Assembly: GCA_016213015.1 (NCBI GenBank)
Contig: JACRCE010000038.1
Span: 1-51,887 of the forward strand
Length of the DNA stretch: 51,887 nt
Origin: Deltaproteobacteria bacterium
GTDB lineage: Bacteria > Desulfobacterota > GWC2-55-46
Direction of reading: 5' to 3'
The translations under genes were made by a program, and so were the position numbers. Below are positions 1 through 51,887 of this stretch, piece by piece; positions within the stretch are counted from its first letter, which is position 1; each line of letters opens with the position of its first letter. Under the pieces are notes generated by a model. It saw only the letters and a list, made by a program, of their open reading frames with translations, was not told the DNA's origin and did not search any database.

Positions 1-186
1 AATCATTTATCGGGAACTAATCCTTGCTCCATGGCGGATTATTTACAAAATAACCGACAAGACCGTTTACGTGCTTGCCGTCCTTGATTCCCGCCGCAAT
101 CTTGAAGACATACTTCTCGACAGATTCGTTGATTAAGGTTATCTGCGGTGGCAGGGGTTTCCTCCTGCCACACCTGATGCCGTATG

Positions 187-588
187 TTATTCGTGTTTGC
201 CCTCTGATGCGTGTTTGCGGAAGAACGCCGCAACCGTTACCTTGGCAATTTTCCCCTCGGCCACGGAGCGAACCATCCTCACGAAGGAGACATCGCCGGC
301 ATGAAGCTCTATCCCATTGAGCATCAGAAAGACCGCCGCCGTTGCCGCTCCGGTCCGTTTATTCCCGTCAATGAACGGATGGTTTCGTATGATATAAAAG
401 AGATACGCGGCCGCCATCTCGTAGATATCCGCATGGAGGTAATCATTGCCGAAACCGGCCTCGCTCATCGCCACGGCGGACTGCAACAGCTTGATGTCGC
501 GGATATTGGGGGATCCTCCATATCTTTTTATCTGGTCGCAATGGATTTCGACGATCTCATCGAGTCCGAGGAAAAGCAACTCTTTCAA
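187..588 (-). CDS. doc: Doc/Fic-family toxin (death-on-curing type)
   Basis: A 133-aa protein with the Fic/Doc active-site motif HPFIDGNKRTG at residues 70-80 (H70 the presumed catalytic His, N-K-R following), of typical Doc length. Doc proteins phosphorylate EF-Tu and arrest translation when the antitoxin is lost; that activity is family knowledge, not shown here. The start is TTG: its bases overlap the TGA stop of the upstream AbrB gene (TTGA junction), so translation is probably coupled and toxin output kept below antitoxin. The active-site motif looks intact, so the toxin may be functional. The 186 bases downstream to the window edge hold no gene I can support. Confidence 0.9.
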   Translation of the reverse strand: MKELLFLGLDEIVEIHCDQIKRYGGSPNIRDIKLLQSAVAMSEAGFGNDYLHADIYEMAAAYLFYIIRNHPFIDGNKRTGAATAAVFLMLNGIELHAGDVSFVRMVRSVAEGKIAKVTVAAFFRKHASEGKHE

Positions 589-812
589 CTTGCAAGCCTC
601 TTAAGCGCGCGCCCGTATTTTTTGTTGACTTTTTCAAGCGCCGCCTCGAACCGGCGACTTCTCTTCTCATCCCTTACCGGCGAGATCAGCAGTATCTTGC
701 CGTCCGTTGAAATGTCCAGAGGGGTCTTGTCGTCGATATCGAGAAGGTCAAGTACGCCTTTTTCTATCACGAGAGCCATGCTGTTGCCGTGCCTGGTCAA
801 TTTTTTTATCAT
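585..812 (-). CDS. AbrB/MazE-type antitoxin
   Basis: A 75-aa swapped-hairpin DNA-binding protein: the N-terminus (MIKKLTRHGNSMALVI) is the classic AbrB/MazE strand, followed by a DGKILLISP strand and a basic C-terminal tail that probably wraps the toxin. I chose the ATG at 812 rather than a longer in-frame start at 848 because a strong Shine-Dalgarno (AGGAGGG) lies 7 nt upstream. It is the first gene of a two-gene operon with doc and probably represses its own promoter through the palindrome at 837-862. Pairing of Doc with an AbrB-fold rather than a Phd antitoxin is seen in other genomes. Confidence 0.88.
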   Translation of the reverse strand: MIKKLTRHGNSMALVIEKGVLDLLDIDDKTPLDISTDGKILLISPVRDEKRSRRFEAALEKVNKKYGRALKRLAS

Positions 813-836
813 AATCCAGCCCTCCTTTGGGTCTAC

Positions 837-862
837 CATAGTTATCACAATGTATCACTATG
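837..862. promoter_or_regulatory. Putative autoregulatory operator of the toxin-antitoxin operon
   Basis: An imperfect 26-bp palindrome with perfect CATAGT/ACTATG ends covers the -10 box and start site. Palindromes in this position are the usual targets of AbrB/MazE antitoxins; binding here is inferred from position only. Confidence 0.5.
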
Positions 863-877
863 TTGGAGTTTTGTCAA
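849..877 (-). promoter_or_regulatory. Sigma-70-type promoter of the abrB-doc operon
   Basis: Read on the minus strand, TTGACA (872-877) is separated by 17 nt from TACATT (849-854). The predicted start is near 842, about 30 nt before the antitoxin ATG. The perfect -35 box and ideal spacing make this a good candidate. Confidence 0.7.
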
Positions 878-887
878 GGCATCCGTC

Positions 888-934
888 AAAAAAAACAGGG
901 GATGGAGCCCGCTATGAACAGGCTTCATCCCCTG
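888..934 (-). terminator. Rho-independent terminator of the citrate-lyase-like gene
   Basis: On the minus strand a stem CAGGGGATG(A/G)AGCC paired with its complement around a short loop is followed by eight T residues (A-run at 888-895). It lies about 60 nt after the stop codon of the gene ending at 994. Confidence 0.88.
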
Positions 935-993
935 AAATGGCGGTTTTCCTTAACCGAATACCGACCACTGATTACCGATTACTTGTATTGCAC

Positions 994-3705
994 TCAGCCT
1001 ACGAACGCGCACTTCGAGGCCGCTGTCCTCGTGTCCATGTTGCGGCCCCTGTTTATATGGTCGTCAACCTCGGCCGCTGTGCCTATCATCCTGCCGAACA
1101 GGAAGGTCGTAAACGCGGCGCTCTCGACCTCGTTGTCGGTCATCTTGCCTGAGGAACAGGCGTTCCATACGACCTTGAGGAGTATCACGGCGATCACAGC
1201 GTCCACGTTGACGCAGTATACGTTTGAGCTTACCTTGGCCTCATAAAGAGAGCGGACAAGGTTATGGTAGAAGTCGAGGAATATATTGTATATCCCCTTC
1301 TCTGCGAACAGCGCGCTCACGAACCGCTCACGTGGGTCGTAGTTGACCTCCTTGCCCTTGAAGACCGGGTGGGTGACGCACGGCACCTTTAGATATTCGA
1401 TATTCCCGAATGCCTTTTGATCGGCCTTATACTTGGCGTACCCTTTGGCGTAGTCATCCGCTATCTTCTTGAGATTGATACCATGTTTTGCGTCGGCCGG
1501 GTTTTTGAGTCCTGAGTCCTTGAAACGCTCGATGAGAAAGTGGATGGCCTCGTATCCGTTGCCGCCGTGGGCAAAGCCGGTGTGGGTCAGGAAGCCGATG
1601 AAGGCCTTGTTTATCTGCACCCTTGCAGGGTCCTCAGGCCCGTCCGCGCTCACGCCGCCTTTACAGCCCTGCGCCGAGATGGTGCCCGGGCCGTTTGAGA
1701 TGATAAGGCCGATGAGCATGGCGAACTCGAAAAGCTCCTTCTCGTCCGGCCTCCTGCCGATGAGCGCAAGAAAGGCGACTTCCGTAAACGACCAGCCCTT
1801 TACAAGCTCTTCGTTCTTCACGCCGCAAAACGCGCCCTTTTCGTGTTTGTCTGGCGCAGTGGAGCATCCCACAAAGGTGGAAAACACCCTTGAGTACCAC
1901 GGCAGTCCGGCAATCGTTGTCTTTGATATGTTTCTCTTGACGAGCGGCTCCCACGCGATCGTAGCCCAGATGGCGGCGCTGAGAGCGCCTGATGAGGGCT
2001 TCCCTCCCGACGCCTGCCTGACAAACTCCACAAACACGGACTTTTTGCCGAGGCCGTCAACGGCTTTCAACATGTTGACGCAGGCGGTGCACGACGGGGC
2101 GGCGGTAAAGAGCGCCTTGTCCTCGTTTGACAATCCCTTTAATATGGCGGATGAATCGAATTTGCCGGTCGCGTCTACAAGACCTGAATGCTGGAAAAGC
2201 TCGACCAGCCTGTTAATTGCATTGGTTGCGCCTTCAACCGTTTTTTTGCCGACTATCGCTATCGCGGCGGCAAGCGCGGTATTGGGAGAACTCTCGGCCT
2301 GTCGTGCCGCTGAAGATGCGGCAAGAGCCGGCTTATCGAAATGATTCACATATGAGTTGAATACGATATTGGCCAATGCCCTCTCGTACTCGGACGGGTA
2401 TCTCTTGACAAGGGACAGAACAAGGTTTTCCTCAAGGGAACGCTTTGATGCGTCCATGACCGATACGTTGTAAATCCTCGTTATCTGCGTCGCCGGGTCC
2501 ATCATCGACGCGCCTGATGCGTCCTTCATCGCCTGCCTCGGCATTTGCGCGCCGACCTGTTTGTTGATATGCTCTATCTGCTCGTCATACGGGGCAACGG
2601 CCTTTACGGCCTTTGCGTCAAGCTCCTTAGGAAGCTTCAAACCCGCGTCGTTGGCAAACCAGCACTTGAGAGACAAATCCCCCTTCGGCTCGAAGTCCGA
2701 TTTTACTCCGTTAAGCTCCATTACCTTGGTGAGGGCATCAGGGATGTCCGCGATGTTCGTTACTACCGCGCCCTTTTTGGAGAATATGGGGGTAAGAGGC
2801 GTATATATGCCATTGACTCCGAAGTAGTCCATGAACCATTTTTCCTTTGCCAGCGCGTCGTCGCCTGAACCGGCAAGACTTCCAGCGTGTCCGCACGCCT
2901 TTGTAAGACGCGCCTTCCAGCGCCCCACCACGCAGGCCACGGTGGGCTTATTTATCTCAAGACCGTGTTCGTAATACCCGCCCGGCTCCGAGTATATTAT
3001 CGCGGCCTTGGACCGGTCGTCGTTGTCGAGCGCGTGAAAAAACTCCTTAGGCGCATAATGGATATACACGTCCTTTCCGCTCGATACCGAGGTCGTGGTG
3101 CCCCATCCCTTCGTAAGGAGGTAGACCGCGATGGTGGTGGTGAAGTTCCCTGAGTTCGAGAATATGGCCACCGAGCCTTTTACAAGCGACTCTTCCGGTT
3201 TGTTGCCCCCGAGCGCGCCGCCGAGCCTGACCTTGTTCCATGCGTCCGCAAGGCCGAGGCAGTTGCCTCCGAACACGTCGATGCCGTTGGCCTGGCAGAT
3301 GGCGCGTATGATGCGCGCGTCGCCCACCGAGACCTTCTCGGTGAGGACGATGACCTTTTTAAGACCCGGGTTGTGCCTTACCGCCTCGGCCACGCCGTCC
3401 TTAACGCCTGTGGGCGGCAGGTATATGACCGCCGTGTTGAACTTGTGCCCGGCCTTGATGCCCTCCTTTATGGAGTCGTATACCGGTATGTTTCCGATCT
3501 TGGTCTCAAGCGTCTGCCCCGACCTGCCCGGGCCGGTTCCGAAGACCACGTTGCCGCCTGAATAGACGTGGCTTACCGGCGTAACGGTTCTGCTTTCGTT
3601 GCCGAGTATGTTGAGGACGCAAACCCTGTCCTCCTTTGTCGCCAGTTCGGCAAGGGATTTGACCCCGACGTAGTACGGGAATTTTTTAACGCCTTGTTTG
3701 TGCAT
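994..3705 (-). CDS. ATP-citrate lyase-type large subunit (CoA-binding/ligase domain fused to citrate synthase domain)
   Basis: A 903-aa protein in two halves. Residues ~1-340 resemble the succinyl-CoA synthetase alpha / ATP-citrate lyase CoA-ligase module: GGNCLG (146-151), SNSGN (183-187) and the phospho-histidine loop GHAGS (272-276, H273). Residues ~400-903 resemble the citrate synthase/citryl-CoA lyase module: HGGN (713-716), an Asp in VNVDAV (834-839) and a C-terminal GRMIGTAAEVDDHINRG segment as in ACLY tails. The reaction would be ATP + citrate + CoA to acetyl-CoA + oxaloacetate, the key step of the reverse TCA cycle. Its length exceeds the ~610-aa AclA of Chlorobium and resembles the larger unusual ACL proteins reported from some autotrophs. 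The ATP-grasp partner subunit is not next to it. A good ribosome site (AAGGAG, 7 nt before ATG) and a terminator suggest it is the last gene of its transcript. Oxidative or alternative citryl-CoA roles cannot be excluded. Confidence 0.82.
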   Translation of the reverse strand: MHKQGVKKFPYYVGVKSLAELATKEDRVCVLNILGNESRTVTPVSHVYSGGNVVFGTGPGRSGQTLETKIGNIPVYDSIKEGIKAGHKFNTAVIYLPPTGVKDGVAEAVRHNPGLKKVIVLTEKVSVGDARIIRAICQANGIDVFGGNCLGLADAWNKVRLGGALGGNKPEESLVKGSVAIFSNSGNFTTTIAVYLLTKGWGTTTSVSSGKDVYIHYAPKEFFHALDNDDRSKAAIIYSEPGGYYEHGLEINKPTVACVVGRWKARLTKACGHAGSLAGSGDDALAKEKWFMDYFGVNGIYTPLTPIFSKKGAVVTNIADIPDALTKVMELNGVKSDFEPKGDLSLKCWFANDAGLKLPKELDAKAVKAVAPYDEQIEHINKQVGAQMPRQAMKDASGASMMDPATQITRIYNVSVMDASKRSLEENLVLSLVKRYPSEYERALANIVFNSYVNHFDKPALAASSAARQAESSPNTALAAAIAIVGKKTVEGATNAINRLVELFQHSGLVDATGKFDSSAILKGLSNEDKALFTAAPSCTACVNMLKAVDGLGKKSVFVEFVRQASGGKPSSGALSAAIWATIAWEPLVKRNISKTTIAGLPWYSRVFSTFVGCSTAPDKHEKGAFCGVKNEELVKGWSFTEVAFLALIGRRPDEKELFEFAMLIGLIISNGPGTISAQGCKGGVSADGPEDPARVQINKAFIGFLTHTGFAHGGNGYEAIHFLIERFKDSGLKNPADAKHGINLKKIADDYAKGYAKYKADQKAFGNIEYLKVPCVTHPVFKGKEVNYDPRERFVSALFAEKGIYNIFLDFYHNLVRSLYEAKVSSNVYCVNVDAVIAVILLKVVWNACSSGKMTDNEVESAAFTTFLFGRMIGTAAEVDDHINRGRNMDTRTAASKCAFVG

Positions 3706-3748
3706 GATAAATCTCCTTGGCAGAAAACGTTGTCGAAACCTGATACGA

Positions 3749-4072
3749 TTATGCCGCTTTGATCTCCAACCCGGTTCTTCTTATTTCGTAAATCAAAGGA
3801 ATCCATGTGTCGTTTTCGTATGACTTCACCGACAAAGGTACCGGCTCAAGGCGCGTGTCAACCTCGGCGGCAATCTCGAAAAGCTTGACGCCTTCCCGAA
3901 ATCCGTCTTTGCCGAAATCGGGAGACACGACCGCCACATCTATGTCGCTGTATCTACGCGCAACGCCGGAAAGTCTTGACCCGTAAAGAATTATCTTTGA
4001 TATTCTGATCTTCCGTTGCCTTAGTTTCTTGGCAAAACCCTTGACAACCTCTACAATTTCCTTTTCAACCAT
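3749..4072 (-). CDS. MNT-domain nucleotidyltransferase (antitoxin-type, MntA-like)
   Basis: A 107-aa minimal nucleotidyltransferase. The motif GSRLSGVARRYSDIDVAVV gives the GS-x(n)-D-x-D signature of the polymerase-beta superfamily, with both metal-binding Asp present. I took the ATG at 4072 (a GAGG ribosome site 7 nt upstream) rather than the longer frame from 4168, which would overlap the HEPN gene by 83 nt. It follows the HEPN gene by 13 nt, the usual HepT-MntA order. In characterised pairs the MNT protein inactivates HepT by adding AMP to a Tyr; here that is inference. The gene ends 43 nt before the citrate-lyase-like gene, so read-through into that gene is possible. Confidence 0.85.
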   Translation of the reverse strand: MVEKEIVEVVKGFAKKLRQRKIRISKIILYGSRLSGVARRYSDIDVAVVSPDFGKDGFREGVKLFEIAAEVDTRLEPVPLSVKSYENDTWIPLIYEIRRTGLEIKAA

Positions 4073-4085
4073 GCAAAAACCTCGC

Positions 4086-4463
4086 TTATTTCCAATACCT
4101 TTTACCGACATACTCTTTAGTGCATCTCTTGTAAAACTTATTTCGTTCGTCCGGGTATCTGGCCTCACGATGAAACTCCATAAATCCAGACAGACTTTTC
4201 AATACCTTTTTGGGTATTGCGATACCCGACTTCTCGGCAAGCAACAATAAGGAATGTGAATACGGCGCATGTTCAAGCGTGTTTCTAAGCACCAAAGCCT
4301 TAAGAAGTTTTTCCACCGCAAGATGCCCCATGAATAATGCGTAGGGGAACTTCCCTTTTTCGTATAGAGCCTCTACGACGCTCAGATCATATTCCGCGCC
4401 GTCAAGCCAATACCGTACGGTCTTTTCAACGTCAAAGGGTATGCTCTTTTTTCGTTCACTCAT
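4086..4463 (-). CDS. HEPN-domain protein (HepT-like toxin partner)
   Basis: A 125-aa all-alpha HEPN (PF05168-type) protein. It has the typical N-terminal helix pattern (YWLDGAEYDLSVVEALYEKG), the central AVEKLLKALV helix and a C-terminal EFHREARYPDER segment. HEPN partners of MNT proteins are often RNases, but this sequence carries the ARYPD-type motif rather than a clear RX4-6H catalytic motif, so RNase activity is uncertain. It is the first gene of a two-gene HEPN-MNT operon. No strong Shine-Dalgarno precedes the ATG, and the promoter would have to lie within or beyond the 140-bp repeat that starts 14 bp upstream. Confidence 0.83.
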   Translation of the reverse strand: MSERKKSIPFDVEKTVRYWLDGAEYDLSVVEALYEKGKFPYALFMGHLAVEKLLKALVLRNTLEHAPYSHSLLLLAEKSGIAIPKKVLKSLSGFMEFHREARYPDERNKFYKRCTKEYVGKRYWK

Positions 4464-4476
4464 GGATTGCCGCTAA

Positions 4477-4617
4477 GGAAGCTCTGATTAATTCCCTTTT
4501 CTGTCATTGCGAGCCGCGCTTTTGCGGCGAAGCAATCTCTAAGTTGTTGATTTCCTTGAAGACGAGATTGCTTCGCGTTGCTCGCAATGACGTGTTAGTG
4601 AATTAATCAGAGCTTCC
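4477..4617. repeat. Dispersed ~140-bp palindromic repeat, copy 1
   Basis: Ends are GGAAGCTCTGATTAATT and its inverted copy AATTAATCAGAGCTTCC. The arms GTCATTGCGAGC...GAAGCAATCTC and GAGATTGCTTCGC...GCTCGCAATGAC are complementary, with a small CCGCGC/GCGGCG hairpin in the left arm and a central AAGTTGTTGATTTCCTTG spacer. There is no ORF, so it is a MITE- or REP-like non-coding element. The last 135 bp match the window's final 135 bp perfectly in inverse orientation. Confidence 0.95.
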
Positions 4618-4673
4618 AAAGATGGTATGATAACAGTAATAACAAGCTACCCGCTAAAGAAGGGAAGGAGAAA

Positions 4674-4898
4674 ATGAAAGTACATTACGATAATGAAGTT
4701 GACGCCGTATATATTAAATTGGGGAGTCAAAAACCAGAAGGGGTAATTGAGATTTCCGATGGGGTTAATTTGGATACGACATCTGATGACAAAATAGTCG
4801 GCATCGAAATACTCAACGCTTCCAAGAAGATGAACATTAGGACTATTCTTTCTTATGAGCTTGACCTCGACGGAAAATTGATTCGAAAGAGCGCTTGA
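4674..4898 (+). CDS. DUF2283 family protein
   Basis: A 74-aa protein matching the DUF2283 pattern: N-terminal MKVHYDNEVDAVYIKL, then a short beta-rich body with a GVNLD turn and a KIVGIEILNAS segment. The family is small, widespread and of unknown function, often found near toxin-antitoxin or DUF4258 genes. A strong ribosome site (AAGGAG) sits 4 nt before the ATG and a rho-independent terminator follows 28 nt after the stop, so it is probably monocistronic. No DUF4258 partner is present. Confidence 0.88.
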   Translation: MKVHYDNEVDAVYIKLGSQKPEGVIEISDGVNLDTTSDDKIVGIEILNASKKMNIRTILSYELDLDGKLIRKSA

Positions 4899-4926
4899 TA
4901 AATCAGTTGAGCGGACTGCGCCCTAA

Positions 4927-4955
4927 ACCCTTCGCAATGATGCGAAGGGTTTTTT
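4927..4955 (+). terminator. Rho-independent terminator after DUF2283 gene
   Basis: A perfect 10-bp stem ACCCTTCGCA / TGCGAAGGGT with a 4-nt loop (ATGA) is followed by six T. Confidence 0.93.
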
Positions 4956-4974
4956 GCTGAAACCAGCCCTTGCC

Positions 4975-6243
4975 ATGAACTATTCACCGGTCATCATACT
5001 ATTCGTTGTTATGCTCCTTATCGCCGTCAGGCGGGTAGGGAACGTAAGGCTCGGCATCTGGCTGGTGATGCTGATCGGCGCGCTTGCCGTCGTGGTGACC
5101 AACGGCATAAGCGTTCAAAAGGCGCTTGGCGCGATAAATCTTGAGGTGCTCATATTTCTTTTCGGCATGTTCATCGTCGGCGAGTCGCTCGTGCACAGCG
5201 GGTATCTTTACAAGGCGTCATTCAACATATTCAAAAGGGTAAGGGGCGTTGACGGCCTTGTCCTTCACATGCTTTTCGTGCTCGGCGCGGCCTCAGCCGT
5301 ATTGATGAACGACACAGTGGCGATTATCGGCACCCCGCTTGCGCTTTATTTTGCCGAAAGGCACGGCGTATCGTCGCGGCTGTTGCTCCTTACCGTCTGT
5401 TTCGCCATAACCACGGGCTCCGTGTTAAGCCCTATCGGCAACCCGCAGAATCTGCTCATAGCAACGCATGAGGGGTTTGGCGGGACAGAGCCGTTCGGTC
5501 TGTTCCTGAAATATCTTGCCCTGCCGACAATCGTGAACATGTTCATCGCCTTCTTTGCGCTTAAACTCTTTTTCAGGAGGGATTTTCACGGCGCACCGCT
5601 TACCGCGCCGGAGGAGTTGACGATCAACAAGGGACTGGCTGCGTTGTCAAAGGCTTCGATGATCATCGTTGTCCTGCTTATTCTTATAAAGGCCATTCTC
5701 CCGTTTGCCGCCCCTGGTCTCGACTTCAGCCTCGTTTACATAGCTATCGGCGGCGCGGCCCCGCTGTTGTTTTTCAGCGAGCATAGGTTGACGCTTTTGA
5801 AATCAATAGACTGGCGCACGCTCATATTCTTTGCCGCGCTTTTCGTACTGATGCAAAGCGTGTGGGACTCAGGCGTAATGCAGGAGGTCATGGCCCGCTT
5901 GTCCGTTGACACAGGCGGAGGAACAGGTTCGACGTTTTTCATTCTGGCCATGAGCGTTATCGGCTCTCAGATATTATCAAACGTGCCGTTTGTCGCGCTC
6001 TATCTCCCTGCCGCATCAGGCGCGGACGCGGCAGGCTATGCCGCGCTTGCGGCGGGCAGCACAATTGCCGGAAACCTTTTCATCCTCGGGGCCGCAAGCA
6101 ACGTCATAGTCGTGCAACGCGCCGAGCAAAGGGGCGCGTCATTGGGCTTTCTTGATTTTGCGAAGGTCGGGGTTCCGTTGACAGCGGCGCAGCTTCTCGT
6201 GCACTGGGGTTATTTCGCGCTTGTCAATCGGCTTTGGGGTTGA
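4975..6243 (+). CDS. Ion transporter superfamily permease (ArsB/NhaD/SLC13-like)
   Basis: A 422-aa polytopic inner-membrane protein with about 11-12 hydrophobic segments. Two inverted family motifs are visible: MNDTVAIIGTPLAL with SPIGNPQNLLIA in the first half, and ILSNVPFVALYLP with GNLFILGAASNVIVV in the second. These are the substrate-site hairpins of the IT superfamily (ArsB, NhaD, citrate/anion permeases). The substrate could be Na+/H+, arsenite or a di-/tricarboxylate and cannot be fixed from sequence. I chose ATG 4975; an in-frame TTG at 4954 lies inside the upstream terminator. Its 3' end overlaps the convergent RlmI-like gene by 20 bp. Confidence 0.85.
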   Translation: MNYSPVIILFVVMLLIAVRRVGNVRLGIWLVMLIGALAVVVTNGISVQKALGAINLEVLIFLFGMFIVGESLVHSGYLYKASFNIFKRVRGVDGLVLHMLFVLGAASAVLMNDTVAIIGTPLALYFAERHGVSSRLLLLTVCFAITTGSVLSPIGNPQNLLIATHEGFGGTEPFGLFLKYLALPTIVNMFIAFFALKLFFRRDFHGAPLTAPEELTINKGLAALSKASMIIVVLLILIKAILPFAAPGLDFSLVYIAIGGAAPLLFFSEHRLTLLKSIDWRTLIFFAALFVLMQSVWDSGVMQEVMARLSVDTGGGTGSTFFILAMSVIGSQILSNVPFVALYLPAASGADAAGYAALAAGSTIAGNLFILGAASNVIVVQRAEQRGASLGFLDFAKVGVPLTAAQLLVHWGYFALVNRLWG

Positions 6244-7414
6244 CCTCGAGGATTACGCACTTTAAGTATTCCGTCTCAGGCGTGGAAAGAGAGATTGGAT
6301 GGTCTTTTGCTTGGCCCCTGACTTCGATGACGCGCACACTCATCTTTGCGTCTCCGGCGGCGGCGCGCAATATCTCCATAAAGGCGGCCCTGTCAACGTG
6401 ATATGAGCATGACGACGTGGCAAGGAGGCCGCCCGGCTCAAGAAGCCGCATGGCCCCGGCGTTCAGTTCGCGATAGCCCCGCGTCGCCTCGGCTATCTTT
6501 GTCTTGCTCTTGACAAGGGCGGGCGGGTCAAGGACAACGGATGAGTAACGGCGCGAAGAGCCGCCTGACTTGAGAAACCCGAATATGTCCGCTCTTATAA
6601 ATTCGCACCTTGAGTCCAGCCCGTTCAAAGAGGCATTATGTCGTGCCTGAGCGATTGCCTGTTCGGAAGAGTCAATGCCTGTAACGTCCAATCCCGCCTT
6701 GGCAAGCTGTAAGCTCCATGCGCCTGTGTAGCAGAACAGGTCAAGGGCGTCGCCTTTCCGATTGCTTGCGATAGCGGCAAAGACCGTCCTGTTTTCACGC
6801 TGATCAAGGAAGAACCCGGTCTTCTGGCCGCTCATGGGGTCTATCTCTATTGTTACCCCGTTTTCCGTCATGCGTGGCAGTGGAGTAAGCGCGCCCTTTA
6901 TAACCCGCTTCTCAAGGGCAAGCCCTTCAAGCGTCCTCGCGGCGCTATCGTTTTTAAGGACTATCGCGGCCGGCGCGAATACGGCCTCAAGCGCCTTTAT
7001 GACGACATCGGCAAGGCTCTCCATGCCGAGCGTCAGAAGTTGCACACAAAGGCATGAGCCGAATTTATCAACGATAAGACCCGGCAAAAGGTCGGCCTCG
7101 CTGAATATCGCCCTGAAGGCCGCCTCATGGCCGATGTCAATGCCGATGCGCCTTCTGTAGTCGAGCGCGGCCCGAATCCTGTTCTCAAAAAAGGCTTGAT
7201 TAATCTCCTCCTTGTTGCGCGTAAGCACGCGGATGGAGATGAGGGAGGCCGGATTCACGTACCCGATGGCAAGGAACGCGCCCTTCTTATCCCTGAGTTC
7301 AAGAAGCGCCCCGGGGGTAAAACGCCTTGGGCTGCCGTCAAGCTCATTTGAAAAGACCCACGGATGTCCTGATAAAAGACGTTTGGGGCGTGCTATGATC
7401 GCTGTTTCGTACAT
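6224..7414 (-). CDS. rlmI: Class I rRNA methyltransferase, RlmI-like (23S rRNA m5C1962 type)
   Basis: A 396-aa protein with an N-terminal PUA-like domain (ARPKRLLSGHPWVFSNEL, residues ~8-75), a linker ending KTGFFLDQRENR, then a SAM-binding Rossmann fold with motif I DALDLFCYTGAWSL, an acidic VTGIDSS, VVLDPPALVKSK and a catalytic-site SSCSYH loop. RlmI makes m5C in helix 70 of 23S rRNA; the family also includes close paralogues of unproven target. The gene is convergent with the permease, the two ORFs overlapping by 20 bp at their 3' ends. The lipoprotein-gene terminator lies only 15 bp upstream of its ATG, so its own promoter would have to overlap that hairpin, or it depends on read-through. 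Confidence 0.85.
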   Translation of the reverse strand: MYETAIIARPKRLLSGHPWVFSNELDGSPRRFTPGALLELRDKKGAFLAIGYVNPASLISIRVLTRNKEEINQAFFENRIRAALDYRRRIGIDIGHEAAFRAIFSEADLLPGLIVDKFGSCLCVQLLTLGMESLADVVIKALEAVFAPAAIVLKNDSAARTLEGLALEKRVIKGALTPLPRMTENGVTIEIDPMSGQKTGFFLDQRENRTVFAAIASNRKGDALDLFCYTGAWSLQLAKAGLDVTGIDSSEQAIAQARHNASLNGLDSRCEFIRADIFGFLKSGGSSRRYSSVVLDPPALVKSKTKIAEATRGYRELNAGAMRLLEPGGLLATSSCSYHVDRAAFMEILRAAAGDAKMSVRVIEVRGQAKDHPISLSTPETEYLKCVILEVNPKAD

Positions 7415-7428
7415 TCAGTTTCTCCACG

Positions 7429-7466
7429 AAAAAACAGGGCGCGTCTATTGTGCGTTTGACGCGCCC
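7429..7466 (-). terminator. Rho-independent terminator after the lipoprotein gene
   Basis: On the minus strand a perfect 9-bp stem (GGGCGCGTC/GACGCGCCC at 7437-7445 and 7458-7466) is followed after CTG by six T. Confidence 0.88.
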
Positions 7467-7488
7467 CCATTCCCATGACCGACGCATC

Positions 7489-8058
7489 TTACATGCCTTT
7501 TAATATGTTGTTCACGAACACCTTATTCCACTTCTCCGTCCCTGCATAGACAAGCTCCTTTGAGGAGCCTCCCCATGCCTGTCCGCCCATGCCTGTCATG
7601 GCGTCCTGCGCGTCCATCTTGGCTATGAGTTGAGAGGAGCCTTTTTCATAAGCGTTGTATTTGATGAATATCCTCGCGGAGCCCGCTCCCATGCCCACGA
7701 TAGCCCGCGCCGCTCTGCTCCCCCAGTTGACCGATACCTTCGCCTTTACCACGAGCGTCTTGCCAGTGGCGTCGGCCTCTGTGGACGTAACCTTTTTGAA
7801 CAGCCCTGACTGCCTGAGCCATGTCTCAAGGCTCTGACTCGCCGCGGCCTTCACCTCGTCAACGCCCTGATTGTTGTTGGTGGAGATTTCTTCAAGCACG
7901 ATAAGCGCCGATTCAAAGGACTTGAAGTCAACGGCGCTTGATCTATAAAACTGCGCCTCTGGGCTGTTGGACACGACGACCTTGTTGCCGCCGCAGGCCG
8001 TAAGAAGGAAGATCATGGCCGCGACAATGGTATATCCGACAAACGTTTTTCTTTTCAT
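7489..8058 (-). CDS. DUF4410-like lipoprotein
   Basis: A 189-aa secreted lipoprotein. Residues 1-22 form a type II signal peptide with lipobox LLTAC (18-22, lipidated Cys22). The mature part contains VDFKSFESALIVLEE, a LETWLRQSGLFKKV segment and a glycine-rich VGMGAGSARIFIKYNAYEKGS core, the pattern of DUF4410. The function of that family is unknown. It starts 35 nt after the metal-transport permease and precedes a terminator, so it is probably the last gene of the znuCB-type operon. A role in metal uptake would be inference from position only. Confidence 0.75.
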   Translation of the reverse strand: MKRKTFVGYTIVAAMIFLLTACGGNKVVVSNSPEAQFYRSSAVDFKSFESALIVLEEISTNNNQGVDEVKAAASQSLETWLRQSGLFKKVTSTEADATGKTLVVKAKVSVNWGSRAARAIVGMGAGSARIFIKYNAYEKGSSQLIAKMDAQDAMTGMGGQAWGGSSKELVYAGTEKWNKVFVNNILKGM

Positions 8059-8093
8059 AACAACCCCCTTTGCTGTTGTGCGCTCAATCGCGC

Positions 8094-8867
8094 CTATCTT
8101 CTCATCTGCCTGATCGACAAGGTTGCGACAAAGACGAGAGTGCTTATCATTATGAACACCGGTCCAGGTGTCAGTTTGTAGAGATGCGAAATATATACGC
8201 CGAGGGAGGCGGCTATCACGCCAAACATGACGCTTTGAATAAGAAATGCGCGAAGGCTTGAGGCGATGTTTTTTGCGGAGGCCGCCGGGATTATCACAAG
8301 GGAACCCATGAGGAGGGCGCCGACAAAGCGTATGCCGAGGGCGACCGCGAGGGCGAAGCTCAAAAGGAAGAACAGCTCGAGCCGTTTGTGCTTGACGCCG
8401 ATTGATTGAGCCATCTCCTGCGAGACCATGTTGAGCGCGAGCCGTTTTCTCATTACGAGCACCGCGGTTATCAGGACTATGGACAGGAGCACCGAGGCGG
8501 CCGACTCGACGACGTTCAACTCCGTGAGGTTGCCGAAAAGCGCCTCTATCAACTCATGCTCAGGCATGACGAGCGCGCCCAACGCAAGGGAGGCCGTGAA
8601 GAACACGCCGACTATGGTTTCAAGGGAAAGCGCGCTCTTATACTCTATCAGCCATATCCCGACGACGGCCATTACGAGGAAGGCGATTGCGCCTATGAAC
8701 GGATTGATCTTGAAAAAGATGGCGAGCGCGATGCCTGGCATGGCCACGTGCGAAAGGGCGTCTCCCACGAGCGCCATCCTTTTGAGTATGGCAAAGGCCC
8801 CGAGGAGCGACGCCCCTGCGGCGACGAAGGCCGCGACAACGATGGATAGTGTTATGTCAAGGGTCAT
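8094..8867 (-). CDS. znuB: Metal ABC transporter permease (ZnuB/ABC-3 family)
   Basis: A 257-aa protein with about seven to eight transmembrane segments and the ABC-3 signature region: GALSHVAMPG-type motif (here GDALSHVAMPGIALA, residues ~35-49) and a RFVGALLMGSLVIIPAA helix near residue 180-200. The ABC-3 family imports Zn2+, Mn2+ or Fe2+. The ATG lies 1 nt after the stop of the ATPase gene, so the two are coupled. No substrate-binding lipoprotein (ZnuA type) is encoded nearby, so the binding protein must lie elsewhere and the metal cannot be assigned. Confidence 0.88.
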   Translation of the reverse strand: MTLDITLSIVVAAFVAAGASLLGAFAILKRMALVGDALSHVAMPGIALAIFFKINPFIGAIAFLVMAVVGIWLIEYKSALSLETIVGVFFTASLALGALVMPEHELIEALFGNLTELNVVESAASVLLSIVLITAVLVMRKRLALNMVSQEMAQSIGVKHKRLELFFLLSFALAVALGIRFVGALLMGSLVIIPAASAKNIASSLRAFLIQSVMFGVIAASLGVYISHLYKLTPGPVFIMISTLVFVATLSIRQMRR

Positions 8868-8868
8868 T

Positions 8869-9558
8869 TCAGTTGTGTTTGTGCTGGAAGAAGGCCTTTT
8901 CGCCGCCGTAAAGGTTCACGAGTTTTTCGCTGTCGAGTATGTCCTTGGGAGCGCCGAAACAGAGCTTCGAGCGATTCAGACACAGCACGTTGACGGCGTG
9001 GCGATAGACCACGTTAAGGTCGTGGGAAACGAGGATGATCGTAAGCCCCAAGTTTTTCTGGAGGTGATAGAGCATCTTGTATATGGACTCCTGCCCGGTG
9101 ATGTCTATATCGGCCGTCGGCTCGTCAAACAATAAAACGTCAGGGGAGCCGAGCACCGCCCATGCCACGAGCACCCTCTGCCTCTGTCCAACCGATATCT
9201 CGCCGAGCCCGCAGTCGAGTATGGACGGGGCAAGTTGAACGTAATCGAGGGAGGCGCGTATCTTCGATTCATCGGCTCCCACGCCCCTAAGGTGAAAAAA
9301 CTCCCTGACCGTCAGCGGCAGGTCGGTCTCTATGTCCATGCGTTGCGGCACGTAGCCGGTCTTTGCGCCCTTCTCCCAGACAACCGCGCCGCTGTGCGGG
9401 ATAAGCCCTATAAGGGATTTGAGGAGCACGGTCTTGCCCGCGCCGTTAGGCCCGATAATGGCAAGACACGAACCCTTCTCTACTTCGAAGTTTACGTCCT
9501 CGAGAATCTTGACGCCGTTTATCTCGATGTTTAGATTTTTTACGGTAAGTATGGCCAT
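8869..9558 (-). CDS. znuC: Metal ABC transporter ATP-binding protein (ZnuC type)
   Basis: A 229-aa ABC ATPase: Walker A GPNGAGKT (36-43), Q-loop in GYVPQR (69-73), signature ISVGQ (121-125, a variant of LSGGQ), Walker B VLLFDEPT (141-148), and switch histidine in LVSHD. It energises the adjacent ABC-3 permease. It is the first gene of the operon znuC-znuB-lipoprotein; its ATG has no strong Shine-Dalgarno, so a short-leader transcript is possible. I looked for a clear Zur or Fur box upstream (9559-9640) and saw none I would defend. Confidence 0.9.
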   Translation of the reverse strand: MAILTVKNLNIEINGVKILEDVNFEVEKGSCLAIIGPNGAGKTVLLKSLIGLIPHSGAVVWEKGAKTGYVPQRMDIETDLPLTVREFFHLRGVGADESKIRASLDYVQLAPSILDCGLGEISVGQRQRVLVAWAVLGSPDVLLFDEPTADIDITGQESIYKMLYHLQKNLGLTIILVSHDLNVVYRHAVNVLCLNRSKLCFGAPKDILDSEKLVNLYGGEKAFFQHKHN

Positions 9559-9640
9559 GATATTCGGACAATACTATCATACATCGGGGGATAATGCGTC
9601 AAGGTTTCAGTCAATACCGTTGTCGTTGGCGGTTTATGGC

Positions 9641-9670
9641 TTGATTTCAGTATGATGAAAATCATATAAT
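9641..9670 (+). promoter_or_regulatory. Sigma-70-type promoter of the DUF1858-like gene
   Basis: TTGATT (9641-9646) is followed after 18 nt by a perfect TATAAT (9665-9670); the predicted start is near 9677, giving a ~60-nt leader. Confidence 0.65.
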
Positions 9671-9736
9671 GTAAATAGCGGGCGCGTTATGCTTGTATAG
9701 GCACAAGATTGCCACGCCTTAAAACGGGAGGTTTCG

Positions 9737-9961
9737 ATGCCAGAGTACGACAACATAAGCGGAGACATGACGACCGGCGAGGTTACGACGAAATGGCCTG
9801 CGACAAAGGAGGTCTTCAGCAAGCACTTCGGCGGCGGGTGTTTTACCTGTCCGGCCTTCGGATCGGAGCCTATCTCCATAGCCTGCTCCATGCACTCGAC
9901 CGACGTCGCCATGTTCGTAAACGAGCTTAAAGAGGCTGCTAAGAAGGACGTTAAACAATAA
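9737..9961 (+). CDS. DUF1858 / hybrid-cluster-associated disulfide domain protein
   Basis: A 74-aa cytosolic protein. The pattern is an N-terminal TTKWPATKEVFSKHFGGGC strand-helix, a CxxC-like pair (GGCFTCPAFG), a third Cys before a His (IACSMHS) and a C-terminal amphipathic helix, matching the DUF1858/TIGR03980-type redox-disulfide fold often encoded near hybrid-cluster or nitrite-reductase proteins. Its role is probably thiol redox. A good ribosome site (GGGAGG), a sigma-70-like promoter and a terminator show an independent transcription unit. Confidence 0.8.
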   Translation: MPEYDNISGDMTTGEVTTKWPATKEVFSKHFGGGCFTCPAFGSEPISIACSMHSTDVAMFVNELKEAAKKDVKQ

Positions 9962-9984
9962 TCGGGTCTTTGTCATGCGGCTGA

Positions 9985-10015
9985 ATGCGGCTGATGAACA
10001 ACAGCCGCATTTTTT
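9985..10015 (+). terminator. Rho-independent terminator after DUF1858-like gene
   Basis: A perfect 9-bp stem ATGCGGCTG / CAGCCGCAT with an 8-nt loop is followed by six T. Confidence 0.92.
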
Positions 10016-10104
10016 CATGGTTGCGACATGTGGCGTTTTTTGCGTAAACCAGATGGCGCGCCTAGATATAGACGAGAATAACTGATGAAAAAGGCCGTTA
10101 AAGC

Positions 10105-10566
10105 ATGAGACTTACCTCGCATGTCATACAGGCAACGGCAACGTCAGCCGTAATGACGCAATTTTTAACGCCTATTGAAAACGTGGCGCTGTTTTTGAGC
10201 ATCATCTTCATTGACGTTGACCATTACTTCGACTTCGTCGTGGTCTGTAAAAGGTTCGGCGTCCGGGACATGTTTAAGTATCATGGCTGGGTTTGGCATT
10301 TCAGGGACAATGTCTACGGCATAAGCCTCTTTCATACGGCCGAGGCGTTCATACTCCTTTTCGCGCTCGGTTTCGCGTCGCACTATTTCTGGATAATCCT
10401 GGCTGGCTTCCTATTCCATTTTATTTTTGACCTGATATTCCTGACGCGTCATCGCATAATATTTAACCGGGCCTTTTCAATAATCGAATACGTTATAAGA
10501 AAAAGGAATCCCGCGTCAAAGGGGTATCCCGTTCCCGATGATGGTTTCTGGAACGGCGGGCGCTGA
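10105..10566 (+). CDS. Small polytopic membrane protein, possibly DUF457/YdjM-like hydrolase
   Basis: A 153-aa protein with about four hydrophobic segments. Residues ~33-42 (IIFIDVDHYF) give a D-x-D-H pattern, and paired His appear in HGWVWHF, in SLFHTAE and in LFHFIFDL, spaced as in membrane-embedded metal-dependent hydrolases of the DUF457/YdjM group. This assignment is tentative. No ribosome site is obvious. It precedes the decayed radical SAM gene and is not clearly part of either neighbouring operon. Confidence 0.55.
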   Translation: MRLTSHVIQATATSAVMTQFLTPIENVALFLSIIFIDVDHYFDFVVVCKRFGVRDMFKYHGWVWHFRDNVYGISLFHTAEAFILLFALGFASHYFWIILAGFLFHFIFDLIFLTRHRIIFNRAFSIIEYVIRKRNPASKGYPVPDDGFWNGGR

Positions 10567-10617
10567 TTCATCGTCCAGATATGCCGGTATAGTCCTCCTT
10601 ATGGCGTAGCGCGAAAA

Positions 10618-10913
10618 ATGAAAAAAATCAATCCGGATACATTCAAAGACGAAGCGGAACTTCTTGAATATCTAAAAAAACTCCCGCGTTATAGAAATAC
10701 GAGGCTGAAATCCGCTTACTGCAGGGTCTTTGGCTTAGGCAAACCTATACGGGTTATCACTCGTGCTTTCCGCGACGCTTATCATGGATAACATGGCGGA
10801 TATGGAGTATTTGGCCGAGTCGGCAAAGGAAAAGAACTGCAGGCTACAGTACAGCATTTTGTATAATGCCGATAATATAAACGACGACAGGCTCATCATG
10901 TCCGAAAATAAGC
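10618..10913 (+). pseudogene. Remnant of a radical SAM gene, internally deleted and cut at the 3' end
   Basis: An ATG at 10618 opens a frame (MKKINPDTFKDEAELLEYLK...) matching the first ~60 residues of the intact radical SAM protein encoded at 15030-16181. After about 10762 homology jumps, in another frame, to that protein's residues ~194-242 (shared blocks DMEYLAE and QYSILYNAD). The lost segment (~residues 61-193 of 383) includes the CxxxCxxC iron-sulfur site, so no activity is possible. The second fragment is continuous in frame with the SDR gene that follows. Both parts have the same orientation, opposite to the intact copy. Confidence 0.88.
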
Positions 10914-11710
10914 GCTCGACTTTTAACGACGCTAATGCCGTACGGTTTAGGAGTTGTGTCGTCATCGGCTCCTCACGAGGACTCGGCGCGGCCTTGGTGG
11001 ATGGATTATTGGAACGCGGCTATACCGTAACCGGAGTGGCAAGGACAATGCCGGATGCCGAAAGGCTTGAGCGATGGAACGCTTCAAGAAGATACAAACA
11101 TTTTATCGCGGACATCTCATCGCAAGACGGTCTGACGGCCGTCAAGGAAATTTCGAAAGATCTTCCTCTTGAGCCCGTGTGCGTCATTTTTAACGCCGCG
11201 TCGGTGGAAACGGACGTGCATGGCCGTTTAATAGATCATGATGCGCTGACAAGGGTCAATAGCACGGCTATCGTCGGTCTCGGCAATACGACGGCGGCCT
11301 TCCAGAGTCATCTCACGACGCGCGGCGGATATTTCGTCGGCATTTCCTCCTTTAGCGCCTTTGCGCCGCCATTCAACGAACCGAGAGCCGCATACCCGGC
11401 ATCAAAGGCGTATCTTGATATGTTTTTGCGGTCTTTGCGTATTATATGGCGCGATAAAGTGACAGTGGTAACCGTACATCTCGGTCATCTTGGGAGAGGG
11501 GATTTCTTTTTGTCGGGAATGCTGGTGTCCGATTATGACAAAACCGCGAATAAGATAATCACTGGGATAACCGGTAAAAAAACGCCGCGCGAGATAAATT
11601 ACCCATTCATCTATTGTCTCGTATACCGTTATATCCTATCCTGTATACCTGATTTTTTGTACATAAAAGCGGCGGTCATATTTAACCGCGTGAAGAGAAA
11701 TAAAACGTGA
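10898..11710 (+). CDS. Short-chain dehydrogenase/reductase
   Basis: A Rossmann-fold SDR (~270 aa from the ATG at 10898). The nucleotide motif GSSRGLGAA is at residues ~20-28, an NAA motif follows in VIFNAAS, the catalytic Ser is probably in GISSFSAF and the YxxxK motif is YPASK. The PG motif after the active site is replaced by HLGHLGRG, unusual for the family. The open frame extends upstream to 10763, but those ~45 residues come from the decayed radical SAM gene, so I chose ATG 10898. The TGA stop overlaps the GTG start of the next gene (GTGA). Its substrate is unknown; the context suggests a lipid or sugar intermediate. Confidence 0.82.
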   Translation: MSENKRSTFNDANAVRFRSCVVIGSSRGLGAALVDGLLERGYTVTGVARTMPDAERLERWNASRRYKHFIADISSQDGLTAVKEISKDLPLEPVCVIFNAASVETDVHGRLIDHDALTRVNSTAIVGLGNTTAAFQSHLTTRGGYFVGISSFSAFAPPFNEPRAAYPASKAYLDMFLRSLRIIWRDKVTVVTVHLGHLGRGDFFLSGMLVSDYDKTANKIITGITGKKTPREINYPFIYCLVYRYILSCIPDFLYIKAAVIFNRVKRNKT

Positions 11711-13128
11711 GAACGGATATAATATTTTTCCAGCAGTACGCTGTCCCATACTTCGGCGTGTTGTCCCTTGCCGCGCATCTGAACTGCAAGGGTTACAAGA
11801 CCGATGTCTTTATCGAGTCTATTGATAAAATAGACGCCTTGAAAGGATTAAACCCCAGGCTCATCGGCATATCCGTAATGTCCCCTGAGCACAACTGGCT
11901 CGTCGGGGTTATAAAGACGATAAAAAAAGAGATGCCAAGCGCAACGATTATCGTAGGCGGTATCCATGCAATGCTCTACCCGAATGATATACTGTCGGAA
12001 ACCGAAGCCGATTTGGTATGTAACAGCGAAGGGGAAGAAGTGCTGTCGAAGGTTTTGGCCGAGCTTGACAAGCCTGTGCGGGATTGGTCGAATATAACGG
12101 GGATTGTATACAGAGATAAGGATAACAATATACGCTCCAATGAGATGGCGGATGTGGTTCCGTATGATGACGTTGTCATCGAGGACAAGGGCTTTTATTA
12201 CAATAGATACCCCGATCTTGCAAAAGATACCGTTCACAGGTTCATCTCAAGCCGTGGCTGTCCGTATAAGTGCAGTTTCTGCTATAATGCCGTCATTAAA
12301 GACGCGCTTAGGGGTAAAGGCATATACGTCAGGCAAAAGAGCGTTGAAAACTTCGTTAATGAGATATTGCTTGAGTGCAAACGCCACGAGGTCGAGTCCA
12401 TTTTTTTCTATGACGATCTTTTTACCTTCAATAAGAAGTGGCTACGCAAGTTTCTTGAGAGATATAAAAAAGATATAAAGATACCTTTTATGTGCACCAC
12501 CCGCGCCAATCTTATGGATGATGAGATAGCCGGTCTTTTGGCCGAGGCGGGTTGCAGAACCATAAGTTTCGGCATTGAGACGGGCAATTATCAGATTAGA
12601 AAGAATGTGCTCAACAAGGGCGTTTCCGATGATGAAATAATAAGATGCGGCAGCATACTTAATAAACACGGCATCAAGGTTCAGACGGCCAACATGTTTT
12701 GTCTGCCGGATGAGACGTTGAAAGACGCGCTGAAGACGATAGAACTCAATATACTGGCCAAGACCAACTACGCATTTACGGCGCTTTTTATGCCGTTCCC
12801 CAATACCGAGATAACTAATTATTGCATCGGTAAGGGCTATGTTAAATTCGGCTATTCGCTGAAAGACGTCCCGTATTCCTTCCTTAATCACAGTGTGCTC
12901 GATCTGCCGGATAAGGAAGCAATAATGAATGTCCATCGTCTCGCGTTCTTTTTCATAAAATATCCGAGGTTTTTTAAGTTGGCGAAACACGCCGTTAGAT
13001 ACAGGTTTTTAACGCCTTTATTTAAGCGCGTATTCCTTTTAAGCAATCTGCTTCGTCACAAAGAAGAGAGGGGAATATCGCTTTGGTCAGCAATCAGATA
13101 CGCATGGAGGTTGCGCGGCTCATTTTAG
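11707..13128 (+). CDS. B12-binding-domain radical SAM protein
   Basis: A 473-aa protein: an N-terminal cobalamin-binding-type Rossmann domain (~1-140, with IVGGIHAMLYP as the GG loop but no DxHxxG His), then a radical SAM barrel with C185-x3-C189-x2-C192 (SRGCPYKCSFCYN), a GIETG strand and a C-terminal ~90-residue basic/hydrophobic tail. Such proteins catalyse methylations, ring rearrangements or C-C bond formation on lipids and natural products. The GTG start overlaps the SDR stop, and the methyltransferase follows 18 nt downstream, so SDR-radical SAM-methyltransferase form one operon. The substrate is unknown. Confidence 0.87.
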   Translation: MRTDIIFFQQYAVPYFGVLSLAAHLNCKGYKTDVFIESIDKIDALKGLNPRLIGISVMSPEHNWLVGVIKTIKKEMPSATIIVGGIHAMLYPNDILSETEADLVCNSEGEEVLSKVLAELDKPVRDWSNITGIVYRDKDNNIRSNEMADVVPYDDVVIEDKGFYYNRYPDLAKDTVHRFISSRGCPYKCSFCYNAVIKDALRGKGIYVRQKSVENFVNEILLECKRHEVESIFFYDDLFTFNKKWLRKFLERYKKDIKIPFMCTTRANLMDDEIAGLLAEAGCRTISFGIETGNYQIRKNVLNKGVSDDEIIRCGSILNKHGIKVQTANMFCLPDETLKDALKTIELNILAKTNYAFTALFMPFPNTEITNYCIGKGYVKFGYSLKDVPYSFLNHSVLDLPDKEAIMNVHRLAFFFIKYPRFFKLAKHAVRYRFLTPLFKRVFLLSNLLRHKEERGISLWSAIRYAWRLRGSF

Positions 13129-13146
13129 GGATTAGCCGCCACGAAA

Positions 13147-13878
13147 ATGAAAACAAACTACAAATATGAAAACCAGAAACAGTTCTGGGAGTATGCCGGC
13201 ACTATCGGCTACGGCAAGGCTATATTCGCCAATCCAACGGTAGAGCGGCATATTATAGAAAAGCAGTGGCGTCTCGCCATTGAGACCGCGAAAGAGATAG
13301 GGGTTGATGACGGCGCTCGTGTTTTAGAACTTGGGTGCGGAGACGGTGAGTTCGCCAATAACGTCCTAACTCGTATTTATAAGAGCATAGACGCCTATGA
13401 TGTCGCGGCTTCCGCCATTGATAGCGCCAAGACTCATGACAAATCCGGCAAGGTCAATTTTGTCGTGCGTGACGTTACCGATATTTCTTATGCAAAAGGA
13501 GATTCGTGGGACTGCGCCTTTCTTATCGGTTTTTTACATCACGTGAAGGGATTTACCCCTAAGATAGTTGAGCGTCTGGCCGAGGTCTGTCCAAAGGTGG
13601 TAGTGCTTGATCCGAACGGCGACAACCTCATAAGAAAGTTCCTTGAATTAACGCCGTCATACAGGCGGGCAGGCGAGGACAGCTTCAAGCTTAAAAAGCT
13701 CATTAAGATATTTGAGGATAACGGATACAAGACAACGATCGTAAAGAGAACGACTCTGGTTCCTTCCATGCTACCTGAAAGATTCTTTGGGTTTGTCAAA
13801 TGGATAGAGCGTATAGTCGAGGCTAATCGTGTTTTAAGCAGGCTTTGTTCCTCGTATGTGATAGGGTTTGAACGTTAA
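13147..13878 (+). CDS. Class I SAM-dependent methyltransferase
   Basis: A 243-aa protein with SAM motif I VLELGCGDG (residues ~59-67), an acidic residue ending motif II (IDAYD) and a post-motif VVLDPNGDN. The N-terminus FWEYAGTIGYGKA resembles small-molecule methyltransferases of polyketide/saccharide clusters rather than rRNA enzymes. It is the last gene of the SDR-radical SAM operon and ends 7 bp before the convergent membrane-protein gene. It probably methylates the product of the adjacent radical SAM/SDR steps (inference). Confidence 0.8.
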   Translation: MKTNYKYENQKQFWEYAGTIGYGKAIFANPTVERHIIEKQWRLAIETAKEIGVDDGARVLELGCGDGEFANNVLTRIYKSIDAYDVAASAIDSAKTHDKSGKVNFVVRDVTDISYAKGDSWDCAFLIGFLHHVKGFTPKIVERLAEVCPKVVVLDPNGDNLIRKFLELTPSYRRAGEDSFKLKKLIKIFEDNGYKTTIVKRTTLVPSMLPERFFGFVKWIERIVEANRVLSRLCSSYVIGFER

Positions 13879-13885
13879 GCGGTTT

Positions 13886-14416
13886 TTATTCCAGCAACGG
13901 CAGTTTTATTGCCCTTCCCCAGAAGTTTACCGCCTTGGCCGCATAGTAGAGCAGCTTCCCATCTATAAAATATTTGCCTTCATATTTTTTAAGCTGTCTC
14001 ATGGAGATGAGCCTTTCAACGCGCACGTCGAACATATCCTTTGCGTTGTAGATGGCCTCGACCTCCGTAATCCTCAATTGCTCGTTAGCCTTGATTTCAT
14101 GCAGTATACGGATGCGTCTGGCGGTCTCGCTCATATTGAAGATATGAAAGTAACAGTACCCGATAGCGGAATATACGATAAGCGAGTATAGGGATGCTGC
14201 AAGCGTTGTCGTTCCCATCGGCTGTCCGTTCATGACGTAGAGCCGGAATAAAATGCCGGTTGGGATATACCCCGCGAGTACGGCGTAGCCGCATATAATC
14301 TGGCGCGAAAAATCGTGGATAAAACGGCTGATAATCCTAGATAGCGTTATGTGCGCCGCAAGGATCATAAAAGGAGAGGCCGCAAGTAAAACGATTATCT
14401 TTATCGTCGTCTCCAT
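13886..14416 (-). CDS. Unknown membrane protein with C-terminal winged-helix-like domain (B)
   Basis: A 176-aa protein that I do not recognise. Residues ~1-100 hold three to four transmembrane segments; the C-terminal ~75 residues (from ETARRIRILHEIKANEQL) have a helix-helix-helix-wing pattern ending YEGKYFIDGKLL, like a winged-helix domain. I chose the ATG at 14416, 1 nt after the stop of the upstream partner, rather than the upstream frame at 14473. The pair shares the same architecture (membrane part plus winged helix), suggesting two subunits of one membrane complex or membrane-bound regulators. Confidence 0.7.
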   Translation of the reverse strand: METTIKIIVLLAASPFMILAAHITLSRIISRFIHDFSRQIICGYAVLAGYIPTGILFRLYVMNGQPMGTTTLAASLYSLIVYSAIGYCYFHIFNMSETARRIRILHEIKANEQLRITEVEAIYNAKDMFDVRVERLISMRQLKKYEGKYFIDGKLLYYAAKAVNFWGRAIKLPLLE

Positions 14417-14417
14417 T

Positions 14418-14951
14418 TTATCCGATGCCCGCCGGGAGTCCGAGGAGCGAGCGCAAAAAACTAAAAATGCCAAGCAATAAGTTGCCCCTCTTTGTCAGTT
14501 TATATCGTCCGTCCGTTATCGTTACGAAGTTCGTATCTATTAAATCCTTAAGCCTCGGTTCAAGCATCTTCGACGTATTAAAGTTTGCCTTAAGTTTTTC
14601 ATGTCCGACGCCTTTGGGCGCCGCCGAGGCGACTATAAGGAGCATAGTGAGCGTGGGGCAGTTGGCTTGGAGGGCGGGGTAGGATAAGATATATCCGCCG
14701 GTAAGCGAGTAATGGAAAAGCAGTATTGCCAGAAAGTCCACAATGACATGTAATGGCGGACCGTTAAAGATCGTACCGGTGCGGTTAATGGCCAATGTCG
14801 CCGTTGCAAGTAATATGGCGGGAATTACAATGAAAATCAGCACGAGCGCTCCCATATAATTTTTGGGAGGAGCGCGTCTCCAAACGAGCACATGGATGAG
14901 GAGGCTTATGCTAAAAAGGATTATCCCGGTTAAAGGAACGGAGAGATTCAT
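14418..14951 (-). CDS. Unknown membrane protein with C-terminal winged-helix-like domain (A)
   Basis: A 177-aa protein that I do not recognise. Three or four transmembrane segments (residues ~5-110) are followed by a winged-helix-like tail: a helix HEKLKANFN, a recognition-like helix SKMLEPRLKDLIDTNF and a wing VTITDGRYKLTKRG, closing with a GIFSFLRSLLGL amphipathic helix. It is the first of a two-gene unit with the next membrane protein, lies between a methyltransferase and a radical SAM gene, and is transcribed in the same direction as the latter. Confidence 0.7.
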   Translation of the reverse strand: MNLSVPLTGIILFSISLLIHVLVWRRAPPKNYMGALVLIFIVIPAILLATATLAINRTGTIFNGPPLHVIVDFLAILLFHYSLTGGYILSYPALQANCPTLTMLLIVASAAPKGVGHEKLKANFNTSKMLEPRLKDLIDTNFVTITDGRYKLTKRGNLLLGIFSFLRSLLGLPAGIG

Positions 14952-15029
14952 TTATTTCATGCTATGGTAATCAAGCCGCCGTTGTCAAGATAAAAGGTGA
15001 GGGAGGTAAGTACAATCCACGCCATGCGC

Positions 15030-16181
15030 TTATCCTTTGATTTTTAGCGCGTCGGCCAACTGTATAAGAAGTATGTTTAATATATTGCGAGGGCTTAAAT
15101 TCATAAGCGCGTTATGCTCGTTATTAGCCAAAAAAGAGCAGTGTCTGCAATCGTTCTTATCGTGGCATGATCTGATTGCTCCTGATACGCCAAGTTCTTT
15201 GATATTCGGCGCGTCGTCATAGTTATTAGCCCAGCATGTTACAACCCTTCCATCTGCGTCTATCTGATACTTCAAACTGCCGTGATAACATGGTATCAAA
15301 TTTTTTTTATTCACGGCGTCCATATCTTTGTCTCGATAGAGGTTTTTTTCATAAAAATTATCCGGCCATTCGATGGCGGTTGTTAGAACATTTTCTGAAT
15401 AATATATCGGGTATCCTTGTTTTTTCAGGTTTAATATTTTTTTCGTGATCGCTCTAATTTCCTCATCCGACATTACCAGATTTTTATCTGTTATTTCGTC
15501 GGCATTATAAAGTATGCTGTATTGAACCCTAATTTTTTTGGCGGTTGCTAGTTCAGCTAAATATTCCATGTCATTCATGTTGGATTTTGTCAGGGTTGCG
15601 TGAATAGCTAATGGGATATTGTTATGTGAGACTACATCAATCGCCTCCATTACCTTTTTATGGCAACCGGCCCCTCTATTTTTATCGTTGTTCTCTTCTC
15701 TGCCGTCAAGGCTGATGCAGATCGTATCAACGCATTTTATCTCCTGAATCCTTTTTGGCAAGAGATAGCCGTTGGTGTTAAAGCTTATGTAAAAGCCTCT
15801 ATGTTTGGCGTAGTTTATGATTTCACCTATATCCTTACGCAGAAGAGACTCACCCCCGTGGATAGTGAGAAGCCTGGTGCCCAAACTCTTTAATTCATCG
15901 ATTATTTTTATCAGCTCTTTTGTTGAATAATCCTTATAATGACCGCGAGCGCCATACTCTCCGTAGCAATAGACGCATTTCAAGTTGCACGAATTATTGG
16001 TAACAAGCACGATAAATATCGGCTTCATGATCCCAGTGATTCTGCAGTATGCAAGGCTCAAAAAAAAAGCCAATCGTCTGTAGGCCGATCTAATTTTTGT
16101 ATTTTTGTATCTCGGAAGGCGTTTTAATTGTTCCAATAAAGCCGCGTCGTCTTTGAAGGCATCCAAACTTATTTTTTGCAT
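15030..16181 (-). CDS. Radical SAM / SPASM-type protein
   Basis: A 383-aa protein. Residues ~1-50 form a basic, partly hydrophobic N-terminal region. The radical SAM core begins at CNLKCVYC (C65, C69, C72), has a GGE motif (109-111) and a substrate-side SFNTNGYLLP strand. The C-terminal part has further cysteines (CYHGSLKYQIDADGRVVTC, then CHDKNDCRHC) as in SPASM domains that hold auxiliary 4Fe-4S clusters. Family members mature peptides or modify sugars and lipids. It is followed by the two membrane/winged-helix genes in the same direction. A degraded, internally deleted copy sits at 10618-10913. Confidence 0.87.
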   Translation of the reverse strand: MQKISLDAFKDDAALLEQLKRLPRYKNTKIRSAYRRLAFFLSLAYCRITGIMKPIFIVLVTNNSCNLKCVYCYGEYGARGHYKDYSTKELIKIIDELKSLGTRLLTIHGGESLLRKDIGEIINYAKHRGFYISFNTNGYLLPKRIQEIKCVDTICISLDGREENNDKNRGAGCHKKVMEAIDVVSHNNIPLAIHATLTKSNMNDMEYLAELATAKKIRVQYSILYNADEITDKNLVMSDEEIRAITKKILNLKKQGYPIYYSENVLTTAIEWPDNFYEKNLYRDKDMDAVNKKNLIPCYHGSLKYQIDADGRVVTCWANNYDDAPNIKELGVSGAIRSCHDKNDCRHCSFLANNEHNALMNLSPRNILNILLIQLADALKIKG

Positions 16182-16201
16182 GGGTCGTTTCTTTCCTTAG
16201 C

Positions 16202-16280
16202 GGGCCGCTGAAAAAGGCGCATCTGCTTTGTTGTCCCCCGCTTAAAGCATGCGAGGGCAGGCTCGTCGTTCAGAATTGCG
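16202..16280. repeat. Partial copy of the GGCCGCTGAAAAAG element
   Basis: It starts GGCCGCTGAAAAAGG and shares CATCTGCTTTGTTGTC and a CTCGTCGTT block with the element at 42608-42759. About 27 bp (CCCCGCTTAAAGCATGCGAG region) are inserted relative to that copy, and the rest is replaced by the 70-bp palindrome starting at 16281. Confidence 0.75.
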
Positions 16281-16533
16281 CCCAGCGCCACTTTGGATTA
16301 CGAAAGCATGTTGCTTTACAAACTTCCTCGTGCAACAAGGTGGTGCTGGGCTCGTTCTTCGCTTCCCTATTCCATAGAGACCTCCTCTGCGAACGTCCAC
16401 GCCCGAGATGCTCCGCGACTTCTTCCTCCAGAATCCTCTGTATGAACTTGTGAACTTCCATCCCGGCGAACTCTTCCAGCCTCTGCCGGTTTACCCTTGA
16501 CTCAACGGTCTCTTCGGTGGTGTAATTACACAT
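16270..16533 (-). pseudogene. Truncated transposase N-terminus (IS256/mutator-like)
   Basis: Only ~61 residues remain of what looks like a mutator-type transposase N-terminus (RQRLEEFAGMEVHKFIQR, then LEEEVAEHLGRG). After residue 61 the frame runs into the 70-bp palindrome at 16281-16350 and stops at 16270; the DDE catalytic domain is gone. A strong ribosome site (AAGGAGA) precedes the ATG, so the 5' end still looks functional. Assignment to IS256 rests on the helix pattern and is moderate. Confidence 0.65.
16281..16350. repeat. 70-bp palindromic repeat, copy 1
   Basis: Ends CCCAGCGCCACTTTG and CAAGGTGGTGCTGGG are near-perfect inverted repeats. A second 70-bp copy lies at 40306-40375, inside a different repeat. 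Here it truncates the transposase reading frame. Confidence 0.88.
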
Positions 16534-16681
16534 GGCGGCTGTCTCCTTTTTTGGGCGCTAAGCCCGGTTCTTGGTCGAACCTGAAGGATACACCGCCTTT
16601 AACTTATTTACACACCTTTTTAGAATACCCCTTTTTAGGATACCTCACAAAAGCCGCATATTCATTGGGTCTCAAATTAAC

Positions 16682-16710
16682 TTGAAACAATATCCATGCA
16701 GTGCTATATT
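16682..16710 (+). promoter_or_regulatory. Sigma-70 extended -10 promoter of the radical SAM/YfhO operon
   Basis: TTGAAA (16682-16687) is followed after 17 nt by TGC-TATATT (-10 at 16705-16710). It lies in the AT-rich 16534-16802 leader, which holds no gene, about 93 nt before the ATG at 16803. Confidence 0.65.
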
Positions 16711-16802
16711 AATAAATTATCTTATCACACTTCATCGAAGCGCATCAAGTTTTTTATATTTTAGCAGAGCTGATACGGCTCTTGCTTTGGAGGGTATTCG
16801 GC

Positions 16803-18290
16803 ATGAGTAATTTTACAAACAAGATACTTTTTGTAATCGTCGACAATTATAAAACTGAACGCCCCGGCGTTCAGATACTCTCGTCTATTGCGTTACAGGA
16901 AGGGTACGAAAGGGATATATTGATAATCAACTCGTTATCGGTTGAGGCTAACCTAAAGAGAGTTCTGGATTTTAAGCCGCAAATTGTCGCTTATAGCGGC
17001 ATGACGTATGAACATACAATTCTTCAGGAATTTAACAGGCTCTTAAAAACCCAATCAGGCATCAGTTTTTTGTCAATCTTCGGCGGCCCTCATTACACGT
17101 TTAACCCGGAAGAAATATTTAACGACAACGGTATCGACATTGTATGCCGAGGCGAAGGTGAAGTCGCATTTCGTAGTTTTATACAGGCGCTGAGAGATAA
17201 TCTTGAATACCGTAGGATTGATAAATTATGGGTGCGTGACGGCGACGAGGTGATCAAAAACCCAATCGGCTTATTGATTCATGATATGGACACCGTGCCG
17301 TTTATGGATAGAGATTTAATTCCTCTGGATGATTTGGCCACCGATCATTTTCAAGGCAAAAGTTTGTTATGCATGATTGGCAGAGGATGTCCGCACAAGT
17401 GTACTTATTGTTTTAACTTGGAATACAATACGCTTTTCGGCGATTCGCGCATATACCGACATCGTAGCGTTGACAATATTATCGAGGAATTAAAGCAACT
17501 AGTCAAACGATTTGACCTCGACATTTTTCTGTTTCTCGATGATTGTTTCTCATATTTGCCAAGAACGTTTATTGAGGAGTTTAGCAGAAGATACAAGGAG
17601 GAGATAAATAAGCCTTTTTCCGCTCAGTTTCGTCCTGAACTTGTCAGAGAAGATACGATAGTAATGTTGAAAGACGCTGGTTTATATCTTGTGCCCATCG
17701 GAGTAGAATGTGGAAATGAGACGGTCGCCAATAACATATTGCAACGTGGGAGGATTACCAACCAGCATATAATCAATGCGTTTGACATGCTTCATAAGCA
17801 CAAACTCAAAACATGGTCGCTGAATCTTCTGGCTCTACCGGTGGAAGACCCTTTAAGTATAGATATCGAAACAATTAAATTGAATATGCGGCTAAAACCT
17901 TATTGGGCTCAATTCAATATTCTTGTCCCAATACCAAAGACACCTATCTGGGATTATATCGTCAAGAACGGCTATATTGATGAAAAATCTTATCTGAAGT
18001 TCGATAAACTGCCGTCAGGTTTTACGGAAACCAAGCTGGTTTTTAAGAATCGCCGAGTTGCCGATAGAGTAACCAATCTACACAAGTTTGCCGGCATTGT
18101 CGTTAAATTTCCATTCTTGTTGCCGCTCGTAAGGGCGCTTATTCTTCTTCCGCCGAATAGGATATATCAATATATATTCTTTTTATGGTATGGCTATTGG
18201 AAAACGATAGGCACCTACAACGCGCCTTTTTCATTCAAGTTGATTGTTAATGGATTGAGGGCGATAAGGCAATATCTAAAAAGACATTGA
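16803..18290 (+). CDS. B12-binding-domain radical SAM protein
   Basis: A 495-aa protein: a cobalamin-binding-type N-terminal domain (~1-150, FGGPHYTFNP as the GG loop), radical SAM cysteines C196-x3-C200-x2-C203 (GRGCPHKCTYCFN), a GVECG strand and a C-terminal ~100-residue tail with hydrophobic stretches that may sit at the membrane. I chose the ATG at 16803 because GGAGG lies 9 nt upstream; the longer frame begins with TTG at 16782. It shares architecture with the proteins at 11707 and 42778 and precedes the YfhO-like gene by 3 nt, so they are co-transcribed. A lipid or glycolipid substrate is a reasonable guess. Confidence 0.86.
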   Translation: MSNFTNKILFVIVDNYKTERPGVQILSSIALQEGYERDILIINSLSVEANLKRVLDFKPQIVAYSGMTYEHTILQEFNRLLKTQSGISFLSIFGGPHYTFNPEEIFNDNGIDIVCRGEGEVAFRSFIQALRDNLEYRRIDKLWVRDGDEVIKNPIGLLIHDMDTVPFMDRDLIPLDDLATDHFQGKSLLCMIGRGCPHKCTYCFNLEYNTLFGDSRIYRHRSVDNIIEELKQLVKRFDLDIFLFLDDCFSYLPRTFIEEFSRRYKEEINKPFSAQFRPELVREDTIVMLKDAGLYLVPIGVECGNETVANNILQRGRITNQHIINAFDMLHKHKLKTWSLNLLALPVEDPLSIDIETIKLNMRLKPYWAQFNILVPIPKTPIWDYIVKNGYIDEKSYLKFDKLPSGFTETKLVFKNRRVADRVTNLHKFAGIVVKFPFLLPLVRALILLPPNRIYQYIFFLWYGYWKTIGTYNAPFSFKLIVNGLRAIRQYLKRH

Positions 18291-18293
18291 GCC

Positions 18294-20750
18294 ATGCCGA
18301 TAGGTACATACCGAGCCATCATGATTAAATTTGATATGCGAAATCTACCGCGGCTGATTATTCTCTCAGCGCTTATTTCATATGTGGCGCTCTACTACGC
18401 GCTCTTGATTGGGAAAGAGATGGTAACCCATGACAATCTTGTATGCTATGGCGCCTATCATTATTTCGCGGAGAGTCTTGCAAATTGGATATTTCCGTTA
18501 TGGGATCCATATCTTATAGCGGGAACCCCTTTTTATCAAAATACACCTTTGGTCGGCCTGCTTGATCCGGTTGTTATCATTACGGCGCTTCTGGGCAATT
18601 TATTAGGTATATCGCATTTGACAAGTTATACCTATGTCATTATCGTAAGGGTAGCGGTATTCATAATCGGCGCTTATTACCTCTTTAAGTATGCTTCCGG
18701 ATGCCGTTTAAGCGCCGCCGTCTCCGCGATCGTTCTTTTGTTTGCCTTACCAGGCAATTTTAGGGAACAGGTCGTTTTGCTGGCATTCCTTACTCCTTTT
18801 GCCATGCTTTTTCTTCTGAAGTTCTTTAAGAAAGAAAAGGCAACGGAGAAATACATTTATTTTTTCTTGTTTGCGATTGCGTCCGGCATAACCATGAATG
18901 TTTTTATTCCGGCGTATTTTCTCTTTAATATTATCGTTTTTTTTATAGTAGCAATGATCATTGGGTTGATCGAAGCAAAGAGGACCGTAGTATGTTTTCG
19001 GATGAAATTTTTGCCGCTCATTATATCTTTTATCCTTCTCGTTTCGCTTATGTCCGCGGCGTCGTTTGCAATTTATGCCGATTCAAGGGGGCATGACGGC
19101 GAGCTATTCCCGAGCTTAAGGATAGTGCAGAAAAACGGGGGCATATATAAACAGATGGTCGCTTCCGACGTCGGCAACGACGCGCTCTCTCCTAAATTTA
19201 CAAAACAACTCGGCGTCTACAGCTCTTGGGGCAATCTGTTAAGCCTCGCATACCCTGATCTATGGAAGGCGTATTTTCAGGAGTATAACGCTCCAAAGGC
19301 GAATGACTTCATATCCGAGGCGTTTCAATACATAGGCATCATGCCGTTTATAATAGCCTTGATCGGGCTTATCTATTCAAAAAGCCGCTGGCGCATCCTT
19401 GCGCTCGTCATGCTCGTTGTCATTTCAATTAACATGATAAGCTGGGAGGGGGTGCACAATCGCCCGCCCAATATCCTCCAAGAGGCATTCAATACGATAT
19501 TCCCGTTTCTTAAGATGATAGAGGTAAGGGAGGTATTCAGCGGATTTTTTCTATTATGGCTCTGCCTGCTATTGTCTTTAGGGCTTCGCATATTTTTTGA
19601 CAGCGTGAACTTCAGGGCCTTTGTCGATATGAAATTAAGGGCGCTCCTAATGTTGCCGGCAATGCTTGTCGCTGGTAAAGTCATAGTATCTTATGTGTAT
19701 TTGCGTCCGTCCTTGTATCTGTCGCCGGTTGACGTTACGGCGTTTATCGTTATCGGCGTCTTCGCTGTGCTGATATATTTATATAAGAAGAACATACTGA
19801 CGCATGCGCGTCTTTGCGCGGTAGCGCTTGCAATAACGTTGGTTGACATAGGTTATTATAATCTGTCAATGAAGCCGTATGTTTTGGTTCCGAACACCCT
19901 CGCTCCGGCGCTTGAGGCCAAATTAAACAAAGACGCCGGTTTTGCGTATTTCAGAATCCCTTTCGTACTCGCCAACCTCGCGTTCATCGAGCCTATGCTC
20001 AAGGTAAAAGGCGCGATGTCGCGCGGCAATAACCACCATTTATTTACAACAAAGAGATACTACGATTATTTTACGCATCTGCCTTTGGAAAAGCAGTTCG
20101 TACTTTCAGGCGTGGATACGCCTATAATCAGATTTTTTTCCAAGACGGACGCCCGTATATTTAAGGACAGGTCGGACGTTCTGACTTACATGTCAAATGC
20201 AAATGAAGAAGAGTTGAGAAATAATCTCTCGATAGAACAAGCCGTTGACAACGGCGCGCAAGGCGGCCGCAAAGGCAATGGCCTTGTCCTTACAAGTCTC
20301 GATCAGTTCCCTGACCTTCCCGATCTGAATCCGCAAAACATCGTTACGGCATATAAAAAGCATATGGCGGCGAGCGTCTTGGGCGAGGCCGGTAATCCCG
20401 AAAAACAGATGACTACCGATCTGTCCACCATAGTGGTAAAGGATTTTTCTCCGAACGGAGTGACCGTGGACGTGAATAACGCGCAAGACGGGTATCTGTA
20501 TTACAACGACGGCTACAGTAAATATTGGGATGCCTATGATAACGGGAAAGAGACGCCGATCAATATCGCCAACTATAACTTTAAGGCCGTCTTTTTGCCA
20601 AGGGGCGAACATAGAGTCGTCTTTGTTTATAACCCGTGGCGCTATAAGGTCGGTTTGCTCGCGTACGCGACTGGCTTGTTCATCTCCGTTATCCTCGCGG
20701 CCTTTTTCTTTTTCAAGTCGCGCGCGAAGACGGAGCAAAAAAGTAGATAA
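18294..20750 (+). CDS. YfhO-like large membrane protein (GT-C-type fold)
   Basis: An 818-aa protein with about 12-13 transmembrane helices and a C-terminal periplasmic domain followed by a last helix and a basic tail. The early loop DNLVCYGAYHYFAESLANW..PLWDPY and the C-terminal pattern YLYYNDGYSKYWDAYDNGKETPI...RGEHRVVFVYNPW match the YfhO/PF09586 family, where YfhO of Gram-positives helps glycosylate lipoteichoic acid. It probably acts on a lipid-linked sugar at the outer face of the inner membrane. The start is 3 nt after the radical SAM stop; a second ATG at 18321 is possible. It is the last gene before tRNA-Arg. Confidence 0.78.
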   Translation: MPIGTYRAIMIKFDMRNLPRLIILSALISYVALYYALLIGKEMVTHDNLVCYGAYHYFAESLANWIFPLWDPYLIAGTPFYQNTPLVGLLDPVVIITALLGNLLGISHLTSYTYVIIVRVAVFIIGAYYLFKYASGCRLSAAVSAIVLLFALPGNFREQVVLLAFLTPFAMLFLLKFFKKEKATEKYIYFFLFAIASGITMNVFIPAYFLFNIIVFFIVAMIIGLIEAKRTVVCFRMKFLPLIISFILLVSLMSAASFAIYADSRGHDGELFPSLRIVQKNGGIYKQMVASDVGNDALSPKFTKQLGVYSSWGNLLSLAYPDLWKAYFQEYNAPKANDFISEAFQYIGIMPFIIALIGLIYSKSRWRILALVMLVVISINMISWEGVHNRPPNILQEAFNTIFPFLKMIEVREVFSGFFLLWLCLLLSLGLRIFFDSVNFRAFVDMKLRALLMLPAMLVAGKVIVSYVYLRPSLYLSPVDVTAFIVIGVFAVLIYLYKKNILTHARLCAVALAITLVDIGYYNLSMKPYVLVPNTLAPALEAKLNKDAGFAYFRIPFVLANLAFIEPMLKVKGAMSRGNNHHLFTTKRYYDYFTHLPLEKQFVLSGVDTPIIRFFSKTDARIFKDRSDVLTYMSNANEEELRNNLSIEQAVDNGAQGGRKGNGLVLTSLDQFPDLPDLNPQNIVTAYKKHMAASVLGEAGNPEKQMTTDLSTIVVKDFSPNGVTVDVNNAQDGYLYYNDGYSKYWDAYDNGKETPINIANYNFKAVFLPRGEHRVVFVYNPWRYKVGLLAYATGLFISVILAAFFFFKSRAKTEQKSR

Positions 20751-20753
20751 TCC

Positions 20754-20781
20754 TTGACACGAAGGTTCAACATGTTAAACT
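20754..20781 (+). promoter_or_regulatory. Promoter of tRNA-Arg
   Basis: A perfect TTGACA (20754-20759) is followed after 16 nt by TAAACT (20776-20781), placing the start about 6 nt before the tRNA. Confidence 0.75.
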
Positions 20782-20793
20782 TTACGACTCAAC

Positions 20794-20870
20794 GCCCCCG
20801 TAGCTCAGATGGATAGAGCAACGGATTCCTAATCCGTGTGCCGGACGTTCGAATCGTCTCGGGGGCACCA
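20794..20870 (+). tRNA. tRNA-Arg (anticodon CCU)
   Basis: A 77-nt cloverleaf: acceptor GCCCCCG pairs with CGGGGGC, D-arm AGCTC..GAGC, anticodon stem ACGGA/TCCGT with loop TTCCTAA (anticodon CCU at 34-36, reading AGG), T-arm with TTCGAAT, discriminator A and an encoded CCA end. AGG is common in the genes of this window. Confidence 0.97.
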
Positions 20871-20945
20871 ATATTATCGTCAGGCAAGCCGCAATCCGCC
20901 CCGTCGCGTTGTCCGCTCTTTGGCTGTAATTGGTCCTGTCCGCGC

Positions 20946-21524
20946 ATGAAACTTAAATCCTTCATAAAAGACCGTCTGTTGCTTGTCGTCGCGACGAGCG
21001 TCGTAACGCTTGTATTTGTTTACGCGGTCGCATCGGTGGAGCGTCATATAAGCTCGTATTCCTTTTGCGTATCATGCCACTCAATGACCTTTCCCGACGC
21101 TGAAACGAAAAGGTCGAGACATTACGGCACGCTTGGCGTGAATCCTGAATGTCAGGACTGCCATCTTCCGCCAGGATTCGTCAACCGCGTAATGGCGCAC
21201 GTCTTCGACGGTCTCAAAGACAGCTACGGACATTTCACGATGGACTTATCCACCGTTGAAAAGTTCGACGACAACAGGGCTGAACTTGCGCACACGGCGC
21301 GCATAAGATTGAAAAAAACGGACAGCGCGCCGTGCCGCGTCTGTCACAAAAATCCTCAGCCCGGAACTCAATATGCAAGGGACAAACATAAACTCACGGA
21401 GTCCGGCGTGTACACCTGCATTGACTGCCACCAGAACCTCGTGCATAAGGCCGTGCTCGAGGAGGATTTGACAAAAGGCGTGGAGACGGGCAGGATCGTA
21501 TTGAAGGCTACCTCTAAAAATTGA
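20946..21524 (+). CDS. NapC/NrfH-type membrane-anchored tetraheme cytochrome c
   Basis: A 192-aa protein with one N-terminal membrane anchor (LLLVVATSVVTLVFVYAVASV) and four CXXCH heme sites: CVSCH, CQDCH, CRVCH and CIDCH. The spacing fits small NapC/NirT/NrfH quinol dehydrogenases that pass electrons from menaquinol to a periplasmic reductase. I used the ATG at 20946 just before the anchor; the open frame reaches back into the tRNA, which is not coding. No partner reductase is adjacent. Its stop codon lies within the left arm of an 18-bp inverted repeat (21505-21522). Confidence 0.88.
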   Translation: MKLKSFIKDRLLLVVATSVVTLVFVYAVASVERHISSYSFCVSCHSMTFPDAETKRSRHYGTLGVNPECQDCHLPPGFVNRVMAHVFDGLKDSYGHFTMDLSTVEKFDDNRAELAHTARIRLKKTDSAPCRVCHKNPQPGTQYARDKHKLTESGVYTCIDCHQNLVHKAVLEEDLTKGVETGRIVLKATSKN

Positions 21525-21553
21525 TCTTTTCCCCGGACTCTTCGTCAGGGCGG

Positions 21554-21606
21554 AAATAAAAATGCTCACATATTAGCATATATGCTCCGCTTTTTATTCC
21601 CGCCCT
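21554..21606. terminator. Long hairpin, possible bidirectional terminator
   Basis: AGGGCGGAAATAAAAA pairs with TTTTTATTCCCGCCCT (one mismatch) about 20 nt apart, 30 nt after the cytochrome stop. The T-run is inside the stem, so terminator function is only likely. Confidence 0.5.
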
Positions 21607-21632
21607 TCCTCGATTGCGGAAAAAATCTCTAA

Positions 21633-21781
21633 GGAAGCTCCGATTTATTCCTATTTTGTCATTGCGAGCCGCGCTTTTGCGGCGTGGCAATCTCTAACTT
21701 GTTGATTTCCTTGAAGACGAGATTGCTTCGCTACGCTCGCAATGACGGTTTATGACGGGTTAGCGAATTAATCAGACCTTC
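21633..21781. repeat. Dispersed ~140-bp palindromic repeat, copy 2
   Basis: Same family as 4477-4617, with complementary TGCGAGC/GCTCGCA arms. It is about 8 bp longer near the right end (GACGGTTTATGACGGGTTAG), and its terminal repeats are slightly decayed (GGAAGCTCCGATTTATT). Confidence 0.92.
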
Positions 21782-21823
21782 TCTAATTTTTAGAGGTAGC
21801 CTAAAATCAAAGGAGGTAAGGAT

Positions 21824-22057
21824 ATGTCTGTCGAGGCTTATGTCTTCGTAGAGTGCGAACACGCAAGGTCAAGGGACGTTCAGGCGGAGCTTCTGAAGAT
21901 TGCGGGCGTCAAGGAGGCAAGGGTGGTAACAGGGCCGTATGACGTCATTGCCTTGGTTGCCGCCGCGAACTTCAAGGTGCTTGGCGAGGTCGTGATCAGC
22001 AGGATTCAGGCGGTTCAATTCGTCAAAAAGACGTTGACAAACGTGGTGATGGAGTAA
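21824..22057 (+). CDS. Stand-alone Lrp/AsnC ligand-binding (RAM) domain protein
   Basis: A 77-aa protein corresponding to the C-terminal alpha/beta domain of Lrp/AsnC regulators (VEAYVFVECEHARSRDVQAE, then VVTGPYDVIALV) without any helix-turn-helix. Such stand-alone RAM proteins assemble into rings and bind amino acids or act as small sensors. A strong ribosome site (AAAGGAGG) precedes it. It is convergent with nadB, the two genes being separated by a CCGTGA palindrome. Confidence 0.87.
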   Translation: MSVEAYVFVECEHARSRDVQAELLKIAGVKEARVVTGPYDVIALVAAANFKVLGEVVISRIQAVQFVKKTLTNVVME

Positions 22058-22060
22058 AAG

Positions 22061-22120
22061 ACCGTGAACCGTGTAAAAGAGAAATCTTTTACGGTCACGG
22101 ATAACGGTCACGGTTCACGG
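22061..22120. repeat. CCGTGA-type palindromic repeat, copy 1
   Basis: ACCGTGAACCGTGTAAAAGA and its inverted counterpart TCTTTTACGGTCACGG..CACGGTTCACGG form a long hairpin between convergent genes. It contains the nadB stop codon. Related copies lie at 27191-27252, 33521-33577 and, in part, 29251-29268. A bidirectional terminator role is plausible. Confidence 0.85.
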
Positions 22121-23716
22121 CCTTATCACCGTGTCGCGGGCGTAGTTAAGGTCATCCCTTTCAGGATAGTCGATGTTGTAGTGCAGGCCGCGGGACTCCT
22201 TTCTTGCAAGGGCGCATCGTATTATAATCTCGGCCACGGTCGCGATGTTCCTGAGTTCTATAAGGTTTGAGGTAATCTTAAAGCCCCAGTAGTAGTCGTT
22301 TATCTCGTTTTTCAGCAGGCTCATCCGCCTGGATGCGCGCTCAAGTCTCTTGTTGGACCTTACTATCCCGACGTAGTTCCACATGAACCTTCTTATCTCG
22401 TCCCAGTTCTGGGTTATGACGACGGCCTCGTCGCTCTCGACCGCGCCCAGCGTCTCCCACTCGGGTATATGAGGAACCTCTCCGCCGGATTTGACGAGCC
22501 TTACGGCATCCGTTACGGCCCTGTCGGCGAACACGAGCGATTCAAGAAGCGAGTTGGAGGCGAGCCTGTTCGCGCCGTGAAGTCCGGTGGAGGCCGTCTC
22601 TCCGATGGCCCAGAGCCTGTCGATCGTGCTCAACCCGTTTTCGTCAACGGCCACGCCTCCGCAGATGTAATGCGCCGCAGGCACCACCGGCAACGGCTTG
22701 ATCGTCATGTCAAAGCCGAACTCAAGGCACTTTTTGTATATGTTCGGGAATCTGGACTTGATGAATTCCGCGCCTTTATGCGTTATGTCCAGGTATACGC
22801 AGTCGTCCCCGCTTTTTTTCAACTCGAAGTCTATCGCCCTGGCAACGATGTCGCGCGGGGCAAGGTCCCCCATCGGGTGGTATCGTTCCATGAAGCGCGT
22901 TCCGTCCGACACTGTGAGATGCGCGCCTTCGCCTCTTAGAGCCTCCGATATGAGAAAGCTCTTTGCCTTTGAATGATAAAGGCAGGTCGGGTGGAACTGG
23001 ATAAACTCCATGTTGGACACGTCGGCGCCGGCGCGCCACGCCATTGCGATGCCGTCGCCGGTCGCTATGTCCGGGTTGCTCGTAAAGAGGTAGACCTTGC
23101 CCGCGCCGCCGGTCGCAAGGATCGTCGCCTTCGCGGAAAACGCGCGAACCTGTCCGGCGCTTTTGTCAAGGCCGTAGGCGCCCCATACCATGTCGCGCTC
23201 CATCGGGGATGCGGATACGAACTTGGCGTGAGAGATGAGGTCAACGGCGATATGATTTTCAAAGACCCTGATGTTGCCGTTCGAGCGTATCTTTTCGACA
23301 AGCGCCTCTTCAACGGCCTTGCCCGTGAGGTCCTCGGCATGAACTATCCGTCTTTTTGAATGGCCGCCTTCCTTGCCGAGGTCAAACTCCAACCCGTCGG
23401 CCGCGGCTCTTCCGGTGAACTTGACGCCGCGCTGAATAAGCTCCTTTATGCGCTCAGGCGCGTCTCTTACGACGATCTCCACTATGCGCCTGTTGCAAAG
23501 CCCGGCCCCGGCGTCAAGGGTGTCCTTTATGTGCGACTCGAAAGAGTCCTCGCTGCTCGACACCGACGCGATGCCGCCCTGGGCGTAATACGTGGCCGAT
23601 TCGCGCAGGTCCCGTTTAGTCAGTATCGTAACCGTGCCCGCCTTTGCGGCCTTCAAGGCAAAGCTCAACCCGGCTATGCCGCTGCCGATTACAAGAAAAT
23701 CGGATTCTATACGCAT
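22115..23716 (-). CDS. nadB: L-aspartate oxidase
   Basis: A 533-aa flavoprotein of normal NadB length. FAD dinucleotide motif GSGIAGLS (12-19), the covalent-flavin-region-like YYAQGGIA loop, the catalytic-site HPTCLY segment and the C-terminal GANRLASNSLLE signature are all present. It oxidises L-aspartate to iminoaspartate, the first step of de novo NAD synthesis, and can use fumarate as acceptor in anaerobes. NadA and NadC are not nearby. The final codons and stop lie inside the CCGTGA palindrome. Confidence 0.95.
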   Translation of the reverse strand: MRIESDFLVIGSGIAGLSFALKAAKAGTVTILTKRDLRESATYYAQGGIASVSSSEDSFESHIKDTLDAGAGLCNRRIVEIVVRDAPERIKELIQRGVKFTGRAAADGLEFDLGKEGGHSKRRIVHAEDLTGKAVEEALVEKIRSNGNIRVFENHIAVDLISHAKFVSASPMERDMVWGAYGLDKSAGQVRAFSAKATILATGGAGKVYLFTSNPDIATGDGIAMAWRAGADVSNMEFIQFHPTCLYHSKAKSFLISEALRGEGAHLTVSDGTRFMERYHPMGDLAPRDIVARAIDFELKKSGDDCVYLDITHKGAEFIKSRFPNIYKKCLEFGFDMTIKPLPVVPAAHYICGGVAVDENGLSTIDRLWAIGETASTGLHGANRLASNSLLESLVFADRAVTDAVRLVKSGGEVPHIPEWETLGAVESDEAVVITQNWDEIRRFMWNYVGIVRSNKRLERASRRMSLLKNEINDYYWGFKITSNLIELRNIATVAEIIIRCALARKESRGLHYNIDYPERDDLNYARDTVIRP

Positions 23717-23914
23717 ATTGGAGCTTCCGTTTACGCTGGAGTATGCCGGTTGGCCGGTTTGTAAAGATTATGATAATGTAGTGTATATGTCAATCGGTTA
23801 TACTGAAGGCTGAAGGCTCAAACCTGTAGTCCTAACGGCCTGATAACCTAAGAACGTTGACAACCCTTGCTGGTCTGCATTATAGTTGATAGTGAAGCAA
23901 GCGGAGATTACGTG

Positions 23915-24511
23915 ATGATGAGCGCAAAGGTTTTTCTTTTGACTCTGGCGTTATCGTTTCTTTCCGTCGGCACGGCGAGCGCGGATTTTTACAGCTTTAC
24001 CGATGAAAACGGCGTGGTGCATGTTACAAACGTGCCTACGTCGAGGAACTACCGTTGGATGATGAGCGAGAAAGGCAGTTTCAAACGCTCTCTTAGGACT
24101 TATAGCCGCAAGGGCTTTGAAGAGATGATAGAGGCCGCGGCTCAACGGCACGGGGTAGACCCTTCCCTTGCAAAGGCAGTGGTAAAGGCGGAGTCGGATT
24201 ACAACGCCGACGCCGTTTCCGTTGACGGGGCAAAGGGGCTTATGCAACTGATGCCTGAGACGGCAAGGTCGGCCGGCGTAAGGGACATACATGACCCCGT
24301 CGAGAACGTCGAGGGCGGGATGCGTCATTTAAGCCGGTTGATAAAGATGTTCGCGGCCGACGTGCGTCTTGCCGTGGCCGCTTACAACGCGGGGGAAAAG
24401 GCCGTGCTCAAGTACGCCGGCATTCCGCCTTACGCCGAGACCCGCGAATACGTAAGGCGCGTGATGCATTATCAGAAGCTCTATAAGGCTCAGGCGGCGC
24501 GGCGCGGTTGA
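23915..24511 (+). CDS. Lytic transglycosylase (SLT domain) with N-terminal DUF4124
   Basis: A 198-aa periplasmic protein: a signal peptide ending near TASA (residues ~20-23), a short DUF4124 strand-turn (FYSFTDENGVVHVTN) and an SLT lysozyme-like domain from ~65 to the end. The catalytic Glu is probably E93 in KAESDYN, followed by GLMQLMPETA and the AYNAGEKAV motif. It cleaves peptidoglycan to make 1,6-anhydro ends. Start options are GTG 23912, ATG 23915 and ATG 23918; GGAG lies about 10 nt upstream. It is followed by pgsA after 22 nt. Confidence 0.9.
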   Translation: MMSAKVFLLTLALSFLSVGTASADFYSFTDENGVVHVTNVPTSRNYRWMMSEKGSFKRSLRTYSRKGFEEMIEAAAQRHGVDPSLAKAVVKAESDYNADAVSVDGAKGLMQLMPETARSAGVRDIHDPVENVEGGMRHLSRLIKMFAADVRLAVAAYNAGEKAVLKYAGIPPYAETREYVRRVMHYQKLYKAQAARRG

Positions 24512-24533
24512 ACCTCGCATACTTCAAACCATA

Positions 24534-25094
24534 ATGATACGGACACAATCGCAAGTGAGCAACTTCAATATCCCAAACAGCCTTTCCATGATCAGGATAG
24601 GCGCCGCCCCGGTGCTTGTGCTCATGCTGCTTTCGCCGGATGAGACGATGAGCGTCGCGTCGGCAATCGTTTTTTCAGCCGTTTGCGTTACGGACTGGCT
24701 GGACGGATACCTTGCGCGCAGGCGCGGCGCGATCACACCGCTCGGCAAGTTTCTTGATCCGCTCGCCGACAAGATACTCATAACGACCGCGCTCATCATG
24801 CTTATTCCGCTTGGCCGCGTTCCGGCGTGGCTCATCGCCCTGATGATCGGCAGGGAGATAAGCGTAACCGGACTAAGGGCCATAGCCTCGGACATGGGCG
24901 TCGTCATCGCCGCAAGCCGCCTTGGCAAGTATAAGACCGCGGCCCAGATAGCGGCCATCGTGCCGTTGATGATACACTATCCGTTTTTCGGCTTCGATTT
25001 TCATCTCGCCGGTTCCGTCCTGTTGATAGTCGCTCTTGGTCTTGCCATATGGTCGGGGGTTGATTATTTCATCGCCTTTCTCAGGCGCTGTTAG
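24534..25094 (+). CDS. pgsA: CDP-diacylglycerol--glycerol-3-phosphate 3-phosphatidyltransferase
   Basis: A 186-aa integral membrane CDP-alcohol phosphatidyltransferase. The family motif is complete: D54-x2-D57-G58-x2-A61-R62...G71-x3-D75-x3-D79. The N-terminus FNIPNSLSMIRI is typical of PgsA. It makes phosphatidylglycerol phosphate from CDP-diacylglycerol and glycerol-3-phosphate. It is probably co-transcribed with the lytic transglycosylase; the kinase gene follows after ~150 bp. Confidence 0.93.
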   Translation: MIRTQSQVSNFNIPNSLSMIRIGAAPVLVLMLLSPDETMSVASAIVFSAVCVTDWLDGYLARRRGAITPLGKFLDPLADKILITTALIMLIPLGRVPAWLIALMIGREISVTGLRAIASDMGVVIAASRLGKYKTAAQIAAIVPLMIHYPFFGFDFHLAGSVLLIVALGLAIWSGVDYFIAFLRRC

Positions 25095-25243
25095 GCGCGG
25101 GTTCAGCCGTGCAAGAACGCCGCGTCCCGTCTCTCTCATCTCGTTGCCGCTACTCGAAATACATCAATATGCGGTCATCCGGCAATCGTCGTTAACGCGC
25201 ATCTGGAGCGTGGTTGCTTTATTGCCGACGTGGAGATTTTCCG

Positions 25244-27205
25244 GTGAGACTATCGCTTGCACAAAGGTTCAATCTGTATGTCGGCGGCATAGTGCTGCTG
25301 GGGCTGGCCGTGTTGCTTGTTTATGATTACGACTCGGAACGCCGGCTTGTAAGAGGCATGGGGCTGGCCGAGGCCGAAAGGTTGTCGGATATCGTTTTCG
25401 ACCAGTTGCATACGTCCATGAAACTCGGCGGCGGGAGGGGCGAGAACAGGGCTATAATCGAACGTTTGAACGCGGTAAAGGGCATTGAGAAGATAAGGGT
25501 GATTCACGGAAGAGCGCTCAACTCTCAGTTCGGGGTGGAGGCGGACGAACAGCCGCTCGATGAGGCCGATATGTCCGCCCTTGCCGGAAACAAGGTTTCT
25601 CGTATAGAGCGGCTTCCAGACGGCAACAACGCCATTCGTCTGACTGCGCCTGTATTCGCGAGGAAGGACTGTCTCGGTTGCCACAGGGCTACGGTGGGCG
25701 AGGTCATCGGCGCGATATCGATAAAAATATCGCTCACTGAGCTTGAGGCCGCCAAAGCCGCGCATAGCAAGAACTTCATATTATGGGGCGGCGGCTTATT
25801 CCTTATTACTACCATTTCGGTGTTCGTCATGGTCGGCAGACGGCTCCTCGAACCTCTTGAGAGGCTTAAAGAGAGCGCTCGGGCAATAGCGTCCGGGAAT
25901 CTGCATCATCGCGCCGGAATAGACACGGGCGACGAGATTGAAGACCTCGGCAAAGCCCTTGACGACATGGCCTCAAGCCTCCTCAGGACGTCCTCTCAAC
26001 TTGCGGACGCGCGCGAGACTTATGCGGCCTTTGTGCGCATGGCGGTTGACGCCATTGTCCTCATAAATATCGAGACAAAAAGATTTGTCGACGCCAATCC
26101 GGCCGCAACCGAGATTACCGGGTATTCAAGGGAAGAACTGTTGATGCTTACGCCTGACGCGATATATCCCCATGAAAAGCTTGATGAATACGGCGAGGCG
26201 TTCGACAGATGGGTCTATGACGGCAAAGGGTATCTGCGCGACGCCGTTATATCCCGGCGCGACTCATCCCGCGTGCCGGTCGAGATAGCCGCCTCGGCGC
26301 TCGAACTGAACGGCGAAAGATACATGCTTGAGATATGGAGGGACATCTCGGAGAGAAAGGGGTTCGGCGAGACCATAAAGAGGTACGTGGCCGAGCTTGA
26401 GAACACGGTAAGGGAAAGGACTTCCGAGTTGAACGTGTCCTTACTGGAGCTTGAGTCGGCCTATAAGAAGCTCAAGGACTCCGAGCAAAAGCTCATACAG
26501 TCGGCAAAGATGTCCTCCTTGGGCGAGATGGGCGCGGGTATTGCCCATGAACTCAACAGCCCCATTGCGGGCATATTGACGATAACCGAGTTGCTCCTTA
26601 ACAGGTCCAGCCCGGATGACAGGAACTATCTTCTTCTGGAGAAGATGAAGGACGCCGCGGTGCGATCGAAGTACATTATCCTCGACATGATGACCTACGC
26701 AAGGCAGGCAAAGGAGGGTTTCAAGCCTTTTTTCCTCAACGAGGCGATAAACGCGACGCTGTTTCTCTTCATCTCGGAGATAAAGAACAGTTCCATAGAG
26801 ATAATAAAGAACTTCCAAACCGACCTGCCGAGGGTGTGCGGCTCTCAGGGGCGCATCATGGAGGTAATGCTCAACATGATAAAAAATGCAAGGGATGCAA
26901 TAGGCGGCAACGGAAAGATATTCATCTCTACGAGCACCGTTACCGAGGCCGCCGGAACGTTTGCCGTTGCCGAGATACGCGACACCGGGCATGGCATCCC
27001 TGATGAGGTGATGGATAAGATATTCGACCCGTTTTTTACGACGAAGGAGAAGGGCGGCGGTATGAACATGGGGCTGGGTCTTTCGATATCCAACAGCATA
27101 GTCAAGGAACACGGCGGCCGTATCGATGTGCAAAGCGCCCTTGGCGAGGGCGCCTGTTTCAGGGTCTATCTGCCTGTAGATAAAGAGAAAGACCGTGAAT
27201 CGTGA
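25244..27205 (+). CDS. Heme-binding-type sensor histidine kinase (DUF3365-like, HAMP, PAS, HisKA)
   Basis: A 653-aa membrane kinase. A first helix (~12-26) and a second (~180-200) bracket a periplasmic sensor with a single CLGCH heme site (C143, C146, H147), the DUF3365/Tll0287-like layout. HAMP follows (~200-255), then PAS (~270-380), a coiled coil, a DHp helix with phospho-acceptor H435 (AGIAHELNSP) and an HATPase (NMIKNARDAI, DTGHGI, GLGLSIS). I chose GTG 25244 (GGAG 8 nt upstream). No response regulator is adjacent. The stop codon lies in a CCGTGA palindrome. It probably senses redox state, NO or O2. Confidence 0.88.
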   Translation: MRLSLAQRFNLYVGGIVLLGLAVLLVYDYDSERRLVRGMGLAEAERLSDIVFDQLHTSMKLGGGRGENRAIIERLNAVKGIEKIRVIHGRALNSQFGVEADEQPLDEADMSALAGNKVSRIERLPDGNNAIRLTAPVFARKDCLGCHRATVGEVIGAISIKISLTELEAAKAAHSKNFILWGGGLFLITTISVFVMVGRRLLEPLERLKESARAIASGNLHHRAGIDTGDEIEDLGKALDDMASSLLRTSSQLADARETYAAFVRMAVDAIVLINIETKRFVDANPAATEITGYSREELLMLTPDAIYPHEKLDEYGEAFDRWVYDGKGYLRDAVISRRDSSRVPVEIAASALELNGERYMLEIWRDISERKGFGETIKRYVAELENTVRERTSELNVSLLELESAYKKLKDSEQKLIQSAKMSSLGEMGAGIAHELNSPIAGILTITELLLNRSSPDDRNYLLLEKMKDAAVRSKYIILDMMTYARQAKEGFKPFFLNEAINATLFLFISEIKNSSIEIIKNFQTDLPRVCGSQGRIMEVMLNMIKNARDAIGGNGKIFISTSTVTEAAGTFAVAEIRDTGHGIPDEVMDKIFDPFFTTKEKGGGMNMGLGLSISNSIVKEHGGRIDVQSALGEGACFRVYLPVDKEKDRES

Positions 27206-27252
27206 CCGTGAAAAGATAAGAGTCTTTTACGGTCACGGTCACGGTGCACGGT
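27191..27252. repeat. CCGTGA-type palindromic repeat, copy 2
   Basis: ACCGTGAATCGTGACCGTG pairs with the inverted block CACGGTCACGGTGCACGGT through AAAAGA/TCTTTT. It covers the last codons and TGA of the kinase gene. The rest of 27206-27530 holds only this repeat, an AT-rich stretch and repeat copy 3. Confidence 0.82.
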
Positions 27253-27308
27253 ATTTACACGGCCTTATTGCCTTGACATAACCGTGCAATTTTTATAATA
27301 TATTTAGA

Positions 27309-27445
27309 GAACCTCTGATTAATTCTTATTTTGTCATTGCGAGCCGCGCTTTCGCGGCGCGGCAATCTCTAAGTTGTTGATTTCCTTGAAGACGAGATTC
27401 TACGCTACGCGAGAATGACGGGTCGGCGAATTAATCAGACCTTCC
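27309..27445. repeat. Dispersed ~140-bp repeat, copy 3 (hybrid-arm subtype)
   Basis: The left arm is the TGCGAGCCGCGC type; the right arm is GAGATTCTACGCTACGCGAGAATGAC, which is not complementary to the left. Same termini and same central AAGTTGTTGATTTCCTTG. Confidence 0.92.
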
Positions 27446-27530
27446 TTAGAGACAATTTTTGTCACATCACAGTGGCGGCCGGAACTCAAGATAGGGTTTT
27501 AACAACTCAACTGCTGATAAGAGTGGGGAC

Positions 27531-29240
27531 ATGGCGGACAGGATTGGCGAGCTTTTATTACGCGACAAATTGATAACGTCCGAACAGCTCAAAAAGGCTA
27601 TCGACGAGCAGAAGCAGGCCGGCGGCAGGCTTGGAGCCAATCTTGTAAGGATGGCCTTCATAAGCGAGAAGGACCTGACCGCGTTCCTGAGCAGGCAGTA
27701 CGGCATCCCGACCATCGACCTGCCGACTCAGGAGATAGACCATGAGATCGTAAAACTCATCCCCGAAGACGTTGCCAACAAATATCAGGTAATACCGGTA
27801 AGCAGAACAGGATCGACCCTTGTCCTTGCAATGGCCGACCCATCCAACATATTCGCCATTGACGACATCAAATTTCTAACGGGTTATAACATAGAGCCGG
27901 TCATCGCCTCCGACGCCGCCATAAAGACGGCCGCTGAAAAGTATTACGCCGTTGCCGACGAGGGACTTGAGACGGGCCTCGAGGATATGCTCACGGACTT
28001 CGACGAGACGGACATGGAGATCGTAAAGGACGAGGAGCAGGTCGACGTAAACGACCTTAAAAAGGCCGTTGAGGACGCGCCCGTCGTCAAACTCGTGAAC
28101 CTGATCCTGACCGACGCGATAAAGAAGAACGCAAGCGACATACATATCGAGCCTTATGAGAAGAGTTTCCGCGTGCGCTACAGGGTTGACGGCGTCCTTT
28201 CCGAGGTCATGAAGCCGCCGATGAAGCTGAAAAACGCCATCGTCTCGAGGATCAAGATCATGAGCCAGCTCGACATCGCCGAAAGACGGCTGCCTCAGGA
28301 CGGCAGGATAAAGTTAAAACTCGGGAAGAACAAGGAGATGGACTACCGCGTCTCCGTGCTCCCGACGCTCTTCGGCGAGAAGGTCTGTTGCCGTCTCCTC
28401 GACAAGGGCAATCTCCAGCTCGACATGACCAAGTTGGGCTTCGAGGAAAAGGCGCTCAAGGACTTCATGCACGCCATACATAAGCCGTGGGGCATCTGTC
28501 TGGTTACCGGCCCCACCGGAAGCGGCAAGACCACGACGCTTTACTCCGCCCTGTCGGAGCTTAACAAGATAAGCGAGAACATCTCGACCGCCGAGGACCC
28601 GGTCGAGTTCAACCTCATGGGCATCAATCAGGTGCAGATGCACGAGGATATCGGCTTGAACTTCGCCGCGGCGCTGAGAAGTTTTTTGAGGCAGGACCCG
28701 GATATAATAATGGTCGGAGAGATACGGGACTTCGAGACCGCCGAGATCGCCGTAAAGGCCGCGCTCACCGGGCATCTCGTGCTTTCAACGCTCCACACCA
28801 ACGACGCGCCTTCGACGGTCAACAGGCTTCTCAACATGGGCATAGAGCCGTTCCTCGTTTCAAGCGCCTGTAACATGATACTCGCACAGAGGCTTGCGCG
28901 CAAGGTCTGCAAGGAGTGCAAGGAGGAACACCCGGTTACCGAGAAGGTGCTCTTGGACTTCGGCGTATCTCCGGCGGAGGCAAAGACGATGAAGACATAC
29001 AGGGGCAAGGGTTGCGTTACCTGCGGCGGGAGCGGCTACAAGGGGAGGATCGCGCTCTACGAGGTGATGCCGTTTACGGACTCGATAAAAGACATGGTAC
29101 TCAACGGCGCGTCCACCACGGAACTCAAGAAGGCGGCCATCAAGGAAGGGATGAAGTCGTTGAGGATGAGCGGCATAACCAAGGTCGGCGAGGGCGTCAG
29201 CACGGTAGAGGAGATTATGAGGGTGACGATGGCCGATTAG
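27531..29240 (+). CDS. pilB: Type IV pilus extension ATPase
   Basis: A 569-aa GspE/PilB ATPase. An N-terminal T2SSE_N domain (~1-150, DRIGELLLRDKLITSEQL) is followed by the ATPase core: Walker A GPTGSGKT (327-334), Asp box, Walker B with IIMVGEIRDFETAE, His box TGHLVLSTLHTN, and a zinc-binding tetracysteine (CKECKEEHP...CVTCGGSGY). It powers pilin insertion from the cytosolic face. First gene of the pilB-T-C-S-R operon; 107 bp separate it from pilT. Confidence 0.96.
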   Translation: MADRIGELLLRDKLITSEQLKKAIDEQKQAGGRLGANLVRMAFISEKDLTAFLSRQYGIPTIDLPTQEIDHEIVKLIPEDVANKYQVIPVSRTGSTLVLAMADPSNIFAIDDIKFLTGYNIEPVIASDAAIKTAAEKYYAVADEGLETGLEDMLTDFDETDMEIVKDEEQVDVNDLKKAVEDAPVVKLVNLILTDAIKKNASDIHIEPYEKSFRVRYRVDGVLSEVMKPPMKLKNAIVSRIKIMSQLDIAERRLPQDGRIKLKLGKNKEMDYRVSVLPTLFGEKVCCRLLDKGNLQLDMTKLGFEEKALKDFMHAIHKPWGICLVTGPTGSGKTTTLYSALSELNKISENISTAEDPVEFNLMGINQVQMHEDIGLNFAAALRSFLRQDPDIIMVGEIRDFETAEIAVKAALTGHLVLSTLHTNDAPSTVNRLLNMGIEPFLVSSACNMILAQRLARKVCKECKEEHPVTEKVLLDFGVSPAEAKTMKTYRGKGCVTCGGSGYKGRIALYEVMPFTDSIKDMVLNGASTTELKKAAIKEGMKSLRMSGITKVGEGVSTVEEIMRVTMAD

Positions 29241-29250
29241 CGCTGAAAGA

Positions 29251-29268
29251 GCGTGAACCGTGGCCGTA
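29251..29268. repeat. CCGTGA-type repeat, half copy
   Basis: GCGTGAACCGTGGCCGTAG, 11 bp after pilB, resembles one arm of the palindromes at 22061 and 33521; no inverted arm follows. Confidence 0.5.
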
Positions 29269-29347
29269 GGGCAGGGCTTTAGTCTTGCTTAAAGACAGAC
29301 CGCCGCGCGTTGTGTAAAACGGGCGCGTAACGCGGCATGGGAGAAAA

Positions 29348-30475
29348 ATGGGCATAGAAGGCGGCGGACAAAAGGTTAGCCTGCAGGAGCTTCTTGCGAT
29401 AATGACCGAGAAGGGCGGATCGGATCTGCATATAACGGCGGGCAGTCCGCCGAGGATGAGGCTTTACGGGCATCTGAATCCGATGCCGAACTATCCGGTT
29501 TTTACTTCGGTGGAAACCAAGCAGCTCGGCTACTCGGTGCTTACCGATACACAGAAGCACAAGTTCGAGGAGGAGAATGAACTGGACTTTTCGTTCGGTT
29601 TGAAGGGGCTTAGTCGTTTCAGGGGGAACCTTTTTGTCCAGAGAGGGTCGGTGGCCGGTGTTTTCCGAACCATACCGTTTCAGATAAAATCATTTCAGGA
29701 ATTGGGACTGCCGCCCATAGTCGAGGATATATCGAAAAAACCGCGCGGACTGGTGCTTGTTACCGGCCCCACCGGAAGCGGCAAGACGACGACGCTTGCC
29801 TCCATGATCGACAAGATAAACACGGACAGGGCCGAGCATATTATTACCATCGAAGACCCGATAGAGTATCTGCATAGCTCGAAAAAAGCGCTTGTCAATC
29901 AGAGGGAGGTGGGTTACGACACCCACGCCTTCAAAAAGGCTTTGAAGTACATCCTGCGTCAGGACCCTGACGTCGTGCTGCTCGGCGAGCTGCGCGACAT
30001 GGAAACCATAGAAACCGCCCTTACCATAGCCGAGACAGGCCATCTTTGCTTTGCCACGCTTCACACGAACTCATGCGTGCAGACTATAAACAGGATAATA
30101 GACGTCTTCCCGTCGGGCCAGCAGCCGCAGATCAGGGCGCAGCTTTCATTCGTCCTAGAGGGCGTCCTGTCTCAGCTTCTTATCCCTAAGGCCGACGGCA
30201 AGGGCAGGGCGATCTCCCTTGAGATAATGATACCGAACGCCGCGATAAGAAACCTCATAAGGGAGGATAAGATTCATCAGGTATACTCCCAGATGCAGGT
30301 CGGACAGGCCAAGTTCGGGATGCAGACCATGAACCAGTGCTTTTTAAGCCTCGTACAGAAGCGTTTGATTACGGCTGACGACGCCATGCTTAGAAGCTCG
30401 GAGCCTGACGAGATGAGGCAGATGATAGCGAATGCGGGAGCAACGAGACCGGGTATGCCGCCGCGTTTGTCTTGA
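29348..30475 (+). CDS. pilT: Type IV pilus retraction ATPase
   Basis: A 375-aa PilT: N-terminal PAS-like part (LLAIMTEKGGSDLHITAGSPP), Walker A GPTGSGKT (140-147), Asp box IEDPIEY, Walker B VVLLGELRDMETIE, His box TGHLCFATLHTN and the PilT-specific C-terminal motif AIRNLIRE. It powers pilus retraction and twitching. A ribosome site (GGGAGA) precedes the ATG. No PilU paralogue is seen. Confidence 0.96.
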   Translation: MGIEGGGQKVSLQELLAIMTEKGGSDLHITAGSPPRMRLYGHLNPMPNYPVFTSVETKQLGYSVLTDTQKHKFEEENELDFSFGLKGLSRFRGNLFVQRGSVAGVFRTIPFQIKSFQELGLPPIVEDISKKPRGLVLVTGPTGSGKTTTLASMIDKINTDRAEHIITIEDPIEYLHSSKKALVNQREVGYDTHAFKKALKYILRQDPDVVLLGELRDMETIETALTIAETGHLCFATLHTNSCVQTINRIIDVFPSGQQPQIRAQLSFVLEGVLSQLLIPKADGKGRAISLEIMIPNAAIRNLIREDKIHQVYSQMQVGQAKFGMQTMNQCFLSLVQKRLITADDAMLRSSEPDEMRQMIANAGATRPGMPPRLS

Positions 30476-30573
30476 ACCTTGCCTTGCCGTTCGCGGGCGT
30501 CGGCGTTTCGAGGTTTTATAAGCCGCATCCAGAAGGTATTGTTTGCAGGCGGTCTTTTTAACGGGGTAAACGA

Positions 30574-31767
30574 ATGGCAACCTTTGTCTATACAGGCAAG
30601 AGCATCGGCGGCGAGGTCAAGAAGGGCGAGATAGACGCTCCGAACATGGCGCAGGCAACGGCGTCATTGAGGCGCCAACAGATCAATCCAACGTCCATTA
30701 CCGAGAAGAAGGCCGGTTTTGCCTTTCCATCGTTCGGCGGCGGAGTAAAGGCAAAGGAGCTTGTCATCTTCAGCAGGCAGTTCGCAACGATGATAGACGC
30801 GGGGTTGCCGCTCGTTCAGTGTCTTGAGATATTAGGCTCTCAGCAGGAGAATCCGGCCTTCAAAAAGGTGCTTATGGAGGTGAAGGGCTCGGTCGAGGGC
30901 GGTTCCACCTTTGCCGACGCGCTCGGCAAACATCCCAAGGTCTTTGACGATCTGTACGTAAACCTCATCGCCGCCGGCGAGGTCGGCGGCATACTCGATA
31001 CGATACTCAACCGCCTTTCAGGCTTCCTTGAGAAGGCGGAAAGGCTCAAGGGCAAGATCAAGAGCGCGATGACGTACCCCACGGTCGTCATAATAATAGC
31101 GGGTGTGATAGTCTCCGGCCTTCTTATCTTCGTCGTCCCCATATTCGAGAAACTGTTCCAGGGCATGGGCAAGGGGCTTCCGGCGCCCACTCAGATGGTC
31201 GTGAATTTGTCCAATGCGCTGAAGAGCTACTGGTATATCATTGCGGGCGTCTTAGCCGGCGTTATCTTCGGCCTAAAGTATACATATAAGACGCCCAAGG
31301 GCAAACGCGCGATGGACTCGATTTTTTTGAAACTTCCCGTAATGGGAGACCTCATCAGAAAGTCCTCGGTTGCGAGGTTCACGAGAACGCTCGGCACGAT
31401 GCTTTCAAGCGGAGTGCCTATCCTCGAGGGTCTTGAGATAGTCGCCAAAACGGCCGGCAACGAGATAATCAAGGAAGGCATCATGAAAGCGAGGTTGAGC
31501 CTGTCTCAGGGAAAGACCCTTGCCGATCCGCTCATCGAGACGAAGATATTCCCGGGCATGGTCACGCAGATGATATCGGTCGGAGAGTCAACCGGCGCGC
31601 TTGACGCCATGTTGAACAAGATAGCCGACTTCTATGAGGAGGAGGTCGACACGGCCGTGGACGCCCTGACCTCCATGATAGAGCCGATACTCATGGCCTT
31701 CCTCGGCGTCGTCGTCGGCGGACTGGTCATAGCCTTGTATCTGCCTATATTCCAGATATCCGGTTAA
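30574..31767 (+). CDS. pilC: Type IV pilus inner-membrane platform protein
   Basis: A 397-aa T2SSF-family protein with two homologous cytosolic helical domains (FSRQFATMIDAGLPLVQCLE near 65-85; FTRTLGTMLSSGVPILEGLE near 267-290) and three transmembrane segments (~165-195, 210-235, 370-395). The N-terminal FVYTGKSIGGEVKKGEI strand is typical of PilC/GspF. It couples PilB and PilT to the pilus. It lies 98 bp after pilT and 20 bp before pilS. Confidence 0.95.
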   Translation: MATFVYTGKSIGGEVKKGEIDAPNMAQATASLRRQQINPTSITEKKAGFAFPSFGGGVKAKELVIFSRQFATMIDAGLPLVQCLEILGSQQENPAFKKVLMEVKGSVEGGSTFADALGKHPKVFDDLYVNLIAAGEVGGILDTILNRLSGFLEKAERLKGKIKSAMTYPTVVIIIAGVIVSGLLIFVVPIFEKLFQGMGKGLPAPTQMVVNLSNALKSYWYIIAGVLAGVIFGLKYTYKTPKGKRAMDSIFLKLPVMGDLIRKSSVARFTRTLGTMLSSGVPILEGLEIVAKTAGNEIIKEGIMKARLSLSQGKTLADPLIETKIFPGMVTQMISVGESTGALDAMLNKIADFYEEEVDTAVDALTSMIEPILMAFLGVVVGGLVIALYLPIFQISG

Positions 31768-31787
31768 GCGGGTTAATAGAGACATCT

Positions 31788-33500
31788 ATGCAGGATGCGT
31801 CTTCCAACGCGCTCAGGGGCAAACTCCTCGCCATGATGGTATTGCGCGTGGTGCTTGCCTTAGGGTTTTTGAGCATCACGTCGTGGCTGCAGATACGCGA
31901 CCACTCCGTTGCGCGGCTCATCGCCTATTACCCCATATACGCAATAGTAGCCGCGGTGGGCATGCTGACCATCGCTTACGCGCTGACTCTTAACAGGGTC
32001 AAGAGCCTTCGCCTGTTCACGTTCCTGCAGGTTACGGTCGATATCATCCTCATAACCGTCATCGTTTACATCACCGGCGGCGTCGATAGCTACATGCATG
32101 CGCTCTATCCGCTCGTCGTCATAGGCGCGGCGATTCTTCTGAACAAGCGGGGGGGCTTGTACGCGGCTTCGGCTGCGAGCATATCTTACGGCGTCCTTAT
32201 CGATATGGATTTTTACAGGATGTTGCCGCTAAAGTACAAGGTCATCGGTTCCGGTCAGATGAACGCCGCGTGGGAGGACGTATTTACCACGGTTCTTACG
32301 AACATACTGGCCTATTTCACCATCGCGTACCTGACCGGTTATCTGGCCGAGAAGACGGCAAAGGTCGAAAGGCGGCTTGAAGAAAAGGAGATAGATTTCG
32401 ACAGGCTTGAAAATCTCAACAGGCATATAGTCGGCAGCATAACGAGCGGCATAATGACGATTGACGAGGCGATGAGGATCACGTCATTCAACCGCGCCGC
32501 CGAGTCGATCACCGGATATTCGCTTCGCGAGGTCTACTACAAGGACGCGCGCGAGATATTCCCGGACATGCTTCGCGAGGGCGCGCCTGCGGCCGGCGCC
32601 AGCGTCAGGGTTGAGAAGACCTTCAGGAAAAAGGAAGGGGACGAGATATATCTGGGGTTCACCATTTCAGACGGCAGGTGGGCCGAGGCCATGTATATAG
32701 TCATCTTTCAGGACCTGACACAGCTCAAGGATATGGAGGCGCGGCTCGTGATGAATGAAAAACTCAGGGCATTGGGAGAGATGTCGATAGGCATAGCTCA
32801 CGAGATACGCAATCCGCTTGCGTCTATAAGCGGCTCCATTCAGGTCTTGAAGGACGAATTGAAGCTCTCCGGCGACAACCTCTATCTCATGGATATAGTC
32901 GTCAGGGAAACCGATCGCCTCAACGCGCTCATCAACGACTACCTGCTGTTCGCAAAACCGGCAAAGGGTTTTCGCGCAAGGGTGGATTTGTCCGAGTTGA
33001 TTTCCGAGACCGTAAGGATATTTACACACTGTCCCGAGGCCGCGCGGATAAAAATGGAATGCCGCGTAAACGAGCGGCTTTACGTCAACGGCGATGCGCG
33101 CCAGTTGGGGCAGGTTTTCTGGAATCTCTTCGTCAACGCGGCTCATGCCATGCCTGACGGCGGCGCTCTTGCCGTGCATTCGCGCATACTGCCCGGCGGC
33201 CGCTGCGGGATCGGCTCCGGGCCGCCGGACGCTTATACGGCCTCAAGCGCCGAGCAGGTGGAGATAACCGTTGCCGATACGGGCAAGGGCATAAAGCCGG
33301 AGGAGCTTAACCGTATATTCGATCCGTTTTACTCAACAAAGGAGAGCGGCACCGGACTCGGCCTTGCGATAGTGCACAGGATCGTCGAGACGCACGACGG
33401 AAGCATAGAGGTTTCAAGCAACCCATCAGGCGCCGTGTTCAGGATAACCTTTCCGATGTCCGTTCATCCGGTTGAGGCAGGGCAGAGGATGCTTCATTGA
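31788..33500 (+). CDS. pilS: PilS-type sensor histidine kinase
   Basis: A 570-aa kinase with six N-terminal transmembrane helices (~20-190) as in PilS, a PAS domain (~208-315), a DHp helix with H338 (GIAHEIRNPLAS) and an HATPase domain (NLFVNAAHAMP, DTGKGI, GTGLGLAI). In PilSR systems PilS senses membrane pilin and phosphorylates PilR. It sits directly upstream of pilR with a CCGTGA palindrome between them. Control of the pilins downstream is supported by the -24/-12 promoter at 39080. Confidence 0.92.
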   Translation: MQDASSNALRGKLLAMMVLRVVLALGFLSITSWLQIRDHSVARLIAYYPIYAIVAAVGMLTIAYALTLNRVKSLRLFTFLQVTVDIILITVIVYITGGVDSYMHALYPLVVIGAAILLNKRGGLYAASAASISYGVLIDMDFYRMLPLKYKVIGSGQMNAAWEDVFTTVLTNILAYFTIAYLTGYLAEKTAKVERRLEEKEIDFDRLENLNRHIVGSITSGIMTIDEAMRITSFNRAAESITGYSLREVYYKDAREIFPDMLREGAPAAGASVRVEKTFRKKEGDEIYLGFTISDGRWAEAMYIVIFQDLTQLKDMEARLVMNEKLRALGEMSIGIAHEIRNPLASISGSIQVLKDELKLSGDNLYLMDIVVRETDRLNALINDYLLFAKPAKGFRARVDLSELISETVRIFTHCPEAARIKMECRVNERLYVNGDARQLGQVFWNLFVNAAHAMPDGGALAVHSRILPGGRCGIGSGPPDAYTASSAEQVEITVADTGKGIKPEELNRIFDPFYSTKESGTGLGLAIVHRIVETHDGSIEVSSNPSGAVFRITFPMSVHPVEAGQRMLH

Positions 33501-33520
33501 GCATCTGCATACCGTTTTAC

Positions 33521-33577
33521 CGTTGACCGTGTAAAAACGAATCCTTTACGGTCACGGTTCACGATCACGGTTCACGG
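33521..33577. repeat. CCGTGA-type palindromic repeat, copy 3
   Basis: TTGACCGTGTAAAAACGA is followed by TCCTTTACGGTCACGGTTCA and a second CACGGTTCACGG unit; it ends 6 bp before the pilR ATG. It replaces a normal Shine-Dalgarno region. Confidence 0.8.
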
Positions 33578-33583
33578 CATTTT

Positions 33584-34990
33584 ATGGAAAAAGACAATAT
33601 CGTAATAGTGGACGATGAAAAGGACATGCGCGAGTTCCTTGAGATAATGCTCAGGAAGGAGGGCTACGACGTTCATGGTTTTTCATCCGGGCAGACCGCC
33701 CTTGACTATTGCAGGGACTCGCGCTGCGACCTTGCGATAACCGATTTGAAGATGCCCGGCATGAGCGGAGTCGACTTCCTAAAGGCGCTCAGGGAGACGA
33801 GTCCCGACGCGCCGGTGATCATGATAACCGCTTACGCCTCGGTTGACACCGCGATAGAGGCGATGAAGGCGGGCGCTTACGACTACTTCACGAAGCCCTT
33901 CAAGGTTGACGAGATAAAGCTCAATATCAAAAAGGCCCTGCGGCTTAAAAGCCTTGAGAATGAAAACGTTCTCCTTAAAAATGACTTGAAGTCTCGGTTC
34001 GGTTTTTCAGGGATAGTCGGCACGAGCAGGAAGATGAACGAGGTCTATCAACTCATAATGAGCGTCGCAAGCACGCGCTCCAGCGTGTTCATAACCGGCG
34101 AGAGCGGCACGGGCAAGGAATTGGCGGCGCGCGCCATACACAATGAGGGCGACAGGCGGGATGCGCCCTTTGTCGCCATAAACTGCGGCGCCATACCGGA
34201 GAATCTCATCGAGAGCGAGTTGTTCGGACACCAGAGGGGCGCTTTCACCGGCGCGGTTTCAAACAAGGAAGGGCTGGCCGAGCGGGCAAACGGCGGGACG
34301 CTGTTTCTTGATGAAATAACGGAACTGCCGTTGCATCTTCAGGTAAAGCTCCTGCGGTTCATTCAGGAGCGCGCGTTCAGGCGGGTCGGCGGCACCGCCG
34401 ACATAGCCGTTGACATCAGGCTTGTCGCGGCATCGAACAGGGACATAGAGGCCGAGGTAAAGGCCGGCAGATTCAGGGAGGATCTGTTTTACAGGCTCAA
34501 CGTCATAAGATTATCGCTCCCGGCCTTGAGGGACAGGAAAGAGGACATCCCTCAGCTGGCGCGGTATTTCCTTGAAAAATACAGTAATCCGCTTGGCAAG
34601 GACATAAAGGGCATATCAGAGCCGGCTATGCGTTGTCTTGTGGATTACGGCTACTCCGGCAACGTCAGGGAGCTTGAAAATATTATGGAGAGGGCCGTAA
34701 CTCTGGAAGGTTCGTCTTTGATTACATCGGAGAGTCTGCCGCCCAACATCCTCCATGGACAATCGTCCGCTCAACCATCGCTTGAGTCGTCATCTAATCG
34801 GGCCTCGATTGCAGTGCCCGACAGCGGTATCGACCTTGAAAAAGCCATGGAGGAGATCGAAAGAGCCGCGATAAACGACGCGCTAAGGAAGGCGGGCGGC
34901 GTAAAGACAAAGGCCGCCGAACTGCTTGGGCTGTCCTTCAGGTCGATGAGATACAAGCTGAGCAAATACAGGCTTACGGATAATGACTGA
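33584..34990 (+). CDS. pilR: PilR-type sigma-54-dependent response regulator
   Basis: A 468-aa NtrC-family activator: receiver domain with phospho-acceptor D54 (ITDLKMPG) and a KP switch, AAA+ domain with Walker A GESGTGKE (172-179) and the sigma-54 contact loop GAFTGA (219-224), then a C-terminal Fis-type helix-turn-helix (KTKAAELLGLSFRSMRYKL). It would drive the -24/-12 promoter of the first pilin. The ATG lies only 6 bp after the CCGTGA palindrome and has no classical ribosome site. Its 3' end overlaps the next gene by 8 nt. Confidence 0.95.
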   Translation: MEKDNIVIVDDEKDMREFLEIMLRKEGYDVHGFSSGQTALDYCRDSRCDLAITDLKMPGMSGVDFLKALRETSPDAPVIMITAYASVDTAIEAMKAGAYDYFTKPFKVDEIKLNIKKALRLKSLENENVLLKNDLKSRFGFSGIVGTSRKMNEVYQLIMSVASTRSSVFITGESGTGKELAARAIHNEGDRRDAPFVAINCGAIPENLIESELFGHQRGAFTGAVSNKEGLAERANGGTLFLDEITELPLHLQVKLLRFIQERAFRRVGGTADIAVDIRLVAASNRDIEAEVKAGRFREDLFYRLNVIRLSLPALRDRKEDIPQLARYFLEKYSNPLGKDIKGISEPAMRCLVDYGYSGNVRELENIMERAVTLEGSSLITSESLPPNILHGQSSAQPSLESSSNRASIAVPDSGIDLEKAMEEIERAAINDALRKAGGVKTKAAELLGLSFRSMRYKLSKYRLTDND

Positions 34991-36917
34991 TTACGCCAAT
35001 CATAAGAGTTCGTCCGAAACAACGCCATCCACACGCAAAGAGGTTATATCAGGCAAAACGCTTGCGCTTATAATGCTTCTTTTTGTCGTCGGATTCCTCA
35101 TATATTCCGAGGTCATGAAAGGGCCGTTCCTGTATGATGACGAGCCTTACATAGTAACGAACGCGCTTATATACAGGTTGGATAATTTTTTTGTCCTGCC
35201 GTTCAACAGGTACGTCACCTTCCTGAGTTTTGCCGTTAATTACGCGCTCACCGGGCTTATCCCGTTCGATTTTCGCATGGTGAACGTGCTGATTCATATC
35301 GTCAATTCAGTCTTGGTTTATGCGTTTACAATACAAATCTTCAGGACGCCGCGGATGAGCGGACATGGACGGACGCCAACAAACGGCAACGCCTATGCAA
35401 TCGCGGCAATGGCCGCGCTTATCTTCGTCTCCCATCCGATACAAACGCAGGCCGTCAGTTACATAACCCAGCGCTTCGCCTCGCTTGCAACGCTTTTTTA
35501 TCTCCTCTCGATTGTTTCATACCTCGACTATCGCCTGCATGAACAACAAGCGCCGCAATGGAGGCGCATCCCGCCATACTGCTTGAGCCTGTTTTTCGCG
35601 GTTGTCGCGCAGTTTACAAAGGAGATAAGTTTTACCCTGCCGGCCGTTGTGCTGCTCATCGAGGCCGTTTTTTTCGATGCGCGGGACGAGGCGGGAGGGT
35701 TTAAGAAAAGGATATGGAGACTTGCTCCATTTCTCGCGGTCTTTCTTGTGTTGCCATTTGTCTTTTTGGCGTCTCCGTTGCTCGGCATAAGCCACGACGG
35801 GGTCGCCGAATCAATCAGGCGCGCGCAGGTCGAGGAGTTGCAAAATCTTTCATCGCAGGACTATCTCATCACCCAGTTCAGGGTCATCGTAGAGTATCTG
35901 AGGCTTCTTGTCTGGCCCGCGGGCTTGAGGCTCTACTACGAATTCCCAGCCTACAAGAGTTTTTTCGAGCCGACGATACTCCTGTCGTTTATCTTTCTTG
36001 CCTTGATATTTTCCCTTGGCGCGTATCTGTGTTTTGCGCGGAGGGGGTCGGACAAAACCTTGGCTCCGTTTATCGGTTTCGGCATCCTCTGGTTTTTTAT
36101 CACCGTCTCGGTCGAGTCGTCGATAATACCGATACGCCACGTCATCTTCGAGCACAGGCTGTATCTTCCGAGCGTCGGGGCCATATTAGCCGCTTCCGGC
36201 TTTCTTTATCAGCTCTTTGTTTTTCTTTGGCGCGGACAAGAACGAATATCGCGGGCGTGGTGGACGCTCGCAGCAGTAATAACACTGGCGCTGTCCATTA
36301 CGGCATATAATCGGAATATCGTATGGGTGGACAGACTCGTTTTCTGGAACGACGTCGTTGCCAAGGCGCCTCAAACCTCAAATGCGTATGTAAATCTTGG
36401 TTCCGCTTATGCTAATAAGGCCATGTACGTCAATGCGCTTGAGAGTTATGAAAAGGGCCTGAAACTCGATCCGAGTCATGCCGGCGCTTATGCGGGCATG
36501 GGCGAGGCTTACGCCATGATCGGGAGGTTGGATGAGGCTCGCGATGCATGTCTCAAGGCTATTAAGATGGCGCCCAACCTGATTGGAGCGTACCAGAACC
36601 TCGGCATGGTGTTATACCTGCGTAAGGATTATGAAGCCGCCATCATCAACTTTCGGAAGGCGTTGGCGATTGCCCCTTCCAGCGTCGGTATAACAAAGAA
36701 TCTTGCGGCAACCCTTGAGACTCTTGGCCGTTTCGACGAAGCAATAAGCCTTTACGAAAATTTGTTGAAAAAGATGCCGCGCCGGAGTGATGTCTATTTT
36801 GATATAGGCGGTCTTCTTGTGAAGTCAGGCAGAGTCAAAGAAGCGGGGGCTTACTATAAGGAAGCAGTCAGGCTTGAGCTGAGGTACGCCTCGCTTGTCC
36901 CCGATAATCTTCGATAG
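34983..36917 (+). CDS. TMTC-like GT-C membrane protein with TPR repeats (paralogue 1)
   Basis: A 644-aa protein: about ten transmembrane helices in residues ~20-450, then about five TPR units (~465-635; e.g. AYVNLGSAYANKAMY, AGMGEAYAMIGRLDEA). The loop after helix 1 has YDDEPYIVTN, equivalent to the Asp-containing first loop of GT-C glycosyltransferases, and the HPIQTQAVSYITQRFASL motif is the conserved TMTC/DUF1736-type signature. Eukaryotic TMTCs are O-mannosyltransferases. The 8-nt overlap with pilR (ATGACTGA) and position before the pilins suggest a role in pilin O-glycosylation (inference). Confidence 0.8.
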   Translation: MTDYANHKSSSETTPSTRKEVISGKTLALIMLLFVVGFLIYSEVMKGPFLYDDEPYIVTNALIYRLDNFFVLPFNRYVTFLSFAVNYALTGLIPFDFRMVNVLIHIVNSVLVYAFTIQIFRTPRMSGHGRTPTNGNAYAIAAMAALIFVSHPIQTQAVSYITQRFASLATLFYLLSIVSYLDYRLHEQQAPQWRRIPPYCLSLFFAVVAQFTKEISFTLPAVVLLIEAVFFDARDEAGGFKKRIWRLAPFLAVFLVLPFVFLASPLLGISHDGVAESIRRAQVEELQNLSSQDYLITQFRVIVEYLRLLVWPAGLRLYYEFPAYKSFFEPTILLSFIFLALIFSLGAYLCFARRGSDKTLAPFIGFGILWFFITVSVESSIIPIRHVIFEHRLYLPSVGAILAASGFLYQLFVFLWRGQERISRAWWTLAAVITLALSITAYNRNIVWVDRLVFWNDVVAKAPQTSNAYVNLGSAYANKAMYVNALESYEKGLKLDPSHAGAYAGMGEAYAMIGRLDEARDACLKAIKMAPNLIGAYQNLGMVLYLRKDYEAAIINFRKALAIAPSSVGITKNLAATLETLGRFDEAISLYENLLKKMPRRSDVYFDIGGLLVKSGRVKEAGAYYKEAVRLELRYASLVPDNLR

Positions 36918-36926
36918 GTGATCATA

Positions 36927-38819
36927 ATGAGTTCATCCGGAACAACGCCATCCACCCGCAAAGAGGTCATATCAGGCAGAGCGCTTGCGCTCATAGCGCT
37001 TCTCTTTGTCATCGGATTCCTGATATATTCCGAGGCCATGAAAGGGCCGTTTTTATATGATGACGACGCCTATCTGTTGAAGAACGCGCTCATATACAGG
37101 TTGGATAATTTCCTTGTCCTGCCGTTCAACAGGTACGTTACCTTTCTGAGTTTTGCCGTCAACTACGCGATCAGCGGGCTGATCCCCTTTGATTTCCATG
37201 CGGTGAACGTCTTTATACATGTCGTCAATTCCGTTTTGGTTTATGCGTTTGTGATACGAATCTTCAGAACGCCGCGTATGGGCGGACATGAACGGACATC
37301 GTCAAACGGCAAGGCTCATTCAATCGCGGCAATGGCCGCGCTCATCTTTGTCTCTCACCCGATGCAAACGCAGGCCGTCAGTTACATAACTCAGCGCTTT
37401 GCCTCTCTTGCCACGCTGTTTTATCTCCTTGCCGTGGTTCTTTACCTCGACTACAGGTTGCATGAGACGGGCGCGCCGCAATGGAGGCGCTTCCCGCCAT
37501 ACTGCCTGAGCCTATTTTTTGCGGTTGTGGCGCAGTTTACAAAGGAGATAAGTTATACCGTGCCGGCAATAGTCGTCCTGCTTGAAGTTGTTTTTTTTGA
37601 TGCGCGCACCGAAGTGGGAGGGGTAAGGAAAAGGCTTTTGAGACTCCTTCCGTTTGTCGCGATTTTTGCCGTTCTGCCCTTTATCTTTCTCACGGCGTCG
37701 TGGATCGACTCGAGCGCTGGAGCGGCGAATATCGTTAGAAATCTACAGGTCGCGGAACTGGTCAGCCTGTCGTCATACGACTATCTTATGACCCAGTTCA
37801 TGGTTGTCGTAATGTATTTAAGGCTTCTCGTATGGCCGGCCGGACAGCGGCTTTTATATGAAATCCCGCTTTATACGAGTTTTTTCATACCTTCCGTATT
37901 GATGTCCTTCGTCTTTCTTGCTTCCATATTTTCCATCGGCGTGTATCTTTGTTTCGCGTGCAGGAGCGTCTCCGCGTCCTTGAGGCCGTTGATCGGTTTC
38001 GGCATCCTGTGGTTTTTCATTACCATATCGGTTGAGTCGTCAATAGTCCCGATACGGCATCTGATCTTCGAACACAGGGTCTATCTGTCGAGTGCTGGGG
38101 CGTTTATGGCCGTTTCCGCCTTTATCTATCTTCTCTTGAATTATCTTCATAGCCGCTTAAACCGGAATGAATGGATGCCGCGCATCTGGCGCCTACTCAT
38201 ATTCGTAATAGTGTCGGCGCTGTCCATTACGGCATATAACCGGAACATGGTATGGACGGACAGGCTCGTCTTCTGGAAGGAGGTTGTCGCCAAGGCGCCT
38301 AAAACGGCGCACGCATACCAAAATCTCGGCTCAGTCTATTTCGATAGAGGGAAGCATGAGGAGGCGATTGATAATTTCAAGAAGGCGATTGAACTCATGC
38401 CTGACGGTCCAAAGGGTTACACCGCCATGGCCGGAGCACTGGCCATGCTCGGCAGGTTGGATGAGGCCGAAGATGCCTGTCTCACGGCAATCGAGCTTTC
38501 GCCTGATGGGTATGAAGGCTACGTAAATCTCGGCGCGGTGTTCTTGTTGCGTAACGATTATGAAGCGGCCATGGTCAATTTAGAGAAGGCGTTGGCCATT
38601 GAACCCAACGAGGTCGCGGCGATCAGGGATATGGCCATAATATTGGAGAAAACCGGCAGGCTTGACGAGGCGATCGAGCGCTATAAAGAGGCGTTGAGGA
38701 TAGCGCCTCATAAGCTTGAGTTTTATACGGCGATAGGAGACCTGCTTATGCGGAAAGGCTTAAATGAAGAGGCAGGCGTTTATTTAAAGGAGGCGGAAAG
38801 GCTCAAGTCGCGCTATTGA
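36927..38819 (+). CDS. TMTC-like GT-C membrane protein with TPR repeats (paralogue 2)
   Basis: A 630-aa tandem paralogue of the preceding gene, nearly identical in blocks (TTPSTRKEVISG near the N-terminus; NRYVTFLSFAVNYA; HPMQTQAVSYITQRFASL; AQFTKEIS) but divergent in the middle loops and TPRs (~460-625). YDDDAYLLKN keeps the acidic first loop. I chose ATG 36927, with AGGTGAT 6 nt upstream overlapping the previous stop; a GTG at 36918 is also in frame. Tandem duplication with divergence suggests different acceptor or sugar specificities. Confidence 0.8.
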   Translation: MSSSGTTPSTRKEVISGRALALIALLFVIGFLIYSEAMKGPFLYDDDAYLLKNALIYRLDNFLVLPFNRYVTFLSFAVNYAISGLIPFDFHAVNVFIHVVNSVLVYAFVIRIFRTPRMGGHERTSSNGKAHSIAAMAALIFVSHPMQTQAVSYITQRFASLATLFYLLAVVLYLDYRLHETGAPQWRRFPPYCLSLFFAVVAQFTKEISYTVPAIVVLLEVVFFDARTEVGGVRKRLLRLLPFVAIFAVLPFIFLTASWIDSSAGAANIVRNLQVAELVSLSSYDYLMTQFMVVVMYLRLLVWPAGQRLLYEIPLYTSFFIPSVLMSFVFLASIFSIGVYLCFACRSVSASLRPLIGFGILWFFITISVESSIVPIRHLIFEHRVYLSSAGAFMAVSAFIYLLLNYLHSRLNRNEWMPRIWRLLIFVIVSALSITAYNRNMVWTDRLVFWKEVVAKAPKTAHAYQNLGSVYFDRGKHEEAIDNFKKAIELMPDGPKGYTAMAGALAMLGRLDEAEDACLTAIELSPDGYEGYVNLGAVFLLRNDYEAAMVNLEKALAIEPNEVAAIRDMAIILEKTGRLDEAIERYKEALRIAPHKLEFYTAIGDLLMRKGLNEEAGVYLKEAERLKSRY

Positions 38820-38919
38820 GTAACGCAGGCGGCGCTGACAATAAATGGCGCTCGATACTGACAAAAAATGGCTTTAGCCTCTCGTATGTTTGTTTTATCT
38901 ATTTTACGTGCATGAGTTA

Positions 38920-38961
38920 GGAAGCTTCCGATTAATTCCCAAGGCCGTCATTCTCGCGTAG
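38920..38961. repeat. Degenerate fragment of the ~140-bp repeat, copy 4
   Basis: GGAAGCTTCCGATTAATTCC is followed by CGTCATTCTCGCGTAG, the arm version found only as the right (inverted) arm of copies 3, 5, 6 and 7. The right half is missing. The remainder of 38820-39079 holds no gene; part of it may contain PilR binding sites. Confidence 0.7.
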
Positions 38962-39079
38962 TGTAGTGTCGCATGTCTTAGAAAAATCAAGGAGTTACGA
39001 TATTGCGGAGCCTGCCCAGAGCGTAGCGAGGGGTCTCTTGCCACGTTATGCATCAGAAGTTGCCGAATCAAACTTTTAT

Positions 39080-39096
39080 ATGGCATGACAGTTGCA
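39080..39096 (+). promoter_or_regulatory. Sigma-54 (-24/-12) promoter of the first pilin gene
   Basis: ATGGCATGACAGTTGCA: GG at 39082-39083 and GC at 39094-39095, exactly 10 nt apart, with TGGCA and TTGCA boxes matching the RpoN consensus except one C-to-T. The predicted start is near 39107, about 65 nt before the pilin ATG. Consistent with a PilR target. Confidence 0.88.
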
Positions 39097-39171
39097 TCTA
39101 TATAAGTTAAAAGCTTACCGCGTAACAGGCTCATGGTAAAAACGTTGGATAATCAAAACAAGGAGGCGCAC

Positions 39172-39597
39172 ATGTTACAACAGATTCTTAAAGGATTGAA
39201 GAAGAAGGATGAAGGCTTTACCCTGATCGAGTTGCTGATAGTCGTGGCCATCATAGCGATATTGGCGGCCATAGCCATCCCGCAATTTTCAGCCTATCGG
39301 GAAAGAGGCGTAAGGGCCTCGATGGTTGCGGACGCAAGAAACATAGCGACGCAGGAAGAGGCATTTTTTACAGACAACAGCACCTACTCCACTCTAACCA
39401 TAGCCACGGCAGGAGGGCAGGCAACATTCGGCACCACGACCATAAAGGCAAGCAAAGGTAATACGATTGCCTCAACCACTACCGGCACAACCTACAGCAT
39501 CGTCGTTACAAACAGCGCCGCAGGCACTGTAGGCATGCAGTCTTTGACGTTCTGGAACACAGGAATATGCAGTTATGCCGACAACACTGCATGTTGA
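39172..39597 (+). CDS. pilA: Type IVa major pilin (first copy)
   Basis: A 141-aa prepilin. The leader MLQQILKGLKKKDEG is cut before F16 (G|FTLIELLIVVAIIAILA), with Glu5 of the mature protein present. The hydrophobic N-terminal helix is followed by a Thr/Ser-rich body (many TTT, TST and NT runs) and a short C-terminal disulfide loop (C-SYADNTA-C). I chose ATG 39172 (AAGGAGG 8 nt upstream) over 39133. It is preceded by a -24/-12 promoter and followed by a hairpin terminator. The Thr/Ser-rich surface is a plausible O-glycan acceptor. Confidence 0.95.
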   Translation: MLQQILKGLKKKDEGFTLIELLIVVAIIAILAAIAIPQFSAYRERGVRASMVADARNIATQEEAFFTDNSTYSTLTIATAGGQATFGTTTIKASKGNTIASTTTGTTYSIVVTNSAAGTVGMQSLTFWNTGICSYADNTAC

Positions 39598-39620
39598 TAA
39601 ACGCTTAACCTCGATCTGAT

Positions 39621-39648
39621 AAGAAGGCCGGCTTTTGCCGGCCTTCTT
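39621..39648 (+). terminator. Hairpin terminator after the first pilin
   Basis: A perfect 12-bp stem AAGAAGGCCGGC / GCCGGCCTTCTT with a TTTT loop. The T-run after it is weak (ATCTTATTT). Confidence 0.8.
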
Positions 39649-39703
39649 ATCTTATTTGTGACTTGAGACGGCGTAGCATCGACGGTGAAAGGGCGCATAT
39701 CTC

Positions 39704-40129
39704 ATGTTCAAAGCGCAACCAACGGCAAATGAATTGAAATCAGTTGCCGGCTTCACGCTCATTGAGCTTTTGATAGTCGTGGCCATCATCGCGATATTGG
39801 CGGCCATAGCCATACCGCAGTTTTCGGCCTACAGGGAAAGGGGCGTGAGGGCCTCGATGGTCGTAGACGCAAGAAACATCGCGACACAGGAAGAAGCCTT
39901 TTTTGCCGACAACAGAATCTACTCCGTGGTGACCGTCGGCGCAGGGGCGGTAACCGTATTCGGCACCACGACGATAAAGGCAAGCAAGGGCAATACGATT
40001 GCCTCAACGGTTACAGGCACCACCTACAGCATCGTCGTAACAAACAGCGCCGCAGGCACAACAGGCATGCAGTCTTTGACATTCTGGAATACGGGTATAT
40101 GTTCCTATACCGATAGTACTACGTGTTGA
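39704..40129 (+). CDS. pilA2: Type IVa pilin (second copy)
   Basis: A 141-aa prepilin almost identical to the first in the mature N-terminus and C-terminal half (FGTTTIKASKGNTIAS, TTYSIVVTNSAAGT), with a different leader (MFKAQPTANELKSVAG|FTLIE) and a variable middle (NRIYSVVTVGAGAVTV). The C-terminal Cys pair is kept. No sigma-54 promoter or clear ribosome site precedes it, so expression may depend on read-through or an unseen promoter. Alternatives: a minor pilin, a donor for gene conversion, or a weakly used variant. Confidence 0.92.
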   Translation: MFKAQPTANELKSVAGFTLIELLIVVAIIAILAAIAIPQFSAYRERGVRASMVVDARNIATQEEAFFADNRIYSVVTVGAGAVTVFGTTTIKASKGNTIASTVTGTTYSIVVTNSAAGTTGMQSLTFWNTGICSYTDSTTC

Positions 40130-40155
40130 TGAACTATAAATGAACGATAGAATAA

Positions 40156-40191
40156 AAAAAGGCCGGCGGTTTGATAACCGCCGGCCTTTTT
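40156..40191. terminator. Bidirectional terminator after the second pilin
   Basis: AAAAAGGCCGGCGGTT pairs perfectly with AACCGCCGGCCTTTTT around TGAT; T-run on + and A-run on the far side. Confidence 0.93.
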
Positions 40192-40268
40192 GTCGTTTCT
40201 GTAAGGATTAGGTGGATAGACTGAAGGCTGAAGGAAAGGATAGGCTGAAGGAAAGGAGAGTGGTTTAG

Positions 40269-40445
40269 GGAAGCTCCGATTAATTCTCTTTTTTGTCATT
40301 GCGAGCCCAGCACCACTTTGGATTATGAAAGCGTGTTCCTTGGCAAATTCCTTCGTGCAACAAAGTGGTGCTGGGTTGATTTCCTTGAAGACGAGATTTT
40401 ACGCTACGCGAGAATGACGACTTAGACGAATTAATCAGAGCTTCC
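40269..40445. repeat. Composite: ~140-bp repeat copy 5 with core replaced by the 70-bp palindrome
   Basis: The left end GGAAGCTCCGATTAATT...GTCATTGCGAG and right part TTGATTTCCTTGAAGACGAG...ATTAATCAGAGCTTCC are normal, but the ~33-bp segment between GCGAG and TTGATTTCC (CCGCGC hairpin plus GCAATCTC) is replaced by the 70-bp element at 40306-40375. Confidence 0.92.
40306..40375. repeat. 70-bp palindromic repeat, copy 2
   Basis: CCCAGCACCACTTTG...CAAAGTGGTGCTGGG with exact inverted ends; same length as 16281-16350, differing at about ten sites. Confidence 0.92.
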
Positions 40446-40455
40446 TTAATCCTTT

Positions 40456-40480
40456 TCTCCTCCCCCCTTGTGGGGGAGGG
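40456..40480. repeat. G/C-tract hairpin after the radical SAM gene
   Basis: CTCCTCCCCCCTTGTGGGGGAGG folds on itself 23 bp beyond the stop of the minus-strand radical SAM gene; similar to the hairpin at 41431-41453. It may stop transcription, but lacks a T-run. Confidence 0.45.
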
Positions 40481-40502
40481 CAGGGTGGGGGGCAACCGGC
40501 GG

Positions 40503-41372
40503 TTACGCCGCTGTAAGCTCTTTTATCTCCACCGACGTGTGCCCGAACTCCTGAAAACGGTTGGTCTTGACCTTTATATCGCATGGGTTGCAGTGTCCGA
40601 ACACGCTGCATTCGCGCCATACGTCCTCAAGCTCGAACTTCGGGTCTATGATGTTTCCGACGGACGGACGGCCTTCGTATAAGTCGCTGTGGCAACGGTA
40701 TACGCCCCCGTCGCTTCCCACAATAAGCTCCGTGGTCTTGCACAGCACAGTCTTGTTGAACTTCTGGTCGCATGCCCCCGGATACCTGTATGTCCCGTAC
40801 ATGATGCCGTTATGTTCGCCAAGGAACTCCTTGAACCTGAAGTCAATGCCGCGGCCTTGACAGTAGACCTGAGCCTCCCGCACCACGGCCTCCTGCTTTG
40901 GATGCAGAACGCCCCAGATGCCGATGCTGAAACCCGCGTCTTGCAGTTTCAATACCTTCTCGGCAAGGGGCTTCAATTCCATGACCTCCGGGTGATAGCT
41001 CACTCGGATGGAGGCGTAAGGGGACTTTCTCTTTATCCTCGCCGGGTCGACCTTTGCGATGAACTCGTCGGCGTCGAACTGCAGGTTCGTCAGTATGTCT
41101 ATGTTCAGCTCAGGCTTTATGTTGTTGAGTATGTAGATGAAGTCCTTATGAAGGCTCGGCTCGCCGCCCTGCATCGTTATGGGCAGGTCGTCCCTTGACA
41201 CGACCCTGTTGATGCCCCGCGCCATCTCTTCGCCAGAGAGGCGTTTCTTCACGAACCCGTCCTCGCCGTAGCGGTTTATGCAGTAACTGCATCTCAAGTT
41301 GCAGGCAAGGGTAAGGAAGAACGCCGCGTAGTTGAAGTGATCGGGGATGATTATCGGTTTCAGGTCTGACAT
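40503..41372 (-). CDS. Radical SAM protein
   Basis: A 289-aa protein with CNLRCSYC (C24, C28, C31), a QGGEPSLH motif (~68-75) and C-terminal cysteines (CKTTELIVGSDGGVYRCHSD, then GHCNPCD) resembling a SPASM/twitch auxiliary cluster site. The aromatic after Cys is Tyr. Ribosome site GGAG 7 nt before ATG. Its neighbours are glycosyltransferases, so a sugar, lipid or peptide modification of the envelope is likely; the substrate is unknown. Confidence 0.87.
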   Translation of the reverse strand: MSDLKPIIIPDHFNYAAFFLTLACNLRCSYCINRYGEDGFVKKRLSGEEMARGINRVVSRDDLPITMQGGEPSLHKDFIYILNNIKPELNIDILTNLQFDADEFIAKVDPARIKRKSPYASIRVSYHPEVMELKPLAEKVLKLQDAGFSIGIWGVLHPKQEAVVREAQVYCQGRGIDFRFKEFLGEHNGIMYGTYRYPGACDQKFNKTVLCKTTELIVGSDGGVYRCHSDLYEGRPSVGNIIDPKFELEDVWRECSVFGHCNPCDIKVKTNRFQEFGHTSVEIKELTAA

Positions 41373-41398
41373 TGTGATCTCCGTTTTGGCGTTACTGT

Positions 41399-41453
41399 CC
41401 GCCTTTTTTGAAAGAAAGGCGGCACGTCGGCCCCCTCCTTACTAAGGAGGGGG
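41399..41453. repeat. Two small hairpins between GT9 and radical SAM genes
   Basis: CCGCCTTT...AAAGGCGG (41399-41422) and CCCCCTCCTTACTAAGGAGGGGG (41431-41453). They resemble simple REP-type hairpins; no ORF in 41373-41530. Confidence 0.6.
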
Positions 41454-41530
41454 CAGGGGGAGGTTCAAAAAAGGGGAGGGGCTTCTCACTTCACCTTGAA
41501 CCCACGCGGGGTAATCCGTTACTTCCCTAA

Positions 41531-41668
41531 GGAAACTCTGATTAATTCTTATTTTGTCATTGCGAGCCGCGCTTTCGCGGCGCGGCAATCTCTAAGTTGT
41601 TGATTTCCTTGAAGACGAGATTCTACGCTACGCGAGAATGACGGATCGGCGAATCAATCAGAGTTTCC
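41531..41668. repeat. Dispersed ~140-bp repeat, copy 6 (hybrid-arm subtype)
   Basis: GGAAACTCTGATTAATT...GAATCAATCAGAGTTTCC, left arm TGCGAGCCGCGC and right arm TTCTACGCTACGCGAGAATGAC. Its right end supplies the last three sense codons and TGA of the GT9 gene. Confidence 0.93.
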
Positions 41669-42590
41669 CTAAGTACTTCTCGACCAGATCGTATACCGTC
41701 CGCGGACTGATGTCGTACAGACACGGCCTCTCCTTTATGCAGACGTTTGAAAGGCACGGCAGACAGTCGTATTTTTTTTCAGGCAGGAGCTTTACCCCAT
41801 GCTTTATATAGACCTCGTTGGAGACGGTAGGCCCGAAGAACGAGATTATCTTTTTTTCAAGCGCGTGGGCTATGTGAAGCCCGAGGCTGTCGTTTGTAAC
41901 GATGAGGGCGCATGAATTTATCCATTCGATATAGTCCTCGATGGACTTCAAGCCCTGTTGCCACGATATAGAGTATTTGCCGTTGATGAGCGCTTCAAGC
42001 TCCTTCCAGTGCTCGGCGGGCCATGCCTTTATCGGCCACTTCTCGCCTACGTGGTGGTTGAAGCCTATGTCGTATTTGACGATGGACGACGGCTTGTAGC
42101 CGATTGACGGTACCTCGCCTTGCCACTGGCCGCCCACCATGCCGAAGAGTATGTCCTCCCAGTACTTTGTGTTGGCTATCTTGTCCTTCTGATTCAAACA
42201 TATCTCCAGCACATGATGAGAGCCGTCGTAGGCGTTTGTGTCGCCGGTTTCGGGATCGAACCTGAAACCGTAGCGTCTCCACCCGGTAAGCGAATCGGCA
42301 AAGGCGCACACGCCGGCCACCTTTTCAAGGTTTATTATGGTGTCGAACCGTTCGGCCTTGAGTTGCAGGACGTTGGTGAGGTCATAGGTCAGTATCCTCG
42401 ATATGTACGGGTTGCCCTTGAGGAGCGCAATCGCCTTTTCATCCACGAGCCATGTAACGTGAGCGTCCTTATACCGGCTGAGGATTACAGCGCTCCGCAG
42501 AACGTCTCCGAGGCTTGTCGTCCTGCTCACCTCGCCCACGAGCGTCTCGGAGTATCCGAGTTTTATTATAAGAACCTTTTCCTTTTGCAT
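41658..42590 (-). CDS. GT9 family glycosyltransferase (heptosyltransferase-like)
   Basis: A 310-aa protein of the ADP-heptose--LPS heptosyltransferase family. N-terminal KVLIIKLGYSETLVGEVSRTTSLGDVLRSA, a VDEKA region, then a C-terminal nucleotide-sugar domain with WPAEHWKEL, TNDSLGLHIAHALEKKIISFFGPT and a cysteine-rich end (CLPCLSNVCIKERPC). Such enzymes add heptose or related sugars to LPS core. The open frame continues to 42836, but the added 82 residues are low-complexity from the mobile element, so I used ATG 42590. The C-terminus is cut into repeat copy 6. Confidence 0.82.
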   Translation of the reverse strand: MQKEKVLIIKLGYSETLVGEVSRTTSLGDVLRSAVILSRYKDAHVTWLVDEKAIALLKGNPYISRILTYDLTNVLQLKAERFDTIINLEKVAGVCAFADSLTGWRRYGFRFDPETGDTNAYDGSHHVLEICLNQKDKIANTKYWEDILFGMVGGQWQGEVPSIGYKPSSIVKYDIGFNHHVGEKWPIKAWPAEHWKELEALINGKYSISWQQGLKSIEDYIEWINSCALIVTNDSLGLHIAHALEKKIISFFGPTVSNEVYIKHGVKLLPEKKYDCLPCLSNVCIKERPCLYDISPRTVYDLVEKYLGKL

Positions 42591-42607
42591 TGTCTGAGTG
42601 CCCCTTA

Positions 42608-42759
42608 CAGGCCGCTGAAAAAGCCCCATCTGCTTTGTTGTCTCGTCGTTTGGAACTGCGGCGTACATACAAAGTACGCCTCGTTCCTCACTCCTCGCCG
42701 CCTTGCATCTGGAGCTTTTTGAGCGGCCTTGGTGTTTTTTGCGGCTTTTCAGCAGCCTG
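42608..42759. repeat. 152-bp MITE-like element with GGCCGCTGAAAAAG ends
   Basis: CAGGCCGCTGAAAAAGCC at the left and GGCTTTTCAGCAGCCTG (inverted) at the right bound a segment without a gene. Its left part matches 16202-16280. It separates the GT9 gene from the B12/radical SAM gene. Confidence 0.82.
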
Positions 42760-42777
42760 CCAATCGCGTAGTATATG

Positions 42778-44262
42778 TTATGCCTTTTTAACGCCTTCAG
42801 TTGCAACCGCCTCTTCCGTGTGCTTGAAGCGCTCAAGCACGAAGCTCTCGTAGATGCCGCGTATCGTGTCCGGTATGGAAAACTTCATGGGATATATCCG
42901 CGTCTTTACAAGGTACGCCTTTACGACGTAATACAAGAGGAAATACGCCCGCGTGAACGGGAGCTTTATGAGGTGATTGATTATGAGGTTTCTCAGAGAC
43001 GGCTTCCACAGGCATATCGTCGAAAGGAGCGATAGGTTTACCTGCCTCAGTTTTTCCTTGTCGGTGAAGCAGTTAAGGGGCGAGGTGGACTGGTAGCTCA
43101 TGTGGAGCTTGTCGAAGTTCCCGTCGAATGAGCCTGTCTTGATGGCGTACATGGTAAGCTCGGTTTCAGGGTAGGGGAAGAATATCGGAAACTCGCCAAG
43201 CGTTACCTTACAGCGCAGATTCAAGTCAAGGGATTCGATGTCCTCTTTGAGAGAGGTGCCCGGTATGGCGAATATGGTGTTTGAAAACGTCGGGATGCCG
43301 TGAGCGGCGCACAGGTCGAATGCCGTTGTCATCGTCTCCTTCGTCATGTTGCGTTTTAACACGTCGTTTCTAACGTGGTCGTTGCCGCTCTCGATGGACA
43401 GGCTCATGGAGGCAAGCCCGGCCTTTTTGAGCTTCAACAGAATGGACTCTGTAAGCAGGTTTGCCCTCATCAGGCAGTGAAAGGGCAGTCTTATCTCTTT
43501 TGCGTATTTTTCAGAGAACTCGTTGAGCCACTCGTCGTCCTTGAAGATGAATATATCGTCGTAGAACTTTATGAACTGGGTCGGCCAGTTTTTTTTGAGG
43601 TCTTTCAACTCGGCTATTACCCTGTCAACGCTCATGCGCGCGCCGAGCGCGCCTTTGCCCTTGTAGAACAGGTTGTACTTGTGATTGAAGCAGTAGGTGC
43701 ATTTGTAGGGACACCCCCGGCTTACCATGAAGCTCCGCATGGGAAACCTGCCGAGACGGGTCGTGTCGTAGAAAAGCGCCCTGTCGAGGAAGGGCAGGTC
43801 GTCGAGAGAGGTGCGTTTTTGGCGCACCTCCGGCTGGGTGCCCTTGCGGAAGTTGTTTTTCGTTACGATATTCGGGATATTGTCAATGGAGGTTTTCTTG
43901 CTGAGGGCGTCGAGGAACTCAGGCCATGCGTCGTCGCCCTCGCCGAGGCACAGCGCGTCGAACGGATGTTTTTCGATAAGCTCAGGGAAGAAGGTCGCAT
44001 GAGGCCCGCCCATGATGGTAACGATGGAGCTATCGAACTGCTTTATGGCGTTGTTGGCCGCTATGTAATATTTGTGCTCTCCTGTCTTCGCGCTGAAGGC
44101 CGCGAGGTCGGGCTGAACCGACTTGAGCTTGTCCATCATCGTTCCGCCCGACAGCACGCACACGTCCGTGGTATGCCCCTTCTTCTTTGCAATAGCGGAC
44201 AAGAGCATTATGCCCATCGGGTCTATGTACTCGACGTCCTTTATTATAAAGAGAATCTTCAA
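42778..44262 (-). CDS. B12-binding-domain radical SAM protein
   Basis: A 494-aa protein: cobalamin-binding-type domain (~1-135, MGGPHATFFPE as GG loop), radical SAM cysteines C184-x3-C188-x2-C191 (SRGCPYKCTYCFN), a SIESGND strand and a hydrophobic/basic C-terminal ~90 residues. Architecture matches the proteins at 11707 and 16803. It follows the GT2 gene by 16 nt and belongs to the E1 alpha/beta-GT2 operon. Probably acts on a lipid or sugar intermediate; the reaction is unknown. Confidence 0.87.
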   Translation of the reverse strand: MKILFIIKDVEYIDPMGIMLLSAIAKKKGHTTDVCVLSGGTMMDKLKSVQPDLAAFSAKTGEHKYYIAANNAIKQFDSSIVTIMGGPHATFFPELIEKHPFDALCLGEGDDAWPEFLDALSKKTSIDNIPNIVTKNNFRKGTQPEVRQKRTSLDDLPFLDRALFYDTTRLGRFPMRSFMVSRGCPYKCTYCFNHKYNLFYKGKGALGARMSVDRVIAELKDLKKNWPTQFIKFYDDIFIFKDDEWLNEFSEKYAKEIRLPFHCLMRANLLTESILLKLKKAGLASMSLSIESGNDHVRNDVLKRNMTKETMTTAFDLCAAHGIPTFSNTIFAIPGTSLKEDIESLDLNLRCKVTLGEFPIFFPYPETELTMYAIKTGSFDGNFDKLHMSYQSTSPLNCFTDKEKLRQVNLSLLSTICLWKPSLRNLIINHLIKLPFTRAYFLLYYVVKAYLVKTRIYPMKFSIPDTIRGIYESFVLERFKHTEEAVATEGVKKA

Positions 44263-44278
44263 ACGGTTTCCTTTCGCG

Positions 44279-45031
44279 TTAAACGGGGATACGTTTTGCC
44301 GGGCTGGAGTAGGCGCGTCTTTCCTTTACGCGCACGTCCCAGAACAGTCCTAAGACGGCCTTGAACACGCTGACCACGTTTTTCGGCGCAAACGCCTTGC
44401 TCTTGCCGGTCTCCCTCGGTTTTATGTCAACGCCCGTCTCCATGTAGCTTGCCCCGGACTTTATGAGCCTTACGAGTATGGCGGCCATGTACGCGAAGCC
44501 CCATGTCTTTAGCGGGCATTTCTTGAGGAGCGACGATCTTATTACGCACGTGCCGTTGTAGTATCTTAGCCTCAGGCCGAAGAGCGCGTTTATTATCGCG
44601 ACGAACAGCCACGATATCGCACGTCTTGAGGCCGGTCGCACTTGCGTGTTCGCGGTATACGGTATGATGAGGTCGGCCTTTCCCGCAAGGGCGAAGACCT
44701 TTTCAATGGCCTGGGCCGGGATCTCGTTGTCCCCTGGAACCATGATGATGTACTCCTTGGACGCCAGCCTTACGCCCTCGGTGTAGTTGTAACCGAAGCC
44801 CATGTTCTTCGGGTTGTGTAGTACGGCCACGCCTTTTTCGGTCTTTTTAATCTCGTCGGCAACCACGCCGGTCTTATCCGTGCTCCCGTCGTTGAATATC
44901 AGTATCTCGTGTTCGGAGAATACGCCCGTGGTCTTGAGCGCGCTTTTGATGCTCTCGATCGTGCCTTTCAGGTTTTTTTCTTCATTCAGGCACGGCACTA
45001 TTATGGAGATGCTAAGCCTTCGCTTGCTCAT
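44279..45031 (-). CDS. GT2 family glycosyltransferase (dolichyl-phosphate-mannose-synthase-like)
   Basis: A 250-aa GT-A-fold enzyme: SIIVPCLNEEKNLKGTIESI at the N-terminus, an IFNDGST motif, KNMGFGYNYTEG, a GDNE metal-binding region and a downstream RYYNGTCVIR loop. It resembles DPM1-type transferases that load a sugar onto polyprenyl phosphate. The ATG overlaps the stop of the E1 beta gene (ATGA), so the two are translationally coupled. Confidence 0.87.
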   Translation of the reverse strand: MSKRRLSISIIVPCLNEEKNLKGTIESIKSALKTTGVFSEHEILIFNDGSTDKTGVVADEIKKTEKGVAVLHNPKNMGFGYNYTEGVRLASKEYIIMVPGDNEIPAQAIEKVFALAGKADLIIPYTANTQVRPASRRAISWLFVAIINALFGLRLRYYNGTCVIRSSLLKKCPLKTWGFAYMAAILVRLIKSGASYMETGVDIKPRETGKSKAFAPKNVVSVFKAVLGLFWDVRVKERRAYSSPAKRIPV

Positions 45032-46086
45032 CCGTTGCTTCTCTTTAGTTCAAACGTCTCTCTGACGGCCGCTGCAATCGTGTGCCTGTCCGGGTAGTAC
45101 GCCTTTTCCAGCGCAGGACTCGCAGGCGTCGGGCAGTCCGCGAAGTTTATGCGCTTTAACGGCGCTTTGAGCGCGCCATGCGCCCGTTCAACGAGCCTCG
45201 CGGCCAGCTCCGCGCCGATGCCGCAGGATGCCCAGCCGGTGTCGGCCACGATAAGCGCGCCCGTTTTTGTTACCGACTCAATAACCGCGTCGGAGTCCAA
45301 AGGTCTTATGGTCCTCAGGTCTATTACCTCGCAGTCTATGCCGTCGGCGGCCAGAAGCTCGGCCGCCTGCATCGCCTCAAAGACCATCTGAGATACCGCC
45401 GCTATGGTAACGTCCTTGCCATTGCGCCTTGTGATGGACTTTCCGATGGGCACGGTATACGGCTCGATCGGCACATGGCCCATGTGCTCGTACAACCAGC
45501 GGTGCTCTATGAACATGACGGGGTTTCCGTCATAGACGCTTGCGCGAAGAAGCCCCTTTGCGTCGTAAGGCGTTGACGGCATGACGACCTTTAACCCCGG
45601 AATATTGGCAAAGAGCGATTGAAGGCTCTGTGAATGTTGAGCCGCCGAACCCCAGCCGCGTCCTATTATGCTTCTTATGGTGAGCGGCACCGAGACCGCC
45701 CCGCCGAACATGTAGCTCCACTTTGCCGCGTGGTTGATTATCTGATCCATGGTAAGCGGCATGAAGTCTATCCGCATGTGCACGAGTATGGGCCTCATGC
45801 CGGAGGCTGCCGCGCCTATGGCTATGCCGGTAAGCGCGTTTTCCGCAAGCGGGGTGTCCATGACCCTGTCCGAGCCGAACCGTTTATGCAGGTTCAAGGT
45901 GGAGCCGAAGACGCCTCCGCCGTCGTCCACGCCCTCGCCCATGACGAATACGTTTTGATCCGATTCGAGCAGTTGGGACGCGGCCTCATGCAGGGCCTCT
46001 CTATAGGTAAGCCCCCTGAGTCCGGCCCCTGCGCCGCCGGCTTTTTCAAAGTCGGCCTTGTTGCCGTATATCTTTGTCCAAGGCAT
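45028..46086 (-). CDS. TPP-dependent dehydrogenase E1 beta subunit (PDH/acetoin-DH type)
   Basis: A 352-aa protein with the transketolase Pyr domain (LTYREALHEAASQLLESD, EGVDDGGGVFG, DTPLAENALTGIAIGAA) and transketolase C domain (ITIAAVSQMV, DLRTIRPLD, ADTGWASCGIGAE). AQHSQSLQS keeps the active-site His. It pairs with the upstream alpha subunit (3 nt apart). There is no lipoyl-E2 or E3 gene in the window, so a non-classical role (ketoacid decarboxylation feeding glycan or lipid synthesis) is plausible. Confidence 0.9.
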   Translation of the reverse strand: MPWTKIYGNKADFEKAGGAGAGLRGLTYREALHEAASQLLESDQNVFVMGEGVDDGGGVFGSTLNLHKRFGSDRVMDTPLAENALTGIAIGAAASGMRPILVHMRIDFMPLTMDQIINHAAKWSYMFGGAVSVPLTIRSIIGRGWGSAAQHSQSLQSLFANIPGLKVVMPSTPYDAKGLLRASVYDGNPVMFIEHRWLYEHMGHVPIEPYTVPIGKSITRRNGKDVTIAAVSQMVFEAMQAAELLAADGIDCEVIDLRTIRPLDSDAVIESVTKTGALIVADTGWASCGIGAELAARLVERAHGALKAPLKRINFADCPTPASPALEKAYYPDRHTIAAAVRETFELKRSNG

Positions 46087-46089
46087 GGG

Positions 46090-47100
46090 TCAGATGCCTC
46101 CATCCGGCGTGAAGTATACGTTCTTTAAGAGGTCTTCAGGCGACGGGTATTGACTCATCTTTGCAAACTCTATCGCGTCGTCGATCTCGACCTTGATGCT
46201 TGTAGTTATGTCCGCAATCCGTTCTTCATTCAACAGTCCGGTATCGAGAAGCTGTTTTTTGAAGCCCTCTATCGGACAGCGTTTTATCCATTCAAAAAGC
46301 TCGTCCTTCGGCCTCAGGCCCTTTTCATGATCGGCCTCTGGCCCGACGTGTCCCTTCCACCTGTATGTCAGGGCCTCTATGAGGCTCGGCCCTTGACCCG
46401 CGCGCGCCTTTTCCACGGCCTTTTTCGCGCTCCAGTAGACGCTCACGGCGTCGTTGCCGTCGATGCACGCGCCGTGCGAGCCGAAGACCGCGGCCGAGTC
46501 CGCGATCCTGCACGTGGAGTGCCTTGCCGTTTGAGGCGAGTTGGTGGCGTAGAGGTTGTTTTCGCATACGAACACAACCGGCAGTTTTTTGAGCGCGGCG
46601 AAGTTGAAGGACTCGTAGAACACGCCCTCTTCCGACGCGCCGTCGCCGAAGAATATTATTGTAACCCGTCCGTCCCGTTTCAGGGACGAGGCCAGAGCCG
46701 CGCCGACCCCCATCGGGATGCCGCCGCCCACTATGGCCGACGTGCCGAAAACGCCCCTTGGCAGGTCTATTATGTGCATTGACCCGCCTTTCCCGGCGCT
46801 GCATCCGGTCTTCTTGCCGTAGAATTCGGCCATCAGAGGGCGGAAGTCCGCGCCCTTGGCTATGGCGTGGCCGTGCCCGCGATGATTTGAAAAGACGTAA
46901 TCCTTTACCTCAAGATTGGCGCAAACCCCGGAGGCGATGGCCTCCTGACCTATGCAAAGATGCACGGGACACTTCATCTCCTGCTCAGGGTAGAGCGCCA
47001 CGATGCGCTCCTCGAACATGCGTATCCTCAACATGCTTGTGAGGAGCGCGATGAGGGTTTCTGTAGACAGGTCGGTATCTATCGTTGCAACGCTTGTCAT
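46090..47100 (-). CDS. TPP-dependent dehydrogenase E1 alpha subunit (PDH/acetoin-DH type)
   Basis: A 336-aa E1 alpha: MLRIRMFEERI start, HLCIGQEAIASGV, SNHRGHGHAIAKG, and the TPP/Mg2+ motif GDGASEEGVFYESFNF ending CENN. The ATG overlaps the stop of a 32-aa membrane smORF (ATGA). It forms an alpha2beta2 decarboxylase with the next gene. In the absence of E2/E3, an acyl transfer or carboligation step in an envelope pathway is an alternative to energy metabolism. Confidence 0.9.
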   Translation of the reverse strand: MTSVATIDTDLSTETLIALLTSMLRIRMFEERIVALYPEQEMKCPVHLCIGQEAIASGVCANLEVKDYVFSNHRGHGHAIAKGADFRPLMAEFYGKKTGCSAGKGGSMHIIDLPRGVFGTSAIVGGGIPMGVGAALASSLKRDGRVTIIFFGDGASEEGVFYESFNFAALKKLPVVFVCENNLYATNSPQTARHSTCRIADSAAVFGSHGACIDGNDAVSVYWSAKKAVEKARAGQGPSLIEALTYRWKGHVGPEADHEKGLRPKDELFEWIKRCPIEGFKKQLLDTGLLNEERIADITTSIKVEIDDAIEFAKMSQYPSPEDLLKNVYFTPDGGI

Positions 47101-47195
47101 TTGCTGTTAGTCCAGTCTCGCGTGAGCCAGCGCGCTATAATGTACGCGCCTGCGATTGCCAGAAAAGTCCCGGTCTCCCAATTCCAATTCCACAT
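47097..47195 (-). CDS. 32-aa tryptophan-rich single-span membrane peptide (smORF)
   Basis: MWNWNWETGTFLAIAGAY followed by IIARWLTRDWTNSK: a short Trp-rich, weakly acidic N-terminus, one hydrophobic segment (FLAIAGAYIIARWL) and a polar tail. An AAGG ribosome site lies 7 nt before the ATG, and its TGA overlaps the ATG of the E1 alpha gene, a coupling usually kept for real genes. An in-frame ATG at 47219 gives 40 aa. No known family recognised; could be a membrane tether or leader for E1. Confidence 0.5.
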   Translation of the reverse strand: MWNWNWETGTFLAIAGAYIIARWLTRDWTNSK

Positions 47196-47223
47196 GGCTC
47201 GCCCTTGTCCGTCCGCCATTGCG

Positions 47224-47706
47224 TCAGCTTTTTTTACGAAGGCGCTTTTTTATTATTTCGAGATACTCTATATCCTCGGCGTCCTTAGCCGACGGTTTTT
47301 TCTTGCACGTCTTGAGGCTTATAAGATCATCGATGCCGGGCACCCTTACGGAAAGCCCTGAAACATCTTTGAGGAGTACCGCCCGCTTGTAACATTCCTG
47401 AAAGTCAACGCTTGAGCCGGCGAGCGTCGTCATCTTTTTCACAAAAAACACGTCTATCTTCTCTTCCTCGGCGTAAAAAACGACAAGCGGTTTGACCACG
47501 GCCGTTGTATCGTCATATTCAAAACCCATCTCGTCGGCGATACGCAAAAAATCCTTTCGTTGCGTCGAATCAACCCAGAAATCAAAATCAAAGGACGCAA
47601 GCGGCGAGCCGTACAGGGTTACGGCCTGCCCGCCTATGAGCATGTATCTTATATCGGACTCTTCCAGCGTCTTGGTGAAATCCTCAAGTCTCCACGCTTC
47701 GTTCAT
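47224..47706 (-). CDS. DUF6036-type nucleotidyltransferase
   Basis: A 160-aa polymerase-beta-fold protein: LIGGQAVTLYG (G25-G26) and FDFDFWVDST (D40-x-D42) form the NT motif, followed by a KIDVFFVKKM strand. This resembles DUF6036/AbiEii-like nucleotidyltransferases used in toxin-antitoxin systems. The ATG overlaps the stop of a 54-aa basic protein (ATGA), suggesting a two-gene module. It is in the same direction as the E1 operon. Confidence 0.83.
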   Translation of the reverse strand: MNEAWRLEDFTKTLEESDIRYMLIGGQAVTLYGSPLASFDFDFWVDSTQRKDFLRIADEMGFEYDDTTAVVKPLVVFYAEEEKIDVFFVKKMTTLAGSSVDFQECYKRAVLLKDVSGLSVRVPGIDDLISLKTCKKKPSAKDAEDIEYLEIIKKRLRKKS

Positions 47707-47867
47707 TTTTTCGTTGCCTCTTTCAACGAAGGCGGCAAGGCCAACCCCCTGAGCTTCCTTGCGCGTTGCATGTTCTTTCTGGCGATTCGTATCCTTTCAA
47801 GAAGCGTAAACCTCGAAAACCATTTTACGTTTTCGACCTTTGCCTTGTCGTAGATATTCCTGCTCAT
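47703..47867 (-). CDS. 54-aa basic protein upstream of and coupled to the nucleotidyltransferase
   Basis: Starts MSRNIYDKAKVENVKWFSR and is very basic and helical: LLERIRIARKNMQRARKLRG, then LALPPSLKEATKK. Its TGA overlaps the ATG of the DUF6036-type gene. No strong Shine-Dalgarno is seen. The layout, small basic protein then nucleotidyltransferase, is that of a toxin-antitoxin or accessory module. No family recognised. Confidence 0.6.
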   Translation of the reverse strand: MSRNIYDKAKVENVKWFSRFTLLERIRIARKNMQRARKLRGLALPPSLKEATKK

Positions 47868-47903
47868 TGCTTGTCCTCGCGTGTTTCAAGCGGGGATCGT
47901 CCG

Positions 47904-48971
47904 CTATATGAAGTTGACGTGCGCTTGAGGATGCCGCAGATCCCATAGGTAACGGTTGACCTCGTCCATCCTGCAATTTACCCTGCACTCGTCGGTATTC
48001 AGTTCTTTTGCCACGAACCCCATCACCTTTTTTCTTCTCTCGCCCTTCCAGACAGCCTCATAAGACGTCTCGTTGATGTTGCCGAGGAGAAAACGCTCGT
48101 CCCCAAGGTAGGCGCTGCATGCCCATACGCCGCCACCCGCGTCGATGTACGTCCAGAATGGAAGGGCAAGGCATTTTTCGTAACGCCGCTTCTTCTCATC
48201 GAGCTTTCTCATGGCATTCGACCTGAAGATGACGTTGAATCCGCCGTCGGAAATCTTGTCCAACTCCTCTTTGAGCCCAAGGTGTTCGTTGTATTTGAAC
48301 TCCTCGTAGAGTCTCGTTATGCTTTTGAGGTGCTGGGAATAGGACTTTATGACGAGATAGTCCGCGCCGATATCCTTTGCCTTTTTGGCCAGTAAAACGG
48401 CCTCGTTAATGTTTTCAGGGAGCAAGATGAGCTGCATCCCGATGGTGGAGTTGAGCTTGTTCGCTGAACGGTACTTTACCGCGGCGCCGATGTTTGCGAC
48501 GGCCTTGTCAAAGTCCGCCTCTTTTGTCCTGTGTATCTTGGCGTAGGTCTCCTTTGTGGCCGCGTTGATGCTTACCTTTATCCATGTTATGGAAGCAAGT
48601 GTCGCTTCCATAAGGCTCTGGTTGAACAGTACGCCGTTTGAGGTTATTGCAACGTCAATGCCCGCGCTTTTTGTGTGATTTATGATGCCGGAGATGTCCT
48701 TATGCAGAAAAGGCTCTCCCTCTCCCGCGTACATGACGCTCTTCAAGCCGAGGTTGCCAAGCTCCGTGAGCCTTTCCTTCAACAGCACGGCGTCAAGCGA
48801 GCGCGGTTTGTACTCCATGTAGTCGAGGCCGCAGTATGTGCACCTGTGGTTGCAGGCGCCTATGGGGGATATCTCCGCGTATATCGGGTATATGTCAACC
48901 TTGTTTTGCCAGTCGCTTACGCGCCCGGGGTGATAAATCAGCTTGTGGCTGTCAATCCTGAACTCATCCAT
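47904..48971 (-). CDS. Radical SAM / SPASM-type protein
   Basis: A 355-aa protein from the ATG at 48971: FRIDSHKLIYHPGRV, then CNHRCTYC (C40, C44, C47), AGEGEP as the GGE-like motif, an ITSNG strand, and a C-terminal segment ALPFWTYIDAGGGVWACSAY with CRVNC, resembling the SPASM cluster site. The open frame begins with TTG at 49037, but the conserved part begins at FRIDSHKL, so I used the ATG. GGAGG lies 16 nt upstream, so the start is uncertain. Related proteins act in lipid or sugar pathways. Confidence 0.83.
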   Translation of the reverse strand: MDEFRIDSHKLIYHPGRVSDWQNKVDIYPIYAEISPIGACNHRCTYCGLDYMEYKPRSLDAVLLKERLTELGNLGLKSVMYAGEGEPFLHKDISGIINHTKSAGIDVAITSNGVLFNQSLMEATLASITWIKVSINAATKETYAKIHRTKEADFDKAVANIGAAVKYRSANKLNSTIGMQLILLPENINEAVLLAKKAKDIGADYLVIKSYSQHLKSITRLYEEFKYNEHLGLKEELDKISDGGFNVIFRSNAMRKLDEKKRRYEKCLALPFWTYIDAGGGVWACSAYLGDERFLLGNINETSYEAVWKGERRKKVMGFVAKELNTDECRVNCRMDEVNRYLWDLRHPQAHVNFI

Positions 48972-49090
48972 GCAGTTGTCTGTCACGCCTCCGATCTTTA
49001 GCCTTTTAAGTTTATCATAGGGTGGAAAAAATAACAATAAAATATGCGCGTAATCGGTGTTTTTCGGATTTTATTTTGTGCTATACTTAA

Positions 49091-49230
49091 GGAAGCGCTG
49101 ATTAATTTTCTTTTCTGTCATTGCGAGCCGCGCTTTTGCCCAGCGGCATCCTCTAAGTTGTTGATTTCCTTGAAGACGGGATTCTACGCTGCGCGAGAAT
49201 GACGGCTTAGACGAATTAATCAGAGGTTCC
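49091..49230. repeat. Dispersed ~140-bp repeat, copy 7 (hybrid-arm subtype)
   Basis: GGAAGCGCTGATTAATT...GAATTAATCAGAGGTTCC; left arm TGCGAGCCGCGCTTTTGCCCAG (diverged), right arm TTCTACGCTGCGCGAGAATGAC. Confidence 0.9.
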
Positions 49231-49264
49231 TTAATAATTCGACAAAAGAGAGGCGGTCTTTTTT

Positions 49265-51709
49265 ATGCCGATTGATCCAATATGCGGGATGAACGTGGAG
49301 TCTGACAAGGCAAGAGGCAAAAGCGTTTATAGAGGGCAGACGATCTATTTTTGCAATCCCAACTGCAAGAAGACCTTCGACGCATCTCCCGACGTGTTTA
49401 TGACGCGCAAGGACGACGTAATGATGGACCCGGTGTGCGGCATGAAGGTGACAAAGGCCAAGGCCGTCGGTTCAACGATGCACAACGGCGCGCCGTACTA
49501 TTTCTGCAACGTCAACTGCAAGCTCAAGTTCGACAAAGACCCGGAGTTGTACCTTTCAAGCGGCGCGCCTAAGAAGACCATGCAAACGGAGGCGGGCGCG
49601 GATTCAAGCGCAATGGCAAAGGACCCGGTCTGCGGCATGGTGGTGCCGAGGGAGCGTTCGTTGAGCGCGGTCGTCAACGGCAGAAAGTATTACTTCTGCG
49701 CGGAGAGCTGTTTGAGGACATTTCAATCGCCTGAGGCCGAACTAAAGAGCATGAAGCGGCGCGTGGCAATCGCGCTCGGCGGCGTCCTTGCCCTTGCCAT
49801 ACTCCGCGCCGGGTTTTTCCTCGGGCTTGCGACCGGCGCGACCGTGCTTACATGGGTTCCTCTGCCGTGGCTTCCGTGGTTTACGTGGGGGGTCTGGCTG
49901 TTCATCATCACTACGCCGGTTTTGATATTCGGCGGCAGGGGGTTTTACATAGGCGCGTATCACGCGATAAAAGACCGCGCCGCCAATATGGACCTTCTCA
50001 TCGCGCTCGGCACAACGACCGCTTACCTCTATAGCGCGGTCGTTGTCTTCTTCCCCGGACTCTTGCCTGTAAAAGAGGAGAACGTCTACTTCGAGGTCTC
50101 GGCCATCATCATAGCGTTCGTGCTCCTCGGCAAGTACATGGAGGAGATTATAAAGAAGAGGAGTTCGGCGGCGATAAGAAAGCTCCTTGATCTGAGGCCG
50201 CTTGAGGCCCGCGTACTGAGGGACAACGTTGAAAGCACGGTTAGCGCGGAGGCCGTGATGGCTGGCGACGTGGTCGTCGTGCGGCCCGGGGAGAAGATAC
50301 CCGCGGACGGGGTCGTCTCCGACGGGGTATCGAGCGTTGATGAAAAGCTTGTGACGGGCGAGAGTATGCCGGTTGAAAAGAAGACCGGCGACACCGTAAC
50401 CGGAGGGACGCTCAACAAGACAGGCTCCTTCAAGTTCGTTGCGAGCCGGGTCGGGGCCGAGACTACCCTTGCCCAGATAATACGCCTTGTCGAGGAGGCC
50501 CAAGGCTCTACCGCGAAGATTCAGAGGATGGCCGACATTGTTGCGTCGTACTTCGTGCCGGTCGTAGTGGGGGTGTCCATCGCAGCCGTCGTCTTCTGGC
50601 TTATACGAGGCGACGTTACGACCGCCCTTCTCTCCTTCGTGGCCGTGATGATAATCGCCTGCCCTTGCGCCCTTGGCATAGCCACGCCGGCCGCGCTTAT
50701 GGTGGGCGTGGGCAAGGGCGCGGAGCTTGGCATACTCATACGCGGGGCCGAGTATCTTGAGGTGGCCGAAAGGTTGAAGGTCGTTGTCTTCGACAAGACC
50801 GGCACGCTCACAAAGGGCGAGCCTCAGGTTGTTGAAATCGTGGCCGTTGATGGCAACTCCGAAAATGACGTGCTTTACGGCGCAGGCGTGTGCGAAAAAA
50901 GATCGGAGCATCCCCTTGCCGAGGCCGTATTGAATGCCGCGAGTATGCGCGGTCTGACCTTGCCTGAGCCTCAAGCCTTTGGGGCTCATCCCGGGCTTGG
51001 CGTTACAGCCGTTTGCAACGGCGCTGAATTCATGATCGGGAATCCGCGCTTCATGGAAACATCGGGCGTTGATATCGCGCCGCTTAAGGAACAGATGCTT
51101 TCTCTTGAGGAGAAGGGCAACACCGTGATGATCGTGGCGCGGGATAAAAGACTTGTCGGCCTTGTCGCGGTCGCGGATACTGTCAAGGAACATGCCGCTG
51201 AAGTGGTTGCTGGACTAAAGGCCGAGGGCATCGAGGTAATCATGCTTACCGGCGACAACGAACGGACCGCAAGGGCCATAGGCGCCTCAATCGGCATCGG
51301 CAACGTAATATCGGGCGTGCTTCCGGCGGGCAAGGCGGAGGTGATACGCGGGTTGAAGGCCAAAGGCTCTGTCGTGGCAATGGTCGGCGACGGCATCAAC
51401 GACGCCCCGGCGCTTGCCGAATCCCACATAGGCATCGCCATCGGAAGCGGCTCGGACGTGGCCAAAGAAACGGGCGGCATAATACTCGTGCGGGACGACC
51501 TCCGTGACGTGGTCAAGGGGATAAGGCTATCCCGCGCAACCATGCGGCGGATAAAGTTAAACCTCTTCTGGGCCTTCATATATAACGCGATAGGCATCCC
51601 TATCGCGGCGGCAGGTCTGTTGAATCCCATAATAGCCGCCGCGGCAATGGCGTTAAGCTCGTTGTCCGTGGTGACAAACTCGGCGCTGTTGAGGCGCGTA
51701 AAGATATAA
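49265..51709 (+). CDS. copA: P1B-type copper-transporting ATPase with three N-terminal YHS domains
   Basis: An 814-aa metal P-ATPase. Three YHS domains replace the usual HMA domains: DPICGM...YFCNPNC (4-34), DPVCGM...YFCNVNC (55-85) and DPVCGM...YYFCAESC (120-149). Eight transmembrane helices follow, with the transport motif CPC (466-468), TGES (364-367), the phosphorylated Asp in DKTGT (510-514), the HP motif (SEHPLAE) and [11 protein letters not shown] implies Cu+/Ag+ export. GAGAGG lies 8 nt before the ATG. No CopZ, CueR or CsoR is nearby. Confidence 0.93.
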
Positions 51710-51752
51710 GCAGTCCAAAAGGGGTCAGGTCTACTTTTTTGACATTACATAA

Positions 51753-51887
51753 GGAAGCTCTGATTAATTCACTAACACGTCATTGCGAGCAACGCGAAGC
51801 AATCTCGTCTTCAAGGAAATCAACAACTTAGAGATTGCTTCGCCGCAAAAGCGCGGCTCGCAATGACAGAAAAGGGAATTAATCAGA
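51753..51887. repeat. Dispersed ~140-bp repeat, copy 8 (inverted, cut by window end)
   Basis: The reverse complement of these 135 bases is identical to 4483-4617. The AGGGGTCAGGTCTAC stretch just before it (51719-51733) looks like the end of another mobile-element remnant. Confidence 0.95.

Follow-up and report, generated by a model that had tools for sequence, protein, structure and literature searches.

The window (the whole stretch of DNA analyzed here, 51,887 nucleotides) contains a locus rich in radical SAM genes whose GC content is 44.6% over positions 10618-20750, compared to 53.5% across the remaining window. The initial annotation had listed here an SDR, two B12-fold radical SAM enzymes, one SPASM-type radical SAM enzyme, a methyltransferase, a pair of membrane proteins with winged helix and a YfhO-like protein. 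All of these genes and their domains were confirmed in place by Pfam and NCBIfam scans. However, a YdjM-like gene, a decayed SPASM copy, a scar and the tRNA-Arg(CCT) gene had been overlooked. The features are as follows:

10105-10566, plus strand: YdjM-like small membrane protein (tentative name), left edge of the locus
10618-10912, plus strand: decayed copy of a SPASM-type radical SAM gene with an internal deletion, in frame with the SDR ORF
10763-11710 (ORF; likely start ATG 10898), plus strand: SDR (PF00106, E 5.5e-17)
11707-13128, plus strand: B12-fold radical SAM protein 1 (PF02310, PF04055), 4 bp overlap with the SDR gene
13147-13878, plus strand: SAM-dependent methyltransferase (PF13649, E 1.2e-10)
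13886-14416, minus strand: membrane/winged-helix protein B; its start is probably 14416, right where gene A ends
14418-14951, minus strand: membrane/winged-helix protein A (AF2 model, Foldseek)
15030-16181, minus strand: SPASM-type radical SAM protein (PF04055, E 2.2e-25)
16182-16781, no strand: scar with a dispersed repeat and a probable mobile-element end fragment
16803-18290, plus strand: B12-fold radical SAM protein 2 (PF02310, PF04055), GGAGG upstream of the likely ATG 16803
18294-20750, plus strand: YfhO-like membrane protein, putative GT-C glycosyltransferase (PF09586, E 2.3e-11)
20794-20870, plus strand: tRNA-Arg(CCT) (ARAGORN, Rfam), right-hand positional marker

The left group is on the plus strand and comprises, in order, the YdjM-like gene, the SPASM remnant, the SDR, B12-fold protein 1 and the methyltransferase. 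The middle group, on the minus strand, contains the SPASM-type gene and winged-helix genes A and B; the right group presents the 600-bp scar, followed on the plus strand by B12-fold protein 2, the YfhO-like gene, the tRNA-Arg(CCT) and NapC. The genes thus form convergent and divergent groups and not a single operon. The grouping is beyond chance: the GC contrast is accompanied by a gene set and order that partly recur in related genomes. A single scan of the genome contigs returned one locus. Apart from the YfhO-like protein, Pfam and NCBIfam scanning of the island genes detected neither a glycosyltransferase nor a nucleotide-sugar gene or flippase, and no export, chain-length or polymerase genes either. 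No riboswitch was detected, the only Rfam match above threshold being the tRNA-Arg(CCT).

The name of the YdjM-like protein is tentative since its PF04307 support is indirect: the protein has no direct Pfam match, and of the eight sequences in its alignment, six hit PF04307 (E<=0.1). Homologues with 58-60% identity immediately precede SPASM genes in G010 and G018 (L052, L053), which belong to another genus of the same family, and a further one adjoins a YfhO fragment in G007 (L121). The SPASM remnant aligns with the intact protein over residues 1-58 and about 188-241, at 48-60% identity, its middle and end being missing, and is most similar to the SPASM proteins of the window and of G051, a genome from another family of the same class. 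The likely start codon of the SDR falls within this remnant. Sequence inspection showed the SDR motifs GSSRGLG and YPASK, and the SDR of G051 is 42% identical to that of the window.

The best solved relative of B12-fold protein 1 is AprD4 (6fd2, E 6.5e-20). This likeness covers the radical SAM core only, and the score with the AprD4 model, 78 bits, falls far short of its cut-off of 500. The only strong orthologue in the phylum set is that of G051 (53% identity); a partial one is present in G058. For B12-fold protein 2, no clear orthologue was found among the relatives searched (best, 35%). The SPASM-type protein carries the CxxxCxxC motif (C65/C69/C72) and five C-terminal cysteines (C298, C316, C339, C345, C348) versus the canonical seven. 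A 57% orthologue was found in G051. In the maximum-likelihood tree, the proteins of the window and G051 grouped together (100/100), within a clade that includes those of G058, G010 and G018 (99/98). The window protein is thus nearer to that of another family than to the same-site SPASM proteins of its own family, which suggests a horizontal replacement. We also considered a tetraether (Tes-like) function; this was rejected since macrocyclic archaeol synthase is no more than a weak match to the radical SAM core (E 8.7e-6).

The low-confidence AF2 model of winged-helix protein A shows three long helices and then a winged helix-turn-helix (overall pLDDT 61.5), and its best Foldseek matches are winged-helix domains (CggR, MarR-type; E about 0.01). 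Protein A is 35% identical to its G051 copy. Protein B, aligned as family A1, has counterparts with 40% identity in G051 and 43% in L048, a locus from a MAG of an anammox family (PMC9723696). The winged-helix family was found in 7 of 297 phylum genomes, and the genes are paired in the window, L048, L049, L082 and L083. They are not always close to radical SAM genes: judged by eye, L082 lies in a pyrimidine and glucan neighborhood. In G030, again judged by eye, winged-helix genes adjoin rmlACD-like genes, and in L048 and G097 they adjoin SPASM and E1-type genes; both settings speak for the surface-glycan reading given below.

The Pfam match of the YfhO-like protein (43.3 bits versus a cut-off of 28.5) is confined to residues 712-789, leaving the N-terminal part unmatched by Pfam. 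The 14+1 hydrophobic segments (15 helices) are consistent with YfhO; the single-sequence structure model reached a pLDDT of only 39.7. Near-full-length orthologues, with 40-44% identity, are present in G010, G018 and G031.

Two elements were recognized in the scar. The first one (about 16205-16378) is a dispersed, palindromic repeat, roughly 100-170 bp long, which has matches at dozens of places in the genome and is predicted to form a strong hairpin; the other (about 16493-16631) is probably the end piece of a mobile element and matches two contig ends at 96%. The ORF 16270-16533 was considered as a piece of an IS256-type transposase and discarded for want of Pfam or NCBIfam support; it overlaps the repeats.

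The position of the locus is shared with relatives. The tRNA-Arg(CCT) also adjoins or is near NapC in G010, G018, G009, G017, G023, G028 and G016; in G026, G011 and G004, a NapC homologue was found and no tRNA in the stretch fetched. In G018 and G010 the order YfhO, tRNA-Arg(CCT), NapC is repeated, and upstream there are B12-fold radical SAM, SPASM and SDR genes in a set that differs from that of the window; beyond the site, G010 carries more B12-fold radical SAM, SPASM, YfhO-type and YdjM-like genes. In G009, of a sister genus, the tRNA is preceded by GT9, two B12-fold radical SAM genes, GT2, a WecA-like GT4, CapD, Wzz, SLBB/Wza and Wzi. G017, G023 and G028 also have the tRNA, and the genes there look similar in their sizes and N-termini; in G016 the tRNA is present with GT2, B12-fold radical SAM and GT9 genes several genes farther along. 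We read the tRNA-Arg(CCT)/NapC site as a variable surface-glycan site, although this may be an insertion hot spot whose capsule-type genes in the sister genus are cargo with no relation to the locus. Elements that target tRNA genes seldom lie 5' of their tRNA, and an integrative element was rejected because the locus sits on this atypical side.

A second kind of evidence comes from modules found elsewhere. In G051, the SPASM, SDR, B12-fold protein 1 and winged-helix A and B genes are contiguous on one strand, and near this module there are HldE-like, transketolase-half, GT2, second-type SPASM, DegT and methyltransferase genes. Within this sugar cluster lies a PDDEXK_3 protein (L049, 6729-7097). 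In G058, the SPASM gene has GmhA-like and PMT_2 genes as neighbors. With cut-offs of E<=1e-40 for SPASM and E<=1e-100 for YfhO, both set after viewing the matches, SPASM was counted in 3 of 395 phylum genomes and in 6 of 59 relatives, and YfhO in 5 of the 59, one of them partial; G056 (27% identity, E 5.5e-33) was excluded from the latter count. Four genomes carry both, that is, four of the five with YfhO (hypergeometric p 1.6e-4 including the window and 1.3e-3 excluding it), values that are indicative only because the thresholds are post hoc. When one genome per genus was counted and the window was excluded, the association was weak (p 0.027, likewise indicative). Co-occurrence, which had been proposed as a check, is seen for SPASM with YfhO, but it is weak per genus. 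The idea that the three radical SAM genes and YfhO form a fixed unit was dropped, since their distributions among genomes differ: SPASM, SDR and YfhO travel jointly in some genomes, and SPASM, SDR, B12-fold protein 1 and the winged-helix pair in another, while B12-fold protein 2 has no clear orthologue in the relatives searched.

Comparison with known systems gives partial likenesses. With capsule or O-antigen-type loci the locus shares a fixed chromosomal site whose content varies among relatives, and the sister genus holds Wza, Wzz, Wzi, CapD and WecA-like genes at this very site. In the window, by contrast, radical SAM enzymes dominate and there is no Wza, Wzz, Wzi or recognized flippase or polymerase; because export, chain-length, flippase and polymerase genes are absent, we do not class the locus as that capsule type. 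YfhO proteins are GT-C enzymes acting on cell-wall polymers in Gram-positive bacteria, and in CsbB/GtcA/YfhO systems wall polymers are glycosylated from the outside (PMC8035078). The likeness lies in the YfhO-like C-terminus and the hydrophobic segments, whereas the window has no adjacent CsbB-type GT2 or GtcA flippase, its GT2 (44279-45031) belonging to a separate cluster. AprD4, a radical SAM diol dehydratase, works with a reductase partner (PMC5461906), and the gene of B12-fold protein 1 overlaps an SDR gene.

Taken together, the locus is real, mosaic and partly decayed, and it is best read as related to the cell surface: with a probability of roughly 0.62, it would be a variable locus for the biosynthesis of a surface glycan (or glycolipid) at a fixed position 5' of the tRNA-Arg(CCT). 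The gene content, the shared position, the conserved module and some co-occurrence are observed. The proposed lipid, glycolipid or saccharide pathway fits, and its saccharide part finds support in the position and the neighbor genes (capsule-type genes at the sister-genus site, and genes of heptose-, transketolase- and glycosyltransferase-like type close to related modules). The term "undescribed" applies insofar as none of the models or papers we came across places the genes in a known pathway; a literature search linking radical SAM with YfhO or polysaccharide gave nothing relevant. It should be noted that the remnant gene and the scar leave room for a partly broken pathway. Counting against the glycan reading are another EPS locus of export/exosortase type on contig C97 of the same genome and the lack, in the island, of a nucleotide-sugar gene, a flippase and any glycosyltransferase other than the YfhO-like protein.

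Other explanations must be weighed against it. The locus could be a decaying, horizontally acquired patchwork with no single coherent function, the shared site being an insertion hot spot. The low GC, the truncated SPASM copy, the scar and the differing gene sets of relatives at the same site would fit this view, which we nevertheless regard as unlikely given that the main ORFs are full length, that the SDR and B12-fold protein 1, winged-helix A and B, and B12-fold protein 2 and YfhO are tightly spaced, and that the SPASM-SDR pairing and YfhO are retained across genera. We give a similarly low probability to the view that the product is a membrane lipid, of hopanoid-like or another kind, with the B12-fold enzymes acting on its tail or head group. 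HpnJ edits the sugar head group of a hopanoid (PMC12583986), and HpnJ, BchE and a "ladder" lipid family are among the NCBIfam profiles nearest to both B12-fold proteins, all far under cut-off (HpnJ, the top profile for protein 1, scores 114 bits versus 577.6). However, scans of the island genes with Pfam and NCBIfam gave no clear lipid-synthesis genes, and a hopanoid pathway was rejected because squalene-hopene cyclase was not found in the genome, which is 98.7% complete, by a search that was positive in control genomes.

SPASM and B12-fold radical SAM enzymes are common RiPP maturases, and SkfB is the nearest solved relative of the SPASM-type protein. A peptide pathway in which these enzymes modify a small unannotated precursor is nonetheless very improbable, since no recognition element, leader peptidase or transporter was matched in Pfam and NCBIfam scans of the annotated genes.

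For the surface-glycan reading, we infer the catalytic steps and the product, the sugar-editing steps from family knowledge and neighbor genes. The B12-fold enzymes and the SPASM-type enzyme, together with the SDR, would edit a nucleotide- or lipid-linked sugar, possibly by a radical reaction that removes or rearranges a hydroxyl, with the SDR then carrying out a reduction, by analogy with AprD4 and AprD3 on paromamine. The methyltransferase might then cap a group, and the YfhO-like protein would move a polyprenyl-phosphate-linked sugar onto an acceptor at the outer face of the membrane. The winged-helix membrane pair may regulate or scaffold the system, with the winged helix predicted to be cytoplasmic. 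A broader proposal, which we put forward as rather doubtful, is that sugars edited by radical chemistry, perhaps derived from heptose, build up a kind of surface glycan or glycolipid not described before. It would be made by mobile radical SAM/SDR/YfhO modules that have their own membrane-anchored winged-helix pair and pass between bacterial families. Radical SAM chemistry has been studied mainly on antibiotics, cofactors and peptides; if the surface-glycan reading is right, it would also be a recurrent, exchangeable means of diversifying surface sugars in uncultured lineages. In that case, the paired winged-helix proteins could mark such loci for searching.

A second radical SAM cluster is present in the window (40503-49037, minus strand), comprising a radical SAM gene, GT9, a B12-fold radical SAM gene, GT2, the E1-alpha and E1-beta subunits of a thiamine enzyme, a nucleotidyltransferase-like gene and a SPASM gene. 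It recurs in many genomes of the family and order, the loci checked showing mostly about 52-78% identity, and also in the anammox-family MAG. There, the winged-helix pair precedes a set matching this cluster, which ties the pair to it. Beside the cluster, two large TPR membrane proteins are followed by two pilin-like genes (34983-40129, plus strand), and a link to pilin glycosylation is possible. Elsewhere in the genome, contig C55 (L061) carries HddC-like, HddA-like, DegT, epimerase and transketolase-half genes with three B12-fold radical SAM and two PMT_2 genes. Finally, a partial second YfhO-like gene lies near a contig end (L124, contig C95, about 813-2240), with one stop in the matched stretch.
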